A stretch of 64,000 bases of DNA from Flavitalea plasmicola. Its GTDB lineage: Bacteria > Bacteroidota > Bacteroidia > Chitinophagales > Chitinophagaceae. The position numbers were made by a program, and so were the translations under genes. The stretch lies in assembly GCF_030546645.1 (NCBI RefSeq), contig NZ_JAUOTO010000002.1, forward strand, positions 248,001 to 312,000, written 5' to 3'. Each line of letters starts with the position of its first letter. The first letter of the stretch is position 1. The notes below the pieces were generated by a model. That model ran no database searches. It was not told where the DNA came from and worked only from the letters and a program-made list of their open reading frames with translations. Shown in pieces: positions 1 through 64,000 of this stretch.

Positions 1-1336
1 TTTCCCGGCGTGTGGAGAGCGTTCTGGAGTCATACTGTACAGTAGCAATAGTGCCGTGAGCAATCTTTTCCCGCTTGTCCCTGAACCCGGCAGGTGGATT
101 GTCAAATGCGGGCTTATCGTCGGGTCCCAGTTGAATGGGTCCGCCAAAGCCACCCCTACGGGCACCCGTTGCACCGTCACGGAACAGCAAGGGGGCAAAC
201 TCGTGTAAACTGCGCCTCCAGCTCTGCCATTCGTGGGCTGTATTCGGCGAAACATAAAACACGCTGTTGATACCGGCTTGCTTCAGCGCTTCGGTGTTTA
301 CTTTGGGGTCACCGCCGAAAGCGCTATGATCCTTATCGAGTTCGCGGCTTCCGTAACCAACGAATACCAGTTTGATCTTTTCCTTAAACCCGGGGGCTTT
401 GTCTACATCATTGATGGAAATGCTACCGCCGCTGAAAAGACCAATATGCGAAAACGTGTTAAGGTTAGGCAGCGTGATACGCTTAGTCTGCATACCGCCC
501 ATAGATAAGCCGGCCATCGCCCGGTGTTGCTGATCCGCTATTGTGCGGAAATTGGTATCAATGTACGGGATCACGTCCTCAAGAAGTATGTGTTCGAATA
601 TACCAAAGTCGAAACCGGCAAAGCCGCCTTGTTTGCTCAAATCGCCTGTAGTACCACTGTTTTCCATCACTATTATAAATGGCCTGGCTTTACCTTCGGC
701 AAGCAGGTTGTCCATGATCAGGCCCGCGTGCCCCTGGTTACCCCAGCCACTTTCCCCTTCGCGATAGCCGTGGAGCAAATACAGCACCGGATAGCGTTTT
801 GTCACATCCTTGTCGTATTCCGGCGGAGTATATACAAAAGAGTGCCTGATGGCCCTACTGGTGTTTCCATAGTAGTAAATTTCGCGCAGCTGGCCGTGAG
901 GCACGTTTTTCATGGCATAGAAGTCCTGATCACCTGCCGGGATCTCGATATCATTACGCCAGGCACCGGAGCCGAATATGTATGTACTGCCTGGATCGGG
1001 CACCTCGGCGCCATCAATAACCAGCCCGTAGTAGTGGTTGCCTTCGTCCAGCGGCTTCGAATCGCCCATCCAAAAGCCGTCCGCCCCCCTGGTCAAAGGG
1101 TATTTGGCACCGCTGATATCCAACTGGACATTATTTGCTGTGGGAGCCTTGATGCGTACCCTGACACGGCCTTCAGAATTAACCTGAGGGTATTCACTCC
1201 CTGCCTGATTGGTGGACGCCGGTTTGAAATCCTCCACCGCCCCTGATGGCTTTTCCTGTGCCCAAGCACCCGGGGCCATCAGAAAGGAAAAGCTTACTAT
1301 CACCATTTGCGCAACAACATGCATTTGTTTAAACAT
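1..1336 (-). CDS. Tandem esterase (XynZ/ferulic-acid-esterase type), 3' end beyond window
   Basis: Secreted alpha/beta-hydrolase of the putative-esterase family (PF00756), probably deacylating plant polysaccharide side chains. The start ATG at 1336 opens a signal peptide ending in GAWAQ. An early-set/CBM48-like domain follows, with PPEYD and YLLHGYREGESGW leading into the hydrolase fold. The nucleophile elbow GLSMGG is at about 494-511, and the family's terminal motif HEWQSWRRSLHEFAPLLF carries the catalytic His. After it the frame stays open through a Gly-rich linker into HGTIATVQYDS, which looks like the start of a second esterase domain, so the gene is probably a two-domain fusion. No stop is seen; the gene runs off the left edge. 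The family call is firm, the substrate is inferred. Confidence 0.85.
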   Translation of the reverse strand, partial: MFKQMHVVAQMVIVSFSFLMAPGAWAQEKPSGAVEDFKPASTNQAGSEYPQVNSEGRVRVRIKAPTANNVQLDISGAKYPLTRGADGFWMGDSKPLDEGNHYYGLVIDGAEVPDPGSTYIFGSGAWRNDIEIPAGDQDFYAMKNVPHGQLREIYYYGNTSRAIRHSFVYTPPEYDKDVTKRYPVLYLLHGYREGESGWGNQGHAGLIMDNLLAEGKARPFIIVMENSGTTGDLSKQGGFAGFDFGIFEHILLEDVIPYIDTNFRTIADQQHRAMAGLSMGGMQTKRITLPNLNTFSHIGLFSGGSISINDVDKAPGFKEKIKLVFVGYGSRELDKDHSAFGGDPKVNTEALKQAGINSVFYVSPNTAHEWQSWRRSLHEFAPLLFRDGATGARRGGFGGPIQLGPDDKPAFDNPPAGFRDKREKIAHGTIATVQYDSRTLSTRRE

Positions 1337-1497
1337 TTTAATACCTGTTTAATTAACGAGTAATCGCCCTTAGCCATTTAATTTATACAATATATTTGAT
1401 TCGGTGGAAGAAATCGCCAGCATTTGTTATCAATATGATAGAAATTGTAATTTAACGGGCAAAAAAAGAATAAGAGGCTATCAATTGTTGCGGAAGG

Positions 1498-1539
1498 CGA
1501 TACCTGTAAATCATCAAAGAAGACATCTACATTTGGCGT
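1498..1539 (-). pseudogene. Orphan fragment of an RHS-associated protein
   Basis: On the minus strand this stretch encodes TPNVDVFFDDLQV, nearly identical to [15 protein letters not shown] in the larger RHS gene at 4956-6525. Only about 13 codons are recognisable: the text diverges right after LQV and just before TPN, and a stop codon of the preceding gene (1552-1554) lies immediately upstream. This is debris left by recombination within RHS sequence, not a gene. Confidence 0.7.
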
Positions 1540-1551
1540 CCCAAAAACCCA

Positions 1552-1920
1552 TCATTCGCACAAATTAAACGCATCCTCTAAAGCCAATTTAATCTTAATC
1601 ACATCGTCATCTTCAGCAACGGCAATTTTCTGAGGGGAAATGTTTGTAAAACCTCCCTTGGGCAAATTAATTGTTGGACAAAAAGAAATAATCTTCCCTT
1701 GTTTTACGATCTGAACGTATTTAGAACCATCATAAAGTTCTTTTTCTTTATTCAAGCCAATCTTTCTTAAATATTCCTTCGCGTGATCGGACCAATTAGC
1801 CGGATTTGGCGATACCTTCTTCTCGTCTCGCAAAGCCGAGAGAATATGCCCCACTAGTTCATCTGAATTTGCAGTATTATCCAACCATATAAATGGTTCG
1901 GATGCTATTCGCGCGCCCAT
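1552..1920 (-). CDS. Small cytosolic protein, candidate immunity protein
   Basis: A 122-residue soluble protein with no signal peptide or membrane segment. I do not recognise the family. The ATG at 1920 (MGARIASEPF) is preferred over a TTG nine codons upstream. It has the size and acidic C-terminus (EDDDVIKIKLALEDAF) common for cytosolic immunity proteins of contact-dependent toxins, and it sits 12 bp upstream of an RHS fragment inside an RHS-debris region. The immunity role is inferred from context only. Its base composition is AT-rich compared with the flanking esterase and redox genes. Confidence 0.5.
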   Translation of the reverse strand: MGARIASEPFIWLDNTANSDELVGHILSALRDEKKVSPNPANWSDHAKEYLRKIGLNKEKELYDGSKYVQIVKQGKIISFCPTINLPKGGFTNISPQKIAVAEDDDVIKIKLALEDAFNLCE

Positions 1921-2234
1921 TTTAATCTTTGCTAATGCGTGTATCAAGAACTTTCCTTTTTTTCAAACTTATATATTGCTGCTACGCTCATGGCTTTTAC
2001 TTAATTAAATACAATATACATTTAATGTGTTTATCGGAAGCAACCTTCATTTCTTCGCCAATTTCAACCCCCCATTATTCTAAAGTTGTTTTGGCCGGGG
2101 TAATTGCTTTTATAATGCCATCGTACTAAATCATGAAATGGTATTTTTGGACGTTTTGTTGAACGTGGTTTGCCGACCCCTTTGGTACTAACTTTGAGCA
2201 AGGAGAAATTAAAAAGAGATAGTTGAGTACACAA
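1921..2234. other. AT-rich gap with no recognised gene
   Basis: About 310 bases between two small minus-strand genes. The short open frames here lack family resemblance and good starts. No tRNA, clear terminator or repeat was seen. It is probably decayed island DNA. Confidence 0.4.
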
Positions 2235-2627
2235 TTAAATCAAACAACCCTGCTCCTTTGATAGGAGAATAAAAAAAAGAAGCAATACAATCGAAGCAAC
2301 AATGTATAAAATCAATAATCTATTCCCCTTCTTTATTCTGCTTTCTTCATAGTGCATTTCATGTAAGTCCGACTTCTTAATAAGACGTGATGCCAAAAAA
2401 AAGATCGGCAGCAAGCAAAGTGCTATGATAAGAAAATTCACTGCTCTTGTATTCTCATTACTTGTAGGAAGCAGGCTCGCTTTGTCAAACAGCACAAGAA
2501 TTTGAAAGATATGAAGCCCTATTAGCATCACTAAAGCGCATAAGGTGCTAAAATATGGAATGTCCTTTGTTGCCCCACTTGAATAATATCTATAAAAAAG
2601 ATAGGCAATAAATCTAATTGTTTTCAT
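2235..2627 (-). CDS. Small integral membrane protein
   Basis: A 130-residue protein with three hydrophobic segments, at about residues 25-48, 64-82 and 105-122, separated by a charged loop (SRLIKKSDLHEMHYEESRIKKG). No family was recognised. It lies 45 bp after the end of a decayed DUF4262 gene on the same strand, within the RHS-debris block, where small membrane proteins often accompany toxin cassettes. Function is unknown; a membrane immunity protein is one possibility. Confidence 0.5.
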   Translation of the reverse strand: MKTIRFIAYLFYRYYSSGATKDIPYFSTLCALVMLIGLHIFQILVLFDKASLLPTSNENTRAVNFLIIALCLLPIFFLASRLIKKSDLHEMHYEESRIKKGNRLLILYIVASIVLLLFFILLSKEQGCLI

Positions 2628-2671
2628 TTATTATGTTTTCTGCCAGGCAAAATGCTTGCCTGTCAACCAGG

Positions 2672-2930
2672 TCAAATTATCAAGCGAAGGGCTACACTAA
2701 CATCGCCTTTATTAAGCTCACTGGCAAGAGCGTTAATTATTTTCATTAACTCATTCTTGAGATAATAAATCCCTCCCGAAAATACCAACTAAAAATGTTT
2801 AACCCAGTCAACCCTATCGTATAAGCATGTCTCGGTAGTATTGAACTACCTACGATAGTTAAATGATATCCGAATTCACTAATATTTGATTGAACTAGAT
2901 CCTTAAGCTGTTGTTTTTTTCTATACTCAT
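2672..2930 (-). pseudogene. DUF4262 family gene, two frameshifts (probable former immunity gene)
   Basis: The reading EFGYHLTIVG...HAYTIGLT matches the N-terminal half of DUF4262. The family's continuation (LVFSGGIYYLKNELMKI and on to a stop at 2672) is present but in a different frame, so there is a frameshift near 2786-2800. A second lesion is inferred at the A7 run (2914-2920 on the minus strand). With one more A, the ATG at 2930 would read MSIEKKQQLKDLV straight into the conserved part. That ATG overlaps, as ATGA, the stop of the degenerate HNH frame upstream, the usual toxin-immunity layout. DUF4262 proteins occur as immunity proteins near polymorphic toxins; that role here is inferred. 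Confidence 0.65.
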
Positions 2931-3190
2931 TGGTGTAATTTTGTATGACAATCGGGACAAACGGCTGCTTCATTTTCAGCGGGTGTTTGTCCTCAGTCAG
3001 CACGTCTTACCTTGCGGTGCCTGTCTACCTCATCGACTTTTTTAGACTCTCCGCATCAAACTACACACAATTGAGGAAGACATATGGTCATATTATTAAG
3101 TTTCTTGCCGTTGAATTTATATTTATTTCAAAGCATTGGCCTTTCAGCGCTTTATCTGATGCCCACCGTCGTGAGACCAAACGGATAATA
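2927..3190 (-). pseudogene. RHS core plus HNH nuclease toxin remnant
   Basis: One minus-strand frame reads YYPFGLTTVGI (3158-3190), then NKYKFNGKKLNN, which matches the YNGKEL part of the RHS core. It then gives VDEVDRHRKVRRAD, a stop, and AENEAAVCPDCHTKLHQ. The last segment has HNH spacing, Asn followed eight residues later by the second His, with the CxxC zinc pair. Four in-frame stops (3152, 3128, 3056, 2993) interrupt it, and most of the RHS core between NGKKL and the nuclease is missing. I read it as a dead RHS toxin with an HNH C-terminus. The HNH assignment is moderately sure; the RHS-like text is clearer. Confidence 0.55.
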
Positions 3191-3360
3191 CCTGCCATCC
3201 CCTTTTCATCCGACCCTATTTTCTGCGGCAGTCGGATTTTTACCTTGTTCAAAGAACTTTATAGCCTCCAAGAGGCAATTTTCCTTTCAAAGAAAAACAC
3301 ACGTCCCAAAACCTATACTTTGGGGCTGGTTTCGGACCAGCACAGGATATATCGGATAGT

Positions 3361-3771
3361 CTATTTACACATTATCACCGAATCATAAAACCTTACAGAA
3401 TCAGGTAGGGTATATTTGAATTGATCCGCATGATATTGGGTCAACAGCATAACCCCTCCAGAGGCGTCCTTAGTGCCATACGCAACTGGAAACTGTTTGC
3501 CTATTAATAGCGCCTTAATCTGCACCATATTTTGGCCCGGACAGTATTTGAAGTTATTATTGTCACGGCATGTCTTGCCATTTACCTTGTACTCAAATAA
3601 AACTGAATAATCACCGTAGCCCTTGTATCCCGGTGGAGTAATTTCTGTTATAATTCCAACAGCAAACGCATAATGATGATGAAGTTGGTTCGATTTGTAA
3701 AATGTATATATGACGCCAATTATTAAAAGCGCACCAATGATAGGGCCGAAAATTTTATTTATTTTTTTCAT
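3361..3771 (-). CDS. Membrane-anchored small protein, unknown
   Basis: A 136-residue protein with one N-terminal membrane segment (GPIIGALLIIGVIYTFY, residues 8-24) and a soluble C-terminal part with the pattern VLFEYKVNGKTC...GKQFPVAYGTKD. That pattern recalls the small DUF3592-like beta domains frequent near RHS genes in Bacteroidota. It begins 6 bp after the stop of the upstream 195-codon frame, suggesting co-transcription. A membrane-anchored immunity role is possible but only inferred. Confidence 0.5.
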   Translation of the reverse strand: MKKINKIFGPIIGALLIIGVIYTFYKSNQLHHHYAFAVGIITEITPPGYKGYGDYSVLFEYKVNGKTCRDNNNFKYCPGQNMVQIKALLIGKQFPVAYGTKDASGGVMLLTQYHADQFKYTLPDSVRFYDSVIMCK

Positions 3772-3777
3772 GGTATG

Positions 3778-4365
3778 TTATTGATCCTTTGGTTTTGTTG
3801 CTTCATCAACTGCTGTGCCACTGAAGTTGATAGGAGAGACTAAGGCATCCATTGTTGCCCCTCCACCGACAGACAGAGAGACCTTACCGGCTGCGCTACC
3901 AAACACCGTACCGATTAGGATTGATAGAGGATTGAAGGACAGAATGTCTCCTGTACTTATTCCATTAATCGATAAATTAACACTGCTTCCTGCTGTAGCA
4001 GTCATTAAATTAACCCCAATTATGTTATTTAAAGGTGCTCCTTCCGGAGCGCCGATGAGCAGAGCCGCCCCTCCACTTAGAAAGTTATAGTTGGTAAATA
4101 TATTCCTATGTTCTATGGTATTAGCAACCGTTTGCAGACCAGCATCCACCGCAAAAGCACCAACATTAAAACCTACTTTCATTCGAAGCGCAAGGCTTAT
4201 TTCTGCTGGTGACGAAGCAGATAACGCGGGAGTTGCAATAATTGCTACCGCCCAAGCCTGCATCACTCTGCCATCGTTCTCTGCCTTAGTCCATCTTTTA
4301 CTGGCCACTAATAATCCTGGCCTGACCAAAGATGTTCTTACGTTCAATTGGTTTCTGTAATACAA
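3778..4365 (-). CDS. Gly/Ala-rich protein or orphan toxin C-terminal fragment
   Basis: A 195-codon frame without an ATG near its 5' end; TTG at 4365 is the only early start, and a stop lies a few codons upstream. The N-terminal part (YYRNQLNVRTSLVRPG) looks like the interior of a larger protein. The rest is rich in Gly, Ala, Ser and small hydrophobics (VGAFAVDAG, SGGAALLIGAPEG, VSLSVGGGATMD), as in pore-forming or pre-toxin regions of polymorphic toxins. It precedes a small membrane protein by 6 bp. I think it is a displaced C-terminal cassette, but no family is recognised. Confidence 0.4.
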   Translation of the reverse strand: MYYRNQLNVRTSLVRPGLLVASKRWTKAENDGRVMQAWAVAIIATPALSASSPAEISLALRMKVGFNVGAFAVDAGLQTVANTIEHRNIFTNYNFLSGGAALLIGAPEGAPLNNIIGVNLMTATAGSSVNLSINGISTGDILSFNPLSILIGTVFGSAAGKVSLSVGGGATMDALVSPINFSGTAVDEATKPKDQ

Positions 4366-4395
4366 TAACCGGACACCTCCCTATTTTACCTACTT

Positions 4396-4944
4396 CTATT
4401 TCCCTGACTCCCGAAGTGAATGGTCAAAAACAGCCGGGTCCAAAACTATTTTAGAATTTTTAAATAGTCGATCCTTGGAAAATTCCAGCACGTTAAGATA
4501 CGGACTTGGGATTTCTGAGGTTTTGAAGTATACAATTTTACGATCCACCAGGCGGTCTTGAAAGGGGGCCGTTGATAGTTTTGCGTTTAATACAATATCA
4601 AATTTTTCCTTAGGCGAAATGCGTTTAACAAAAGTTTTAAATAATATCATATCTAATGTGTCAATTAAAGCATCACCCAATATGCTGATCAATCTTAAAT
4701 CGCCGTTTAATTTGAGAAAATAACGAGCTATGAGAATACTATCTCGATTGTGGTAATCCTGCTGGTTAAACCAAAGATATACGTCCTCGCTTGAATTATT
4801 AGCGACGGTGATGCAAAGCGATTTGTAAACTTTTTTTCCTAGACTATATTGAACGATATCTTTTGTAAAAGAAATTCCCGAATCCTGCGCCAAAACAAAC
4901 AAACAAATATGTTGAAATAACACCAATATCACTGCCTTTTTCAT
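4396..4944 (-). CDS. Secreted small protein, candidate periplasmic immunity
   Basis: A 182-residue protein with a signal peptide (MKKAVILVLFQHICLFVLAQ). The mature part is likely beta-rich (ITVANNSSEDVYLWF, FDIVLNAKLSTAPF). The family is not recognised. It starts 11 bp after the stop of the RHS gene with a metalloprotease-like C-terminus and reads in the same direction, the usual place for the cognate immunity gene. A periplasmic location would fit protection against a toxin acting outside the cytoplasm. This role is inferred from position. Confidence 0.5.
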   Translation of the reverse strand: MKKAVILVLFQHICLFVLAQDSGISFTKDIVQYSLGKKVYKSLCITVANNSSEDVYLWFNQQDYHNRDSILIARYFLKLNGDLRLISILGDALIDTLDMILFKTFVKRISPKEKFDIVLNAKLSTAPFQDRLVDRKIVYFKTSEIPSPYLNVLEFSKDRLFKNSKIVLDPAVFDHSLRESGK

Positions 4945-4955
4945 CGTTATGCGTT

Positions 4956-6525
4956 TTATTTTGAATTCATATTGGAGGTGGTTTCCTTGATAGCTTCAAT
5001 AATACTTGTCGTAAGAGGCTTGTTGACATCTTTCATTCCTTGAAAAATATGTGTGAATGGGGTCCCTTGTGAAAACAAGAACGCGTGACCATATAATTCA
5101 TGGGATAATACTTGTGCTCCTCCTTCTTCACTAAGTCCAGAATTAATAATGACATGATTGACATTATCAGGAGAATTATGCCCTTTAGTATGAGCTGTAG
5201 CCAATGTAACTCCTAGAAACCCGGATTCCCCTGTTTGAGGGTCTAGTTTGCCAGGGGGACTATTTTTATCGATTATTACAGGCCCGAATTCATGAGGATG
5301 TATCTGATTATCCTTGTCTTTTGAAACAAAAGATTTTGCAAAAGAAACTTCAAACATTTTTTTGCTATTTACCAGTGCTTTAAGTTTGCTAAAATTCTTG
5401 CTACTGCTATTTGCGGAATTTATTAATGTCTTGTCAAGTTCACCTTTGTCATTCAGTTTTATGTATTTCTGATCTGCTTTACTCAATGTATTTTTAATTG
5501 CTGTTAATGCAGCGTTATCTATAGGTTTAACTGTCTCAGGCGCCATACCATCCGGATCAATAAATCTGACAGGGTCATCAAATCCATAATTATACGGGCT
5601 AAACCTACCCATTTTATCGGCCATTGGATCTATAACAGACCATCGCCCTATTTGCGAATCATAGAACCGCTTGCCATAATCATATTCCTCTAAGCCCGTT
5701 CCATCAATGAACTCCTTATTCTGCAATTCTTTTCCATTATAAAGATGCTTATTCTCGGAATATCCATACTTCAACGCCTTATCACTAATCCCCGCCATCG
5801 TCAACCCAAATGGGTAGTAATGTGTCTCTTCCAAAAGAGGTCCCCTTGTGTGGGTCACCTGTAAGTTGTCGAAGAACACATCAATATTGGGTGTGGTATT
5901 ATTAAGGTAAATATACAAATATCCACTCTTTGTGACCGGCAGATTCAGGCGAACGTGTTTCTTAAATTCCTGATCACTACCAACTTGCTCGAAACCACTG
6001 CCTTCTGCGACATAGTTGAATTGCTCATCGAAAAGCACCCAATTCACAAAAGCCTGGGGACGGCTATTATTGATCGATGCGTTCTGGTCCGACAGGAACT
6101 GCGTAATATTATTGCTCAACGGAGCACTTGGCCCGGATGCTGAACTGGTCGCCTGACATGACCTTTAGCGTGATACCCGGCCCGATCTTTGGCCCTGTAG
6201 TCCCCCCATTCAACCTGGCTACATTTTGGTTCGGATTTGTTGTAGTATCTGAGGGATATCCCGGCGGTATGGCTATCCGGGTATTACCTACCTGGCTGTA
6301 AAATAAATTTTCCGTAGCCGTGGCACCGGGTTCCATGGTGGCAGCAGGGTACCGGTCGGTCTGCTGTTCGTCAGTCAGCACCATCCGGGTATTGCCCAGG
6401 TGGTCCTTGATATAATAGTCATACTTGTAGGACGTCTTTGCTTGCCCACCCGTAGTGTCGGAGATCACGCGTACCCGCCCTTCTTCCTGTCCAAAAAACT
6501 GCAACGTGTCAGCTGCCTCTTGCAT
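4956..6525 (-). pseudogene. RHS repeat-associated core protein with metalloprotease-like C-terminus, frameshifted
   Basis: Two overlapping minus-strand frames together cover the C-terminal part of an RHS protein. Frame one (6525-6109) holds LQFFGQEEGRVRVI and DHLGNTRMVLTDEQQ and stops after [13 protein letters not shown]. Frame two, open to 4956, has no ATG where it takes over (TTG at 6119). It carries [52 protein letters not shown] and the core end [12 protein letters not shown]...[12 protein letters not shown]-terminal domain of about 190 residues follows, with [10 protein letters not shown] near the end. HELYGH has one residue more than classical HExxH. The N-terminal repeats are absent. 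The frameshift probably comes with a small internal deletion, since this part is shorter than I recall for related proteins. Confidence 0.75.
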
Positions 6526-6625
6526 CCTGCCCCAGTGGATAGCTTATTTTCCCTTCTGCCGATAGCGAACTAAACGAGATCAGGTCCCAGGTGCCGATCA
6601 ATTTAAATTTTAATATATTTTCCAT
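6509..6625 (-). pseudogene. Lipocalin-like gene, truncated after about 35 codons
   Basis: The ATG at 6625 overlaps the stop of the upstream alkene reductase (TAATG), so the two were translationally coupled. The frame reads LIGTWDLISFSSLSAEG and then ISYPLGQDA, the N-terminal signature of the lipocalin-like domain (PF13924, usually near 140 residues). It then runs into ARGS and a stop at 6509-6511. From there the DNA reads as RHS text in another frame. The remainder of the lipocalin is missing, so this is the end of the redox operon cut off by RHS DNA. Confidence 0.7.
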
Positions 6626-7731
6626 TATACCGGGATTGCCTGCTGTTTATAGAATGGATAGTCGGTATAGCCCTTCGCGCCGCCGCCATAGAAGGTGTCG
6701 CGGTCATATTTGCTCAGCGGAATATCGTTTTTGAAGCGGTAGACCAGGTCCGGGTTGGCGATAAAATGCCTGCCAAAGGCCACGAGGTCGGTATCACCTT
6801 TTTGCAGGATGTCTATTGCTTTCTCGTAATCAAACCCACCGGCTGCGATCATACGGCCCTTGAAAATCTTCCTCAAGTACATGCTGGCAACCGGCTCCAG
6901 TCCATGAGCGATCTCGATATTGCCTTTGATCCGTGGTTCTATGAGATGCAGATATGCCAGCCCGAATGCATTCAACTGTTCGGCGGCATAGGCGAACAGT
7001 CCGATCGGATCTTTGTCCGACATAGAATTAAATGTTCCGCTTGGTCCAAGCCGGACCCCTACCCGATCTGCACCCCAGACTTCTACGAGACGCTCGACGA
7101 TCTCCATCATGAAGCGGACGCGATTCTCCTCCGACCCGCCATACTGATCGGTCCGCTTATTGGAACCGTCTTGCAGGAACTGATCGACCAGATATCCGTT
7201 TGCACCATGCAGCTCGACACCATCAAAGCCGGCTGTCTTGGCCCGCTGGGCGGCCTTGTAATAGTCTTCGACAAGCGATTGGATCTCGTCGACCGACAAT
7301 TCACGGTTAAGGTCAGCGGGCACCCACCCGTCTTGCGTAAACACGAGGTCCTGGTGCGCAATGACCGAGGGGCCGATCGGCTGACCACCGCCGGGCTGCA
7401 GACTATGGTGCGATTCGCGACCTACATGAAAAAGTTGATTGAGCAGGATGCCACCTTTTTTGTGCACGGCCCCAGTGACCTTCTTCCATCCCTCGATCTG
7501 GTCATCTGTATAGATCCCTGGGGCACCGTAATAACCGTGACCGGTTTCATTGATTACCGTACCTTCAGTGATCATCAGCCCCCCGGGGGTCGCGCGCTGC
7601 CTGTAATATTCCACCATCAGCTCATTGGGAACAAATCCCGTTGTCGTACGCATCCGCGTTAGCGGCGGAAGGACGATCCGATGCGCCAGACTGAAGGCGC
7701 CTACCTGGATAGGTGTAAATAAGCTATTCAT
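6625..7731 (-). CDS. Alkene reductase, Old Yellow Enzyme family
   Basis: FMN-dependent NAD(P)H oxidoreductase (NemA/OYE type, 368 residues, full length) that reduces activated C=C bonds or nitro compounds in the cytosol. It shows the N-terminal strand FSLAHRIVLPPLTRMR, the substrate-binding HGAN in ELHGANGYLVDQFLQDGSNKRTD, GGSEENR and the C-terminal phosphate-binding stretch IAAGGFDYEKA...LVAFGRHFIANPDLV. It follows a paralogue by 21 bp and overlaps the truncated lipocalin gene by one base. It is probably transcribed from the sigma-54-like promoter near 11.94 kb. Confidence 0.93.
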   Translation of the reverse strand: MNSLFTPIQVGAFSLAHRIVLPPLTRMRTTTGFVPNELMVEYYRQRATPGGLMITEGTVINETGHGYYGAPGIYTDDQIEGWKKVTGAVHKKGGILLNQLFHVGRESHHSLQPGGGQPIGPSVIAHQDLVFTQDGWVPADLNRELSVDEIQSLVEDYYKAAQRAKTAGFDGVELHGANGYLVDQFLQDGSNKRTDQYGGSEENRVRFMMEIVERLVEVWGADRVGVRLGPSGTFNSMSDKDPIGLFAYAAEQLNAFGLAYLHLIEPRIKGNIEIAHGLEPVASMYLRKIFKGRMIAAGGFDYEKAIDILQKGDTDLVAFGRHFIANPDLVYRFKNDIPLSKYDRDTFYGGGAKGYTDYPFYKQQAIPV

Positions 7732-7752
7732 TCTTAATTTTTTACTGGTGAT

Positions 7753-8856
7753 TTAATCTTTATAAACCGGGAAATCAATGTACGCGTGCTCATCGCCACC
7801 CCAAAAAGCCTCGCGGACATATTTCGCCAGCGGATAGTCCATTCTTAGCCGTTCCGGCAGGTCCGGGTTCGAAGTAAAGCAGCGACCAAAGGCAACAAGA
7901 TCGGCATCGCCCTTTTGTAGGATGGCCTCTGCACCATTTTTGTCAAACCCGCCCGCGGCGATGATTGGCCCTTTGAAGATCTGGCGGAGAAAAGCAGCGG
8001 CCACCGGCGGCCGCCCTTCCTCCAGTGTTTCGGTTCCCATGACGCGGGGTTCGATGATATGCAGGTAGGCAAGCCCGTACCTGTTCAACCGCTGCGCATA
8101 GTAGCCAAATGTTGCCGCGGAATTGGAATCCGAGATCGCCCCCCATTTCCCGCTTGGTGAGATCCGCACGCCAACCCGGTCGCCCCCCCAAACGTCTACA
8201 AGCGCTTCGACCAGCTCAAGCGGAAACCTGACCCTATTCTCGATGATACCGCCATAGGCATCGGTGCGTTTGTTGGTGCCATCCTGTAAAAAAGTGTCCG
8301 CGAGATACCCATTGGCATTGTGCAGTTCGATTCCGTCGAAGCCGGCTTCCAGGGCCCGCCTGGCGGCAGCCCTGAATTGTTCAACCAGTGGCGGGAGCTC
8401 ATCGATGGCCAGCGCCCGATGTGGCGATACGGATACCCACCCCTTTGCAGTAAGCGCTAACCCTTCGAAAGGGACAACCGAAGGCGCGATCGGCGCCTTT
8501 CCGCCGCTAAGATCCGTATGCGATTGCCGGCCATCATGCGAAACTTGCAGAAAAACGAAAGCGCCTTTTTGATGCACGGCCGCCGCCAGTCTTTTCCACC
8601 CTTCCACCTGATCATCCCGGTAAAGGCCGGGCGCCCCGATATAGCCCCGGCTATCGATGGAAGGGTGAACGGATTCTGTGATCATAAATCCACCCAATGA
8701 AGCACGCTGCCGGTAATACTCGATCATCATATCGCTTACGCTGTCATCCGGATTTGCCCTAAGCCGCGTCAACGGTGGATGGACCACCCGGTGTTGAAGA
8801 GGCATGCGGCCTAATTGAAATGGAGAGAACAGGAGCTGCTTCATAGCCATGGTCAT
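7753..8856 (-). CDS. Alkene reductase, Old Yellow Enzyme family (second copy)
   Basis: A 367-residue FMN oxidoreductase paralogous to the next gene downstream. It keeps the active-site pair in ELHNANGYLADTFLQDGTNKRTD, the GGIIENRVRF loop and the FMN phosphate site IIAAGGFDKNGA...LVAFGRCFTSNPDLP. The start may be any of three close Met codons (8856, 8850, 8844); 8844 gives MKQLLFSPFQLG, the best match to the paralogue. The 9 bp gap from the upstream hydrolase and 21 bp to the next gene place it inside the operon. Two OYE copies side by side suggest different substrate ranges. Confidence 0.92.
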   Translation of the reverse strand: MTMAMKQLLFSPFQLGRMPLQHRVVHPPLTRLRANPDDSVSDMMIEYYRQRASLGGFMITESVHPSIDSRGYIGAPGLYRDDQVEGWKRLAAAVHQKGAFVFLQVSHDGRQSHTDLSGGKAPIAPSVVPFEGLALTAKGWVSVSPHRALAIDELPPLVEQFRAAARRALEAGFDGIELHNANGYLADTFLQDGTNKRTDAYGGIIENRVRFPLELVEALVDVWGGDRVGVRISPSGKWGAISDSNSAATFGYYAQRLNRYGLAYLHIIEPRVMGTETLEEGRPPVAAAFLRQIFKGPIIAAGGFDKNGAEAILQKGDADLVAFGRCFTSNPDLPERLRMDYPLAKYVREAFWGGDEHAYIDFPVYKD

Positions 8857-8865
8857 CGTTTTTTG

Positions 8866-9618
8866 TTAGTGTCCGACCTGTGTTGCAGCTGTTTCTATCA
8901 CTGCTGCGACTTCCTTTGGATGAGAGATGAATGCCACGTGACTGGCCTGGATCTCTGTGATTTTTGCATTTGCCCTTTTTGCCATAAAACGTTCTGCGTC
9001 CGGTGGGATCATCCGGTCCTGCGTAGATATGATCGCCCAGGTGGGTCTTCCTCTCCAGGCTGCCTTGGTCAACGGCGTTGTGAACGTAGCCAGACCCGAC
9101 GGTGTCTGCGAACTGGCCATGAAAGCAGCTTGAACATCGGGCAGATCGGGACAGAAATCCTTATGGAATTTGGCGACGTCGTACCAGATCAGGCCATCTA
9201 CGGGAGGCAAAAGGATACCGGATTCGGGATTGGGGGGACCGGATTTCAATAAGCCTATCAATGTCTCCCCGGCATCCGGTGCAAAAGCTGATACGTATAC
9301 CAGTCCGACGACGCTTGAGGTGTCCCCGGCCTCAGTGATCACGGCGCCGCCATAGGAATGGCCGACAAGGATGACGGGTCCAGTCTGGCGAGCGAGTACC
9401 GCCCTCACCGCATCCGCGTCGCCGGTGAGCGTTTGGTTGGCCGTGCCGACCACATCCACATGATAGCCTTTCGCTACAAGGATCTTATAGACCCCGTTCC
9501 AGCCCGAAACATCTGCCCAGGCGCCGTGGACTAACACAATGTTCTTTACTTGCGCCGAAGTGCATGCGGCTACTACAGTCATAAAGGACAGCAGAAGAAA
9601 ACTAATCTTTCGTTTCAT
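8866..9618 (-). CDS. Alpha/beta hydrolase lipoprotein
   Basis: A 250-residue alpha/beta hydrolase with a lipoprotein-type signal (VVAAC, Cys19). It shows the oxyanion region IVLVHGAWADVSGW, nucleophile elbow VGHSYGGA, a late acid in STQDRMIPPDAE and catalytic His in ASHVAFISHP. This matches the EstC/salicylate-esterase-like group often labelled alpha/beta hydrolase. It is unusual in this otherwise cytosolic operon because it should be exported and lipidated. Spacing is 39 bp from the upstream SDR and 9 bp to the OYE gene downstream. Confidence 0.88.
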   Translation of the reverse strand: MKRKISFLLLSFMTVVAACTSAQVKNIVLVHGAWADVSGWNGVYKILVAKGYHVDVVGTANQTLTGDADAVRAVLARQTGPVILVGHSYGGAVITEAGDTSSVVGLVYVSAFAPDAGETLIGLLKSGPPNPESGILLPPVDGLIWYDVAKFHKDFCPDLPDVQAAFMASSQTPSGLATFTTPLTKAAWRGRPTWAIISTQDRMIPPDAERFMAKRANAKITEIQASHVAFISHPKEVAAVIETAATQVGH

Positions 9619-9657
9619 GATCTTTGATTTTATTGTTTGTTTTGAGATTGAAATACT

Positions 9658-10398
9658 TTACCAGGGAATTTCCTGTCCCAGGTGAATAAACTTACCTGTT
9701 GGCCCATTTGCGGCGAGGAGTGCCAGCGCGACGCTGGTCTTCGCACCGTCGGCTATAGTCATCGGCGCCTGTTCGTTGCCGCCAAGTTCCGTCTGCACCC
9801 AGCCAGGATGGGCGGAGTTGACCTTTATTCCCATTGGGGCCAGGTCTGCCGCCAGCTGGATCGTAAACATATTAAGGGCCGCCTTGGCTGAGTTGTAAGA
9901 GAGCACGCGAAATCCTGCGATAGGGCTATCGGGTTGTGCGTGGACGGCCAGCGAACCAAGGATGCTGGAGAGGTTGACGATTCGGCCGGCCGGGCTTTTC
10001 TTTATAAGTGGCAGCAATTCCCTTGTCAGATGGACGATCGAAAAAAAATTGGTCCGATAAATGAAATCGAATTCCTCCTGGGTGGTTTCGGTCGTTTTGC
10101 TTACGAATAGCGTTTCTTTGGGTGCGACAACCGCATTATTGATCAGAATATCAAGTTTGCCGAAAGTCGTTGACAGGTAGTCGGCGGCAGCCCGGCGATC
10201 GGGGTCACTCGTGACATCAAGCTGGATGCCCCGGGCATCGATACCGTCGCCCGTCAGCCGTTCGGCGGTATCTATAGCATCCGCCAATTTTCGTGCCGCC
10301 AGGATGACGATCACGTCCTGTTCTCCCAGTTGTTTGGCAGTTTCGAACCCGATGCCGCGATTGCCGCCCGTGATAAGGGCTACACGTTGATTGGTCAT
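9658..10398 (-). CDS. Short-chain dehydrogenase/reductase
   Basis: Classical SDR of about 246 residues with the NAD(P) motif TGGNRGIG, the structural NNA motif (LINNAVV), catalytic Ser in NLSSILGS and the YxxxK pair in YNSAK, followed by HPGWVQTELGG. The ATG at 10398 (MTNQRVALITGG) is preferred; a Met two codons upstream is also possible. It probably reduces carbonyls or oxidises alcohols, with NADP(H) likely from ARK after the second strand. It lies in the middle of the redox operon. Confidence 0.92.
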   Translation of the reverse strand: MTNQRVALITGGNRGIGFETAKQLGEQDVIVILAARKLADAIDTAERLTGDGIDARGIQLDVTSDPDRRAAADYLSTTFGKLDILINNAVVAPKETLFVSKTTETTQEEFDFIYRTNFFSIVHLTRELLPLIKKSPAGRIVNLSSILGSLAVHAQPDSPIAGFRVLSYNSAKAALNMFTIQLAADLAPMGIKVNSAHPGWVQTELGGNEQAPMTIADGAKTSVALALLAANGPTGKFIHLGQEIPW

Positions 10399-10422
10399 AT
10401 ACAATTTTTATTGATGAATGGA

Positions 10423-11173
10423 TCAGGCCAGGATAAATGTTTTGCCCGCCTCGGGTATCTTCAGTCTGCTCCCCAAACCAAGCGCCATGAACGCCTGTCG
10501 AAGGGTTTCTCCGTTTTCAGAAAAATGCGACCAGCCTTCGAAGTGGACTGGGATGATCGTTGCATCGGGAAAAGCGAAAGCTGTATCCAGCGCGTCGTTG
10601 GCGGGGAAGTTTCGGTTTGGCAGCGCCGGCAAACAGGATCACGAATTGCGGCTTGAACCGGTCGGCAACCGCCTGGACTCCTTCGAAGAATACCGTATCG
10701 CCCGTCAGATAAATGGAGGGTTCTCCATTGTCGGGTGTGAGCATAAAACCCGTGACATCACCCGCGATCGCCTCGATCCCTGCCGGACCGTGCCGGGCGG
10801 GAGTGGCCGTTATCGCGAGCTGCCCGCCATCAGGTGTCGGGATAGAACAGGTTTCCCAAGGCGACAGCCCTTTGACGTTTCCGCCTAACCGGCCCGCCGC
10901 GGCCTTAGTGGAAACAGTCAGCGGGATGCGCATGACGAGTGCTTTCCCGGCTTTATCCAGGTTGTCGGCATGCTGGTCGTGACTAAGGAGTACCCCGTCA
11001 ATTTTGCCAATGTCCGAAAGTGCCGGTGCTGTCAATTTCTCGATCGTATCACCAGGTCCGGCAAGATAATTTCCGGGTGGGTCGAGTGTGGGATCTGTAA
11101 TCATCCGGAGTCCGGCGATCTCCAGGATCACTGTTGGGCCGCCTAAATAAATAAGCTTTGTTGCGTTTTTCAT
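10423..11173 (-). pseudogene. MBL-fold metallohydrolase, frameshifted near its C-terminus
   Basis: Starts at ATG 11173 (MKNATKLIYLGGPTVILEI). The UlaG-like MBL fold is visible: TDPTLDPPG, SHDQHADNLD as the zinc-binding HxHxD-like loop, ARHGPAGI and YLTGDTVF. Near 10625 the frame runs out of family text after ILFAGAA, while the expected C-terminus (PALPNRNFPANDALDTAF, then IIPVHFEGWSHF) continues in another frame to 10423. The junction lies at GCCGGCGCTGCC. The family usually has AA-R-V-PALP there, which could repeat this 12-mer, so a deletion between short repeats is a likely cause. It may be inactive or a sequencing error. Confidence 0.75.
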
Positions 11174-11177
11174 GTGA

Positions 11178-11903
11178 TTATTTTTTGCTGAATTCCAGCT
11201 CCAGGACATCGATGGAGACCATGACGGGATCGAGGTTAAACGAGCCGTCAGCATTCCGCAGGTAGATCCTGCGCGTGAATGGTACCATGAGACCATCCAC
11301 CTGTTTGAAATCGGAGACGTATTGAGAGGAGGGGACAGATTGCAGGATGTCCGGCGCGTAATCGTGACGCCTTAGCAGACCGTCCGGACCGTAGTAGAAG
11401 ATTTGGACGGCATTGTGCGTCTCTATATAATCGGGGAAGGTAACTTCCAGCCTTCTCCAGGTTTCACCCGCTTGCTGCCAGGGATCGAGCTCCCTGGTCG
11501 TATATCCGGGCAGGGTGAAGTTGAAAGGAGCGGTGAAGTAGGTCCACCAAGCGTAGTTGCTGAAGTAATGCGGCTGTAAGTCATTCCATTGCGTTTCCAG
11601 TTTTTCGCCATCGAACGAACGCCGCGGATTGAGCAACACTTCCTTCCGACCGTTATCTCCTTTTTTTAGCGTGAGCCTGGGCGGAGACCAAGTCGAAATT
11701 AAATACGGAGGTAACAGGGAGCAATAACCGGACAGCTGTTTGTGCGTGTTAGCTTCGAAGAATCCGTCGCTAAGCAACCCGGCTTTGCCTTTTATTTCCC
11801 AGATATGTCCAGCAACTTTTAAATGGGCTTTTATGTGGTCGAAATTATTCCACTGGTCGATGCCACCGTGGGCGGCAATGACCTCGTCGAGTAATGTGCT
11901 CAT
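11178..11903 (-). CDS. Conserved protein of unknown function, first gene of redox operon
   Basis: A soluble protein of about 241 residues with no signal peptide. It contains HIWEIKGKAGLLSDGFFEANTH, a beta-rich middle (WWTYFTAPFNFTLPGY, RRLEVTFPDYIETH) and YYGPDGLLRRHDYAPDIL. The pattern suggests a lipid- or ligand-binding beta fold, vaguely like outer-membrane lipoprotein-sorting domains, but I do not recognise the family. The ATG at 11903 (MSTLLDEV) is preferred over 11912 because the predicted sigma-54 transcription start lies only about 10-20 bp upstream. It is 4 bp from the MBL gene. Confidence 0.7.
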   Translation of the reverse strand: MSTLLDEVIAAHGGIDQWNNFDHIKAHLKVAGHIWEIKGKAGLLSDGFFEANTHKQLSGYCSLLPPYLISTWSPPRLTLKKGDNGRKEVLLNPRRSFDGEKLETQWNDLQPHYFSNYAWWTYFTAPFNFTLPGYTTRELDPWQQAGETWRRLEVTFPDYIETHNAVQIFYYGPDGLLRRHDYAPDILQSVPSSQYVSDFKQVDGLMVPFTRRIYLRNADGSFNLDPVMVSIDVLELEFSKK

Positions 11904-11929
11904 AACGATCATTTATTTGAGCTACATGA

Positions 11930-11945
11930 ACCCAATGGCGTGCCG
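11930..11945 (-). promoter_or_regulatory. Sigma-54-like promoter P1 (-24/-12)
   Basis: The minus strand reads CGGCACGCCATTGGGT, compared with TGGCAC-N5-TTGCW. The GG and CAC of the -24 element are present; the -12 element is weak (TGGGT). It is supported mainly by its exact placement, 53 bp below the upstream repeat at 11998-12022, the same distance as at P2 and P3. It would drive the operon from 11903 down to 6509. Confidence 0.5.
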
Positions 11946-11997
11946 CTTTTTCAAGTCGATGGTTTACATGTCATTGCTTTCGCATGCGGAAAATTTA

Positions 11998-12022
11998 TTT
12001 GTCTTATTTCGCTAAATCATCA
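11998..12022 (-). promoter_or_regulatory. Upstream activator repeat, copy 1
   Basis: A 25-bp element beginning TTTGTCTTATTTCGCTAA on the plus strand, 22 of 25 identical to copy 2 at 17479-17503 and related to copy 3 at 18093-18113. It lies about 80-105 bp upstream of the predicted P1 start, the usual place for an NtrC-type enhancer site. Confidence 0.6.
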
Positions 12023-12036
12023 GGTATGTTCGTCAG

Positions 12037-13428
12037 CTATTCGTCTAGGATATCCTTTGCGATACCAAACTTCTTCAGACGTGCTGCCAGCGTCGTAGGA
12101 GAAATATCCAGGAGTTTTGCCGCGCCGTCTATGCCGGAGATGCGGCCTTTGCAGAATTCGAGGGCTGCAAGAATGTGTTCCTTCTCTGCCTCACGAATGG
12201 TCTTGATAGCCTTTCCCAAGTTTGGCGAAACGACATTTAATATTTCTGTGGAAGGTATTTCGATGGACTCGATAATCTCCCCTTTGTTAGTGATCAGGCA
12301 TCTTTCAATAATATTTTCTAACTCGCGAATGTTACCAGGCCATGTGTATCCCTGCAAGGATTGCAGGGCGGCATGCGAAATTCGTTTCGGAGTTTTATGC
12401 ATCTTCACGCTCAGCATACGGATAAAGTGATCTACAAGTAACGGAATATCTTCCTTCCGCTCGCGAAGCGCCGGCATAGTAATGGGAAAGACATTCAATC
12501 TGTAATACAGGTCAAGTCGAAAGCTTCCTGCGGCGATGGCCCTTTCCAAGTTGCGATTGGTGGCAGCAATGATCCGGACATCCGTCTTTATTACCTTGTT
12601 GCTGCCGATCCTCACGACTTCTTTTTCTTGTAATACGTTGAGCAGTTTTACCTGCAATTCCAAGGGTATCTCACCAATCTCATCGAGGAAGATCGTCCCC
12701 CCGTCCGCCTGTTCGAACTTACCGATGCGGCGGTCGGTGGCGCCGGTGAAAGCGCCCTTCTCAAAACCGAACAGCTCAGCTTCGATCAGGGTCTCGGGGA
12801 TCGCAGAGCAATTGATCCTGACTAATGGCTTCGCCCTTCTTTCCGATCGCACATGAATAGCATGGGCCACCCTCTCCTTTCCAGTACCGCTTTCGCCGAG
12901 CAGCAGAACAGAAACGTCAAATGGAGCGACAGTCGCTATCTGCTCTTTCACCTTTTGGAAAAGGGGCGCCCTGCCGATCATGCCGTGGTCGACGAAGTCC
13001 ACGTCGGTAATAACCGGCTCTTTGAGAACTGTTTCTCTATGCAACTGCATTTTGATGTCGTGCTCGTGGCGGTATTTGGCGACTTCGAGCGTCACCAATA
13101 CGTCCTGCTCGCGAAAAGGCTTAACGAGAAATCCGAGGGGTCTCGTCGTACGCGCTTCCATTAGCACACTGTGATTGGAGTTGGCGGACACATAGATAAA
13201 AGGGATATTCCGCGCATTGAGAATGTTGGCCAGATCGACGCCCGTCTCCTGGCCCACCAGGTAAATATCCAGGAATACCCAGTCCGGACACTCGTTATCG
13301 ATCATTTGTAGCGCCTTCGTCACAGATGACGCAATGCCCGTTACGCTGTTGCCGGCTTGCTCCAGGATTATCTTGAGGGAACTGGCGATGATAAACTCGT
13401 CCTCGACGATCAATATTCTGGTTTCCAT
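12037..13428 (-). CDS. Sigma-54 dependent response regulator (NtrC family)
   Basis: A 463-residue activator. The receiver domain has phosphoacceptor D54 (FLDIYL) and K103 (LVKPF). The AAA+ domain carries Walker A GESGTGKE (178-185), the sigma-54 contact loop GAFTGA, Walker B GTIFLDEIGE and the arginine-finger region. A Fis-type helix-turn-helix sits at the C-terminus (GIDGAAKLLDISPTTLAARLKKFGI). It starts 5 bp after the histidine kinase stop, so the two form a two-component pair. It should bind an enhancer and open sigma-54 promoters; the 25-bp repeats nearby are the natural candidates. Confidence 0.95.
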   Translation of the reverse strand: METRILIVEDEFIIASSLKIILEQAGNSVTGIASSVTKALQMIDNECPDWVFLDIYLVGQETGVDLANILNARNIPFIYVSANSNHSVLMEARTTRPLGFLVKPFREQDVLVTLEVAKYRHEHDIKMQLHRETVLKEPVITDVDFVDHGMIGRAPLFQKVKEQIATVAPFDVSVLLLGESGTGKERVAHAIHVRSERRAKPLVRINCSAIPETLIEAELFGFEKGAFTGATDRRIGKFEQADGGTIFLDEIGEIPLELQVKLLNVLQEKEVVRIGSNKVIKTDVRIIAATNRNLERAIAAGSFRLDLYYRLNVFPITMPALRERKEDIPLLVDHFIRMLSVKMHKTPKRISHAALQSLQGYTWPGNIRELENIIERCLITNKGEIIESIEIPSTEILNVVSPNLGKAIKTIREAEKEHILAALEFCKGRISGIDGAAKLLDISPTTLAARLKKFGIAKDILDE

Positions 13429-13433
13429 AGTTG

Positions 13434-15749
13434 TTAGATTAACGCATGTTCTGCGGCCGGCCCTTGTACGTACGGCGCTGAAGTGTTAAAACAAAGGGTG
13501 ATACTTGTGCCGTCGTGCCCCTCGATTTGCACGCGTCCCTGGATCTGGTCTGTTAAACCGCGGATAAGATCCAGGCCCAGGGAGGACTGTCCTTGCGGGG
13601 AACGATATCCAGAGTAAAGTCCGATGCCATTGTCCCGGACTACAAGGACATAATTGTCGCCGTCGGAGACCCGTAATGAGATCGAGACCTTTCCCTGTCT
13701 GTCGTTCGGGAAAGCGTATTTTATGGAATTGGTTACGGCTTCGTTGATAGTAAGGCCCAGAGGAATGGCCATGCCGATGTCGAACACCACCGGGTCGATC
13801 TGGAAGTCAAAGGCGATATTGTCAATTCCCCGATGGCTTTCTCTGAGAAAGCTTACCAATTCCGTTATGTAAGAAAACATCTCGATGCTGGTCATATCCT
13901 CCGATTGGTAGAGTCGCTGATGAATAAGCGACATGGCCTGCAGCCGGTGCTGACTATTGCGGATTGCGGTTATAGCCTGTTCGTTCGTCAAATAGGTGGA
14001 CTGCATGTGCAGAAGACTGATCGTCGTTTGAAGATTGTTCTTCACCCGGTGATGGATCTCACGCACAAACCATTCTTTTTCCTTGAGCAGCAAACCCTGC
14101 CGGTAGTTCAGTGATTCAAGCGACAAGTTTTTTTCATCGATCTCTTTTTGATGCACCAGGAGCAAGCGGTTACTGCGTTGCTTTTGCCGAAAACCAATAA
14201 AAGCGAGGATAGCGATCACGAGCAGAAGACCACTGCCGACCAGGATAAGTCGCTTTTGCGCATTGGACCGGTTCAATTCGGCCTGGCGGACCTTGCCCTT
14301 CCCTTGCAGGTCTGTTATTGACGCTTCTTTTTGTTTTGTTTCATAACTGATCTCCAGTTCCTGGACCTGCCTGTTTTTGGTTGCATTGAAGATCGAATCA
14401 GTGAGTTGCTTGTATTGGGTATAGTGCCGGATAGCTGAAGTATAATTTCCCGCCGCGGAGTCCAATTTGAATTTGGCAAAATAGTATAGCCCAAGTTCAT
14501 CCGGCGCCAAGCTGGCGAACCGAACAACGCCGATGCTTTGCATCATTGATCTGGCCTTATTCAGGCGACCCATTTTGAGATACAGATCTACCAGGGACAA
14601 ACCCGTGCTCACAAGTTTGGCGGTGCCTAAAATGTCGTATCCGTCTTCGCCACTAAACAGACGCCGGGCATCAAAATAATATTTTTCAGCCGCTGCGAAT
14701 TGTCCCAACGTTTTGTAGCTCTCGACATATGCCGAATTTAAGAGTATGGAATAATAGGGGGACGCAGGCCAACCCGCCTTTGTGGATTCATCTAATAGTT
14801 GGATGCTCTCGCGGGCGTGACCTGTGTTCGCGAGCAAAATCGCTTTATCGACGAGTGCCTCAAAATAGTTTAATGAATCGAGATCGGTCCTTAGTTTATG
14901 ATGTAATACCTTATCAAAATAGTATAACGCCTTTTCGTTAAAACCCATCTTGAGGTAAACAGATCCTGTTGCCAGGGCATATTGCACGACAGCGGAAGTG
15001 TCACCGGAGTCATACATTGCTTGCATGCATTGTAGCCTGTATTGCAGCCATTTTTGCGGAAATCCCCTCAATCGGTACACGTGCGCCAGCAGATCATAGG
15101 AATCTTGCAGGTGCCGGAAACCAATCGATTTGTACCTGGTGACGACTTCCAGTAATTCCGTCTCCGCTGAATCCAGACGTCCCTGTGCGAGGTGGTTGTC
15201 AGCAAGGATCTCCAGCGTCCGAATGACTTCCTCTTGATATTGAGGCGATAGTTGCTCATACAGAGCGAGCGCTTTTACAAGACAGCAAGTTTTGTCCTGG
15301 TAATGGGTATAGACAAGACATTCAGCATACCGACGCCAAAGACGGGCTTCATTTGGTATATCCCCGATGCGTCGATAATAGTCCGCCACCTCCCGGAAAC
15401 AATTGCCACCCTTTGGTAGATCTTCGGCTCCGTTTGACTCTAAATAACAATCGGCCTTTAATTTTAGGGTTTCGTTCACCCAATAAGGTGAACCCAGGCG
15501 CCTGCTTAATGCCAATGCATCGTCCAGGTTCCCCATGGCACTGTCAAGATCGTCCTTGTAATTTCCGGGCTTGAAGATGTAATAGCCCGCGAGACGATTT
15601 AGCAACGCCACCCTATTTGTATCGGGTTTGCTTTTTGCCAGTAAAGGGAGAAGGTATCGCGGTGAATCATGTACCACCGGCTGTGAAAGGGCACTTGCCG
15701 ATAAGATCAGTACAAATAAAAGCACCACAGGCGACAGTATCGACTTCAT
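13434..15749 (-). CDS. TPR sensor histidine kinase (HisKA_2 type)
   Basis: A 771-residue kinase with a signal peptide (MKSILSPVVLLFVLILSASALS) and a long periplasmic alpha-helical TPR-like region (about residues 40-440). A membrane segment LILVGSGLLLVIAILAFIGF follows near residue 500. The HisKA_2 phosphoacceptor is REIHHRVKNNLQ, and the HATPase carries NEAVTNSIKYAF and RDNGIGL. It lies between two sigma-54 activators, 4 bp after one and 5 bp before the other, and most likely phosphorylates the receiver-containing one. The signal sensed is unknown; the TPR domain suggests a protein or peptide partner. Confidence 0.93.
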   Translation of the reverse strand: MKSILSPVVLLFVLILSASALSQPVVHDSPRYLLPLLAKSKPDTNRVALLNRLAGYYIFKPGNYKDDLDSAMGNLDDALALSRRLGSPYWVNETLKLKADCYLESNGAEDLPKGGNCFREVADYYRRIGDIPNEARLWRRYAECLVYTHYQDKTCCLVKALALYEQLSPQYQEEVIRTLEILADNHLAQGRLDSAETELLEVVTRYKSIGFRHLQDSYDLLAHVYRLRGFPQKWLQYRLQCMQAMYDSGDTSAVVQYALATGSVYLKMGFNEKALYYFDKVLHHKLRTDLDSLNYFEALVDKAILLANTGHARESIQLLDESTKAGWPASPYYSILLNSAYVESYKTLGQFAAAEKYYFDARRLFSGEDGYDILGTAKLVSTGLSLVDLYLKMGRLNKARSMMQSIGVVRFASLAPDELGLYYFAKFKLDSAAGNYTSAIRHYTQYKQLTDSIFNATKNRQVQELEISYETKQKEASITDLQGKGKVRQAELNRSNAQKRLILVGSGLLLVIAILAFIGFRQKQRSNRLLLVHQKEIDEKNLSLESLNYRQGLLLKEKEWFVREIHHRVKNNLQTTISLLHMQSTYLTNEQAITAIRNSQHRLQAMSLIHQRLYQSEDMTSIEMFSYITELVSFLRESHRGIDNIAFDFQIDPVVFDIGMAIPLGLTINEAVTNSIKYAFPNDRQGKVSISLRVSDGDNYVLVVRDNGIGLYSGYRSPQGQSSLGLDLIRGLTDQIQGRVQIEGHDGTSITLCFNTSAPYVQGPAAEHALI

Positions 15750-15753
15750 AGAT

Positions 15754-17349
15754 TCAACCTTTTTTCATAAATGCAAATTTTATCTTGAGTCTCCGCATCT
15801 TCGAATTAAGTGTACTGGAAGGGATGTTCAATTCCTCCGCCGCGCCACCCAGGCCAGAGACTTTACCCCGGCATTTCTTCAATACGGCTATAATGTGCTC
15901 CCGTTCCACCTGATCGATGGTCTTGATGCGCGCGTCCCCGGGCATTCGGTATTCGCTGCGCAACAGTTGCATCGGCAACTCGTTTATGATCTCGTTGTCA
16001 GGAAAGAGGGCGCAACGCTGCATCACGTTTTCGAGCTCACGCACGTTGCCCGGCCAACCATATGCCTGCAATTGTTTCATGGCGTTGCTGGAAAATCCAG
16101 GCGGGTGCTTAGGTCCTTTGGTGTGTTTGTGCAATAGATGCATGGCCAGGAATGGAATATCTTCTTTCCTGTCCCTTAGTGGCGGAATGCTGATCGGGAA
16201 AACATTCAATCTGAAATAAAGATCGCTTCTAAAATTTCCCTTGTGGACTTCTTGCAGCAGATCGCGGTTAGTTGCTGCGACGATCCGGACATTCACTTTT
16301 ATCAGATCCATTCCGCCAATGCGTTCTATTTCGCGTTCCTGGAGTACTCTCAGGAGCTTTGTTTGCAGAACGAGGGGCAGTTCGCCGATCTCGTCCAGGA
16401 AGATGGTGCCGTTGTTTGCCTGTTCGAATTTGCCGATGCGACGGTCGGTCGCGCCGGTAAAGCTGCCTTTTTCATGGCCGAAAAGCTCGCTTTCAATGAT
16501 CTCCGCGGGTAATGCTGCGCAATTGACTTTCACCATCGGTTTGTTTTTCCGGGGTGAGTTTTCATGCAAGGCCCGCGCGATCAGCTCTTTACCGGTTCCA
16601 GTCTCGCCCAGTATCAGCACGGAAGCGTCGGCTTGTGCGACTTCGGCTACCTGGTCGAACACATGCCGCATACTATCGCTGATGCCTATCATTTTACCAT
16701 ACACCGGGGATGGCATATGCTTGTCCGGCTTGAGCTGGTTTTTTGTTGGAAGAAGCGTTGGGCATATTTTGAGAGGCGACTGATCTTGTTGCGTCAGTTG
16801 ATAAAATCTGGGGGCGATGATCTTTGCGGCAACATGCAGGACCGCAATCGTACGAGGCCCGAATCCGCCCTTTTTGTTCGTCCGGAATGCGAGGAAGCCG
16901 ACAAGTATGGAGTAATTCCAGAATGGTATATAATAACTGTATTCGAATTCCATTTCCCTTTGAAATAGCCGGGAGTCTTTTTGGAGCATGCTTGTCCAAC
17001 GCGATCGGTGGAATTGTTTTGGTGTGCGAAAGGCGAAGCCGGCTATTTCGTCGTTTTGTTGCTGTAGAAGACTGATCTCGCCTTCATCCTGGTGCTTCGA
17101 CATTTTGCCATGCCGGTACGTCAAATGACTGTTGCCAGCGGAAGCCCGGCCAAGAAGAAGATCTGCCGTTTCAAAGTCGACGATGTCCTTAAGTGCAGTA
17201 ACTACTGTCGAGAAAAATCCGGACAGATCGGATATCGTAGAGATGGAAATCAGCAGTCCCAGAAGTTCCTCAGCTTTATTGTTTTCGATGACTTGCGACA
17301 AATGGAAATGGTCATTTTCACCATGTTCTATCTTTTCAAGCTTTTCCAT
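15754..17349 (-). CDS. Sigma-54 dependent activator with GAF-like sensor domain
   Basis: A 531-residue FhlA-like activator without a receiver. The N-terminal GAF-like domain spans about residues 30-200 (ISDLSGFFSTVVTALKDIVDF ... KIIAPRFYQL). The AAA+ domain has GETGTGKE, the contact loop GSFTGA (Ala to Ser relative to GAFTGA), GTIFLDEIGE and RSDLYFRLNVFPI. The Fis-type HTH is GLGGAAEELNIPSSTLNSKM. It is first in a three-gene operon with the kinase and the response regulator. Its own promoter region holds copy 2 of the 25-bp repeat, suggesting autoregulation. Confidence 0.94.
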   Translation of the reverse strand: MEKLEKIEHGENDHFHLSQVIENNKAEELLGLLISISTISDLSGFFSTVVTALKDIVDFETADLLLGRASAGNSHLTYRHGKMSKHQDEGEISLLQQQNDEIAGFAFRTPKQFHRSRWTSMLQKDSRLFQREMEFEYSYYIPFWNYSILVGFLAFRTNKKGGFGPRTIAVLHVAAKIIAPRFYQLTQQDQSPLKICPTLLPTKNQLKPDKHMPSPVYGKMIGISDSMRHVFDQVAEVAQADASVLILGETGTGKELIARALHENSPRKNKPMVKVNCAALPAEIIESELFGHEKGSFTGATDRRIGKFEQANNGTIFLDEIGELPLVLQTKLLRVLQEREIERIGGMDLIKVNVRIVAATNRDLLQEVHKGNFRSDLYFRLNVFPISIPPLRDRKEDIPFLAMHLLHKHTKGPKHPPGFSSNAMKQLQAYGWPGNVRELENVMQRCALFPDNEIINELPMQLLRSEYRMPGDARIKTIDQVEREHIIAVLKKCRGKVSGLGGAAEELNIPSSTLNSKMRRLKIKFAFMKKG

Positions 17350-17410
17350 TCCGCGGCAGTTAAGTGAGTGATCAGACTAAGTTACGCTATTATCGACCCA
17401 ACTAACAATA

Positions 17411-17426
17411 AACTATTTACATGCCA
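17411..17426 (-). promoter_or_regulatory. Sigma-54-like promoter P2 (-24/-12)
   Basis: The minus strand reads TGGCATGTAAATAGTT. The -24 element is good (TGGCAT); the -12 element TAGTT is poor. It lies 53 bp below repeat copy 2, matching the P1 and P3 geometry. It would drive the activator-kinase-regulator operon starting at 17349. Confidence 0.45.
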
Positions 17427-17478
17427 AAGTCTCAAACAATTGAACTTAAACGAATTACACTTTTAGCTGTCGACGTAA

Positions 17479-17503
17479 TTTGTTTTATTTCGCTAATTCG
17501 TCA
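17479..17503 (-). promoter_or_regulatory. Upstream activator repeat, copy 2
   Basis: Begins TTTGTTTTATTTCGCTAA on the plus strand. It differs from copy 1 at three of 25 positions. It is placed about 80-105 bp upstream of the predicted P2 start, between the regulator operon and the SnoaL-like gene. Confidence 0.6.
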
Positions 17504-17545
17504 CCTCCTGCAATGGAAACTGGTGCAAGCTCGGCTTTTTCAAGA

Positions 17546-17950
17546 CTACACCTCGCTGAATGCCGTCCCGAACATCGGGTTTCCGCTCGGAGATTCGTCT
17601 TTTCTGACCTCATTTTCGATCACATCCCAATGTTCGACCAATTTTCCTTCGCTCATCCGGATGATATCCGCCGCTATCCACGCTTTCGGCTGTCCAATGC
17701 CGCTGAATCTGCCGTGGACCATGACGATATCTCCCTCCGCGACTATCTGCCCCATCTCATACTTTAGGGATTTGGGTAATTGGGCGACCAATCTTTTCAG
17801 TCCATCTCGCCCTGGTGGAATATGTGCGCTGTGCTGGAGGTAATCTGACGACCAAAAACGCTCAAAGGCACTTTCATCTCTTTTGTTGAAAACGGCATCG
17901 AATGCTTCTTTGACGATTGCCTTGTTTCTTTCCTGAAGATTGTTTTCCAT
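17546..17950 (-). CDS. SnoaL-like (NTF2-fold) protein
   Basis: A 134-residue single-domain protein of the SnoaL/ketosteroid-isomerase-like superfamily. It has the N-terminal helix RNKAIVKEAFDAVFNKRD, then FWSSDYLQHSAHIPPGRDGL, EGDIVMVHGRFSG and SEGKLVEHWDVIE. Such proteins bind small hydrophobic molecules or act as isomerases or hydrolases, and the exact reaction cannot be read here. It is a single-gene unit preceded by the best sigma-54-like promoter in the window (P3), so it should belong to the same regulon as the redox operon. Confidence 0.85.
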   Translation of the reverse strand: MENNLQERNKAIVKEAFDAVFNKRDESAFERFWSSDYLQHSAHIPPGRDGLKRLVAQLPKSLKYEMGQIVAEGDIVMVHGRFSGIGQPKAWIAADIIRMSEGKLVEHWDVIENEVRKDESPSGNPMFGTAFSEV

Positions 17951-18023
17951 TTTAGTGAATTAAAAAGTTTAAGATTTATTGCCGGTCCAATCACGCGTTT
18001 GAAATGCCAGCGCATCGATATGT

Positions 18024-18039
18024 TACAACGAACGTGCCA
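18024..18039 (-). promoter_or_regulatory. Sigma-54-like promoter P3 (-24/-12)
   Basis: The minus strand reads TGGCACGTTCGTTGTA. It is a perfect TGGCACG -24 element with -12 element TTGTA, one mismatch from TTGCA. The predicted start is about 60 bp upstream of the SnoaL-like gene. It lies 54 bp below repeat copy 3. Confidence 0.65.
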
Positions 18040-18092
18040 ATGACACGCCTGTTTAGTATTCAATCAATTGGGTAATATGGCCGGCAGGAAGG

Positions 18093-18113
18093 CTTGTCTT
18101 ATATGATAAATCC
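18093..18113 (-). promoter_or_regulatory. Upstream activator repeat, copy 3 (diverged)
   Basis: The plus strand reads TTGTCTTATATGATAAATC from 18094. It shares TTGTCTTAT and TAAATC with copy 1 but is one base shorter in the middle. The inner part TTATATGATAA is a perfect dyad. It is positioned like copies 1 and 2 relative to its -24 element. Confidence 0.5.
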
Positions 18114-18137
18114 GTTAAAAAAATTGAGGTTCCATTA

Positions 18138-18323
18138 TTAGTATAATTTATCCGTAGCTCTTACTACTTTATTAATATTATTTGTGGCATAAGCTAACCC
18201 GTTGTTAGAAGCTGTGGTTGGAGTATGTACCTGCGACGGATAGGCATAAACATCAGAATATGTTGCTCCATATTGGTCTCCTACTCCTGTTTCGCCAAAT
18301 AGCCGGAGGCTGTGTTTGAGCAT
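18138..18323 (-). CDS. Short open frame of uncertain status
   Basis: 61 codons starting MLKHSLRLFGETGVGDQYGA and continuing with SDVYAYPSQVHTPTTASNNG. No family is recognised. It lies in a poorly coding stretch between repeat copy 3 and a truncated nuclease gene. It may be a gene fragment or chance; the rest of 18114-18460 shows nothing else recognisable. Confidence 0.2.
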   Translation of the reverse strand: MLKHSLRLFGETGVGDQYGATYSDVYAYPSQVHTPTTASNNGLAYATNNINKVVRATDKLY

Positions 18324-18461
18324 TTGATCGGTAAACTTACAGGGGATTAAGGCTTATCGCTTATTCGGGTCCGTTCCAGAACCTGCACAGCGTGTATTTT
18401 GCTGGCTGCCATGGGGTTTTCATCCCGTGCAAATGCCCTTAACAACTGGCACACAATGAAA

Positions 18462-18486
18462 AACCGCCGGTGGTATGCCGGCGGTT
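18462..18486 (-). terminator. Hairpin terminator after the nuclease remnant
   Basis: Perfect 9-bp stem AACCGCCGG/CCGGCGGTT with a 7-base loop. On the minus strand it is followed by TTTTCATT. It lies 25 bp past the stop of the 18511-18915 frame. Confidence 0.6.
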
Positions 18487-18510
18487 CGTATCGCTTCAAA
18501 GACAGGGATA

Positions 18511-18915
18511 TTACCAAGTCTTCAATTTCCTTTTTATGTTGTTCACGAATTCAATGGAGACATCACAAGAGATGGCAATCTTCTCCACAGGGTAGTCGGA
18601 ATTCCTTAACAGGTTTTCAACAATAACCCTCGTCGTTTCCTTCTTGCCTTCAGCAAAGCCTTCTTGCTTGCCTTCCATTTTTAGATACTCAACAGTATTC
18701 ATAACACTAATTTTATCTGTTTGCTTAAACAGGGTATCAAATTTACGATTCATTTCCTGCTTCTCAAAGAGGACGTAATTCCTTAAAAAGTTAAAGATCG
18801 CCCTATTCTTTTCCCTATCAAAACCCTTCTTCTGTAACCTTCTGGCGTCTATTCTTCGCGTGCCTAATTCCGCGGATATATACAGCCCTGTAAGCGCTGA
18901 AGGATAAAGGTTCAA
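18511..18915 (-). pseudogene. C-terminal remnant of an Rpn-family PD-(D/E)XK nuclease/transposase-like protein
   Basis: The frame shows FDREKNRAIFNFLRNYVLFE and then MNRKFDTLFKQ. It continues with MNTVEYLKMEGKQEGFAEGK and ends with a small helical tail (IAISCDVSIEFVNNIKRKL). This is the usual C-terminus of Rpn (YhgA-like) recombination-promoting nucleases in Bacteroidota, which are about 280-300 residues long. The catalytic N-terminal domain is absent; text upstream of about 18840 does not match the family. It is treated as a 3' remnant. Confidence 0.6.
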
Positions 18916-18994
18916 CTATTTGGGAAAAACCAGTGATCTTCATCATGTTACCGCCTGATCTTCCGCATCGATGATGGCCACTCAAAAAAAACCC

Positions 18995-19002
18995 TATCTT
19001 TG
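18995..19002 (+). promoter_or_regulatory. -7 box TATCTTTG of the efflux operon
   Basis: Matches the Bacteroidota -7 consensus TAnnTTTG and ends only 5 bp before the ATG at 19008, which would give a leaderless or near-leaderless mRNA. The -33 element is not obvious. Confidence 0.45.
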
Positions 19003-19007
19003 TGACC

Positions 19008-19388
19008 ATGAAAAAGGCGATCGCCATATTGCTGATGTTCGTCTACCTCTTCGGTACGACGGAAGCTTATCAGGCCCTCAAATTGCCTTTACTCGTCGAG
19101 CACTACATCAAACATAAACAGGAGAACTCCCACATGACCCTGCTCGGCTTTCTGAAACTTCACTATTCCGACAAAACAGTTTTCGATGCCGACTACCAGC
19201 AGGATATGAGACTACCCTTCAAGACACAGGAGAACACCAGCCTTTTCTCCGCCGTAAACGATATCCCGCAGCCTATGATCATCGTTGTCGAGAGCCCTGT
19301 CCTGGCCTCGACAGACTACGTCCTACTGGACGCCCGCGTAAACTTTTTTGCTTTCCCCCACTCCGTCTTTCAGCCTCCCCGAGCATGA
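19008..19388 (+). CDS. Small exported protein at head of metal-efflux operon
   Basis: A 126-residue protein with an N-terminal hydrophobic stretch (AIAILLMFVYLFGTTEA) that could be a signal peptide. It then has LKLPLLVEHYIKHKQEN and LLGFLKLHYSDKTVFDADYQQDMRLPFKTQ. Proteins of this type precede CusA-like genes in many Bacteroidota; no biochemical role is known to me. The ATG at 19008 is used rather than the GTG two codons upstream. A 127-bp gap separates it from the pump gene. Confidence 0.7.
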   Translation: MKKAIAILLMFVYLFGTTEAYQALKLPLLVEHYIKHKQENSHMTLLGFLKLHYSDKTVFDADYQQDMRLPFKTQENTSLFSAVNDIPQPMIIVVESPVLASTDYVLLDARVNFFAFPHSVFQPPRA

Positions 19389-19515
19389 TTTTTCAACCCG
19401 TTTTAATTAGCCGGCCATTAGGGCGGTGGGTTCAGCATGCGTTAATTCGCCATTAACCGAACGACTCGCCCTGACGCAATGGCCATTTAATCACCCACAT
19501 ACTATTGTGTAACTC

Positions 19516-22500
19516 ATGCTAAACGCTATTATCAGCTTTTCCGTCAGGAACAAGCTCATCGTCGGCATCTTCATCCTGATACTCGTCGGCTGGGGGGCCT
19601 ACTCGGTAACCCAGCTGCCCATCGATGCCGTACCCGATATCACCAATAACCAGGTCCTCATCATAACCACCTCACCCAGCCTTGGCGCGCCGGATGTCGA
19701 ACGCTTTATTACTGTTCCGGTGGAACAGGCCACACGCAACGTTCCGGGCATCGTCGAACAGCGAAGCTTTTCCCGCTTCGGCCTTAGCCTGGTCACTATC
19801 GTATTTAACGACGCCACCGATGTCTACTGGGCCCGGCAGCAAGTCGGCGAACGGCTGGCACAGGCGCGGCAACAGATACCGGCCGGCATGGGCGATCCCC
19901 AACTGGGGCCGGTGACCACGGGCCTGGGTGAGATCTTTCAATATGCAGTTCGGCCCAAGCCGGGTTATGAAAGCAAGTATGACCTCAATGCCCTCCGGGA
20001 CATTCAGGACTGGATCATTCGACGGCAGCTGCTCGGAACGGAAGGTGTCGCGGACGTCAGCAGCTTTGGCGGAAAGGTCCGGCAATACGAAGTAACCGTC
20101 AATCCCGAACGGCTCAAGAGCTTCCAGCTCACTATTGCGGACGTTTATAAAAGCATCCAGGCAAATAACCAGAATGCCGGAGGCGCCTATATCGAGAAGG
20201 GCCCCAATGTGCTGTTCATCCGAACAGAAGGCCTGGCCGGCAGCCTGGACGACATCGGCAACATCGTCGTCAGACAGACCAATACCCGCATTCCCGTGCT
20301 TGTCAGGGACGTGGCCGACGTGCGCATGGGCAGCGCCATCCGCTATGGCGCCATGCTGTTCAATGACGCCGGCGAAGTATCCGGAGCCGTCGTCATGATG
20401 CTCAAAGGCGAGAACAGCAGCAAGGTGATCGGCAACATCAAGCGAAAGATCAAAGAGATCGAGAAGACCCTGCCCGAAGGGACCGTCATCGAACCCTTTC
20501 TCGACCGCAGCAAGATGGTCGGCAACGCGATCACTACCGTCGAGCATAACCTCCTGGAAGGCGCCCTGATCGTTATCGGGGTACTCATCCTCTTTCTCGG
20601 CAATGTCCGTGCGGGCCTGCTCGTCGCCTCTGTCATCCCACTATCCATGCTCTTTGCTATCATCATGATGAACATCTTCGGCGTCAGCGGCAACCTGATG
20701 AGCCTGGGCGCGCTTGACTTCGGCCTGCTGGTGGACGGCGCGGTCATCATCGTTGAGGCTGTAATTCATAAGTTGTCGCATGGACGCGTCCTGGGTCAGG
20801 CAACCACCATCGACCAGGGACAAATGAACGAAGCCGTGGAAGTCTCGGCCGGGAAGATGATGAGCAGCGCGGTCTTCGGCCAAGTCATCATCCTGATCGT
20901 GTATCTGCCGATCCTCTCCTTACGGGGCATCGAGGGTAAGATGTTCCGCCCCATGGCCGAAACCGTCTCCTTCGCTATTATTGGCGCTTTTTTATTATCG
21001 CTGACCTATGTGCCAATGGTGAGCGCCCTCTTCCTCAGCAAAAGACTGAACCACAGGAAAACCATCTCAGACCGCCTCATCGAATGGTTGCTCCGCATCT
21101 ATCGGCCCCTTTTGAAAATCGCCCTGCGCGGGCCACGTTGGGTAATAACGGCCGCCGTCGTGGTGTTCGCCTTCTCCGTGTTCCTGCTAACCCGGCTGGG
21201 CGGGGAGTTCATCCCGCAGTTGGAGGAAGGCGACTTTGCCGTCGACACCCGGCTACTCACCGGCTCTTCCCTCACCCATACCATCCGGACCACTCAGCAA
21301 TCCGCCAGAATATTACTGGACAGCTTCCCCGAAGTTGAAAAGGTCGTTACCAAGATAGGCTCCGGAGAGATACCTACGGACCCCATGCCGCTGGAAGCGG
21401 CGGACATGATGGTGATCCTGAAGCCCAAAGCTCAATGGAAAAGCGCTGCCAGCTTTCCCGAGCTCGCCAATAAAATGAGCGCCGCCCTGGAAGAGGTGCC
21501 GGGTATCGCTACGGGCTTCCAGTTCCCCGTCCAAATGCGCTTCAACGAGCTGATGACAGGCGCCCGCCAGGACGTAGTCTGTAAGATCTTCGGCGATGAC
21601 CTCGATACGCTGTCGCATTACGAAGAAAAGCTGGGTCGCATCATTCAAACCGTGAAGGGCGCCCGAGACCTTTATATGGAGACGGTCACAGGGGTGCCCC
21701 AACTCGTCATCCGGCATAACCGCGCCGCTATGGCCAGCTACGGCGCTTCGATCAGCGATGTCAACAATACCATCCAGTCCGCCTATGCCGGTGCTGCCGC
21801 CGGCCTTGTCTTCGAGGGTGACCGACGGTATGATCTGGTCATTCGCATGCAGGAAAACTGGAAACGGGACCCGGCGAACATTGGTAATCTGCCTGTCGGT
21901 CTGTCCAACGGAGATCAGGTGCCCCTTAGTACCCTCGCCATGGTAGCGATCCAGGACGGCCCTTACCAGATCCAGCGCGAAGATGCGCACCGGCGCATTT
22001 CAGTTGGCTTCAACGTGCGCGGCCGGGATGTACAAAGCATCGTCCAGGAGCTGCAGGAAAAAGTCTCGCGCGAGCTGCACCTTCCCGCAGGATACTATAT
22101 CACCTATGGCGGTCAGTATGAGAACCTGCAGGCAGCCAGCCGCCGGCTGAGCATCGCCCTGCCCATTGCCTTGCTGCTGATCTTTCTCATGCTCTTCTTT
22201 GCCTTTGGCCGCATCAAATACAGCCTGCTCATCTTCTCCGCCATTCCATTGTCAGCCATCGGTGGCGTCCTGGCCCTATGGGCAAGGGGGATGCCATTCA
22301 GCATTTCGGCCGGCGTGGGCTTCATTGCGCTATTCGGCGTAGCGGTCCTCAATGGCATCGTCCTGATCAGCGAGATGAACAGGCTGAAGGAACAGGGCAT
22401 GGGCGATGCCCGCAAGATCATCTTCTATGCGACGGAGGTCCGGCTCAGACCCGTATTAATGACCGCCGCTGTGGCCTCCCTCGGTTTCCTCCCCATGGCG

Positions 22501-23895
22501 CTCAGCGATGGGGCCGGCGCGGAAGTGCAACGCCCGCTGGCTACCGTCGTCATCGGCGGCCTGGTCACTTCCACGTTGCTCACCCTGCTGGTGCTGCCAA
22601 CCCTTTACCTCATGATCGAAAAAAGCGGGAGGTCCAAAAAGAGCAGGAATCCCGGCAAACTATCGATGACCGCCCTGCTGCTGCTCGCGCTGACCGCCCC
22701 TGCAATTCTTTCTGCCCAGGAAACCAGAAAATTGAGCCTCGAAGAAGCACTCCAACTGGCCGCGAAACAGAACGGCACACTGAACATCAGCAGGCTCCAG
22801 GAAAAGTATTACGCAACTTTGCAACGGTCGGCCGCCGACATCCCCCGAACGCAACTGTCGACAGAATGGGGCAATATCAACAGCGCGGCCTTCGACAACA
22901 GGTTCACGATAGCGCAAACCTTTTCACTGCCGTCCGTCTATTCCCGCCAGCGCGATCTTTTTACTGCCGAAGCAAACAGCGCCCAGGCCCGCACAACATT
23001 ACAGACAGCAGAGATCGCCCGCCTGGTAAAGCTGGCCTATCTTCAACTGCAGGTCTTGCGGGAAAAGCAGCTTTTGCTGGAACAAATGGACAGCATCTAT
23101 CTACGTTTTAGCGAGATGGCCCGGCTTCGCTTCGAAAAGGGAGAATCCAACCTACTTGAAAAGACGACGCTCGAGAACCAGGCCCAGCAGATAGCCCTTC
23201 AACTCGGCCAGACCCTCGCCGACCGGAGGGATGCCGCCATCCGCCTGGGCCTGTTGTTGAATATGGAAGACCCCCTTGATGCGGCCGACCGGCTTGCCCT
23301 CCCGGCCGCCAGCCCTGCCCCTGACAGTGGCTTCGTCGGGCGTCATCCGATGATCGGATATTACCATCAGCAGGAAGCGGCTGCCGCCGCAATGACACGC
23401 GTCCAGCGGTCCCGCCTGCTGCCGGATATCAGCTTCGGCTATACGAACCAGTCGATCGCGGGATGGCAGCTAGCCAAGGACCGTTCGGAAACCTGGTACG
23501 GAAATGCAAACCGATTCTCCACCGTTCAACTGGGCGTAAGCATCCCGGTCTTCAATCGTGCACAACAAGCGCGTATTAAGGCGGCACAACAGCAGCAGGT
23601 GATTGCGGGAGCCGCCAGTCAGCTGGCCGTCAAACAATTGCAGGCGCAGCTATCACAGACCATCAATGCCTACGCCAAATACGCGGAAGCTGTTGCCTAC
23701 TACCATACAAGCGGTCTCACCCAGTCCAATACGCTGTTGCAAACCGCCATATTGAGCTATAGGAACGGCGCTATCGGCTATGTGGAATGGGGCGCACTTG
23801 CCGGCAACGCCATACAGATCCGTTTGCAATATATCGAAGCGATCAGTAACCTGGTGACCCAGCGCATCGAACTCGACTATCTTCTTACATACTAA
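19516..23895 (+). CDS. CusA/CzcA-type heavy-metal RND pump fused to a TolC-like outer-membrane channel
   Basis: A 1459-residue fusion. Residues 1 to about 1040 are an HME-RND permease with the N-terminal TM helix, FITVPVEQATRNVPGI, the TM4 proton-relay motif DFGLLVDGAVIIVEA (about 400-415) and GVAVLNGIVLISEMNRL in TM11. From about residue 1051 a second signal-like stretch (MTALLLLALTAPAILSAQ) leads into two OEP/TolC repeats (LSLEEALQLAAKQNG, VQLGVSIPVFNRAQQARIKAA). The fusion is known in this phylum. It should export monovalent or divalent metal ions from periplasm or cytosol with the adaptor encoded next. The metal cannot be read from the sequence. Confidence 0.95.
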   Translation: MLNAIISFSVRNKLIVGIFILILVGWGAYSVTQLPIDAVPDITNNQVLIITTSPSLGAPDVERFITVPVEQATRNVPGIVEQRSFSRFGLSLVTIVFNDATDVYWARQQVGERLAQARQQIPAGMGDPQLGPVTTGLGEIFQYAVRPKPGYESKYDLNALRDIQDWIIRRQLLGTEGVADVSSFGGKVRQYEVTVNPERLKSFQLTIADVYKSIQANNQNAGGAYIEKGPNVLFIRTEGLAGSLDDIGNIVVRQTNTRIPVLVRDVADVRMGSAIRYGAMLFNDAGEVSGAVVMMLKGENSSKVIGNIKRKIKEIEKTLPEGTVIEPFLDRSKMVGNAITTVEHNLLEGALIVIGVLILFLGNVRAGLLVASVIPLSMLFAIIMMNIFGVSGNLMSLGALDFGLLVDGAVIIVEAVIHKLSHGRVLGQATTIDQGQMNEAVEVSAGKMMSSAVFGQVIILIVYLPILSLRGIEGKMFRPMAETVSFAIIGAFLLSLTYVPMVSALFLSKRLNHRKTISDRLIEWLLRIYRPLLKIALRGPRWVITAAVVVFAFSVFLLTRLGGEFIPQLEEGDFAVDTRLLTGSSLTHTIRTTQQSARILLDSFPEVEKVVTKIGSGEIPTDPMPLEAADMMVILKPKAQWKSAASFPELANKMSAALEEVPGIATGFQFPVQMRFNELMTGARQDVVCKIFGDDLDTLSHYEEKLGRIIQTVKGARDLYMETVTGVPQLVIRHNRAAMASYGASISDVNNTIQSAYAGAAAGLVFEGDRRYDLVIRMQENWKRDPANIGNLPVGLSNGDQVPLSTLAMVAIQDGPYQIQREDAHRRISVGFNVRGRDVQSIVQELQEKVSRELHLPAGYYITYGGQYENLQAASRRLSIALPIALLLIFLMLFFAFGRIKYSLLIFSAIPLSAIGGVLALWARGMPFSISAGVGFIALFGVAVLNGIVLISEMNRLKEQGMGDARKIIFYATEVRLRPVLMTAAVASLGFLPMALSDGAGAEVQRPLATVVIGGLVTSTLLTLLVLPTLYLMIEKSGRSKKSRNPGKLSMTALLLLALTAPAILSAQETRKLSLEEALQLAAKQNGTLNISRLQEKYYATLQRSAADIPRTQLSTEWGNINSAAFDNRFTIAQTFSLPSVYSRQRDLFTAEANSAQARTTLQTAEIARLVKLAYLQLQVLREKQLLLEQMDSIYLRFSEMARLRFEKGESNLLEKTTLENQAQQIALQLGQTLADRRDAAIRLGLLLNMEDPLDAADRLALPAASPAPDSGFVGRHPMIGYYHQQEAAAAAMTRVQRSRLLPDISFGYTNQSIAGWQLAKDRSETWYGNANRFSTVQLGVSIPVFNRAQQARIKAAQQQQVIAGAASQLAVKQLQAQLSQTINAYAKYAEAVAYYHTSGLTQSNTLLQTAILSYRNGAIGYVEWGALAGNAIQIRLQYIEAISNLVTQRIELDYLLTY

Positions 23896-23901
23896 ACCTG
23901 C

Positions 23902-25059
23902 ATGATCATGAATAACATAAAATCCTTCACCATATTCGTACTGGGCATTCTTTTCGCGGGCCTTTCCTGCACCCATCCTTCCGAACAAGCCAAGCAACCA
24001 GTTCCCGCAACTGCACCCGATGTAGTTGTCCTGAACGACGTCCAGATGACCAACGCGGGGATTGAAACGGCCTTACCGCAGAAAAGGGAGATGCAAACGA
24101 CCATCCGCCTCAACGGAACGGTAGACGTACCGCCGCAAAACCTCGTGTCCGTAAGCTTTCCTATGGGAGGCTACCTAAGATCGACCCCTTTGTTGCCCGG
24201 CTACCCCGTCCGTAAAGGCGACCCCATAGCAGTCATGCAAGACCAATCATTCGTCCAGCTGCAGCAGGACTATCTTACGACCAGCGCCCAGCTGGACTTC
24301 CTCTCTACCGACCTGCAAAGACAAAAGGATCTCAGCGATGCGGACGCTACCAGTAAGAAAACCTACCAGCTGGCGTTGAGCGAGTACAAGACCAAGGAGG
24401 CCATCCTTCGCTCGACAGCAGAAAAACTCCGCCTCATCCACATCGATCCAGAAAAGCTAACCGTAGGTAATATTTCGGCGCAGACGCGCATCTATTCCCC
24501 TATCGACGGCTATGTGAGCAAAGTGAACGTCAACGTCGGCAAATATCTAAATCCAACCGACGTACTCTTCGAGCTCGTCAATCCAACGGATATCCATGCA
24601 GCGATGACCGTATTTGAAAAGGATATCACCCTATTTCGAAAGGGCATTCATGGGAAGGTGGCCCTATTGGACCAGCCCGGCCAGTCGTACAACGTAGAAA
24701 CCATTTTAGTCACCCGGAATGTCAACGACAGCCGCACCGGCGTGATCCACTGCCATTTCGAAGGCGCCCACCGTGAACTATTGCCTGGAATGTTCCTTTC
24801 GGGCGTGTTTCAACTGGACAGCCGTAAAGTACTTGCCGTTCCCGAGGATGCCGTAGTCAATTACATGGGACGGAAATACGTTTTTGTGACGAGGGGCCCA
24901 AAGGAATTCCAGCTCACGGCGGTGGAGACAGGTGATGCCGACCAGGGCTTCATTGAGCTGACAAGCTCAGGCAACCCAGACTGGGGAAATACACGCATTG
25001 CCATAAAAGGGGCTTACGCTCTGCTGGGCAAACTGAAGAATAAGATGGAAGATAACTAG
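23902..25059 (+). CDS. RND efflux periplasmic adaptor (CusB/HlyD type)
   Basis: A 385-residue membrane-fusion protein. The N-terminal signal has a Cys (FAGLSC) that may be lipidated. The barrel-sandwich halves are visible as GGYLRSTPLLPGYPVRKGD and YSPIDGYVSKVNVNVGKYL around a coiled-coil hairpin (LQRQKDLSDADATSKKTYQ). A beta-barrel and a membrane-proximal domain (VNYMGRKYVFVTRGP) follow. It starts 6 bp after the pump-channel gene. ATG 23902 or 23908 could start translation. It bridges the pump and channel parts. Confidence 0.92.
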   Translation: MIMNNIKSFTIFVLGILFAGLSCTHPSEQAKQPVPATAPDVVVLNDVQMTNAGIETALPQKREMQTTIRLNGTVDVPPQNLVSVSFPMGGYLRSTPLLPGYPVRKGDPIAVMQDQSFVQLQQDYLTTSAQLDFLSTDLQRQKDLSDADATSKKTYQLALSEYKTKEAILRSTAEKLRLIHIDPEKLTVGNISAQTRIYSPIDGYVSKVNVNVGKYLNPTDVLFELVNPTDIHAAMTVFEKDITLFRKGIHGKVALLDQPGQSYNVETILVTRNVNDSRTGVIHCHFEGAHRELLPGMFLSGVFQLDSRKVLAVPEDAVVNYMGRKYVFVTRGPKEFQLTAVETGDADQGFIELTSSGNPDWGNTRIAIKGAYALLGKLKNKMEDN

Positions 25060-25076
25060 CCGTTGGCTTATTAAGA

Positions 25077-25099
25077 ATGGCCGGCATTGTGCCGGCCAT
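25077..25099. terminator. Bidirectional hairpin between convergent genes
   Basis: Perfect 10-bp stem ATGGCCGGCA/TGCCGGCCAT with loop TTG. It lies between the end of the adaptor gene (+) and the end of the DUF1275 gene (-). There is no long T run, so efficiency is uncertain. Confidence 0.6.
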
Positions 25100-25858
25100 C
25101 TATATATCTAATTTTTTTAACGATTTGCCTATTTTCCGGTAATAGCGCTTAACATTAACCCGGAATACGTCATACAACAAAGCAAAAACCAACATCAGCG
25201 CCGGCCAATAAAAAGAGAAGAAATGCATGGCCCGAAAGGCATGAGCTCCTGACAGGGCCCCTGTTATAAAAGACAGGATAATCACGGTCTTGAGCACAAT
25301 GCCGGATCGTAACATGGATCTGTCCTCGCCCCGGATGGTCACTATCTGCGCGAGTTCGATACCCAGATCGGTGAAAGTCCCTGTTAAATGGGTGGTTCGG
25401 ACGACAGACCGGGATATCACGGATACCAAGGCATTTTGCATTCCCATAGCAAACAGCAGGCTGCCGGCAAATATCTGCCGGACGTCCAACCGGTGGCTGT
25501 AATAATTTCCCATAATGGCCACCATTACCAGGATACCCAGCTCCAGCAAAATGGGGATCAGATAGGAGTATCTTTGATTCCTTCCTACCAGGTCGATGAT
25601 CAGGCTGGAAATAAAAGCCCCGCCCAAGAACAGGAGCATCCATAATGCTATCACCCAGGTCGTCTTCCAATCTCTAAGAGAGACCTTTTCAGCAAACAAA
25701 GCAGCATGCCCGGTGACATTGGTAGTGAGGATAGAAAATCCAAGGAAGCCTTCCGCATTGACGGCCCCGGCGATCAAGCTCAGCAACGCCGCCAGACGGA
25801 CATTATGAAGATGGGTACGCCGGACCCCGGTGTGTTTTAGCATAGTTCGTGCGTCCAA
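25100..25858 (-). CDS. DUF1275 (YoaK-type) membrane protein
   Basis: A 252-residue polytopic protein with about six hydrophobic segments. It carries the family hallmark GAVNAEGFLGFSILTTNVTGHAALFAE near the N-terminus and QNALVSVISRSVVRTTHLTGTFTDLGIEL in the middle. DUF1275 members are widespread and functionally poorly defined; transport is suspected. It lies 16 bp before the end of the neighbouring methyltransferase gene and may be read with it. Confidence 0.88.
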   Translation of the reverse strand: MDARTMLKHTGVRRTHLHNVRLAALLSLIAGAVNAEGFLGFSILTTNVTGHAALFAEKVSLRDWKTTWVIALWMLLFLGGAFISSLIIDLVGRNQRYSYLIPILLELGILVMVAIMGNYYSHRLDVRQIFAGSLLFAMGMQNALVSVISRSVVRTTHLTGTFTDLGIELAQIVTIRGEDRSMLRSGIVLKTVIILSFITGALSGAHAFRAMHFFSFYWPALMLVFALLYDVFRVNVKRYYRKIGKSLKKLDI

Positions 25859-25874
25859 AAAGAAAATCAGACTA

Positions 25875-26483
25875 TCAGGTTTTTAAGTTAAATTTTAGCA
25901 GGCCATCCAATTCGCTTCGTTCGAGACTATAAGAAGGCGGTATCTCGTCCTGCCAGCTGCAATACGTTACAATTCTTGTACCAGCAGGCATTTTATCCAA
26001 TTCATTAAACAAATAACCACTGTAATAATGATACAATGCCTGCGAATATTCTATACTGTTGTCTATCTTATCAAAGCCTTCAAAATTTTCAAAAAACGAG
26101 TTATAAAAATAGAAGTGGTTATATGCTGAAAAATTCAACCGGGTAAAATTCCCGTAAAAAAAAGATGCGTTGACAAGGCCGAGTACTTTTCGAGCTGCTA
26201 CTGCATGCTGCACCAGACTGCTCCTTTGTTCTATGCCGTCAAAAAAGGCATGGGGTTTATAATAAGAAGCTGACAAGCAAAATTTACCTACGCCACTTCC
26301 TATATCCAGGACCCTGTCACCATCCCGGGTGACGAGGAATTCGGATGCCATTTTTGCAACATTTAATGGCGTCCAATGTTCACGGGCCAGCATTTGAATG
26401 GGAGATGGATATAGGAGGTCGTACTGTATATCACTACTGAACCAATGATCCAAATGGTGAAGGCTGGTGGCTGTTGGTGACAT
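25875..26483 (-). CDS. SAM-dependent methyltransferase, paralogue 1
   Basis: A 202-residue class I methyltransferase. It shows the SAM-binding motif VLDIGSGVGKFCL, the acidic end of strand 2 in GIEQRSS and the strand-4 segment YNHFYFYNSFFENF. It is clearly related to the gene at 27326-27904 (same LDHWF-S-D-Q start, HWTP-VA, CSW-D-IP-Y near the end). The substrate is unknown. It is divergent from the Crp/Fnr gene, with GTRA-N6-TCAC-type sites in the shared region, and may be co-transcribed with DUF1275. Confidence 0.82.
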   Translation of the reverse strand: MSPTATSLHHLDHWFSSDIQYDLLYPSPIQMLAREHWTPLNVAKMASEFLVTRDGDRVLDIGSGVGKFCLSASYYKPHAFFDGIEQRSSLVQHAVAARKVLGLVNASFFYGNFTRLNFSAYNHFYFYNSFFENFEGFDKIDNSIEYSQALYHYYSGYLFNELDKMPAGTRIVTYCSWQDEIPPSYSLERSELDGLLKFNLKT

Positions 26484-26576
26484 TAGCTCACATAGTTTAC
26501 TGGTTGGTTTCCTAAAAATCTGCGTAAAGCTATCGCAATATTCAACTTACTGCGTTGCATTTTATCACCTTAATAA

Positions 26577-26590
26577 GTAACTTTTATCAC
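26577..26590. promoter_or_regulatory. Crp/Fnr-type site GTAACTTTTATCAC
   Basis: Follows the pattern GTRA-N6-TCAC seen at three other places in this island. A weaker tandem half-site (TTTTATCACC) lies about 22 bp upstream. It is centred in the -33 region of the Crp/Fnr gene promoter, so autoregulation is likely. It may also act on the divergent methyltransferase. Confidence 0.55.
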
Positions 26591-26602
26591 CTATTAATTT
26601 GC

Positions 26603-26610
26603 TAAATTTG
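26603..26610 (+). promoter_or_regulatory. -7 box TAAATTTG of the Crp/Fnr gene
   Basis: Matches TAnnTTTG and ends 7 bp before the ATG at 26618, which again implies an almost leaderless transcript. Confidence 0.45.
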
Positions 26611-26617
26611 CGACTAT

Positions 26618-27325
26618 ATGAGTATCAATTCCCTTTTCCCAATGGATAAATGGAATTTCCAAAGCCATTCCCTCCTTACTGAACTGCCGCCGGAAGATGC
26701 CGAGATTATTACGGGCCACATGAGCGATCAGTATTTCAGCAAAGGAGAAATTATCTTCCGCGAGGGATCTTTTCCGTCAGGCATTTTTTTTATCCGCAAT
26801 GGGAAGATCAAAAAATACAAAGTTGATAGCGAGGGCAGCGAACAAATCATTTATGTAGCCAATACAGGTGAATTATTTGGTTATCATGCCTTGTTAGCAG
26901 ATGAGCGCTATCCTGATTCGGCTGCTGCCTTGGAAGAAAGCTTAATTGCATTTATTCCTAAGGAAGATTTTCTGCGTGTATTGAGTTCGTCTAAAATATT
27001 ATCGCAACGGCTACTTAAACTACTTAGTCATGAATTTACCGTATTTGCCAATAGCGTCTCCCTTTTAGCACAGCGGAATGTCAGGGAAAGGTTAGCTACA
27101 CAATTGGTGGTAATGAGGGAAAAATACAAAGAAAATTACCAGACCGGCATGACAGTTGAAATTAATTTATCAAGGGACGACCTGGCAAGTATGGTTGGTA
27201 CCGCGAGAGAAAATATCGTTCGGATATTAAAAGAGTTCAAGGAAGACGGAGCCATCCAAACCAAAGGTAGAAAGATCGTAGTTATAGATGTTCATAAACT
27301 TTTGAAGATAGCTAATCAAACATAG
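26618..27325 (+). CDS. Crp/Fnr family transcriptional regulator
   Basis: A 235-residue regulator. The cNMP-binding-like domain spans about residues 15-130 (FSKGEIIFREGSFPSGIFFIRNGKIKKY, GELFGYHALLADE). A dimer helix follows, then a C-terminal HTH with LSRDDLASMVGTARENIVRILKEFKEDG as recognition region. No N-terminal Cys cluster is present, so it is not a classical FeS Fnr. Repeated GTRA-N6-TCAC sequences upstream of this gene and of two nearby genes are the expected target type. Confidence 0.93.
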   Translation: MSINSLFPMDKWNFQSHSLLTELPPEDAEIITGHMSDQYFSKGEIIFREGSFPSGIFFIRNGKIKKYKVDSEGSEQIIYVANTGELFGYHALLADERYPDSAAALEESLIAFIPKEDFLRVLSSSKILSQRLLKLLSHEFTVFANSVSLLAQRNVRERLATQLVVMREKYKENYQTGMTVEINLSRDDLASMVGTARENIVRILKEFKEDGAIQTKGRKIVVIDVHKLLKIANQT

Positions 27326-27904
27326 TTATCCCTTGATGTGGAATTTAAGCATGCTGTCAAAATCGCTATTCACCACCTTATACGTTGAAGGTATTTTATC
27401 TTCCCAGCTGCATCGGGTAACTACCCGCGTCCCAACGGGCATTTCTTCTAATTTCTTAAATAAAAAGCGATTATAATAATTGTATAAAGTCTCGGAGAAT
27501 GATAAATTGTAGTCGATCTTCGGCGTACCTTTTACGTGCTCATAAAATGAATTGTAGAAATAAAAGTGGTCGTACCGGCGTAAGTTCAGCTGTGTAAAAT
27601 CTCCATGAATAAAGGTTACATTTGACAGTCCGAGAACATTTTTAGCAGCTTCCGCATGGTCAACCAGGTTTTTTCGTTGTTCTACCCCATAAAAAATGGC
27701 ATTTGGCTTATAATAGGCTGCGCCCAAACAAAATGCTCCTACTCCGCTGCCGATGTCCAAAATCCGGACACCGTCCTTTGGTACCAGGAATTGAACAGCC
27801 TGGTTTGCTACACTTGGAGGGGTCCAATGCCTGCGGGCCAGTTGCTGAATAGCGGGGGGATACAGATGATGGAATTGCGTATCACTGTTGAACCAATGAT
27901 CCAA
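27326..27904 (-). CDS. SAM-dependent methyltransferase, paralogue 2 (TTG start or interrupted N-terminus)
   Basis: A 192-residue paralogue of the gene at 25875-26483, with ILDIGSGVGAFCLGAAYYKP, GVEQRKN and YDHFYFYNSFYEH. No ATG is available at the conserved start; TTG at 27904 aligns with the LDHWF of paralogue 1. In the same frame an ATG at 27937 reads MTFLNILKY and is then cut by TGA at 27908-27910. Either TTG is the true start or a nonsense change has shortened the protein. It lies downstream of the PhnA-like gene on the same strand and is probably co-transcribed. Confidence 0.78.
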   Translation of the reverse strand: MDHWFNSDTQFHHLYPPAIQQLARRHWTPPSVANQAVQFLVPKDGVRILDIGSGVGAFCLGAAYYKPNAIFYGVEQRKNLVDHAEAAKNVLGLSNVTFIHGDFTQLNLRRYDHFYFYNSFYEHVKGTPKIDYNLSFSETLYNYYNRFLFKKLEEMPVGTRVVTRCSWEDKIPSTYKVVNSDFDSMLKFHIKG

Positions 27905-27945
27905 GTATCAGTATTTTAAAATGTTTAGAAAAGTCATGTGAATTA

Positions 27946-28533
27946 CTAGCCATTCTGTTTTCTTATATATTTGGTGAGGATGACAATTGTCTGGCCCTCT
28001 ATTTTACCTTCAATTTGTTCCGTGTTGTCCTGGACCAGCCGAATATTCTTTACGACAGTACCCATTTTTGCATTTAAAGTAGACCCTTTTACATCTAATG
28101 ACTTTACCAGGATCACCGCATCACCGTTCTGCAGTACCTTGCCGTTGCAATCTTTATGAAGCTCAACGGAGCCGTCATTATCATGGTCCCCGGTGGCTTT
28201 AGCCCATGCCAAAGTTTCCTCACTGAGATACATCATTTCCAGGTTGTCCATGGCCCAACTTTCATGCCTTAAGCGGTTCAGCATACGCCAGGATACTACT
28301 TGTATACCCGGCACTTCGCTCCACATCGTCTCCGACAAACCGCGCCAGTGGCGGCCATCCAATTCTTCTTTTCTATCAATCTGGGACTGGCATTTGTCAC
28401 ACGTTAAAATACAATTATCCTGGTCTCTGCCGGACTGAGGCTGCACTTCATATATCTTTAACGTATCACCGGCCCCGCATAATTCACATTTATTACCGCC
28501 TCTTTCCACCAGTTGCTCTTCCAGTTTCATCAT
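27946..28533 (-). CDS. PhnA/YjdM-like zinc-ribbon protein
   Basis: A 195-residue protein with an N-terminal zinc ribbon (CELCG ... CDKCQ) and a C-terminal PhnA domain (NGKVLQNGDAVILVKSLDVKG ... KMGTVVKNIRLVQDN). Despite the name, the family is not firmly tied to phosphonate breakdown; its role is unsettled. A perfect GTGA-N6-TCAC site lies about 62 bp upstream, suggesting control by the neighbouring Crp/Fnr regulator. The start may be 28533 or 28530. Confidence 0.88.
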   Translation of the reverse strand: MMKLEEQLVERGGNKCELCGAGDTLKIYEVQPQSGRDQDNCILTCDKCQSQIDRKEELDGRHWRGLSETMWSEVPGIQVVSWRMLNRLRHESWAMDNLEMMYLSEETLAWAKATGDHDNDGSVELHKDCNGKVLQNGDAVILVKSLDVKGSTLNAKMGTVVKNIRLVQDNTEQIEGKIEGQTIVILTKYIRKQNG

Positions 28534-28594
28534 TCCTTTTTTTAAAATGGAAGCAAAGGTACTTTTTTTCCCCTATCGATTGGATGTCTATAAA

Positions 28595-28608
28595 GTGATA
28601 AAAGTCAC
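28595..28608. promoter_or_regulatory. Crp/Fnr-type palindrome GTGATAAAAGTCAC
   Basis: Perfect GTGA-N6-TCAC dyad 62-75 bp upstream of the PhnA-like gene. It has the same arms as the E. coli CRP consensus and the same pattern as the other sites in this island. Confidence 0.6.
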
Positions 28609-28654
28609 ATTTCCGCGCGATAAGATCCAATATTGTCTATGCAGGATGAAGCCT

Positions 28655-29044
28655 TTAAATCGTGGAATTATACTGTTCGAACGGGATCAATCCCTTCCTT
28701 TCACAAGGCTGACTCACAAGTATTTTGACGAGCCATCCTTCTGTTTCGGGTTTGCTTAATAAAAGATCCTCGTTGATCAGCGCTTCAATATTGTTAATAG
28801 AAATTATGCTGCCATCCACCGGCATGTGTACTTGAAATCTTTGGCTGTTAAATTGAACATTTGCCAGAACCTCGCCTCTTCTTTTAAAGCCATATAATCT
28901 TACGAATTCAATTTTTTTGACTTGCCTAATCCCCGTAAGTCTGCAACCTGCAATGCCTACGAATGCTTCCATATCATGAAAATCGATCCATTCATAACTG
29001 GCAGTATAATACCGCTCTCTCTTAAAAATATCGGTGGAAATCAT
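28655..29044 (-). CDS. GcvH-like protein without the lipoyl lysine
   Basis: A 129-residue protein with the lipoyl-domain layout of glycine cleavage H protein: RYYTASYEWIDFHDMEAFVGI at the start, a middle strand block, MPVDGSIISINN, then LINEDLLLSKPETEGWLVKI. In true GcvH the hairpin before the APVSG-like turn has ESVKAA with the lipoylated Lys. Here the segment reads FNSQRFQVHMPVDG, with Ser at the Lys position and no Lys nearby. No other glycine-cleavage gene is present. It therefore probably has a non-catalytic or unrelated role. Two Crp/Fnr-type sites lie 35-70 bp upstream. Confidence 0.75.
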   Translation of the reverse strand: MISTDIFKRERYYTASYEWIDFHDMEAFVGIAGCRLTGIRQVKKIEFVRLYGFKRRGEVLANVQFNSQRFQVHMPVDGSIISINNIEALINEDLLLSKPETEGWLVKILVSQPCERKGLIPFEQYNSTI

Positions 29045-29078
29045 AGTATGAAGGTATGCGATACCTAAACACTAAACA

Positions 29079-29092
29079 GTAAACGTTATCAC
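29079..29092. promoter_or_regulatory. Crp/Fnr-type site GTAAACGTTATCAC
   Basis: GTAA-N6-TCAC, about 35-48 bp upstream of the GcvH-like gene. It is paired with another site 22 bp further upstream, the same spacing as the two sites before the regulator gene. Confidence 0.55.
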
Positions 29093-29100
29093 TTTAAGAA

Positions 29101-29114
29101 GTAACTTTTATCAA
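29101..29114. promoter_or_regulatory. Crp/Fnr-type site GTAACTTTTATCAA
   Basis: Differs only in the last base from the site at 26577-26590 (shared AAGTAACTTTTATCA). It is tandem with 29079-29092. Confidence 0.5.
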
Positions 29115-29139
29115 TTTTTCGATCATCCTGGCTACAGCT

Positions 29140-31299
29140 TTAAATACTCAAATTAAACGGCAGCTTTCTTATTCGCCTGCCTGTCAGGTCATAGATAGCA
29201 TTGGTAAGCGCAGGAGCGAAGGCAGGCAAACCGGGCTCTCCGACACCACCTGCATCCGCCTCATTTTCCATGATATGGATCTCGATGGGAGGGATAGCAT
29301 TGATCCTCGGCATTTCGTATTTATGAAAGTTCTTTTCCACTGTCATCCCGTCCTTAAAAGTTAGTTCATGTACTGTTGCAGCACCCAGCCCCATTATGAT
29401 GGAGCCTTCCACCTGGGCCCTGATAATGTCCGGGTTGACAAACCACCCACAGTCTATGACCGCCCATACCTGGTCGATCTTTATCTTACCGTCAGCGGCC
29501 TTTGAGACTTTCACTACCTGGCCAACCGTGCTGGCAAAGCATTCCGTGATCGCCGCGCCAAAACCTGCATGCGTCCCCCTGTTCTTCCAACCGGACACTT
29601 CTTCCAGCTTATCAATCAGGCGCTGGCATCGTTGATCCTGCAGATATTGTCTTCTAAACGCCAGCGGGTCCTTTCCGGCTGCCACCGCCAGTTCGTCCAT
29701 GAAACTTTCATAGGCAAATCCATTGGTAGAAGCATAGACTGAGCGCCACCAGATGGGCGGTATGGTCGCCTCGAAAGGGATATCCGAAAAACTGAGGTTT
29801 GTAATACTTTTAAAGTAAGGCGCTAAAAATCCTTCCGTGATGCTGTCGTTAGGCTTGTCCTTAGCGCCCCCGCTCCAATGGCCAATGTTCTGGCCCGCCA
29901 TCCTGACCTTCATGGCGCTGATCTCTCCATTCTCCACTACACCCTCACACCTGTACGAGATGCCCGGACGATAGGGTCCCTGCGTCATATCATCTTCCCT
30001 CGACCAGACCACCTGTACAGGCGCGCCCATTTCTTTCGAAATGAGTGTCGCCTCATGCGGATAGTCCGTGAACGCCTTGCGTCCAAATCCCCCGCCAAGA
30101 AAGGTCATATTGACCATGACCTTCTCCTGTGGCAATCCAAATTCCTTGGAAATAAACGCCTGCACCCAATCCGGGGCTTGTATGGGGCCCCAGATCTCGA
30201 TCTTGTCGCCCTGGTAGTGCGCAACGCAGTTTAAAGGCTCCATGGAGCTATGCGACTGGTAGGGCGTCTCATATATGACATCAAGTTTATGTTGGGCCTT
30301 CGCTATGACGGCCGAGGGGTTCCCCTGGCTGCGGAACGACAATCCTTCTTTTGTCGACAAAGCCTCCTTCATCCGGCGGTAGATCTCCGCGGTGCTGATA
30401 TGTTCAAACCCACTATCGTCCCACTCTACTTTTAACACCTTTCTCCCCTGCATGGCGGCCCACAGCGATTCAGCCACTACGGCCACTCCCTCCCGGAAAG
30501 AATCATGCACTTTCATCCTGACCTTGAAGACGTTCCTGACACCCGGCACCTTACGGGTTGCGCTATCGTCGAAGCTTTTCACTTTTCCAAGAAAGCGGGG
30601 ATTCCGCTCTACCATCGCATACAGCATACCCGGAAGTCGCTTGTCCAATCCGAATATGGCCGTACCATCGGTCTTCAAAGGCGTATCCTGCCGGTGCAGC
30701 GGCTGGCGGATCAGGCGATATTCCGACGGCTTTTTTAGCTGTATATCCTTCGGCGGTGTAAGTTTGGATGCATCGACGACCAGTTCTCCGTAATGAAATT
30801 TCCTGCCGGAAGGCCCATGCAGGACATGCCCAGACTCAGCATGACATTCGGATGGAGCAACACCCCATTTCGCCGCTGCGGCGGTTATCAGCATCACACG
30901 CGCAGATGCGCTGAGGTTCAATAAGTTCTTATAAGAGCCCCGGATGGTGGAGCTACCCCCCGTGATCTGGCTGCCGTACTTTTTGTTGTTGCCCGGACCA
31001 AATATGATATTGACGTCATTCAAGCTGACCTCCAGCTCTTCTGCGATGATCTGCGCAATGGAATGATAAACGCCCTGGCCCATTTCCGCCCGGTGACTGA
31101 CCAGGGTCACTTTGCCGGAAGTATCGATCAGGATCCACGCGTTCAATTCGATGTTTTCCGTCGCAGCAGCGACTGTATTGACTATCCGTCCCTTGCCGGC
31201 TGCCGCCGGGAAATAGAAGCCGAGGCAAAGAGCCGTTCCGCTCATGCCTGCTATTTTGAGAAATTTCCTTCTCGAAAGGGCTTCTTTTTCTGAAGGCAT
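29140..31299 (-). CDS. Molybdopterin oxidoreductase large subunit (xanthine dehydrogenase/IorB-like), Tat-exported
   Basis: A 719-residue aldehyde oxidase/isoquinoline 1-oxidoreductase beta-like subunit. The N-terminus carries a Tat signal (SRRKFLKIAG) and hydrophobic stretch. Moco-domain segments are visible: GQGVYHSIAQIIAEELEV, ITGGSSTIRGSYKN, TPYQSHSSMEPLNC, FLGGGFGRKAFTDY and GVGEPGLPAFAPALTNAIYD with the catalytic-type Glu near the end. The [2Fe-2S] small subunit normally next to it is absent on both sides, so it is an orphan or pairs with a distant gene. The substrate is unknown. Confidence 0.9.
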   Translation of the reverse strand: MPSEKEALSRRKFLKIAGMSGTALCLGFYFPAAAGKGRIVNTVAAATENIELNAWILIDTSGKVTLVSHRAEMGQGVYHSIAQIIAEELEVSLNDVNIIFGPGNNKKYGSQITGGSSTIRGSYKNLLNLSASARVMLITAAAAKWGVAPSECHAESGHVLHGPSGRKFHYGELVVDASKLTPPKDIQLKKPSEYRLIRQPLHRQDTPLKTDGTAIFGLDKRLPGMLYAMVERNPRFLGKVKSFDDSATRKVPGVRNVFKVRMKVHDSFREGVAVVAESLWAAMQGRKVLKVEWDDSGFEHISTAEIYRRMKEALSTKEGLSFRSQGNPSAVIAKAQHKLDVIYETPYQSHSSMEPLNCVAHYQGDKIEIWGPIQAPDWVQAFISKEFGLPQEKVMVNMTFLGGGFGRKAFTDYPHEATLISKEMGAPVQVVWSREDDMTQGPYRPGISYRCEGVVENGEISAMKVRMAGQNIGHWSGGAKDKPNDSITEGFLAPYFKSITNLSFSDIPFEATIPPIWWRSVYASTNGFAYESFMDELAVAAGKDPLAFRRQYLQDQRCQRLIDKLEEVSGWKNRGTHAGFGAAITECFASTVGQVVKVSKAADGKIKIDQVWAVIDCGWFVNPDIIRAQVEGSIIMGLGAATVHELTFKDGMTVEKNFHKYEMPRINAIPPIEIHIMENEADAGGVGEPGLPAFAPALTNAIYDLTGRRIRKLPFNLSI

Positions 31300-31393
31300 C
31301 GGGATATTTTTATTAAATATAATGCATTTCAGGCTTCCCTGACACCCTCTTTTATTACGATCAAAGCGCTGTTTAAAGATTAATAGAAAATGG

Positions 31394-32392
31394 TTAATGA
31401 TGAATGATCGTATTGATAGCTTTTAAGAGGGATCTTTCTCCGGTGGCATCCTGCAATAATTGCCAGATCATGACACCGCCCGCATTTTTTAGTGCCAGCG
31501 CTGTTTTGTCCTGAATCGTGGCGTAACCATTGTAATATACGATGCCGCCGCCCGGGACGGTGAGCTGATCGACATTCCAGGAGGCCGGATATTTATTTAC
31601 TATATCCTGATAGCTCATGCTCTCCGGTGCATTGGCGCCGAAGCCATACCCATAAAAAGGCAGCCCCAGCGTCATCTTTGCCTTGGGTATTCCCCGCGTC
31701 CCTCCCCAGTAAGCCAGGTCATCCACCGCCATGGAATACGGTGCATGCGGCCCCGGGTTGGAGGGAGTCCAGGGCCCTGTCTTATCGTAGGACATGATAT
31801 TGACGAAATCGTACTGCGCCAAAGCGGCATCCGTATAGCTGTTGGCATAGGCAGTGGCGATGGCAGCCGTCATGAGTTTCTTTTTCGCCCTGAGCGCAAC
31901 AGCCAGGTTCTTGACAAAACGCTCGTAGTTGCCGTCGATAAAATCTCCTTCCAGGTCTACGTCGATACCATCGCAGTTGTACTGCTCCGTAAGCGCAGCA
32001 AGGGCCTGAACAAGGGCAGCCTGATGGCTCCCGCCCAGCAAGGTTTTCAGATGGGCCGGAGGATTCCCCCCGCCGATGGACAGCAGTACGGAAACCCCGC
32101 TGGCATGCGCAAGCGCTGTCAGCTTGCTGATATTTTCGTCCGCCGGGAAAGCCCCCGTCGAATCCGGATTCATAAAAGCGATATTCAGATGGGTGATCTT
32201 CCCCAGGTCCGGCATACCCGTCTGTCCGGAAAGGTCCACCCCTCTCGGCAGATAGCCGACCACCCGGAAATTCCCTTTCACGGGGTCTGTTGGGTTATTC
32301 GCTTTCGTATCATTCTTGCCGCATGCGCCTATCAGCAGGAGGCCTGCCAACGTCGCGGTTATAAGCGTCTTTCTTTTCGTGATCATAGTCAT
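31394..32392 (-). CDS. GH18 chitinase-like lipoprotein
   Basis: A 332-residue glycoside hydrolase family 18 protein. The lipoprotein signal ends LLIGAC. The catalytic DxxDxDxE motif is intact in CDGIDVDLEGDF. Other hallmarks are VLLSIGGG, NIMSYDKTGPW and the closing GGVMIWQLLQDATG. It should cut beta-1,4-GlcNAc linkages (chitin, chitooligosaccharides or N-glycan cores) at the cell surface. It lies 4 bp after the SusD gene and is the last gene of the utilisation locus. The start is 32392 or 32386. Confidence 0.93.
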   Translation of the reverse strand: MTMITKRKTLITATLAGLLLIGACGKNDTKANNPTDPVKGNFRVVGYLPRGVDLSGQTGMPDLGKITHLNIAFMNPDSTGAFPADENISKLTALAHASGVSVLLSIGGGNPPAHLKTLLGGSHQAALVQALAALTEQYNCDGIDVDLEGDFIDGNYERFVKNLAVALRAKKKLMTAAIATAYANSYTDAALAQYDFVNIMSYDKTGPWTPSNPGPHAPYSMAVDDLAYWGGTRGIPKAKMTLGLPFYGYGFGANAPESMSYQDIVNKYPASWNVDQLTVPGGGIVYYNGYATIQDKTALALKNAGGVMIWQLLQDATGERSLLKAINTIIHH

Positions 32393-32396
32393 GTTT

Positions 32397-33935
32397 TTAT
32401 TTATCCCACCACACCGGCTTCAACCAATTGTCCGTCCCGCCAAGGTTTTTCAGCGCGGCATTGTAGTTCGTGGCATTATCATAAGCCTCGGAAGCAGGGT
32501 AAAAGAGGCGCCGGGGCAATACGCCGTTGGTTTCAGATTCCAGCCCTACATCCTCAATAGCCTCCAGGACGGGATACCCGGTCCGGCGGTAATTCGCATA
32601 CGCTTCGTACCCATTGGGGAACAGCGCCACCCATTTTTGCTCGTTGATCTCCTGGATCTCTTTCCCTGCATCCAGGGGATGGGCCGCGATATAATCCGCC
32701 TTATCAGAAGGGCTGACAGAAACCATGCCCGGGTACATGCTCAACTGATCGATGGCCTCTGAGATCCCTTTCTGAAAATATTGAGCGGCATTGCCCGCCC
32801 ACCCCCGGTAAGCTGCTTCCGCCAGCAGAAATTGTACTTCGGCATAGCCCATATGCAAGAAGGATGATTGCAGGGCCGTAAACGAATGGTTGATCCGCGC
32901 GAATTTACTCGACTGTGGAACCACCGTCCCATCAGCCGCCGTGAAATCTCCCCAGTTATCCCACCAATACAGACCGGGGCTGATAGGAATATAATGGGTC
33001 AGGTTCGTAATATCCTTCCCGTTGGCATCCTGGTTCACAAAATAGCAGGGCAGCCTGGGATCGTTGTTTTGTTTGAGATAATTGACGAAGGTGGCGCCGC
33101 CGGCCGAATACAGGTAAGTATCGGACTCCTGCAATGCCTGCGCATAACCGTTGCCCCGGAGGTCCGGAAAAGCATAAGCCTCATGCATCATCTTGAAATT
33201 ATCATCGGCGTTCTCCATCAACCCACCCGCAATGGCTGCCCTGGCCTGTGTTTCGGCCATGGCAATATCCACTTTGGTAAGCCTCATGGCCAGGCGGAGA
33301 CGAAGGGAATTGGCCAGCTTCTTCCATCGGGAGATGTTGCCCTGATACACGATGTCGTTGTCGATGGCATCTTTGGTCCCGTCGAACTGTTTTACAGCCG
33401 CATCCAGCTCGCTGAAAAGATCGGTATAAATGGCCTGCTGATTGTCATACCTGGCCGTATAGATCGACTCATAATAACCCAGGCCGGCCTGGGAATAAGG
33501 AATATCCCCGTACAAGTCGGTGAGCAAGGAGAAAATATACACTTTCAGGATCCGGGCCGCGGCGATGTAGTTCACCAGGGAGGAATCTGCTTTATTGCGC
33601 TGGATCAAGTCTACCAGCTGCTTGATAGATTTACCGTAAAAAGTCGTCCAGACCGCATCGGGGTAGGTGGTGCGGATATATTTACTACCCGCGCGCATTC
33701 CCCAAGGGCCGCTCATATATTGAACAAAAGGTTGAAGCACATATAAATTAGCATACACCACGGACCGTCCGCCGTCCAGGTAATACGCAGCTCCGGCCAG
33801 CTGCTGTCCCGGCGCAATGGAAGACCCCTTGGTTGGGTCTGTATTCAGGCTCTCGAAACTTTTAGTACAGCTGTTGGCCAGTATGAGGAGCGGTAATAAT
33901 ACAATAGGTATATATTTTGATTTAACCCTGGTCAT
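32397..33935 (-). CDS. SusD/RagB-like substrate-binding lipoprotein
   Basis: A 512-residue SusD-like_2 family outer-membrane lipoprotein with signal peptide and lipobox Cys (LLILANSC). It then has CTKSFESLNTDPTKG, the TPR core FSLLTDLYGDIPYSQA, and the C-terminal EINEQKWVALFPNGYEAYANYRRTGYP typical of the family. It forms a lidded complex with the SusC barrel encoded 11 bp upstream and binds the glycan before import. The neighbouring GH18 suggests chitin or GlcNAc oligomers. Confidence 0.94.
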   Translation of the reverse strand: MTRVKSKYIPIVLLPLLILANSCTKSFESLNTDPTKGSSIAPGQQLAGAAYYLDGGRSVVYANLYVLQPFVQYMSGPWGMRAGSKYIRTTYPDAVWTTFYGKSIKQLVDLIQRNKADSSLVNYIAAARILKVYIFSLLTDLYGDIPYSQAGLGYYESIYTARYDNQQAIYTDLFSELDAAVKQFDGTKDAIDNDIVYQGNISRWKKLANSLRLRLAMRLTKVDIAMAETQARAAIAGGLMENADDNFKMMHEAYAFPDLRGNGYAQALQESDTYLYSAGGATFVNYLKQNNDPRLPCYFVNQDANGKDITNLTHYIPISPGLYWWDNWGDFTAADGTVVPQSSKFARINHSFTALQSSFLHMGYAEVQFLLAEAAYRGWAGNAAQYFQKGISEAIDQLSMYPGMVSVSPSDKADYIAAHPLDAGKEIQEINEQKWVALFPNGYEAYANYRRTGYPVLEAIEDVGLESETNGVLPRRLFYPASEAYDNATNYNAALKNLGGTDNWLKPVWWDK

Positions 33936-33946
33936 TGTAATATTAT

Positions 33947-36900
33947 TTAGAATTTTAAGTAAAGATTGATGCCGTATGACCTGCGCGTGGGAAGCGACCC
34001 ATATTCGAAGCCCTGTCCATTGCTGTTGTTATAACTCGATTCGGGATCGATGTTGGGGACATGTTTGCTGAGAATAAAAGGATTCCTCGCCACCAGGGAG
34101 ATCGTGCATTCTTTCAAAGGGGTATTCCTTAATATAGCCGCCGGCATAGAATAGTCCAGGTTGATCTGCCTTACTTTAATATAGCTGGCGTCATAAATGA
34201 AGGCAGCCGGGATATTGCTGGCCACCCGCTGCCAATAAGTTTGTGGATTGACAAAAGCGTTTACCTTATTCCCACTGGCATTGACCCCGGAGACAGGCAG
34301 ACCGCCGGTAGCCACCCAGTTAGCCTGGGTTACGCCTGCGGTTACTCTTTCCTGCTCGGACTTCACCCATCCTTCGCGGCCCGCCAGCGTGCCTTTCTGC
34401 CGACCATTGGAATAGGCCAGCAGGTTGGTCATGGAATAGATATTCCCTCCCTGTTTAAAGTCCAGCAGGAACGAAAAGGAGATGTTCTTATAAGAGAACT
34501 TGTTGTTGATCCCGCCCGTCCAGTCGTACAGGCTATTCCCTAATTTTTTGTCCGTCGGATCATATTGCGGCAGATTATTGGCGTCCAGGATCAGCTTTCC
34601 AGAACTACTGTCCCTTAGAAAATCATGCCCTACGATGATCCCGTACCGGTCTCCCTCTTTGGCGACAATGGAAGCATTGGCCCATCTGGCCGAAGCCAGC
34701 GTATAATAGCTGGAGACCAGCGGGCTCAGCCTGATGATCTTATTCCTGTTGCGGGCAAAATTCAGGTTGACCTCCCAATTGAAGGTGCGCGAAACGATGG
34801 GTTTCAATCCCAGGGTAATCTCAATACCCTGATTCTCTATATTACCTGAATTGATGATCGCGGTGGCATATCCGCTGGTAGTAGAGATAGGCGCCTGCAG
34901 GATCTGGTTCTTCGTATTGGTCTTATACCAGGTGAGATCCAGGTTGATCCGGCTGTCGAAGAACGCCAGGTTGGTTCCGACCTCAAAGGCATTGCTGATG
35001 CTGGGCTTCAGCTTCATATACGGTACTTCGTTCACGGCAACGCCGCCGATGGCATACCCACCAATGGTCGGCATTGCAATGTCCGGACCGTAGGTAAGCT
35101 TTAATTCGTAGGGGGAAATTGCGTCCGTGCCCGTCTGTGCAAGCGAGGCGCGTAACTTACCGTATGACAGGACTCTATTCCTGGGGATCAGCTCGGAAAA
35201 GATAAAGCTGGACGAAACCGAAGGGTAAAAGAAAGAATTGTTCCCCTGCGCCAGCGTGGAAGACCAGTCGTTCCGCGCCGTCAGGTCCAGGTAAAGGTAA
35301 TTCTCATACGCCAGGTTCAGTGCACCATAGACGGAATTGATCCGTTTGCGGTTGATGACCTCATTGCTCAGCACTGTCTGGAAATTGTTGATGCTCTGTA
35401 CGCCGGGCATGCTGATATCGCGCCCGGTGGTATTCACTATATTGCCCCGGTAATCCATGCGGTTGGCACCGGCATTGGCGCCAATCCAGAACTTACGAAC
35501 CTGCTTTCCGAAATTAAGCAGCAGTTCCGTATTCGTCTCCCGGATGGTGCGGTCGATCAGCGACAGCATTCCCGTCTCATTAAAGGGCGTAGAGTAGTTC
35601 ATGAACTCCCGGAAATGAAACCCGGCATAATCCGTACCTGACCTGGCCTGGATGGACAGGGTCGGCAGGATCTTAAATTTCAGTGTAACAAACCCATTCA
35701 ACTGATCTTTCGTGCTCGTATTGGGCTGTTCGTTGATCGCCCAATAAGGGTTGACCTGGTATGGATTATTATTCCAGTTGACATATTTTCCCGTCACGGG
35801 ATCCTTGTAAGCTTTTAACCAATCCATATCGATGTTGGGAGCAACGCCGGACAGGACATAGCCGATATTATTGGGATTATCCGATAAAGCCGGCCGATTG
35901 TCCACCTTCTCATTCAGGTAGGCGATCTTGGCGTCGATGCTGAATCTATTGGTAAGCTGGGATGTCCCCCGGATGGAGACATTATTCCTTTTCAAACCGC
36001 TTTTCGGCACCACATCGTTGTTGTACAAATTAGTATAGGTAAACCGCAGCTGGTTCTTCTCATCTCCCGTCGAGACGCCGATGGAATTGGTCAGCGTAAC
36101 CCCTGTCCGGAAGAAAGAAGAGATAGAATTATGTGCATTGACATACGGCTTCTTCGATCCGTTGAAGATATACGACATACTGTCCGCATTGAACTTAGGT
36201 CCCCAGCTGCTTTGCGCATAGCCCATTGCCGTAGCGGCGTCCCTTGGCAAAAGATTGTTGCTGCCGGCGCCATATTGTTCCTGGTAGTCATAGCTGTTCT
36301 GGATCCGGGCAAACACTGCATTGGAAGTATAATCGACCACCGTACCTTTTTTACTGCCTTTTTTGGTAGTAATGAGGATCACCCCGTTGGCGGCGCGGCT
36401 GCCGTATAAGGCAGCAGCGGCGCCTCCTTTCAGCACCGATATGGTCTCGATCTCATCGGGGTTGATGATGCTGCTGCCATCCCCCAGGTCATAACCGCCA
36501 TAAGTATCCGCCTGTCCGGGCGTTGTGTTGTCGATGGGAATACCGTCGATGACATACAAGGGCTGACTGTCTCCTCCAATGGTCTTTATGCCCCGGAGCG
36601 TCACTTTGGTGCTGGCGCCTACCCCACTGTTGGTGGTAGTCACCTCCAGGCCGGCCACCCTTCCGCTGAGCGCTTCCACCGCGTTGTTTCCCCGGACCCT
36701 GGTCATATCCTCGCCTTTGACTTCCGAATAGGCATAGCCGAGGGATCGCTGCAACCGGGTAATACCCAGCGCGGTCACCACCACGCTATCCAGCTGCCGC
36801 TGCACCTGTTGCAGTTTGATGACCAGGGCGTCGGAAGAACGGTGCACCTCTTTCTCCACGGTGCCGTACCCGATCATGGATACTATGAGCGTTATAGATC

Positions 36901-37435
36901 TGATATTGCGGTCGAGGGACAGGCGGAAAGACCCGTTCTTTTCAGTGACGGCGAACAGGTCGGTGCCCTTGAGCAGAACGGTGGCTCCCTGCAGCGGCAG
37001 ACCGTTATTATCCGTTATAAGACCATGGATCTCGAGAGAAGAATCCACCAAGGCCGGCATGGGGACAGGCGACGGTCTGGGTTTGACAATAATGAATTTC
37101 TTTTCGATGGTATAGGTCAGCGGCTGCCCGCCAAAGCAATTCTCCAGCACCTTTTCCAGCGGGGCATTGGTAACCTCCAGGCTGACGGGGGTGGCATATT
37201 GCAGCAGCTCCCGGGTGTAAATAAAACTGTATCCCGTTTGTCTTTTTACCTCCCCGAATACTTTCTCCAGGGGTACGTTCTTCAAGGACAAAGTGATATT
37301 CTGTGCATACCCTTTTGCACTGACCTGCAGACAGGCCGCCAGCACTAAAATGACGGTTAGCTTCATAACCAGGATAATTTTGGGGTGCAACCGTCGCTCC
37401 GCCAGCGCGGGGTTGCAATGAGCCTTAAAATACAT
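33947..37435 (-). CDS. SusC/RagA TonB-dependent transporter with STN domain
   Basis: A 1162-residue outer-membrane transporter. After the signal region (MKLTVILVLAACLQVSAKGYAQ) comes an STN domain (VPLEKVFGEVKRQTGYSFIYT) and then a carboxypeptidase-like beta-domain (GLITDNNGLPLQGATVLLKG). The plug follows (VRGNNAVEALSGRVAGLEV, then LYVIDGIPIDN and VLKGGAAAALYGSRAANGVI), and finally the barrel. The STN domain marks it as a signal transducer to the FecR/ECF pair just upstream, which would induce the locus when substrate is bound. ATG 37435 is the longest start; the Met at MKLTVI is an alternative. Confidence 0.95.
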   Translation of the reverse strand: MYFKAHCNPALAERRLHPKIILVMKLTVILVLAACLQVSAKGYAQNITLSLKNVPLEKVFGEVKRQTGYSFIYTRELLQYATPVSLEVTNAPLEKVLENCFGGQPLTYTIEKKFIIVKPRPSPVPMPALVDSSLEIHGLITDNNGLPLQGATVLLKGTDLFAVTEKNGSFRLSLDRNIRSITLIVSMIGYGTVEKEVHRSSDALVIKLQQVQRQLDSVVVTALGITRLQRSLGYAYSEVKGEDMTRVRGNNAVEALSGRVAGLEVTTTNSGVGASTKVTLRGIKTIGGDSQPLYVIDGIPIDNTTPGQADTYGGYDLGDGSSIINPDEIETISVLKGGAAAALYGSRAANGVILITTKKGSKKGTVVDYTSNAVFARIQNSYDYQEQYGAGSNNLLPRDAATAMGYAQSSWGPKFNADSMSYIFNGSKKPYVNAHNSISSFFRTGVTLTNSIGVSTGDEKNQLRFTYTNLYNNDVVPKSGLKRNNVSIRGTSQLTNRFSIDAKIAYLNEKVDNRPALSDNPNNIGYVLSGVAPNIDMDWLKAYKDPVTGKYVNWNNNPYQVNPYWAINEQPNTSTKDQLNGFVTLKFKILPTLSIQARSGTDYAGFHFREFMNYSTPFNETGMLSLIDRTIRETNTELLLNFGKQVRKFWIGANAGANRMDYRGNIVNTTGRDISMPGVQSINNFQTVLSNEVINRKRINSVYGALNLAYENYLYLDLTARNDWSSTLAQGNNSFFYPSVSSSFIFSELIPRNRVLSYGKLRASLAQTGTDAISPYELKLTYGPDIAMPTIGGYAIGGVAVNEVPYMKLKPSISNAFEVGTNLAFFDSRINLDLTWYKTNTKNQILQAPISTTSGYATAIINSGNIENQGIEITLGLKPIVSRTFNWEVNLNFARNRNKIIRLSPLVSSYYTLASARWANASIVAKEGDRYGIIVGHDFLRDSSSGKLILDANNLPQYDPTDKKLGNSLYDWTGGINNKFSYKNISFSFLLDFKQGGNIYSMTNLLAYSNGRQKGTLAGREGWVKSEQERVTAGVTQANWVATGGLPVSGVNASGNKVNAFVNPQTYWQRVASNIPAAFIYDASYIKVRQINLDYSMPAAILRNTPLKECTISLVARNPFILSKHVPNIDPESSYNNSNGQGFEYGSLPTRRSYGINLYLKF

Positions 37436-37569
37436 ACATTTGTAATGTTTAGGTTAAACAATAAGCAGTCCGAGACGATTGTGAATCAGGTTAACTTGAA
37501 CGTACTGCCGCCTTGACTCTCACCTCAGGGCGGTTTTTCATTCCAATCAACCACTATGTTTGGTTCATC

Positions 37570-38742
37570 CTACCGGATGACTGTGATCTTTTTTCCTTCG
37601 ATCTTAAAATGCACCTGGTCGGTCAATTCCAGTAATTTCAATAACTCCGATGCCGGAACATCCCTGGGGACATCCGCAATGAAATGCTGGGAGATCCTGG
37701 CGTCATATACTACTTCCACATCGTACCACCTTGCCATTTCGCGCATGATAGATTCAATCGTCGCATCGTTGAATCTAAAGACCCCATTCTTCCAGGCCAT
37801 TACATCGTCGATATCGGGATGATCGAGCACTTTTATGGGCGCATTGTCCCTGGATAATATTGCCTGTTGTCCCGGACGCAAGACGCTGCTGTTATTTCCT
37901 TTTATGACTTTCACACTTCCTTCCAGCAGCGTGGTTCTCCATGCATCCTCATCATCGTACGTATTGACATTAAAATGAGTGCCCAGTACCTGGATGCGCA
38001 TCTCCTTCTTTTCGACTATAAAAGGACGCCGTTCGTCTTTAGCTATTTCGAAATAAGCTTCGCCTGTCATAGCCACTTTTCTTTCTGCGCCCGTGAATGA
38101 CGTCGGATAAGTAATGGAGGAGGCAGCGTTGAGCCAGACTTTGGATCCATCGGGTAAGATCAGTTGATACAGATTACCCCTGCCCGTGGTAAGCGTATTA
38201 TACAGCAATTCCGCTGGTTTCCCGTGTAATGCGTTATAGACCAGTTGGCCGCTGGTATTATGGATGGTAGTATTGCCCTGCCTGGTGATCGCTCCTTTTG
38301 CGGTGCTGTCGAGAACGATCTTTTGTCCGCCTGCTAAAGTTAATACGGCGGCATTTTTTCCCGGAGCGACGTCGTTCCTGAAGCGTTGCTGCTGTGTTTG
38401 AGCGATGTGTTCTTTCGCGGCGTTATGGAATACCCACCAGGCGCCAGTGCCCAGTAAGACAAAAAAGGCCGCGGCCGCAGCCCACCCATAGCGGCGCAGG
38501 AAATGCACCCGATGGGCGGGGGGCTTTCCTGTTGTATACGCCTGCAACCTCTCCCAGACCTGATCTTCGTGCAGCCGGTCCATTTTCTCCAGGGACCGGG
38601 CTACCCGGTCCGGATCATTGAGCTCAGCGAACAGTTCCCGGTTGGCCTCGGAGGCAGCCAGCCATGCATCGATCGCTGTTTGCTCCTCTGCAGTGGTCTG
38701 AGCACGTAAATGTTTTAGCAAGAGAGATTTGATGTCTTCCAT
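37570..38742 (-). CDS. FecR-type anti-sigma factor
   Basis: A 390-residue inner-membrane regulator. The N-terminal cytosolic domain binds the sigma factor, a TM segment lies at about 85-106 (YGWAAAAAFFVLLGTGAWWVF), and the periplasmic FecR domain carries LPDGSKVWLNAASSITYPTSF and GEAYFEIAKDERRPFIV. The C-terminal DUF4974-like part (FRFNDATIESIMREMARWYDVEVVY) contacts the STN domain of SusC. It lies between the ECF sigma gene and susC. Confidence 0.94.
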   Translation of the reverse strand: MEDIKSLLLKHLRAQTTAEEQTAIDAWLAASEANRELFAELNDPDRVARSLEKMDRLHEDQVWERLQAYTTGKPPAHRVHFLRRYGWAAAAAFFVLLGTGAWWVFHNAAKEHIAQTQQQRFRNDVAPGKNAAVLTLAGGQKIVLDSTAKGAITRQGNTTIHNTSGQLVYNALHGKPAELLYNTLTTGRGNLYQLILPDGSKVWLNAASSITYPTSFTGAERKVAMTGEAYFEIAKDERRPFIVEKKEMRIQVLGTHFNVNTYDDEDAWRTTLLEGSVKVIKGNNSSVLRPGQQAILSRDNAPIKVLDHPDIDDVMAWKNGVFRFNDATIESIMREMARWYDVEVVYDARISQHFIADVPRDVPASELLKLLELTDQVHFKIEGKKITVIR

Positions 38743-38803
38743 GTTGTTGAAGACAGTTGAACTTCCTTTTCATCCAAAGAAAGAACAAGTTTTTTTTGAA
38801 GGG

Positions 38804-39412
38804 TCAGCGTGCATATCCCAGCAGAATGGCGAACAACAAGGCAGGCGCGATCCGGCGTTTACGTAATAACTCTGTCTTAATCAATTGTATAGCCCGAGCT
38901 TTCTGGCTCCGGACCGTCTGGACATTGATGGATAACTGGTCTGCGATCTCCTGGGTGGTCTGGTGATGGATGAACAAGAGCTTGAAGATCTGGCCGCACC
39001 GATCCGGCAGATTTTCGATCTCCTGATAGATCTCCTGGAGGAGCTCTACGCGCAGGATCTCGCGTTCCAGCGCTTCCGGCAGTTGGGGCTCATGGTTAGA
39101 TAAATAGCGGATCTGTTCGTGGTGAGAGCGGTGGCGTTTTTGGCTTTCTGTATAGTTCAGGCTCGCATTGCGGACGATGTGGTATAAAAAGGCTTTCAGG
39201 TTTTCCAGGGTGTTGAATTCCAGCCGACGGGCCCAGGCTTTCTCAAAGGATTCGGCCACAATATCTTCCGAGGCGGCCAGTTGACCCGTGATGGTCTCCG
39301 AATAGAGGCAGAGGGGCTTGAAGTATTTTTGAAATACTTGTTTTTCTGCTAGAGTCTCCCGTTGATGAAAGCCGGCAAGTAAGGTGGTATCGTCGATGTA
39401 GGGGCTTGTCAT
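38804..39412 (-). CDS. ECF sigma factor (Bacteroidota FecI-like)
   Basis: A 202-residue ECF sigma factor with region 2 (FKPLCLYSETITGQLAASEDIVAESFEKAWARR, LKAFLYHIVRNASLNY) and region 4 (LPDRCGQIFKLLFIHHQTTQEIADQLSINVQTVRSQKARAI). It pairs with the FecR gene 61 bp downstream and should direct transcription of the susC-susD-GH18 operon when the SusC STN domain signals. Confidence 0.94.
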   Translation of the reverse strand: MTSPYIDDTTLLAGFHQRETLAEKQVFQKYFKPLCLYSETITGQLAASEDIVAESFEKAWARRLEFNTLENLKAFLYHIVRNASLNYTESQKRHRSHHEQIRYLSNHEPQLPEALEREILRVELLQEIYQEIENLPDRCGQIFKLLFIHHQTTQEIADQLSINVQTVRSQKARAIQLIKTELLRKRRIAPALLFAILLGYAR

Positions 39413-39510
39413 TCGTTCTGGTATGACAAACCTACTATTATTATATTAATTTCTAAATGATATAATAGTTTACCTGGTACCCATCCCCAGTTTAGTTGGA
39501 TCATTGTTGG

Positions 39511-39960
39511 CTAACAATTGAACTGACGGAGATGATGGTCCATATGCTTGTAGCTGAGGCGCCCAACCTGTTCCTTTGTCATCCTTCCAAAAAAGGGATG
39601 CAGGAAGTCCTGGTTCGGAAGCCGGCAAAATTCTTCCATCAGGGCGATCCATTTCTCTTTTCCTGAAGCTATGTCACCTGAAAAGTTCTCTTTTACCCTG
39701 ATCTCGGGGCTTGTAGGCATATTCTGCCTGATTGGGCTTTCATCCTTTATAAGGCTTTTCAAAGCTACTCTGCCGAACAGAAGGCCAAGAAATGATCTTT
39801 TGCATTTTATCCGGCCCAAGATCATTTCTTCATACCGGATGCAATGATCCACCATCTGCCCGATGTTCATTTTGCCCCATTGGGCCGTGCAGCTTTCGTT
39901 AAGCGTATTGATCCTGCGGATCAGCTCATCTCTCGTTATTTTGTCCAATATCGTTTTCAT
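39511..39960 (-). CDS. DUF1569 (DinB-like) protein
   Basis: A 149-residue helical protein with the family text RINTLNESCTAQWGKMNIGQMVDHCIRYEEM and HPFFGRMTKEQVGRLSYKHMDHHLRQFN. The His residues in VDHC and MDHHLRQF form the presumed metal site of the DinB/YfiT-like bundle. Function is unknown; thiol-dependent transfer is known for some relatives. It starts 3 bp after the VOC gene. Confidence 0.85.
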   Translation of the reverse strand: MKTILDKITRDELIRRINTLNESCTAQWGKMNIGQMVDHCIRYEEMILGRIKCKRSFLGLLFGRVALKSLIKDESPIRQNMPTSPEIRVKENFSGDIASGKEKWIALMEEFCRLPNQDFLHPFFGRMTKEQVGRLSYKHMDHHLRQFNC

Positions 39961-39963
39961 GGG

Positions 39964-40371
39964 TTAATTGATTTGCGCGAGCGAAAACCAGTTGCCGGAG
40001 TCATCGTTGAATATAGCTTCCGTGCCATAAAACTCTTTTGTGGGGGCCTTGGTAAATTTCACGCCTTTTTCTTTTAGCTCTTCATATGTTGCAAAGATGT
40101 CGTGGCATGTAAAGACGGCTATGCCGAAAGTCCCTTTTTTCACCAGTTCTCTCAAGGTATCCGCGACCTCTTTAGACAAATTACTCTTTGCAACCGGGTA
40201 TAATACGATCTCGAAGCCCGGCTGTTCCGGTGGGGAAACGGTAAGCCAGCGACCATCCTTGCCCATTGGGACGTCTGTAACAACTTTAAATCCGAGCTTG
40301 TTCGTGTAAAAGTCGAAGGCGCTCTCCTGGTCGAGAACGTATACTGTCGTATGGGTCATTTTAGTTATCAT
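39964..40371 (-). CDS. VOC family (glyoxalase-like) protein
   Basis: A 135-residue single VOC module pair: HTTVYVLDQESAFDFYTNKLGFKVVTDVPMG in the first half and FTCHDIFATYEELKEKGVKFTKAPTKEFYGTEAIFNDDSGNWFSL in the second, ending with the usual DSGN turn. The metal-dependent reaction is unknown. It lies between an AraC regulator and DUF1569, all on the minus strand and probably one operon. Confidence 0.9.
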   Translation of the reverse strand: MITKMTHTTVYVLDQESAFDFYTNKLGFKVVTDVPMGKDGRWLTVSPPEQPGFEIVLYPVAKSNLSKEVADTLRELVKKGTFGIAVFTCHDIFATYEELKEKGVKFTKAPTKEFYGTEAIFNDDSGNWFSLAQIN

Positions 40372-40427
40372 GTCCTGTGTTTTTGATTGTATAGCAAAGG
40401 ACGATGAAAAACTGAAATCCCGTTTCT

Positions 40428-40904
40428 CTAAAATTGCGATTTTTTCAGCCAGCCGTTCTTTTCGGCAAAACAGCCTGGTATGAAGGTCAGGGGAGATTCA
40501 GCCATTTGCGCCCTTAGCCTTTGCTGCAGGGCTACATAGCTGGACGGTGTCATGCCGGCAATCCGTCGGAAAAGTACGCTGAATGAACCCAAACTTTCAA
40601 ATCCTACCGCGAGGCAGACGGTTGAAACGGGAGTACCTGCATTCAGCAACTCTTTTGCTTTCTGGATCCTTACGGAGATCAGATACTGATGGGGCGTCTT
40701 GTTGTATATATTTTTGAACTGTTTGATGAAGTGAAATTTGGAAAAGCAGGCTTCGTCCGCAATATTGTCCAGATCGATAGGCTCAGCATAGTGCGTATCG
40801 ATGAAAAGCTTTGCCTGGACCAGGCGTCTGTATAAATACATTTTTGGGTATTGCGGGCCTTCCATAACAGATGTTACAAATGTATGTAATTTTTTATCCC
40901 GCAT
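40428..40904 (-). CDS. AraC family regulator (short HTH type)
   Basis: About 158 residues from ATG 40904 (MRDKKLHTFVTSV). It is chosen over a 100-codon upstream extension that lies antisense to the divergent AraC gene and resembles nothing. The two-helix-turn-helix domain is clear: ANIADEACFSKFHFIKQF-like first HTH (DNIADEACFSKFHFIKQF) and AVGFESLGSFSVLFRRIAGMTPSSY. It probably controls the VOC-DUF1569 genes downstream. Confidence 0.82.
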   Translation of the reverse strand: MRDKKLHTFVTSVMEGPQYPKMYLYRRLVQAKLFIDTHYAEPIDLDNIADEACFSKFHFIKQFKNIYNKTPHQYLISVRIQKAKELLNAGTPVSTVCLAVGFESLGSFSVLFRRIAGMTPSSYVALQQRLRAQMAESPLTFIPGCFAEKNGWLKKSQF

Positions 40905-40976
40905 TGTCCAATTTACAGGGGCCCGATTGTCATTATGTAAAATTAAGCTGAAGGGTCCTTGTATTTGGCAAACGTA

Positions 40977-40984
40977 TATCTTTG
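40977..40984 (+). promoter_or_regulatory. -7 box TATCTTTG before the divergent AraC gene
   Basis: Fits TAnnTTTG and ends 7 bp before the ATG at 40992, the same arrangement as before the Crp/Fnr gene. Confidence 0.45.
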
Positions 40985-40991
40985 CTGTGAT

Positions 40992-41714
40992 ATGATCTCT
41001 TTTCTCGCCCGCCATTCTGTAGTCGATGTCCATTATCATCAATGCTTCCAGGTCGTTGTCAGTCTCAGGAACGCCTTTGACAGCATCATAGATGGCATAG
41101 CACACCAGGGGCTTGCTGGTTTTATCGTGAACCAGCACATCACCCACTCCTGCCAGGCACAGGACACCGAAGCGCTGGTGTATTTTATCGATTCGGAAAG
41201 CCACCAGGGCTGGCAGTTAAAGAACCTGCTGGACGGCAAACCCTTTATCCCGATCGACACCATACCCCTGGTGACGGATACGAACATGGCCCGTTTTGCG
41301 GAGTCCCTGCTCAACCAGCTGCTGCCGGGATTCTTCTCCCAACGCCCTATCGACGACCGGATCAGGGAAACGCTGACATATATTGATTGCCGTCTGGATG
41401 ATCGGCTCGAACTGGATGAGGTCGCGGGCCGGGTCTTTCTGTCGGCAGAGCGATTCCGGCACCTGTTCGCGCAAGAGACCGGGATACCTTTTTCGCAATA
41501 TGTTCTCTGGAAACGCATCAAGCAGGTGATCTTCCAGGTGCTGCAGCATGGCCTGTCCATGTCCACCGCCTCTATTCAAAACGGCTTTACCGACCAGGCC
41601 CACTTTACCCGGATCTTCCGCCGGACCTTTGGGGTCTCCGCCAAACAGCTGCTTAAGAACAGCCGCTACGTACAATTCCTTACCCCCTATGTGGAAGTAG
41701 CTTTGCCTTCATAA
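40992..41714 (+). CDS. AraC family regulator with cupin-like N-terminus
   Basis: 240 residues from ATG 40992 (a TTG eleven codons upstream is less likely). The N-terminal half is cupin-like (HSVVDVHYHQCFQVVVSLR). The C-terminal HTH pair is LDEVAGRVFLSAERFRHLFAQETGIPFSQYV and IQNGFTDQAHFTRIFRRTFGVSAKQLL. It is followed after 13 bp by the quinone-reductase-like gene, which it may control, and is divergent from another AraC gene across 87 bp. Confidence 0.85.
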   Translation: MISFLARHSVVDVHYHQCFQVVVSLRNAFDSIIDGIAHQGLAGFIVNQHITHSCQAQDTEALVYFIDSESHQGWQLKNLLDGKPFIPIDTIPLVTDTNMARFAESLLNQLLPGFFSQRPIDDRIRETLTYIDCRLDDRLELDEVAGRVFLSAERFRHLFAQETGIPFSQYVLWKRIKQVIFQVLQHGLSMSTASIQNGFTDQAHFTRIFRRTFGVSAKQLLKNSRYVQFLTPYVEVALPS

Positions 41715-41727
41715 AACAAGTGTAATT

Positions 41728-42645
41728 ATGAAAGCAATACAAATCCCTCATTATGGTGGGGCCGACGTGCTCCAGTTCGTCGACCTTGGCCGTCCTGTTC
41801 CCCAGGATGGAGAAGTTCTCATACAAGTAAAAGCCGCCTCGCTGAATCCAGTAGACAGTAAGATTAGGAACGGTTATTTAAAAGACATCATACCCCTGCC
41901 CCTACCCCTGGTGCCCGGCTGGGAGGCCGCCGGGGTGGTAGCAGAAAGCCGGCTTAAGGGTTTCAATTCCGGAGACGAAGTCGTTACCCGCGTGCCTTTT
42001 CAGCGCGGAGGGGCTTATGCCGAATATATGATCGCGGGGGATGGAGAGGTCGTGCTCAAACCCAGGGAATTGTCCTTCGTTGAAGCTGCCACATTACCCA
42101 TCGTGGCTGGCGCCGCCTATACCCTCTTGCACAAAATGGCTCAGGTCAAAGCCGGGGACCGAGTCTTTTTGTTGGGCGCGGGCGGCTCCGTTGGCTTATA
42201 TGCCGTGCAAATGGCCAAAGCATTAGGCGCGACCGTTATAGGCACCGCTACGGGTGAGGACGTTGACATACTTCTCAGCCTGGGAATCGACCAGGTCGTG
42301 GATTATACCGTTCCCGGCTACCTGGATACCGTCCGTGACATCGACCTGGCGCTTGATTTTGTCGGAGGTCCGTCGCAGGAAGCATTGATGTCCGTCGTCA
42401 GGAAAAACGGACTTCTACTTTCCACCGTCAACCCACCGAATGCCGACAAGGCCGCCGCCGCTGGCATACGCGCCTCCTTTGCCATGACTAACCTGGATCG
42501 GGGCGTGATGGAAGAGGTGCTCCATTTGGCGGCCCGGGGTGAGATCAAGGGCCGGATCGGGAAAGTTCTGCCGCTGGCTCAAGCTGCGGAAGCGCAGCGA
42601 TTGATGGACGAGCGCGCCGTGGGAGGCAAGATCGTACTTGCATAG
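41728..42645 (+). CDS. NADP-dependent zinc-free MDR oxidoreductase (quinone reductase-like)
   Basis: A 305-residue medium-chain reductase: GroES-like N-terminal part (QIPHYGGADVLQFVDLGRP, ASLNPVDSKIRNGYLK, LPLVPGWEAAGVV) and Rossmann motif FLLGAGGSVGLYAVQMAKALGATVIG. It ends with RAVGGKIVLA. The structural zinc cysteines are absent, as in quinone oxidoreductases. It likely reduces quinones or enones with NADPH. Confidence 0.92.
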   Translation: MKAIQIPHYGGADVLQFVDLGRPVPQDGEVLIQVKAASLNPVDSKIRNGYLKDIIPLPLPLVPGWEAAGVVAESRLKGFNSGDEVVTRVPFQRGGAYAEYMIAGDGEVVLKPRELSFVEAATLPIVAGAAYTLLHKMAQVKAGDRVFLLGAGGSVGLYAVQMAKALGATVIGTATGEDVDILLSLGIDQVVDYTVPGYLDTVRDIDLALDFVGGPSQEALMSVVRKNGLLLSTVNPPNADKAAAAGIRASFAMTNLDRGVMEEVLHLAARGEIKGRIGKVLPLAQAAEAQRLMDERAVGGKIVLA

Positions 42646-42680
42646 CCAGGGAAATGGGATCCTTTTCCTGAGCACGAAGG

Positions 42681-42708
42681 CCCCTCAACGAATGTTGAGG
42701 GGTTTTTT
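42681..42708 (+). terminator. Rho-independent terminator
   Basis: Stem CCCCTCAAC/GTTGAGGGG with loop GAAT followed by six T, 35 bp after the MDR gene. Confidence 0.9.
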
Positions 42709-42802
42709 GTCACTTCGCCTTCCTGGGGGATGTATTCGGCGGCGGCATGATTTTTTAAGTAAGATAGTCAGGTATCTTTTTTCACCTATCAATTCCTAAT
42801 AC

Positions 42803-43816
42803 ATGTTTTACCACGTCAAAGACCTGCAATTCAACGCGCGCGTCTCAAAACCGGACCCAGCGTTTGCTACGCTCCTATTAGAACAATTCGGCGGAGCCAA
42901 TGGAGAGTTAGCCGCGGCCCTGCGCTATTTTGGCCAGGCTTTCGGAGCCAAAAATCCTTACCCCGACAAATATGATCTGTTGATGGACATTGCCACTGAA
43001 GAATTCAGCCATCTTGAGATCGTTGGCGCCACCATCCAAATGTTGCTTACCGGCATCAATGGCGACCTGAAGAATGCGGCTGAAAGTTCTGAGATCATGA
43101 AGCTTATGAAAGGTAAGGCCGCCAAGGAAGAAGTGATTCACCAGGGCATGGTCGCTCCACAGTTCCTGATAGGCAGCGCCGGCGGTCCCTGCTATACGAA
43201 TTCCCAGGGCGTACCCTGGACAGCTGCCTATATCAACGGCGACGCCACGGGCGAACTGACGGCTGACCTGCGTTCGAACATAGCCGCCGAATCACGGGCC
43301 AAAATGGTTTATGAATACCTGCTTCAGTTTACCGAGGATCCCTATGTCAAGGAAACTTTACGCTTTCTCATGACCCGTGAGGTTGCCCACTTCCAGATGT
43401 TCGAAGCAGCGTTGGAGACAATACACCCCAACTTTCCCCCTGGCGTGCTGCAAAGCGATCCCAAATTCAGCAATGCTTATTTCAATATGTCCAGCGGCAA
43501 TGACTTCACCGGGCCGTGGAATGAGGGGAAATCTACCCAATTTGGAGAAACGATCCAGTATATCGACGACCCGATCAATTATGTTCTGGAAACAAATGGC
43601 TTACTTACCCATGAAGCAAAAGGCACTGACCGCACCGAAGATGCTGTTCAGAAAGTCAATCAACAATTAAGTAAGTTGAAAAGCCAGGAAGTAAATGGTT
43701 CTACGCCTTCAGGTGTCCAGCAATGGAACAACCCTTTACCAGAGACGGCAACAGGCGCGAAGGAAACCGAAATACCCGCTGATGGCAAAAGAAAAGGCAG
43801 AAAGGTTACAAAATAG
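42803..43816 (+). CDS. Manganese catalase
   Basis: A 337-residue non-heme catalase of the ferritin-like superfamily, removing H2O2. The di-manganese ligands fall in GGANGELAAALRYF, ATEEFSHLEIV, IAAESRAKMVYEYL and TREVAHFQMFEAAL. The C-terminal extension (residues about 290-337) is Lys-rich and disordered. Its last 35 bp overlap the start of the DsbA-like gene, suggesting translational coupling between peroxide removal and thiol chemistry. Confidence 0.95.
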   Translation: MFYHVKDLQFNARVSKPDPAFATLLLEQFGGANGELAAALRYFGQAFGAKNPYPDKYDLLMDIATEEFSHLEIVGATIQMLLTGINGDLKNAAESSEIMKLMKGKAAKEEVIHQGMVAPQFLIGSAGGPCYTNSQGVPWTAAYINGDATGELTADLRSNIAAESRAKMVYEYLLQFTEDPYVKETLRFLMTREVAHFQMFEAALETIHPNFPPGVLQSDPKFSNAYFNMSSGNDFTGPWNEGKSTQFGETIQYIDDPINYVLETNGLLTHEAKGTDRTEDAVQKVNQQLSKLKSQEVNGSTPSGVQQWNNPLPETATGAKETEIPADGKRKGRKVTK

Positions 43817-44486
43817 CCAATCGTCAAATAATCATATCCAGCAAACGGACGGTGTAGAGATCACTTTCTATACCGATCCGCTTTGTTGCTGGAGTTGGGC
43901 GATGCGGCCTCAATTTCGCGCATTACTGGAAAATTTTGCAGACCTATCTGTCACGTATAAGATGGCGGGTCTCCTGCCATCCTGGAACAACTTCTCTGAT
44001 TCCGTCAACTCTATACAAAAACCTGTCCATATGGGCCCTGAGTGGATGCACGCAAAGGAACGATCAGGCGCCAACATAGATCCGGGCATATGGATGTCAG
44101 ACCCACCTGCGTCCTCTTTCCCTGCGTGTATCGCCGTAAAATGCGCGGAGCTTCAATCGAAAGAAGCATCTGCTCACTACCTTCACTTTTTGCAGGAGGC
44201 CGTAATGGTGAAAAATAAAAATATCGCCCGAACCGAAATGCTGTTGGAAGTTGCCCATTCTCTACCGGCACAGTTCCCATCTTTCAATCTTCTTACTTTC
44301 CGTGAGGACCTCCTGGGGCAAAGAGGTAAAGACGCATTCAGACTCGACTGGCAGGAAGTCAAATACAAAGCAATTACCCGCCTTCCTACACTGGTCTTCA
44401 GGTCGGATAATCGTGTTCCGATCCTTCTTAGCGGTTACCAATCCTACGACTCCCTGGAAAGAACAGTTGCTTCCTTCTCCATTTAG
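43782..44486 (+). CDS. DsbA family (FrnE/YjbH-like) thioredoxin-fold protein
   Basis: About 234 residues from ATG 43782 (MAKEKAERLQ), inside the end of the catalase gene in another frame. The thioredoxin-fold active region is ITFYTDPLCCWSWAMRP, the same place as DPxCxWSW in YjbH/FrnE proteins. A helical insert and the cis-Pro segment ITRLPTLVF follow. It has CC rather than CxxC, so it may act as an adaptor or bind thiols rather than as a dithiol oxidase. No signal peptide, so it is cytosolic. Confidence 0.85.
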   Translation: MAKEKAERLQNSQSSNNHIQQTDGVEITFYTDPLCCWSWAMRPQFRALLENFADLSVTYKMAGLLPSWNNFSDSVNSIQKPVHMGPEWMHAKERSGANIDPGIWMSDPPASSFPACIAVKCAELQSKEASAHYLHFLQEAVMVKNKNIARTEMLLEVAHSLPAQFPSFNLLTFREDLLGQRGKDAFRLDWQEVKYKAITRLPTLVFRSDNRVPILLSGYQSYDSLERTVASFSI

Positions 44487-44614
44487 CGGGATTATTTCAA
44501 TTAAGAGGGCATAAATCATTGATATACAGGCGAGACCCACCCTATTGCATCTCATCTCTTTTTATTATACTTTCGCGGTGATTTCACTGTAATCACACAC
44601 CCCAAACAAAACCA

Positions 44615-45547
44615 ATGAAAAAGCTCATTATTCTCATGACGGCAGCAATGCCCTTATTCTATGCATGTAAAAAATCCAATGGCGGCGATCCTGGTAAAGA
44701 CCCTGATCAATCGGCTGCGGCAAAAAAGCTTCAAAAGGACGTGACCGGCAAATGGCTGATGGGCAATATCTCCCTGACAAGCCCCAACGCTTTCCATAAT
44801 GGCATAGTAACGCGCACCACCTCGTTTAGCCATATTGGCCAAAAAACGCGCAGGGGACACGGTAATGTAACAGTCAACGGGTTAGACGACCCGGGGACAG
44901 GGGGAACCAACACCGGGTATATTGAATTCCTGAGCGACAGCACCTACATCATCTATGACGCCGAAGGGCATCTATTCCAGGGTAAGTTCAATGCTGTGGC
45001 GGGAGACTCTATATCCCTGGGTAAATTTGGATCCCTGGGAGGCATTAAGCTGGCCGACAATAAGCTGGATTTCAAGCTGTATTATGCAGCCGGCGCCAAA
45101 ACCGTTGTCATTTCCGGCAATAAAGCGCCTGCGATAGCCGCTGATTCCCGGACTGCGCTTCTGTGTCGTTCCTGGTATCTTACGAGCGCGGATTACGGCG
45201 GCTCGATCATCGGTTCGACTGATGAATACTACGATGAGTCGACCCAACAATATGTAAGTTTTACCGTCGATAGCCTGTCGTTCGTCATTACTACCTCCGG
45301 AACCTATATTGTCCAGGAATTTGAAAAAGGGATCGTGAAGGTCGCCGATGTAGCCAACTGGAAGTGGCATTCCTCCATTGCTAACCGTTTCGTTTATTAT
45401 TGGGATGATCAGCCTGTGAACGAAGATGTAGATTATATAGTGATACGGGAAAACACCACGGCGGTGTTGAAACTTTCAGAATTTTACGATGACAATGGAG
45501 ACAATATCATCGATGAATTTAAATATACGCTTTTGCCAGCCAATTAA
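44615..45547 (+). CDS. Lipoprotein of unknown function
   Basis: A 310-residue protein with a lipoprotein signal (MTAAMPLFYAC) followed by KKSNGGDPGKDPDQ. The mature part is beta-rich with lipocalin-like phrases (GKWLMGNISL, YIEFLSDSTYIIYDAEGHLFQGKF, CRSWYLTSADYG, WHSSIANRFVYYW) and ends NIIDEFKYTLLP. It may contain two lipocalin-like lobes. No enzyme motif is seen. It is a single-gene unit ending at a strong terminator. Confidence 0.75.
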   Translation: MKKLIILMTAAMPLFYACKKSNGGDPGKDPDQSAAAKKLQKDVTGKWLMGNISLTSPNAFHNGIVTRTTSFSHIGQKTRRGHGNVTVNGLDDPGTGGTNTGYIEFLSDSTYIIYDAEGHLFQGKFNAVAGDSISLGKFGSLGGIKLADNKLDFKLYYAAGAKTVVISGNKAPAIAADSRTALLCRSWYLTSADYGGSIIGSTDEYYDESTQQYVSFTVDSLSFVITTSGTYIVQEFEKGIVKVADVANWKWHSSIANRFVYYWDDQPVNEDVDYIVIRENTTAVLKLSEFYDDNGDNIIDEFKYTLLPAN

Positions 45548-45583
45548 TTAAGGATCTCATCCCGCGATCATGACAGGCACAAG

Positions 45584-45612
45584 GCCCCCTCAACTAAGCT
45601 GAGGGGGCTTTT
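45584..45612. terminator. Bidirectional terminator between convergent genes
   Basis: Stem GCCCCCTCA/TGAGGGGGC with a 7-base loop followed by TTTT on the plus strand. It lies between the lipoprotein gene (+) and the secreted unknown (-), whose stop touches it. Confidence 0.85.
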
Positions 45613-46738
45613 AGTTGCCCAACAGGGGCCTTAATTTTTCTGTGAGAAGGTCGACCATTTTTATCCTTTCCAGTTCCGCGACAAAATCTTCATCGGCATA
45701 TCTCTTTCCGCCCTTGTTGCCCTTTTTACTATATTGACAGTCGAAATTGATGTAGAAAATTTGCGGTGTCGACCTGGGGACGCCGGCCGTATAATAGGTA
45801 AGATCGGGAACGATGACGAAGTCATGCCGGTTGCCGGGATCGTTATTGTCCAGGAACTCGCCATTTTCCTCTCCGCTGAAAGCGGGGCGGGATAATTCTT
45901 CCGCCGTGTGTGCGGCCAACAGACGGTTGATCTTATCAATATAGCCCTGCAGTTGCACTATATGGTGTTCCTCAAACTCTACATCGGCGTTGTTGCCGGT
46001 GGTCTTCGCCAATACCTCCATTTTTTCCTTAACAACTTTGGCGCGATCGATCGAATTGCTATACTGGAGTTTCCATTTCTCGTAGTATTCCTTTTTGGGC
46101 ATCAAAAGAAATGGCAACCGGCCGCCCTTTGTCAACAGGCGATGGTTATTGGTGAAATGGTCTTCAGCGTCAGGCTGGGCGCTTTGATGGTTTTTCCTGT
46201 ACGTAAAATAGCCATTCTTTCGCACCGGAAGTTCACTTATAAAACCATATTTGTCCGTCTCGGGATCTTGTTGCAAAGGATTTCCATACTGGTCGACCGG
46301 GCTGATGAAGAAGGTCCTGTTAAATTCAAAAGGTATCTCATTGACGGAAACCTCCAGTCTGTCTACGTAGTCTTCCCTGTTTATTTTGCCGTTGTTGCAA
46401 AAATAATGCTGGAAAAAAATAAAGGTCTTATAGGTGTTGCCGAGTTTTCTTACGGGTGCCGGCCTGTAATCCAGTCCCCTGATGCTGTACGCATTTCCCG
46501 CAGTGATATCGCCTCCCACGGGCCGCCAGGTCAGGTGGCCGCGAATGAATTGAGCGATGCTATCCAGCAGCACTTTTTCCCTTGCCATGTCCGCCGCGCT
46601 ATGGTCGCAATCCCCTTTCATGGCGGCCCGCCAGCTGCCCGGCAAACTGGCGACGTTCTCATCAGTGCATTGTTGGGCATGGCCCTTGTTGAGCATAAGC
46701 ATACAGAGCTGCAGGATCAAGATATTTTTGATGTGCAT
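45611..46738 (-). CDS. Secreted protein of unknown function
   Basis: About 375 residues from the ATG at 46738 (MHIKNILILQLCMLMLNKGHAQ signal); a Met six codons upstream is possible. Recognisable phrases are WRAAMKGDCDHSAADMAREKVLLDSI, LGNTYKTFIFFQHYFCNNGKINREDYVDRLEVSVNE and PQIFYINFDCQYSKKGNKGG. I do not recognise the family. It is the third gene downstream of a kinase-regulator pair on the same strand, 75 bp after the regulator gene, and may be co-transcribed. Confidence 0.65.
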   Translation of the reverse strand: MHIKNILILQLCMLMLNKGHAQQCTDENVASLPGSWRAAMKGDCDHSAADMAREKVLLDSIAQFIRGHLTWRPVGGDITAGNAYSIRGLDYRPAPVRKLGNTYKTFIFFQHYFCNNGKINREDYVDRLEVSVNEIPFEFNRTFFISPVDQYGNPLQQDPETDKYGFISELPVRKNGYFTYRKNHQSAQPDAEDHFTNNHRLLTKGGRLPFLLMPKKEYYEKWKLQYSNSIDRAKVVKEKMEVLAKTTGNNADVEFEEHHIVQLQGYIDKINRLLAAHTAEELSRPAFSGEENGEFLDNNDPGNRHDFVIVPDLTYYTAGVPRSTPQIFYINFDCQYSKKGNKGGKRYADEDFVAELERIKMVDLLTEKLRPLLGN

Positions 46739-46813
46739 AGGGGCAATTTTATACAAACGTATTCCTATACCGGCAGTCCGGCAATCCCCAAAAACGGGGA
46801 GAGATGCGGAGGT

Positions 46814-47446
46814 TCATTTATCCAGCGAGACGAGTTGATTCAGGAAGGCAAGCCGGATCAGATCGGCGGTGTTGCGGGCATTGAGCTTTGTCAGGAGGCT
46901 TTTGCGATAGGTGTCGACGGTATGTGCACTGATACCCAGTTGTTGAGCGATCTCCCCGCTGGTGAAGCCTTTCGTGATCAATTGGAGAACTTCTCTTTCC
47001 CGCCGGCCGATGAGAAACTGGCCCGCGGGGAGTTTTTTTGCCGAACTAAGGGTTTTGGCCGCTTCGAAGGCAAGATAGGTCTTGCCGCTGTATACGGTGT
47101 GAATGGCTTCGGTGAGCTCCTGTTGCGTTGCGTTCTTCAGGATATAGCCGGAGGCGCCGTTGTCGATCATTTTCCGGATATAGCTTTCCTGGTTGAAGGT
47201 ACTGAGCCCGAGTATGAAGACGCCCGGGTATTTTTGCCGCAGCTCCAGGCAGAGGTCGATGCCATTGCCATCGGGAAGATTGATGTCCAGCAAAAGGACA
47301 TCCGGCTGCTGCCGGGCGAGGAAAGCCTTGCAGGAGGCTACGGTGGAGGCAGAACCGACGAATTCGATGTCCTTCTCGTTATGAAGCAGGGAGCGAATGC
47401 CTTCCGCCACCATGTGATGATCGTCTGTGATGAATACTTTTATCAT
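46814..47446 (-). CDS. NarL/LuxR-type response regulator
   Basis: About 210 residues from ATG 47446 (MIKVFITDDHHMVAEGI). The receiver has the phosphoacceptor Asp in VLLLDINLPDG and Lys in YILKNATQQEL. The LuxR HTH reads LIGRREREVLQLITKGFTSGEIAQQLGISAHTVDTYRKSLLTKL. The start overlaps the kinase stop as ATGA, so the two are translationally coupled. Target genes are not evident; the flanking secreted proteins are candidates. Confidence 0.93.
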   Translation of the reverse strand: MIKVFITDDHHMVAEGIRSLLHNEKDIEFVGSASTVASCKAFLARQQPDVLLLDINLPDGNGIDLCLELRQKYPGVFILGLSTFNQESYIRKMIDNGASGYILKNATQQELTEAIHTVYSGKTYLAFEAAKTLSSAKKLPAGQFLIGRREREVLQLITKGFTSGEIAQQLGISAHTVDTYRKSLLTKLNARNTADLIRLAFLNQLVSLDK

Positions 47447-49422
47447 TTGGAGAGGTTGATTTCGACATTGATGGAGGCGCCTTTTCCGGCTTGGGATTGT
47501 ATCTCGTATTTTCCTTTCAGGTATTCGATGCGGGAGCGGATATTCTGCCAACCCATCCCTGGCGATCTCTCGAAGGTTGGATTGTCGAACCCCTTGCCAT
47601 TGTCCTCGACATTGATGACCAGCCTGCTCCCTTCGTGCAGGAGTTGTACCAGGGCCTGGGAGGCGCCGGAATGTTTTATGATGTTGTTCGTCAGCTCCTG
47701 GATGATGCGGTAAACGGCGATGGCGTCGGACTGTGGGATATCGGCATTCTCCATGCCTATGGACTGGTAAACCAGGGTCACGGCCCCGGATTTATTGATC
47801 TCGGTGCAATAGTCATTGATCGCCGTATCCAGCCCGAACCGGATGAGCGCCTCGGGCATCATGTTCTGCGCCACCCGGCGCATTTCCTTGATGGAGCTGT
47901 CCAGCATGTCCATCCCCCGCTGGAAGGCCAGGTGGTTGTCGGCGGTCATGATCAGGCTACCTTCCATGGACTGCAGAGAATATTTTGCGCCCGAGAGCAT
48001 CCCGCTGAGGCCGTCGTGGAGGTCTTTTGCAAGCCGGGCCCGCTCCTGTTCCTCTCCTTTCAGCACGGCTTCGGTCGCGGTTAATTTTTTTTCTGTCTCC
48101 AGTTCATTGATACGCTGTTGCTGGAGTCGTTGTTTTTGGCGATGGTTACGGTACAGCAGCGCCCCGAGCAAGAGCAGCAGCGCACCGGCCGAGACGAGTA
48201 TGGCGTTCCACACGTTCTTTTGCTGCAGTTCCAATTGCTGAACATGTTGTTCAGCCTGCAGCGTTCTTATCTCCTGCTCCTTTTTATCAGTCTCGTATTT
48301 CGTCTGCAAGTCGAGCGTGAACTTCTTTTTCTCCGTGCCGACGAGAGAATCGGTCAGCGCGTGAAAAGTTTTATAGTACTGGTAGGCATCCTTGTACCGA
48401 CCGGTCTCCGAATAGAGCCGGGCAAGGCTTTCATAAGCCTCTTTTTCGAACAATACGATGCTGTCTTTCAGAGCAGCTTCGAGCGCTTTATCCAGGTATT
48501 GCTCGCCGGGCCGGTATTTCTTTTCCAGGAGGTAGACATACCCAAGTTTTACCAGGGCCTGCGTTATATTCCAGGGGGAATTACCCCGGCTGGCCCGATC
48601 GTAGCTGATCTTGAAATAGTGAATGGCGCTGTCGTATCTCCTGAGGCCCTGGTAGGTGGAGGCCTTTGTCATGAAGTAGGTTTGCCGCTCGTTGAATTCC
48701 CAATTCTCGCTGAAATATTGTCCTGCACTGTCGAGATATCTCAAGGCATCGGCATATTCCGCGGTTTCGGAATAGTAATGACCTTTGAACAGAAAGCCCT
48801 GGAAAAGATATTTCGGCTTATTCAATTCTTTCGCGAGGGACAGGGCCCGGTCGACATAGACCTTTTGATCCGGCAATTGGCCAAGATTCTGGAAGAGTGC
48901 TGAAAGATTGAGGTAAGTGGCCAACAGGCTTTTCTTGATCCCGTACTTCTCACCCAAAGCCACGGACTTGAAATAATATTCTGCCGCCTTTCGGGTGTCA
49001 TTCCTGTTCTTATAAAGATTGCCGTAGTCACAATATACGCCCGCCAATTCCTTCGCGACGGCCCCTTCCGGAAGCCGGCTGAAGATCGCATAGGCCTTGT
49101 CCAGGTTGTCCTGCACCTGCTGGTATTGTCCATGGACGGAATACAGGATATTCTCGTAGCTGTAGGACAGGCCCTTGTAGAAGGGCAGCCCCTTCTTGTC
49201 CGCCAGTTGGCGGGCTTCCGCATATTTTTCGTGTGCTTTGCCGGCATCCACCTGCTCATAATACATGGCCAGCCGGATCATGTCCTTCAGCCGCATCGAA
49301 TCGGGAAGCGGCGTTCGCAACAATTTTTCGATGCTGTCTGCCAGCGGCTGCTGCGCAGACACGGGCCTGTTAAGAGCCAGGGCAAAAATGAGAAGAAGGT
49401 TCAGGATGCGCAGGGGCTTCAT
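47443..49422 (-). CDS. TPR sensor histidine kinase (HisKA_3 type)
   Basis: A 659-residue kinase with a signal peptide (LLLIFALALNRPVSAQ), periplasmic TPR array (about 40-390), TM segment AILVSAGALLLLLGALLYR and coiled coil. The HisKA_3 phosphoacceptor is ARLAKDLHDGLSGMLSGAKY, and the HATPase has ELTNNIIKHSGAS and VEDNGKGFDN. It is typical of NarX-like kinases in Bacteroidota that lack a separate ligand domain. It is coupled with the LuxR regulator. Confidence 0.93.
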   Translation of the reverse strand: MKPLRILNLLLIFALALNRPVSAQQPLADSIEKLLRTPLPDSMRLKDMIRLAMYYEQVDAGKAHEKYAEARQLADKKGLPFYKGLSYSYENILYSVHGQYQQVQDNLDKAYAIFSRLPEGAVAKELAGVYCDYGNLYKNRNDTRKAAEYYFKSVALGEKYGIKKSLLATYLNLSALFQNLGQLPDQKVYVDRALSLAKELNKPKYLFQGFLFKGHYYSETAEYADALRYLDSAGQYFSENWEFNERQTYFMTKASTYQGLRRYDSAIHYFKISYDRASRGNSPWNITQALVKLGYVYLLEKKYRPGEQYLDKALEAALKDSIVLFEKEAYESLARLYSETGRYKDAYQYYKTFHALTDSLVGTEKKKFTLDLQTKYETDKKEQEIRTLQAEQHVQQLELQQKNVWNAILVSAGALLLLLGALLYRNHRQKQRLQQQRINELETEKKLTATEAVLKGEEQERARLAKDLHDGLSGMLSGAKYSLQSMEGSLIMTADNHLAFQRGMDMLDSSIKEMRRVAQNMMPEALIRFGLDTAINDYCTEINKSGAVTLVYQSIGMENADIPQSDAIAVYRIIQELTNNIIKHSGASQALVQLLHEGSRLVINVEDNGKGFDNPTFERSPGMGWQNIRSRIEYLKGKYEIQSQAGKGASINVEINLSK

Positions 49423-49515
49423 GTAATGAAGATAATATTAATCCAACAAAAGTACCTATCCGGCAGAAACAGGCACTCCCGGATTTTAGGGATTGTCTGC
49501 TTTCGGGCATCGGGC

Positions 49516-49523
49516 TATGTTTG
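49516..49523 (+). promoter_or_regulatory. -7 box TATGTTTG
   Basis: Matches TAnnTTTG and lies 28 bp upstream of the ATG at 49551. It would drive the two secreted-protein genes divergently from the kinase. Confidence 0.4.
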
Positions 49524-49550
49524 TGCAACCTTGGCAACAATAACACGCTT

Positions 49551-50981
49551 ATGCACTATCTTCTTAAGAAGCTGCTGGCCGCCAGCAGCCTGATGTTGGG
49601 ACTGGGATATGGGGTCCTCGGCCAAAAAGCCAGTTTCGATCTTGCCAGTTTCACTCCGCCCGCCGGTTGGCAGACCAACGATCTGGGTGGCGCAGTAACT
49701 TACACTACCACGGACACGTCGAAGGGCACACTGTGCATCCTTACGCTTTACAGGAGTACAGACGGCAGCGGCAATGCCGATACGGATTTCAGCCGGGAAT
49801 GGAACAGTAAGATGATCACTCCGTTCGGGACTTCCGCCGGCCCCAAGATCCGAAAGGTGGCCGCAAAGAACGGCTGGGAATCCCGGATCGGGGTAGATAC
49901 CTTTTCGAAGAATGGGATCCATTATCTCGGAATCCTTTCCGTGATGAGCGGCTACCACAAGGCCATGGACATGCTGGTCATCACCAACCGCAAAGAATAT
50001 CTTACCACCTTAGACAACTTCTATTCGAGCATCGAGATGCAACGACCTACGGCGACGGGTCCGGCCAACGCGACGGCCGGCGCCGGTACAGTGATAACGG
50101 GATCTACTGTTGCCGGCGTTTCCGTTGCCACCGGCGATCTGAACGCCATCCGCTGTAGCCTGCCAAAAGGATGGACAGAGGGCAGGACCAGCGGCGGGCT
50201 TATTACCGCTGCCTCTCCCCTGTTGGAATGCACCGGCCAAAGCTACTACACGCTCTATGTAAACGGGGTGATCGACTATGACGGAGATCTGCAGGAGTTG
50301 GGCGGGAAGATCCATAAAAGCTATTTCTACCAGCCGGACCCTGTCTTCCAATACCCGGAGGCGGGGCGAAGGGTGGTAAAAGGCATCGATGAGCAGGGGC
50401 GGGAATTTCTTTCCTATGAGGCTCCTTCCTGTGTATTCAAGACGGATAACAGCTGGCATTACGGGTATGTATATCTGCTTCGGAGCGGCGGCCGGGTAGC
50501 CTCGTTCATGCTGGAGCTGCGGCCACAGAACAGGGACCGTTTTGGCTCGCCCAGCGCGATGACCTTGTATTTCCTGTACGGCTGCAATGCCGTGCGGAGT
50601 GCCTGGAACAAGTTTGCGGGCTCTATTGCCTTTGTCAACCCCGGTCCCAGGGCCGTGTATGATCCGGCCGATCTTACCGGCAGATGGGAATGCCGGGTCA
50701 CCCTCGGCGCCTCGATCTGGGGGTATGTAAGTGATCTACCCCTCCAGAAATACCATTTTGGGGAAGACGGCCGCTGGCAATCCGAGAAGATGATCACCCA
50801 GAACAATTTTGGCAAGTACAGGGTCAGTGACGACAAACTCGTGATCACTGACGGCGCCGGAAAGACGATCAGCTACCGCTTCAAGCTGGAAAGGGTGTTT
50901 GAATACAATAACTGGAGCCGCCACATCACGCTTTATGACAGCAACGGAACGGAAACCCAACTGGTCTATGAAGGCGACTAA
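49551..50981 (+). CDS. Secreted protein of unknown function
   Basis: About 476 residues from ATG 49551 with a signal peptide (LLKKLLAASSLMLGLGYGVLGQ). Two halves can be seen. The first has FDLASFTPPAGWQTNDLGGAVTYTTTD and ILSVMSGYHKAMDMLVI. The second has SLPKGWTEGRTSGGLITAASP. The C-terminal part (LTGRWECRVTLGASIWGYV, YHFGEDGRWQSEKMITQNNFGKYRV) looks like a small beta-barrel. The family is not recognised. It is followed after 24 bp by another secreted protein and probably forms an operon with it. Confidence 0.7.
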   Translation: MHYLLKKLLAASSLMLGLGYGVLGQKASFDLASFTPPAGWQTNDLGGAVTYTTTDTSKGTLCILTLYRSTDGSGNADTDFSREWNSKMITPFGTSAGPKIRKVAAKNGWESRIGVDTFSKNGIHYLGILSVMSGYHKAMDMLVITNRKEYLTTLDNFYSSIEMQRPTATGPANATAGAGTVITGSTVAGVSVATGDLNAIRCSLPKGWTEGRTSGGLITAASPLLECTGQSYYTLYVNGVIDYDGDLQELGGKIHKSYFYQPDPVFQYPEAGRRVVKGIDEQGREFLSYEAPSCVFKTDNSWHYGYVYLLRSGGRVASFMLELRPQNRDRFGSPSAMTLYFLYGCNAVRSAWNKFAGSIAFVNPGPRAVYDPADLTGRWECRVTLGASIWGYVSDLPLQKYHFGEDGRWQSEKMITQNNFGKYRVSDDKLVITDGAGKTISYRFKLERVFEYNNWSRHITLYDSNGTETQLVYEGD

Positions 50982-51005
50982 ACTCACCATTTAAAATAAG
51001 TTGAC

Positions 51006-53201
51006 ATGAAAAAGACACCCTTGATCCTGTATTTTATCTCGCTGGGATGGGCAGTCACCGCGCAGCAGCCGTCGCAAAAAGAAATCGACAAAGCGATGGC
51101 GGAGTACACCAGGACTATGAAGGACCCCAACGCCAAAAAAACCCTGGATAGCATGGGTATCAAGATGCCCAGCTCCCAGGGAATTATGAGTCAATACGAT
51201 TTTGCGGCCAAACACACGTCGCAGCAGCAGATGAATGCGATCCTGGGTGTCGAAACGATCCCCGCGCGGGATGCCGCGCGGATCGCGACCTTGCCGAAGG
51301 GGGTCCTATCGGATGCGCAGCTGAAGGTTTTTGTCCAGGGGGTTCGTACGGCCATCGGCACGCAGATCGGCGCTCCGGCCAGGCAGCTTGCGGATGAACT
51401 GGTGCAGAACGCCAGTAAGCAGCACAAGGGCGCGGAATATCTGGCCAGCATGGCCAATGGCCTATGGATGAGCGGGCACGCGGAGGTGGCGCTGGAGCTG
51501 ATGGGGCGGGCGGTAGCGGCCAATCCCGCGGATGCGGATAATCTCAACAGTTATGCCGTATTCCTTTCCGCGTTGGGCGGGCAGCAGCTGGCCCTTCCTA
51601 TCCTGCAGAAGCTGAACCGGGACTATCCGGGCAACAGCACCGTGCTCAACAACATCGGGCAGGCCTGGTTTGGGCTTGGGGATATGACGATGTCGAAAAA
51701 ATACCTCGACAGCGCGATCCATTTCTTCGGAATGCATTCGCAGGCCAATTACACGGAGGGGGTGATCGAGGAGTCTAAAGGCAATAAGCAGGCGGCTATC
51801 GACTGTCTGACCAAGTCGCTGCAAAACGGGTATAACCCGGCAAAGGCAAACCGGCTGAGCAAACTGAAAGGTGGGTTGAGTAACGGCGATATCGGCTGGA
51901 ATTTGCCCAAGCCGGCCGATGCGCTGGGGCTGGAGAAGCTGGTTAGCCAGCGGCCGCCGTTTTATTTCACAGTGGACGCCAGCCAATCCCTTTTCCCGCA
52001 ATGGGCCGCCTTCCGGCAATCCTGTATCCAAAAGAACCTCGAAATGCAGACGGAAGCGACCAAACGGGCCCTTGCGGTGCAGAACAAAATGATGAAGCAG
52101 CTGTCTTCGGGAAGACCGGGGGCCGGCGGGTCGGGGTCAGCGGGGAATATCTTCATCGCCCGCAAGGCGCGGGAGATGTTGTCTATCGTAAGCAGGGAAG
52201 AAGCAGATTTCAATCAGCGTATGGAGGATAAGTCCAGGAAGCAACTGGCCGACCTGCGGGCGAAATTCCTCGAGACATCCGCTGCGATCAGGAAGATCAA
52301 CGACAAGTACACGCGGAAGCGGCAGGAGCAGGACTCCGCGGACGGCAACAAATATGATAAAACGGAAGGCGATGACAGCCATTCGGTGCAATTGCTCAGG
52401 CAATATAACGAGCGGGCCTGTGGTGAGGCGAAGAAGCTGGTGGAAGAATATTACAATCATTACAATCGTATCCTCGACGATCTGGGGCATGAGTGGGTGA
52501 GCCGGGAGCTGTACTATACCAATGAGATCGTCTATTACAGCAAATATTCCATCCTGGATGACAATGAATACCAGTTGGCGAAGCTGGGCGCCGTTTCCCA
52601 TTTCATCAACCTGCTGGGAATAGGAGGGGACGCGTCGCCAGTGGATTTTTACCCTGGGGCTACCGGCTATATGGGTCATGGACTTCTTTGCAAGACACCG
52701 GAAGAGCAACAAGGCTCTATGAAATTAAAGGACTTCGATGAGGTGAACTGCAACAGCCATGTCTCGATGAGCATCCCGGGCGTCGTATCGTCAAAATGGG
52801 ATTGTAATACCGAGACGGACGAATGGTCGATCGGTCCGACGAGTGGGAAATACAAGGAGAACCTGAACACCGGGCAGTTCACGGTACATGGGGAACTGGG
52901 ATATAATACGAAAATCGGTTCCGTGTCGGCCGGGCCGCTGAAAGCGGGGGCATCGGCGGGCGCCGGGGTTTTCGTGGAAGCCAACAATACCGGGGTGACG
53001 GATGTGGGAGCGACCGCGCATGGCGAGGTGAAGGTGGGCGCCAATGTGGATATCCCGCTGGGCCAGGGTAGCAACGGCAAGGAGGATTCGCAGTCGGTGG
53101 GTAAGTCGGTGACTGTCGCCGGCGCCGAAGTCCGCGTAGGATGGAACTCGGGACCGTCCCTGACAGGGAAAGGCGCATTGTCGGGTATTTCGATAAAATG
53201 A
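51006..53201 (+). CDS. Secreted TPR-containing protein of unknown function
   Basis: A 731-residue protein with a signal peptide (MKKTPLILYFISLGWAVTAQQ). Residues about 110-270 contain TPR-like helices (AEYLASMANGLWMSGHAEVALELMGRAVAANPADADNLNSYA). A helical, charged middle (about 330-500) follows, and the last 130 residues are Gly-rich beta (KAGASAGAGVFVEANNTG, GEVKVGANVDIPLGQG). No enzyme motif is found. It is paired with the preceding secreted gene and has high GC content like its neighbours. Confidence 0.7.
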   Translation: MKKTPLILYFISLGWAVTAQQPSQKEIDKAMAEYTRTMKDPNAKKTLDSMGIKMPSSQGIMSQYDFAAKHTSQQQMNAILGVETIPARDAARIATLPKGVLSDAQLKVFVQGVRTAIGTQIGAPARQLADELVQNASKQHKGAEYLASMANGLWMSGHAEVALELMGRAVAANPADADNLNSYAVFLSALGGQQLALPILQKLNRDYPGNSTVLNNIGQAWFGLGDMTMSKKYLDSAIHFFGMHSQANYTEGVIEESKGNKQAAIDCLTKSLQNGYNPAKANRLSKLKGGLSNGDIGWNLPKPADALGLEKLVSQRPPFYFTVDASQSLFPQWAAFRQSCIQKNLEMQTEATKRALAVQNKMMKQLSSGRPGAGGSGSAGNIFIARKAREMLSIVSREEADFNQRMEDKSRKQLADLRAKFLETSAAIRKINDKYTRKRQEQDSADGNKYDKTEGDDSHSVQLLRQYNERACGEAKKLVEEYYNHYNRILDDLGHEWVSRELYYTNEIVYYSKYSILDDNEYQLAKLGAVSHFINLLGIGGDASPVDFYPGATGYMGHGLLCKTPEEQQGSMKLKDFDEVNCNSHVSMSIPGVVSSKWDCNTETDEWSIGPTSGKYKENLNTGQFTVHGELGYNTKIGSVSAGPLKAGASAGAGVFVEANNTGVTDVGATAHGEVKVGANVDIPLGQGSNGKEDSQSVGKSVTVAGAEVRVGWNSGPSLTGKGALSGISIK

Positions 53202-53218
53202 TGACCGGGACATCGGAA

Positions 53219-55399
53219 TTATTTAACGACAAACCAAGCATAACTTTCCGGCGCGATAGAGAAATTAAATGCGATGGTACGGTCATTTTGCAGCGCATAC
53301 CGGATCATTTTGCCTTTGCTGTCGTAAATGTCAGCCCTTTGCCGGAGGCCTGTGTAATACAATGGCAATTGGATCGTCCGATCTATCTTTTCTTTTGTGG
53401 GGTTATACAGCATGATAAAGCCTTTCTCTTTAAGAGCGGGATTCACATGTATGAAGCCGTCCCAGTCCCGTCCATCCGCCCGGCGGAGATGGATCATGTC
53501 CGAATTTAAAATGGCCCTATGCGCTTTGTACCATTTTATCATATCCGACACGACCCTTTTCGTGGAGTCTGTGTCGAATAACCTCGGGCCCCGGTAGCAC
53601 GCCTGAACGCCGGCGCCGTAATATTGAGCCATTAATTGCCTGTAGGTATCCAGGTGTTCATGGAGTGGCTCCAGCACGGCCTCGGGGCCTCCCCCCTGGT
53701 ATTTCGTCAATGGGACAAAGCCCCAGCTCATGGCCCCCGACTTTTCCTGGGTGCCGTCATAGATATTTTGCCTGTTGAGGATCAGCTGCTGTTCCCTGGG
53801 TAAGGAAAAATTCACTTCCCTGTAACCGATGGCGATCTTGTTGGTGCCGTCGAGGAAATACCAGTCGGGGGCGTTGATATAAATTCCCCGCCCGTTGAGC
53901 CAGTGATACAGTTCCTTTTGAATTTCCATCTGGCGCCATTGGGAATCTTCCAGCCCTTTGTGTCCCGGATGGCTGGTGGAAGCGCAGACGTCGCCGGGAT
54001 AGGGACCATCGTTCTCCCAAATGTCAAATCCCGTACGCCCGAAGAAGATCTTTATCTTGTCCCGGTAAGCAAGGCCCCATTTACTGCCAAAGCAAGGCGC
54101 ATTGCCGAAAAAAGCGCCTCCGGGTCTTCCTGTTTTGGGATCGATGACATCGTCCTCGTCGCTGATGCGGCGGCTGCTGAACAGCGAGTATCCCCCTATC
54201 AGGATGCCTTTGCGGTGCGCGTATTCGGCGAGGGCACTCCATTTTGCCAGATTGGCGGCACTGCTGTCCTCCATGTTCAGATGGCTTCCAAAACTCAGGA
54301 TCACTGCTTCATACCCGGTGGCTGCGCATTGATCGACGGCCTGTCGTACATCTGCGTCGGTGGTGCTGACCAGGTGCATGAATATGGGATTCTGGGTCGT
54401 CCAGGGGGCAACGGTCCGGTACATCCGCCGGATCATCAGTCCTCTTCGCTGTCTGTCATAACTATCCATCAGCAGCTCGTGGGTGCGCACGGAGGAAAAT
54501 TTTTCGCCGGGAGCCAATGAAATGCCGGGCGCCTTCTCGGGATATACTTCCAGGAGGCAGGGTGTCTGGAAGTCATAATTCACCTGTGAAGTGTATGCTG
54601 CATCCGTCTTCCAATGCGTGGTCTGGTCGCTTATGTCATATCGCATGGCATTATTGAACGCGTAGTTGGTCTCCACGTAAATGCCATGCTGCTTTTTCAT
54701 TTCTTCGGGTTTCCCGACCACGGCGCTTTCCTCCTCCACCAGACCCAGCACCTCATTCGTCACCCTGTCGATCTTAACAGGGCGCTGGCCCGCGTTCTCC
54801 AGGGAAACCCATTTTACGATGAGCGGGATGCCATCATACAATTCATAATGGACAAATACGCGAAGGCCTTTGAAGGACGGCAGGGTTGAAGCATATTCGA
54901 ATGAAATGGCCTTTCCCGTCGCGGGCCGGGTATCAGGAGCCCAGGTCTTTCGCCGCCACTTCAGGAATGGCTCCAGATCACTGATGGCATACTGCACGAA
55001 TTGAAAATCTTCTTTCCCTGCCGTCAGGCTGTCCACCCAGGAGAGGAGCAGGTAGGCGTTTTCCCGCTGTCCTTCCAGGCCTCCGACGTTATATGCCTTT
55101 CCATCCAGGACCAGCCTTGCTTCGGGCTTCACCGAGCGCAAGAGCTGCTGCCCGCTGGTGAGGTTGACATAGTCGATACAGGCGACATTCGGCGCGAGCC
55201 GTAAGACCCTTCGCAAAAGCCCGTTCTCCAGGACCACGTCCTTCCCTATTTGGCGGATAGCCGCCTTGTACCGGATCGTATCCACCAGCCAGTCAGCACC
55301 GGAGTGAACGCCGGAAACGTAAGACTGGCAAGGCGCCAGGGATACATGCATCAGATGAAAAAGCGCGGCTAAGATAACAGCTCTCATAAAGTAATTCAA
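53219..55399 (-). CDS. Secreted glycoside hydrolase, alpha-galactosidase-like (TIM barrel)
   Basis: A 726-residue secreted protein with an N-terminal beta-sandwich (residues about 30-300), a central barrel (YEAVILSFGSHLNMEDSS, HRKGILIGGYSLFSS, GFDIWENDGPYPGD, GIYINAPDWYFLDGTNKIAIGYRE) and a C-terminal beta domain. The arrangement and acidic residues recall GH36/GH27-type alpha-galactosidases, but the exact family is not certain. It lies 26 bp downstream of an alpha-L-fucosidase on the same strand, so the pair probably trims a fucose- and galactose-bearing glycan. Confidence 0.65.
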   Translation of the reverse strand: MNYFMRAVILAALFHLMHVSLAPCQSYVSGVHSGADWLVDTIRYKAAIRQIGKDVVLENGLLRRVLRLAPNVACIDYVNLTSGQQLLRSVKPEARLVLDGKAYNVGGLEGQRENAYLLLSWVDSLTAGKEDFQFVQYAISDLEPFLKWRRKTWAPDTRPATGKAISFEYASTLPSFKGLRVFVHYELYDGIPLIVKWVSLENAGQRPVKIDRVTNEVLGLVEEESAVVGKPEEMKKQHGIYVETNYAFNNAMRYDISDQTTHWKTDAAYTSQVNYDFQTPCLLEVYPEKAPGISLAPGEKFSSVRTHELLMDSYDRQRRGLMIRRMYRTVAPWTTQNPIFMHLVSTTDADVRQAVDQCAATGYEAVILSFGSHLNMEDSSAANLAKWSALAEYAHRKGILIGGYSLFSSRRISDEDDVIDPKTGRPGGAFFGNAPCFGSKWGLAYRDKIKIFFGRTGFDIWENDGPYPGDVCASTSHPGHKGLEDSQWRQMEIQKELYHWLNGRGIYINAPDWYFLDGTNKIAIGYREVNFSLPREQQLILNRQNIYDGTQEKSGAMSWGFVPLTKYQGGGPEAVLEPLHEHLDTYRQLMAQYYGAGVQACYRGPRLFDTDSTKRVVSDMIKWYKAHRAILNSDMIHLRRADGRDWDGFIHVNPALKEKGFIMLYNPTKEKIDRTIQLPLYYTGLRQRADIYDSKGKMIRYALQNDRTIAFNFSIAPESYAWFVVK

Positions 55400-55425
55400 A
55401 ATGAGCTACAAAAATATTGAAAACT

Positions 55426-56781
55426 TTATTTAAGCAGCAGCTCGACCACCGGTATCTCAACATTGGGCTTTTTCTCCGGCAGCAGCAGCGTGACATCGTC
55501 ACCGCCGTCGGATTTTGACTTAATTTCCGAAGCGTCATGCAGGAACTGTATATACTTTATTTTGTCCTTATAACCCGGCAGTACCAGTGTGCCCGTCTTC
55601 GGATACTCCATCAGGTGCACGTATAACCGCCGGGTGGTCTTATTATAGGTAAGTTGCGTGTTCTCCGGCACCTTGAACTCATCGGGAGCATAGGTACAGT
55701 GGTAAATAGCCCTGTTGTTGGCATGCATCCACCAGGAAAGGCTGTCCAGCGCGTTCTTTGCCCGGTAGTCGAACTCGCCCCGTGCCGTCGGTCCGACGTT
55801 CAGGATCAGGTTGCCTCCGTTGGCGGTGGAAGTGATCAGCAGGTCGAGCAACTGGTGGTCTTTCTTCCAGGTGTTCTCATCCCGGTAGTATCCCCACGAT
55901 CCGGAGAAGGTTTGACAGGTCTCCCAGGTTTTGCCCTTGTATTTTTCCAGCTCTTTTGTACTGACCTGTTCAGGTGTGACGAAGTCTCCCCCATCCTCAT
56001 ATTCGTCCAATCCCAGCCGGTTGTTCACCAGGATGCCCGGCTGCAGCCGCCTTACCAGCTTCAGCAGCTCGACGGCGCCCCAGTCCTCAGCATGTTTACC
56101 GCGCTTATTGTCCTTGCCCCAGGTCCAGTCGAGCCAGAGGATGTCGATCTTGCCATAGTTCGTCAGCAGCTCGGTGATCTGGTCGCGCAGATATTGCCTG
56201 TATTTGCGCATATCCCGCCCTTTGTTCAGCCGGTCGTAGTTCGACTGGCTTTGATCCGTCTGAACCAGGGGATGAGCGTCATCCATGGTGTAATCCGGGT
56301 GGTGCCAGTCCAGCAATGAATAATAAAAGCCCACCTTCAGCCCCTGCGCCCGGAAGGCATTTACATATTCCCTCACCAGGTCGCGATGGGCTGGCGTATT
56401 GGTGGCCTTATAGTCGGTGTATTTCGAGTCGAAGAGGCAAAATCCGTCATGGTGCTTGGTAGTAAGCACGGCATATTTCATGCCCGCAGCTTTGGCCTGT
56501 TTTGCCCAGGCGGCCGGGTCGAATTGGTCGGGGTTGAAAAAGTCAAAGTATTGCCGGTACTCCTCGTTGGTCATATGTTCATTATGTTTCACCCACTCGT
56601 GCCTTGCCGCCATCGAATAGATGCCCCAGTGAATGAACATGCCAAACCTGTCGTTGGTCCACCAGGCCATGCGTTGTTCCTTTGCCGCGGCAGATTCGGA
56701 AAATATTTTGTTTGTCTGGGCCTGTAATAGGGAGACAGAAAGTAATGATGCGATCAAAAATAGCGTTCTTACCTTATTCAT
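55426..56781 (-). CDS. GH29 alpha-L-fucosidase
   Basis: A 451-residue secreted fucosidase. GH29 hallmarks are MFIHWGIYSMAARHEWV, YAVLTTKHHDGFCLFDSKYTDY, FYYSLLDWHHPDY, the nucleophile Asp in ILWLDWTWGKDN and GSWGYYRDENTWK. It has a signal peptide (IASLLSVSLLQAQ). It removes terminal alpha-L-fucose. It is divergent from an AraC regulator at 56983 that is the likely controller of this unit. Confidence 0.95.
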   Translation of the reverse strand: MNKVRTLFLIASLLSVSLLQAQTNKIFSESAAAKEQRMAWWTNDRFGMFIHWGIYSMAARHEWVKHNEHMTNEEYRQYFDFFNPDQFDPAAWAKQAKAAGMKYAVLTTKHHDGFCLFDSKYTDYKATNTPAHRDLVREYVNAFRAQGLKVGFYYSLLDWHHPDYTMDDAHPLVQTDQSQSNYDRLNKGRDMRKYRQYLRDQITELLTNYGKIDILWLDWTWGKDNKRGKHAEDWGAVELLKLVRRLQPGILVNNRLGLDEYEDGGDFVTPEQVSTKELEKYKGKTWETCQTFSGSWGYYRDENTWKKDHQLLDLLITSTANGGNLILNVGPTARGEFDYRAKNALDSLSWWMHANNRAIYHCTYAPDEFKVPENTQLTYNKTTRRLYVHLMEYPKTGTLVLPGYKDKIKYIQFLHDASEIKSKSDGGDDVTLLLPEKKPNVEIPVVELLLK

Positions 56782-56982
56782 GTTATAGAACTTTATTTAA
56801 AATTCCGACTCGCCGCCCGATGTTCATGGTTCGGAATTACCTTTTTTTTCTTCAATTTTACCCGGGGGGTCTGGGGGCTGTCATTTCGAATGCAACCGAA
56901 TGCAACTTTTTTTAGCGTCTGTTAGCAAACTCAATCGATTATTCTTTTACTTTGTAAGCAGGAGCTATCATTATACTGCTAT

Positions 56983-57840
56983 ATGAAAATCATAAGAACC
57001 GAGATCTCCTTCCTGCACAACAGCAGGCTGTCCGTCCTCGACAGAGACGAGGACACCTTCAATCCTGCCTTTCATTTTCATCCTGAGCTGGAGCTGGTCT
57101 TAATAAAGCAAGGATATGGCCGACGGATCATCGGTAACAGGATCGACCCTTTTGAAAAAGGAGATATGGTCTTCGTCGGTTCCAATCTTCCCCACATTTG
57201 GCTGAATGACGACACCAGCGGAGATCACAGAGCCCGGTCGGTGGTGGTGCATTTCCGTAAGGAGATCTTTGGCCAGGAGTTCTACGAGCTGAAAGAATCC
57301 AGGGAAGTGGCCCATTTTTTCGACCTGGCATCCAGGGGCATCCAGGTGACAGGAGCTACCCGGGACAAAGTAAGCCGGAAACTGGATATACTGGTTACGT
57401 TGCGGGGATTCCGACGGGTCCTGCTCCTGCTGGAGATCTTACATATCCTGTCAACGTCTTCCGATGTCCTTTGCATCCTGGGTGACACCTTTAACCCGGA
57501 GAATATGGAAGAGACGGTCGACCGGCTGAGTGAAGTATACAAATACGTACAAAACAATTTCCATAAGGATATCTCTTTGCGTGATATTGCCGGCATAGCA
57601 GGCCTTACTCCACAGAGTTTTTGCAGGTTCTTCAAGAAGAAGACCAGTAAGCATTTTTTTGACTATTTGAATGAGGTGAGGATCTTCAGAGCCTGCGAGA
57701 TGCTGATAGAATCGGAAGCTCCGGTGTCCGAGGTCGCCTATTACTGCGGATACAACACTATTTCTAATTTCAATAAGCTCTTCAAGGAGAGTACCGGCCT
57801 GACCCCTGGGCAGTTCAGGATCCGGAGCGTGGTGAAGTAG
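56983..57840 (+). CDS. AraC family regulator with cupin sensor
   Basis: A 285-residue regulator with cupin text HFHPELELVLIKQGYGRRIIGNRI and MVFVGSNLPHIWLNDD. The C-terminal HTH pair is LRDIAGIAGLTPQSFCRFFKKKTSKHFFDYL and VAYYCGYNTISNFNKLFKESTGLTPGQF. This is the common sugar-responsive type next to glycosidase genes. It lies 200 bp from the divergent fucosidase start and converges with the TonB receptor 12 bp away. Confidence 0.92.
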   Translation: MKIIRTEISFLHNSRLSVLDRDEDTFNPAFHFHPELELVLIKQGYGRRIIGNRIDPFEKGDMVFVGSNLPHIWLNDDTSGDHRARSVVVHFRKEIFGQEFYELKESREVAHFFDLASRGIQVTGATRDKVSRKLDILVTLRGFRRVLLLLEILHILSTSSDVLCILGDTFNPENMEETVDRLSEVYKYVQNNFHKDISLRDIAGIAGLTPQSFCRFFKKKTSKHFFDYLNEVRIFRACEMLIESEAPVSEVAYYCGYNTISNFNKLFKESTGLTPGQFRIRSVVK

Positions 57841-57851
57841 GCTGCGTTGCA

Positions 57852-60245
57852 TCAGAACTCCAACCTCATCCCAAATGTTGGAAAGATAGCAAGCCCCAGG
57901 TAATAGGTCCTGCCGGTGATCGGCTGAAAAATAGCCGAGTTTTGATTGAACTGGTTCAGCACATCCACCACATCGAAAAAGGCCGTATACTGAATTCTTC
58001 CGCTGTTGAATTTATAATCAGCCCGCAGATCCAGGCTTATAAAATCACGCAGCCGCCGGCCATTCTTCTTCACGATCTCTTGTGAGGATCTCAACAAGCC
58101 GGGATCATTGAAGACATTCCTGTGGACGACGTATGTGTCCGTTGGCCTGCCGGTGGCATACCTGAACTTGCCCGAGAAAATCCATTTTTTGTTATGTTCA
58201 TAGCTACCCAGCAGACTGATCACATGGGGGAGGTCGAATATATAATCATATTCCCGCAGCCCGTCATGGTCGTCTCTTTTTGACCGCATAAATGAATAGC
58301 TCAGCTGGCCATGGAATTTTTTGGAAAGCCGTTTGATCAGGCTGCCGTCAAAGCCATAGGCATTGCCGGTCCCCGCATTATTTAAATAAGGTCTTCCGCT
58401 GGCCGGCTGAACTGCCAGGTCGTCCAGTTTCTTATACCAGCCTTCTGCCGTAAATTTCAGATCGGGCGTAAAATAAAATTTGTAGCCAAGAATATACTGA
58501 TATGCCCGTTCGTTCCGCAGCAGGTGACCCATAGGCTGAGAGGCAATATCCGCATAAGAGGGATCCTGGTAGTAGATGCCGGCTGCAAAATTGATGTTTT
58601 GTTTTTCATCCAGGCGTATACTGCCGCTGAGACGGGGAGCTACTGTATTTTGTTTCGTAAAACCCGTATAGTCATACCGTACGCCCGGATTGAGCGTCAA
58701 CCGGTCGAACAGGGTGACTGACAGGTCGAGATAGCCGGAAGCATTATAGGCATGGTCCTTTACGGATGCGTTGAAATCGACGGGATCGAGAACAAGGTAG
58801 TATGCAGCCGGATCGGGCCTGTAGTCGTTCGAGTTGAAAGTATACAAGGTATCGGTATGCTTCAGTTTCCGCGTATAATCGAGATCGACCCTTGACAGGT
58901 CCATTCCGGCAGTAGCGGTGACGTCCCTGCCTAACCTGGTAGTGAAAATGCTGCGGTAGCCCGTTTCAAACTGTTTGTTCCTGATACGCCGCAGGTCCGT
59001 CTCATACGGTATGCTACCTGTTTTTATGATATTTCCCGCAGTGTCGACGGCGGGCGTGGAATTGCCCAGGCGGTTGTTCACGTCCAGGAAGCGGTAATAC
59101 AAAATATTCTTCCAATAGCTGCTGCGGCCAGTGAGCGTCCTCAGGTGAAGCCCCGCCAGGCCTTTGGTCACTACCGATCTGCCGACAAAGCTGGAATTAT
59201 TGTCATCATTGAGGTTCTTACTATCCAGCACGTTGTCTACATCTCTCGTATATTTTTCCGGATTGTACATGGCGATGAACGTCAGCTTGTTCTTTGCATT
59301 GATCTCGGTACTCGTCTTGATCATATAATCGCCATAGGAAGGGAATCCTGCCCTCGTCAGACCAACCATCTTCTCCAGCAGCCTGAAATCCTGGTATCTT
59401 GCGGAGGCAAATACGCTCGTTTTCCTGTCAACTCCCGACGGCCCGTCATAAATAAGGGTAAAACCAAGCAGGTCGAACTGTCCGCTGTAAAAGGGGTTGG
59501 TGCGGTTGCCCTCTTTAATGCCCAATCCCAGGTAAGATGCGTTCTTTCTGCCGTACTGGGCGCCAAAACCCCCTCCCTGAAAGGTAGCATTATCAATAAC
59601 CCGGGGCGCAAAGATGCTGAACCGACCTCCGTTGGGATCATTAAAACCTGAATTGAAACCTTCGATCTCCAGGTGTGACACCTGGAATACGGGGATGTCA
59701 TCCACCATGTAGACATTATCGCTCGTCCCCTGCCCGCGGACGGCGATAGCGGAATACTGACCGCCACTGCTGACGACTCCCGGCAGGATGCCAATGGCCC
59801 TGAATATATCACCCTGTGCTCCCGGGCTCTTAAATATCTCTTCCCGCGAAAAAGAATAGGCAGAGACCGGGGTTGAAAGATTATTCTCACCTCTGAATGC
59901 CCGCACGGATACCGCACTCAATTGCCTGGCATCCTGCAATAGTTCGGCCTCCAGGTACGAGGTTTTCCCATTCACCACACCGACGTCATTCAAAATTTTC
60001 TCCTGGAAACCGATGTTTGAAATGACGAGTGAATAAGTCCCTGCAGGTATACTGGACAAAACGAACATGCCGGAGGTATCCGTGGAGCACGTGAATGGGC
60101 GGCCTTTTATCGACACCGTTGCCCCTGACAGCGGCCGCTTCGTGGACTCTTCGATGATCTTTCCTTTAAGCGTTCCCTTTTCCTGGGCAAAGATGGAAAT
60201 GGGTATAAGCAATGAACAAATAAGGGCGAGTCGTCTCCTATGCAT
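57852..60245 (-). CDS. TonB-dependent receptor with carboxypeptidase-like N-domain
   Basis: About 797 residues from ATG 60245 (MHRRRLALICSLLIPISIFAQ signal). A 39-codon upstream extension is not protein-like. It has a CarboxypepD_reg-like domain (GTLKGKIIEESTKRPLSGATVSIKG), a plug (FRAIGILPGVVSSGGQYSAIAVRGQGTSDNVYMVDDIPVF) and a 22-strand-type barrel ending in GMRLEF. It is not a SusC type and has no SusD partner. The substrate is unknown; it lies near the fucosidase locus. Confidence 0.9.
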   Translation of the reverse strand: MHRRRLALICSLLIPISIFAQEKGTLKGKIIEESTKRPLSGATVSIKGRPFTCSTDTSGMFVLSSIPAGTYSLVISNIGFQEKILNDVGVVNGKTSYLEAELLQDARQLSAVSVRAFRGENNLSTPVSAYSFSREEIFKSPGAQGDIFRAIGILPGVVSSGGQYSAIAVRGQGTSDNVYMVDDIPVFQVSHLEIEGFNSGFNDPNGGRFSIFAPRVIDNATFQGGGFGAQYGRKNASYLGLGIKEGNRTNPFYSGQFDLLGFTLIYDGPSGVDRKTSVFASARYQDFRLLEKMVGLTRAGFPSYGDYMIKTSTEINAKNKLTFIAMYNPEKYTRDVDNVLDSKNLNDDNNSSFVGRSVVTKGLAGLHLRTLTGRSSYWKNILYYRFLDVNNRLGNSTPAVDTAGNIIKTGSIPYETDLRRIRNKQFETGYRSIFTTRLGRDVTATAGMDLSRVDLDYTRKLKHTDTLYTFNSNDYRPDPAAYYLVLDPVDFNASVKDHAYNASGYLDLSVTLFDRLTLNPGVRYDYTGFTKQNTVAPRLSGSIRLDEKQNINFAAGIYYQDPSYADIASQPMGHLLRNERAYQYILGYKFYFTPDLKFTAEGWYKKLDDLAVQPASGRPYLNNAGTGNAYGFDGSLIKRLSKKFHGQLSYSFMRSKRDDHDGLREYDYIFDLPHVISLLGSYEHNKKWIFSGKFRYATGRPTDTYVVHRNVFNDPGLLRSSQEIVKKNGRRLRDFISLDLRADYKFNSGRIQYTAFFDVVDVLNQFNQNSAIFQPITGRTYYLGLAIFPTFGMRLEF

Positions 60246-60334
60246 GTGTTGGTTATTATATGCACATGAGACAAAGGAAGGAGCTGGTTTGTGACACACA
60301 GATAAGGGAGCGAAAAAATAAATCCTTATCAATT

Positions 60335-60360
60335 TGTCCAATTCCCAAAACTCAATCGTC
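60335..60360 (+). promoter_or_regulatory. Putative ECF42 promoter before the first YCII gene
   Basis: TGTCCA (60335-60340), 16 bases, then CGTC (60357-60360). ECF42 factors are reported to use TGTCGA and CG(A/T)C elements; one mismatch here. It lies 34 bp upstream of the ATG. An exact TGTCGA also occurs at 61125-61130 before the sigma gene but without a matching -10. Confidence 0.4.
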
Positions 60361-60393
60361 ATTAATTTTTAACAATAAACATTTTTACATTTC

Positions 60394-60735
60394 ATGGAAA
60401 ATTATATGCTCTTATTCAGAGGCAGCGATGTCTATCAGCCGGGCCAGTCTACTGAAGCTTTTCAAGCTCTCAAACAAGAGATGATCCATTGGCTAGGCGA
60501 CCTTTCCAAAAAAGGGGCGCATGTAGCCAGTGACCCCCTGCAACCCACCGGCAAACAGGTCAGCGGCGCAAAAAAAACTGTTACTGATGGCCCCTTTGGA
60601 GAAGCAAAAGAAATTATCGGGGGTTGCACAGTTATCCAGGCCAAAGATATACATGAGGCAGTTGAAATTGCCAAAAGCTGTCCTATTTTAGCATCGAATG
60701 CAAACATTGAAGTGCGCCCCATCCAAAAATTGTAA
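60394..60735 (+). CDS. YCII/DGPF family protein 1
   Basis: A 113-residue protein of the YCII-related (DGPF) family with the ferredoxin-like fold. It shows MLLFRGSDVYQ, then VTDGPFGEAKEIIGGCTVIQAKD containing the DGPF motif, and ends NIEVRPIQKL. Biochemical role is unknown. Such genes are the usual partners and targets of ECF42 sigma factors, one of which is encoded 434 bp downstream. Confidence 0.92.
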   Translation: MENYMLLFRGSDVYQPGQSTEAFQALKQEMIHWLGDLSKKGAHVASDPLQPTGKQVSGAKKTVTDGPFGEAKEIIGGCTVIQAKDIHEAVEIAKSCPILASNANIEVRPIQKL

Positions 60736-60768
60736 ACATATTCCTTTAACCATTAAAACTCAAACAAA

Positions 60769-61110
60769 ATGAATGATTTCCTCTTAATATTCAGAACAGA
60801 TTACAATACTATGCCTAAGGCTTCGCCAGAAGAAATGCAAGCCTCCACGAAACGCTGGATGGACTGGCTAGGCGGTATTGCGGCTCAAAATAAATTGACC
60901 GATCGGGGAAACAGGCTAGTCCCGACCGGGAAAGTCCTAAAACCTGGCAATGTAATTGCAGATGGTCCTTACACGGAAATAAAAGAGTCCATTGTAGGTT
61001 ATAGCATTGTAAAAGCCGATTCTATTGAAGATGCCACTGAGTTAGCAAATGGCTGTCCCATATTGAGAATCGGCGGAAATGTTGAGATCAGAGAGATCAG
61101 TATACTATAA
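60769..61110 (+). CDS. YCII/DGPF family protein 2
   Basis: A second 113-residue YCII paralogue, with MDWLGGIAAQNKLTDRGNRL and ADGPYTEIKESIVGYSIVKAD (DGPY in place of DGPF), ending VEIREISIL. It lies 33 bp after paralogue 1 and is probably in the same transcript, followed by the sigma factor gene. Confidence 0.92.
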   Translation: MNDFLLIFRTDYNTMPKASPEEMQASTKRWMDWLGGIAAQNKLTDRGNRLVPTGKVLKPGNVIADGPYTEIKESIVGYSIVKADSIEDATELANGCPILRIGGNVEIREISIL

Positions 61111-61169
61111 GTCTGGTGTGACTTTGTCGATCAGAGATGTCTTTGTACTTTGCAAGGGCATTTATTTTC

Positions 61170-62411
61170 ATGAAACAGGCAGAGCTGATACCTCATTTAT
61201 TCAGAACCGAGTACAGAAAACTGGTTTCCGTACTATGCAAACTATTTGGCATTGAACATATTGAAATTGCAGAAGACATTGCAAGCGACACTTTTCTCGT
61301 GGCCTCTGAATTATGGGGTTTAAAAGGACTGCCTGAAAACCCAACAGCGTGGCTCTATACTGTTGCAAAAAACAAGACCAAAGATTATCTAAAACGAGAT
61401 TCAATTTTTGCTCAGAACGTTTCAAAACATCTACAACCTAATGCAACGACTTCGGAAGAAATAGAAATCGATCTGTCTGTAAAAAATATCAACGACAGCC
61501 AACTGGCAATGATATTTGTCGTCTGCCATCCCTGCAATCCGGCGGAAGCTCAGATTGGATTAGCGTTAAACCTCCTTTGTGGTTTTGGGGTTGAAGAAAT
61601 CGCCAATGCCTTTTTGACAAACAAAGACAATATCTACAAACGCCTGCAACGAGCCAAGGAAAAGCTTAGAGCGGAGAAAATAAAAATAGAGTCCCCCACC
61701 CTATCTGAAATTAATGTCCGGCTACCCACCGTACTGATGACCTTGTACCTGCTATTCAATGAAGGATATTATTCTTCCAACCAGGACATCACATTGCGCA
61801 AAGATCTTTGTTTGGAAGCGATGAGGTTGGCTTATTTGCTTATCGATAACGAACCAATGAACAAACCATCCGCAAATGCCCTGCTTTCTTTAATGTGCTT
61901 TCATTCGTCAAGATTCGACTCAAGACTCAATCAAAATGGAGAAATCATTCTATACCAGGACCAGGACACAAACCTATGGAATCAGGAGCTGATTGCCAAA
62001 GGAGAATATTTTTTAAATCAGGCGTCGCAAGGCGATAGCATATCAAAATATCATTTGGAAGCAGGTATCGCTTACTGGCACACTATTAAAGCCGACACAA
62101 AGGAAAAATGGAAAAGCATCCTACAACTTTACAATCATTTACTAGTTAATGAATATTCACCCATTGCGGCATTAAACAGAACTTATGCACTTGCCAAAGT
62201 AAACGGAAAAAAGGAAGCGATCATTGAAGCGGAAAAGATAAACCTCGCCGACCATCATTTATACCATTGTCTTTTGGGAGAACTTTATACCGGCCTGGAC
62301 AACGCAAAAGCAATTTCACATTTACAGCATGCTTTTACGCTTGCCAAATCAGCGGCCGATAAAATGCTTATTTCCAACAAGATACTGGGATGCAAGCAAC
62401 AGGAACCATAA
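61170..62411 (+). CDS. ECF42-type sigma factor with C-terminal extension
   Basis: About 413 residues from ATG 61170 (MKQAELIPHLFRTEYRKLV); an upstream ATG at 61137 adds 11 unlikely residues. It has sigma region 2 (ITSDTFL-like IASDTFLVASELWG, NPTAWLYTVAKNKTKDYL) and a region-4 HTH (GFGVEEIANAFLTNKDNIYKRLQRAKEKLR). The long helical extension starts LPTVLMTLYLLFNEGYYSS and ends in TPR-like repeats (LYHCLLGELYTGLDNAKAISHLQHAF). This extension defines ECF42 and is needed for activity in studied members. There is no anti-sigma gene, as is usual for the group. Confidence 0.92.
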   Translation: MKQAELIPHLFRTEYRKLVSVLCKLFGIEHIEIAEDIASDTFLVASELWGLKGLPENPTAWLYTVAKNKTKDYLKRDSIFAQNVSKHLQPNATTSEEIEIDLSVKNINDSQLAMIFVVCHPCNPAEAQIGLALNLLCGFGVEEIANAFLTNKDNIYKRLQRAKEKLRAEKIKIESPTLSEINVRLPTVLMTLYLLFNEGYYSSNQDITLRKDLCLEAMRLAYLLIDNEPMNKPSANALLSLMCFHSSRFDSRLNQNGEIILYQDQDTNLWNQELIAKGEYFLNQASQGDSISKYHLEAGIAYWHTIKADTKEKWKSILQLYNHLLVNEYSPIAALNRTYALAKVNGKKEAIIEAEKINLADHHLYHCLLGELYTGLDNAKAISHLQHAFTLAKSAADKMLISNKILGCKQQEP

Positions 62412-62421
62412 CAAACATCCA

Positions 62422-62829
62422 ATGGCAATGAAATCTTATGATCTATATACTGAGCTTTCGTATTATACACTAAGTCATTCAGGCAGCAATTTTATTCACC
62501 AACATATCGTAGACGCCTATACCGTGCAGACTGCCACTTCAACAACCAAACCGATCGCTTTGTGGTTTGGCCTTGTCGGCTTGTATTTGTATGTAGAAAA
62601 GGGTTATACAGGACGGCAGGTGCAACAAATGCATGGTGACATCGCAAAACGGACAAAAGAATTCCCGGCTGTTGATCTTCCTCAGAAACGCGGCAATATA
62701 ACCGTTGCTGATGTTTTGCAAAAACCACCCGGACCAGCGCGTGATCAAATGATCGAGGCCTGGTGTGCGGCTGTTTGGGAGGCATTCAAGGAGAACAGGG
62801 AAGTGGTCACAACATGGCTATTTTATTGA
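62422..62829 (+). CDS. DUF5946 family protein
   Basis: About 135 residues from ATG 62422 (MAMKSYDLYTELSYYTL). It contains HQHIVDAYTVQTAT, ALWFGLVGLYLYVEKGYTGRQVQQMH and AWCAAVWEAFKENREVVTTWL, as in DUF5946. The His pair near the N-terminus could bind a metal. Function is unknown. It follows the sigma gene by 10 bp and may be part of the same operon. Confidence 0.8.
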   Translation: MAMKSYDLYTELSYYTLSHSGSNFIHQHIVDAYTVQTATSTTKPIALWFGLVGLYLYVEKGYTGRQVQQMHGDIAKRTKEFPAVDLPQKRGNITVADVLQKPPGPARDQMIEAWCAAVWEAFKENREVVTTWLFY

Positions 62830-62831
62830 AT

Positions 62832-63683
62832 TTAGTCGAGCGTCGCCTGTACGATCTTTTCAATATCAAATTTTCGCATTTGCATAAACGCCTTCGCTGC
62901 TTTGCCGGCCTTGTTGGGATCAGTCATTAATTTTCCCAGAACAGTAGGTATCACCTGCCAGGAAACACCAAATCTGTCTTTTAACCACCCGCACATGCTT
63001 TCCGCGCCGCGTTCCGTTAATTTTCCCCAGTAATGATCTATTTCTTCCTGGGTATTGCAATGTATCGTCAGGGAAACGCCTTCATTAAAGGCAAATTTGT
63101 GTGCATGTGCGCTTTCCATCAGCATAAATTTCTGGCCATCCAAGTCGATCCGGGCAAGCTTTACTTTTCCTTCTATATCGGGCAGCTCATCCTTTGAATA
63201 CCGGAGTATACTGTCTGTACCCGAATCTTTAAAAATGGAGGTGTAGTGTTGTATGGCTTCTTCCACTCGACCATATTGATCACCGACGAACAGGAGAAAG
63301 GGTGTGATCTTTTGACCCCCTGTTTCTATCTTTCCCAGTGAAAGTTGCCATGAAATACCAAACCGATCGCTGATCCAACCGTACTTTTCACTCCAGGGAT
63401 ACTTATCCAAAGGCATCTGTAAAGAACCGTCCCTGGAAAATGCTTCCCAAATATTGTCTATCTCTTCTTCTGTTTCACAGATGTAATACAATGAAATGGA
63501 TGGATTGGGCCTGTACATCGGACCTCCGTCCAGCAGGGTGATATGCTGTCCCGCCACCTCTATTTCGGTGACGATGGGCGACTGGACCACTATCCTTGCG
63601 CCGGGAAATACTTTACAATACAAGGCGGCGGCCTCCTTGGCCTGGTTATCGAACCATAGGCAGGGTGTAATCAGTTCTTTCAT
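62832..63683 (-). CDS. PhnB-like VOC protein (two 3-dmu-9_3-mt modules)
   Basis: 283 residues from ATG 63683 (MKELITPCLWFDNQAKEAAALY); a longer frame upstream lacks family resemblance. There are two tandem VOC modules, the first with CETEEEIDNIWEAFS and KYGWISDRFGISWQ, the second with CNTQEEIDHYWGKLTERGAES and LKDRFGVSWQVIP. This matches the PhnB/demethylubiquinone-methyltransferase-like group, whose real activity is unclear. It converges with DUF5946 and follows an AraC gene. Confidence 0.92.
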   Translation of the reverse strand: MKELITPCLWFDNQAKEAAALYCKVFPGARIVVQSPIVTEIEVAGQHITLLDGGPMYRPNPSISLYYICETEEEIDNIWEAFSRDGSLQMPLDKYPWSEKYGWISDRFGISWQLSLGKIETGGQKITPFLLFVGDQYGRVEEAIQHYTSIFKDSGTDSILRYSKDELPDIEGKVKLARIDLDGQKFMLMESAHAHKFAFNEGVSLTIHCNTQEEIDHYWGKLTERGAESMCGWLKDRFGVSWQVIPTVLGKLMTDPNKAGKAAKAFMQMRKFDIEKIVQATLD

Positions 63684-63751
63684 ATGTTTTACAGTTAAAT
63701 TTCGTGTAAAGTTGGGGTAGCCGCCTAACACTTCATTGTACAAAACCGACA

Positions 63752-64000
63752 TTATTTCTTCTTCAGGCCAAATTGAAGGTAATCATTAGGTGTCGTATCT
63801 GTAAATTCTTTAAAAGAGCGTATATAATGGCTCTGATCAAAATAGCCGTTGGCATAGGCCACATCGGTCAATTTATCAAACTGCCCGGCCTTTAACTGGT
63901 AAAAGGCCATCTGGAACTGGCAGATCCTCCGGTATTCGTTGGCTGCGATGCCGACATACTTTTTAAAGATCCGCTGGAATGTTCTTTCTGTCAGGCGGAG
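63752..64000 (-). CDS. AraC family regulator, C-terminal part only (5' end beyond window)
   Basis: 83 codons to the stop at 63752: LTERTFQRIFKKYVGIAANEYRRI followed by LTDVAYANGYFDQSHYIRSFKEFTDTTPNDY, a typical AraC HTH_18. It lies 68 bp before the VOC gene, which it may control. The N-terminal part lies outside the window. Confidence 0.9.
   Translation of the reverse strand, partial: LRLTERTFQRIFKKYVGIAANEYRRICQFQMAFYQLKAGQFDKLTDVAYANGYFDQSHYIRSFKEFTDTTPNDYLQFGLKKK

Follow-up and report, generated by a model that had tools for sequence, protein, structure and literature searches.

Three transcription units on the minus strand of a Flavitalea plasmicola contig are each preceded by a similar short repeat, at nearly the same distance from a sequence resembling a sigma-54 (-24/-12) promoter, and two AAA+ activators of the sigma-54 type are encoded among them. 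Do these features make up a regulon, and if so, which promoters belong to it, and which activator reads the repeat? The stretch of DNA analysed here, called the window, is 64,000 nucleotides long and covers contig positions 248001-312000. Very probably the locus is a local, self-amplifying sigma-54 regulon, with three promoters, one shared element, a kinase and two activators, and enzymes as its output. What computation provides toward this answer are the parts, the elements, their geometry, their near-uniqueness in the genome, and their conservation across rearrangement. The cluster genes are:

17546..17950, minus strand: SnoaL-like protein, 134 aa (Pfam PF07366, PF12680)
15754..17349, minus strand: GAF54, AAA+ sigma-54 activator with HTH_8 and a GSFTGA loop (Pfam and motif; GAF-like N-terminus a guess)
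13434..15749, minus strand: TPRHK, TPR-HisKA_2-HATPase sensor kinase (domain matches)
12037..13428, minus strand: RR, receiver-AAA+-HTH_8 sigma-54 response regulator with a GAFTGA loop (domain matches and motif)
11178..11912, minus strand: LIPO, 244 aa, without Pfam or NCBIfam family; predicted DUF1329/LolA/LolB-like half-barrel
10517..11173, minus strand: MBL-fold hydrolase (longest ORF from 11296; C-terminal part runs on in another frame)
9658..10404, minus strand: short-chain dehydrogenase/reductase, SDR (domain match)
8866..9618, minus strand: alpha/beta hydrolase, ABH, Abhydrolase_6 (domain match)
7753..8856, minus strand: OYE2, old yellow enzyme family flavin oxidoreductase (PF00724)
6625..7731, minus strand: OYE1, old yellow enzyme family flavin oxidoreductase (PF00724)

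Both activators match PF00158 (Sigma54_activat; E 1e-73 and 3.5e-71), have a Walker A motif, and end in an HTH_8 domain of the Fis type; the loop reads GAFTGA in RR and GSFTGA in GAF54. TPRHK, with HisKA_2 and HATPase domains, and RR, with its receiver, have the domains of a two-component system, and two Sigma54_DBD (rpoN) genes score over the cut-off in the genome. Nothing seen at the N-terminus of GAF54 establishes a GAF domain: there is no Pfam match, and the structure model is poor there. The redox operon (6625-11912) was credited with seven genes in the earlier note, but six are counted. LIPO, labelled lipocalin-like in that note, has no Pfam match, and its predicted fold is nearest to the DUF1329/LolA/LolB proteins; alignment and leader length suggest that it probably starts at 11903. 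OYE1 and OYE2 score 374.1 and 315.8 bits, below the curated cut-off of 403 for N-ethylmaleimide reductase (PRK10605).

The repeats and boxes are arranged as follows:

11998..12015, minus strand: predicted upstream activating element 1, TTAGCGAAATAAGACAAA, before the LIPO-MBL-SDR-ABH-OYE2-OYE1 operon, starting 69 bp before the -24 box
11929..11946, minus strand: -24/-12-like box of the redox operon, GCGGCACGCCATTGGGTT, with a weak -12 (GG instead of the usual GC/GT)
17479..17496, minus strand: predicted upstream activating element 2, TTAGCGAAATAAAACAAA, before the activator-kinase-regulator operon, starting 69 bp before the -24 box
17410..17427, minus strand: -24/-12-like box of the activator-kinase-regulator operon, TTGGCATGTAAATAGTTT
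18093..18110, minus strand: diverged candidate element 3, TTTATCATATAAGACAAG, before the SnoaL-like gene, starting 70 bp before the box
18023..18040, minus strand: -24/-12 box of the SnoaL-like gene, TTGGCACGTTCGTTGTAA, the best consensus match in the window

As the earlier note had it, the first two repeats (11998-12022 and 17479-17503) are identical at 22 of 25 positions, and minus-strand TGGCAC-like boxes start at 11945, 17426, and 18039. In a window scan, the box at 18039 has a single mismatch to TGGCACGN4TTGCW. Those at 11945 and 17426 have three each, as do ~70 other window sites, so sequence alone would not pick them; they stand out because an element sits at a fixed distance. Compared with the pattern GG-N10-G[CT], the boxes at 18039 and 17426 are GG-N10-GT, and the one at 11945 deviates (GG-N10-GG). 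In the 200 bp ahead of each of the three genes, no exact sigma-A box (TAnnTTTG) is found; one-mismatch versions are present upstream of two of them. The original sigma-54 reading is well supported by the two rpoN genes, by the GAFTGA-type loops of both AAA+ activators, and by the lack of an exact sigma-A -7 box.

The third repeat (18093) is less straightforward. Its likeness by eye, 16 of 25 positions, is weak, and is equalled at several unrelated places in the window. Element 3 is like the other two at 12 of 18 positions (P 0.015 for similarity to the pair, over six offsets), a weak test superseded by a matrix made from seven other elements with element 3 left out; this yields a significant P of 0.0007 (five offsets). 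Positions A7, A9, T10, A11, A12, A14, and C15 are identical in all eight elements (three in the window and five in L205, described below), element 3 retaining all seven. From element start to box the distance is 69-70 bp in the window, vs. 67-69 bp in L205.

The element is rare in its own genome of 8.73 Mb. Its 17-base core, TWAGCGAAATAARACAA, occurs without mismatch only at the two window sites, and with one mismatch at one further place (C15:90203). Up to three mismatches bring 76 matches, fewer than the 98 of the reversed control; a copy of the core therefore carries meaning only if it is near-exact. If GGCA-N8-GY is also required at a fixed distance, only the two window sites (with 0 and 1 mismatch) are found at up to one mismatch; looser searches add one place at two mismatches and seven at three, with 13 in all for the reversed control.

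The case is strongest where genomes are compared. The earlier note had pointed to orthologous loci, where absence of both the repeat and the -24/-12 geometry would speak against its reading; both are kept in two of them. The first, L205, is in a Mucilaginibacter metagenome-assembled genome found by LIPO protein search, and contains nine of the ten cluster genes at 46-79% identity, reordered into several units: the regulators RR (60-67%), TPRHK (46%), and GAF54 (66%), and the enzymes and LIPO (LIPO 71%, MBL 62%, SDR 76%, ABH 78%, OYE1 73%, OYE2 79%). CMD, EthD, ADH, and TetR genes are also present in the stretch, the last with a homologue in L327. Elements precede five units (LIPO-MBL-SDR; alpha/beta hydrolase-EthD; SDR-CMD-Lipocalin_5; GAF54; and kinase-RR), and a GG-N10-G[CT]-like box starts 67-69 bp downstream of each, although for the kinase unit the best-scoring box is at -79 and the -68 box second. 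Box scores are low for the SDR unit (6.9) and the GAF54 unit (5.5), as also for the GAF54 unit of L327 (5.1). A degenerate element made from the window pair and the five L205 copies is found without mismatch nowhere else in the 6.5-Mb L205 genome; at one mismatch there is no excess (67 in all, vs. 76 in the control).

LIPO is found at E <= 1e-60 in seven of 149 genomes of this genus, L205 included. The second orthologous locus, L327, found later by genus search, has OYE1 (cut off at the end of the stretch), alpha/beta hydrolase, SDR, MBL, GAF54, kinase, and RR at 40-82% identity, and a LIPO that is only 39% identical. With an element matrix built without L327, it has six elements scoring >=16, vs. 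0.1 in shuffles and a background of 13 in the 751,539 bases of 40 RR loci (~0.34 per 20 kb). When offsets -62 to -75 are compared, the best box falls at -67/-68 for five of these elements, which precede ABH, MBL-SDR, GAF54, the region of the LIPO gene, and a gene for a kinase. The genus has five more LIPO loci: L325 shows elements whose boxes are placed at -68 and -69, and the remaining four have no element with a good box. No SnoaL homologue was seen in L205 or L327, and OYE1 of L205 and OYE2 of L328 lack a discernible element upstream. Without function, it would be hard to explain why elements remain with their units when the genes are reordered.

LIPO itself has a wider distribution. Seven other genomes of the same family as the window's have a LIPO homologue; in two of these it is beside such activators (L157, L161), with no clear element at either LIPO locus, and in another (G262) an activator is ~10 kb away. 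The idea that the whole gene set moves as one unit was rejected: among 80 LIPO loci (L327 is outside this sample) only L205 has the set, without SnoaL, and a regulator of this kind is within the stretch in seven.

The element has a family-wide counterpart. In a first set of 20 loci around related activators, from the same genome and relatives, TGGCACGN4TTGCW with up to two mismatches is found upstream of 14 of 221 genes, vs. 2.75 in shuffles. Within-locus comparison of the sequence upstream of sigma-54 boxes yielded an 18-base palindrome, TTWRCGA-N4-TCGYWAA. Among 59 candidate promoters it is perfect at five (three distinct sites, those in L082 and L086 lying between divergent genes and being counted from both sides) and present with up to two mismatches at seven, vs. 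0.3 in shuffles. Window elements 1 and 2 differ from it by three mismatches, the left arm being intact and the right arm worn. With up to four mismatches, the palindrome starts exactly 69 bp before the first T of TTGGCA at eight of the 59 promoters, a count that is partly circular and includes the window's own two; no other offset exceeds two. Genes downstream in this set include AraC regulators, alpha/beta hydrolases, an SDR, DJ-1/PfpI, a lectin, a kinase, and an activator. A second palindrome copy is seen ~30 bp farther upstream in L073, L081, L082, L086, L138, and L152.

A test declared beforehand was made on 40 new RR-orthologue loci, from ~60 full-length rows. Their 124 candidate promoters have 12 dyads with up to two mismatches in the declared range and 13 over 130 offsets; ten of the 12, and likewise ten of the 13, start at -69 to -71 and one at -101, and the reversed palindrome has one match. 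The ten promoters are in nine of the 40 loci; the other 31 have no dyad at -69 to -71. At up to three mismatches, 15 of 22 dyads are at this spacing, with ten in all for the reversed control. Genes downstream of 11 test-set promoters are led by six AraC-type regulators, followed by one each of DUF1275, ferritin-like, HisKA_2 kinase, epoxide-hydrolase-like, and RR genes. The activator-kinase-regulator order of the window is shared by loci such as L134, L169, and L177, each with a divergent AraC gene, and hydrolases are near the set in L169 and L177.

Three further uses of the palindrome were set aside. The symmetric dyad fails to mark sites across the window's own genome (137 places at up to two mismatches, vs. 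324 in the control). A family-wide dyad scan at fixed spacing had 25 matches, most of which may be chance, vs. 18 in the reversed control, and served only as a source of loci; seven of the 25, one of them in the window's own genome, have an activator of the family no more than ~8 kb away. A later tally at -69 was discounted as circular for seven of nine, these loci having been fetched with a dyad at -69 by construction.

If the locus is a regulon, which activator reads the element? The earlier note held that the two activators control all three units, including their own. Sequence supports the autoregulatory part, in that L205 and L327 likewise carry the element ahead of the activator and of a kinase gene; the place of the SnoaL promoter and the identity of the binding activator are less certain. 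For the promoter this is because no SnoaL homologue was seen in those two loci. As for the activator, the palindrome is present in fetched stretches that have RR and lack GAF54 (L147, L152, L168), and in others with GAF54-type activators and no RR (L082, L086), and the HTH segments of the activators are alike, so the two activators of the window may recognize a common site. The GAF54 loop in L205 is GSFTDA, which hints that this protein may not contact sigma-54 and acts there as a partner rather than a remodeller.

Other readings can be set against this evidence. The repeats could be sites of some other regulator, for example of AraC or TetR type, with the TGGCA boxes coincidental and transcription by sigma-A. 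AraC genes do often adjoin such modules in relatives, there is the TetR gene of L205 with its homologue in L327, and two of the window boxes are weak on their own; but coincidence would have to account for a box distance constant at -67 to -70 across three genomes, and for the dyads at -69 to -71 in ten promoters from nine of 40 independent loci. A search of the ten cluster genes in the window turned up no AraC or TetR gene, yet activators are present, and TAnnTTTG is represented near the three genes by inexact versions at two. This explanation is very unlikely. Still more improbable, to the point of being scarcely credible, is that the pair is a recent, functionless duplication of promoter DNA. 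The copies are 22 of 25 identical, as a duplication would leave them; their likeness ends, by eye, at the element borders, and L205 and L327 retain the element before differently ordered units.

The extent of the regulon is more debatable. Possibly, if improbably, only the regulator and redox operon promoters are controlled, the SnoaL-like promoter being an ordinary or a different sigma-54 promoter and the third copy chance. The 12/18 likeness of element 3, with P 0.015 by the simpler test, and the lack of a visible SnoaL homologue in L205 and L327 would fit this; against it, element 3 retains the seven invariant positions, the matrix made without it returns P 0.0007, and it starts 70 bp before the window's best -24/-12 match. 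The three-promoter regulon is preferred here.

Upstream sites of NtrC are palindromic. The present system resembles NtrB-NtrC and ZraS-ZraR in its kinase, its receiver-AAA+-HTH activator, its palindromic upstream sites, and its -24/-12 promoters, and differs in having a HisKA_2 kinase with a TPR sensor, a second activator in the operon, and enzymes as targets. RR aligns over nearly its full length with the ZraR and AtoC models, at 358.3 bits against the ZraR equivalog (cut-off 760). The best models for GAF54 are NifA, over the AAA+ domain, and NorR and FhlA, over AAA+ and HTH; its best score against the NifA equivalog is 374.2 bits (cut-off 528.85). It differs from these proteins in its N-terminus, without a Pfam match, and in working beside a response regulator. 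Among the NCBIfam equivalogs compared (NtrC, ZraR, NifA, NorR, FhlA), no cut-off is reached.

The published work cited here is drawn on as excerpts of the papers. In Vibrio fischeri, a single sigma-54 promoter is under two enhancer binding proteins (PMC10162802); here, by difference, both activators are from one operon, itself a predicted target. Regulons of sigma-54 and its activators have been studied genome-wide in Desulfovibrio (PMC4641369) and Clostridiales (PMC6615313), which belong to other phyla than the window's. Flavobacterium psychrophilum is, like the present organism, in the Bacteroidota; its sigma-54 regulon has mapped starts with a -24/-12 motif (SM4), and it has three proteins with a sigma-54 interaction domain, but its targets are chaperones, envelope stress, and gliding functions, and the excerpt describes no activator sites (PMC9723704). 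Neither the excerpt of that paper nor that of a cross-phylum promoter survey (PMC12316311) mentions the element or gene set, and no paper on the element or module was found by title among the open-licence PMC literature. Each part is of a known kind; the circuit, which appears self-contained, is well supported, and the family-wide rule of element and spacing is new to us.

How might the regulon work? For binding, phosphotransfer, the identity of the binding activator, the signal, and the substrates, we infer the following course. A signal would reach the TPR-HisKA_2 kinase, which would pass phosphate to the receiver of RR; GAF54, without a receiver and from the same operon, would supply a second input. 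One or both activators would bind the asymmetric element (consensus TTAGCGAAATAAAACAAA), a form of TTWRCGA-N4-TCGYWAA with one arm worn. This element starts 67-70 bp before the -24 box, which places it ~85 bp ahead of the predicted transcription start. Sigma-54 polymerase would then be remodelled at the promoters of the regulators' operon and of the six OYE/SDR/hydrolase genes and, with less confidence, at that of the SnoaL-like gene; the first of these units would amplify itself by positive feedback, and the enzyme units would be induced. The output might be enzymes that reduce and hydrolyse small molecules of a reactive or xenobiotic kind: the set (ene-reductases, SDR, alpha/beta hydrolase, and MBL hydrolase, with the CMD, EthD, and ADH genes of the L205 stretch) is in keeping with chemistry on reactive carbonyls, quinones, lactones, or esters, although the role in processing electrophilic or xenobiotic molecules is less certain.

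Hydrolases also accompany related activators elsewhere. The window's own genome has 15 matches to sigma-54 activators of this family, 12 of them listed (E <= 1e-60), and of the 25 best Abhydrolase_6 genes, 11 are within 12 kb of the listed activators (0.65 expected, P ~1e-11). The count at 12 kb is ten without the window's own hydrolase, and it is nine at 8 kb and six at 5 kb, all three radii having been picked after the lists were seen. This whole-genome list is a better test than the comparison of loci, in which a hydrolase profile has 40 matches in 25 of the 40 test loci vs. none in 15 control loci; two of the ten source proteins of the profile are from test loci other than the controls, and the controls omitted three chance-pattern loci (L137-L139), one of which has a hydrolase after a dyad. 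A tentative extension, perhaps more doubtful than not, is that, in this part of the Bacteroidota, a large set of paralogous activators has spread as portable local regulons with alpha/beta hydrolases, SDRs, or similar enzymes. They would share one palindrome half-site and a fixed geometry (-69, and ~-100 for a second site), and be insulated from one another by small changes like the worn right arm, ATAARAC; the phosphorylated regulator and the ligand-type activator would compete or co-assemble.

If this is true, the promoter would act as a gate for two signals, through a regulator and an activator from one operon, and would be subject to positive feedback. How cross-talk is avoided among several closely alike activators in one cell becomes a concrete question. 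Little was found on sigma-54 control in environmental Bacteroidota in the open-licence PMC literature, though this genome has at least 12 activators. A conserved element at a fixed distance from the -24 box is a testable recognition rule, by which orphan activators could be tied to their target enzymes, and it singles out sets of hydrolase, reductase, and OYE genes as candidates for an inducer screen.

In the genome that contains the window, two sites of the type of the 18-base palindrome found family-wide upstream of sigma-54 boxes near related activators (TTWRCGA-N4-TCGYWAA) lie in tandem at a paralogous activator gene (G000:C13:283992-284041, locus L073); by a scan of this genome, the second is its only perfect copy. 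At four other loci (L152, L138, L082, and L086) palindromes are also in tandem, spaced about 30 bp apart, or about three helical turns, upstream of one shared box, as if two activator dimers docked side by side.

Two further sites were found in and beside the Mucilaginibacter cluster L205, which carries rearranged orthologues of the window's regulators and most of its enzymes:

L205:17717-17863, a 25-base palindrome, ATCGAAATAACCTGGTTATTTCGAT, between OYE1 and a divergent gene for a GntR/aminotransferase-type regulator
L329:12141, plus strand, a sixth site resembling the predicted upstream activating element, TTAGCGATATAAAGTAAC, with its box at -70; L329 adjoins L205

The palindrome is probably the site of another regulator. 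The gene following the element-like site lies at the margin of the L205 cluster, encodes 132 amino acids and has no Pfam match.

Two of the window's redox operon genes call for comment. In the MBL gene, at about 10590-10625 on the minus strand, the C-terminal part is in a different frame from the N-terminal part, and the gene's L205 homologue is continuous; because of this, the window copy is either frameshifted or misassembled. LIPO (window 11178-11912; loci L205-L284) belongs to a family of 240-amino-acid proteins spread across phyla, and a search of the genome collection gave 338 stretches that encode a member; neither the window protein nor those at these loci match any Pfam family, and the predicted fold is LolA/LolB-like. 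By eye, fragments adjoining the OYE operon (4956-6525, minus strand) look like part of an Rhs/YD-repeat protein, namely its C-terminal core, and a single 1459-amino-acid open frame (19516-23895, plus strand) resembles a CzcA-type RND efflux pump fused to a TolC-like outer membrane part.

The second activator of L205 (L205:5343-7547, minus strand) has GSFTDA where GAFTGA, the sigma-54-contacting loop, is expected; this substitution suggests that one of the two paired activators there may have lost direct contact with sigma-54.
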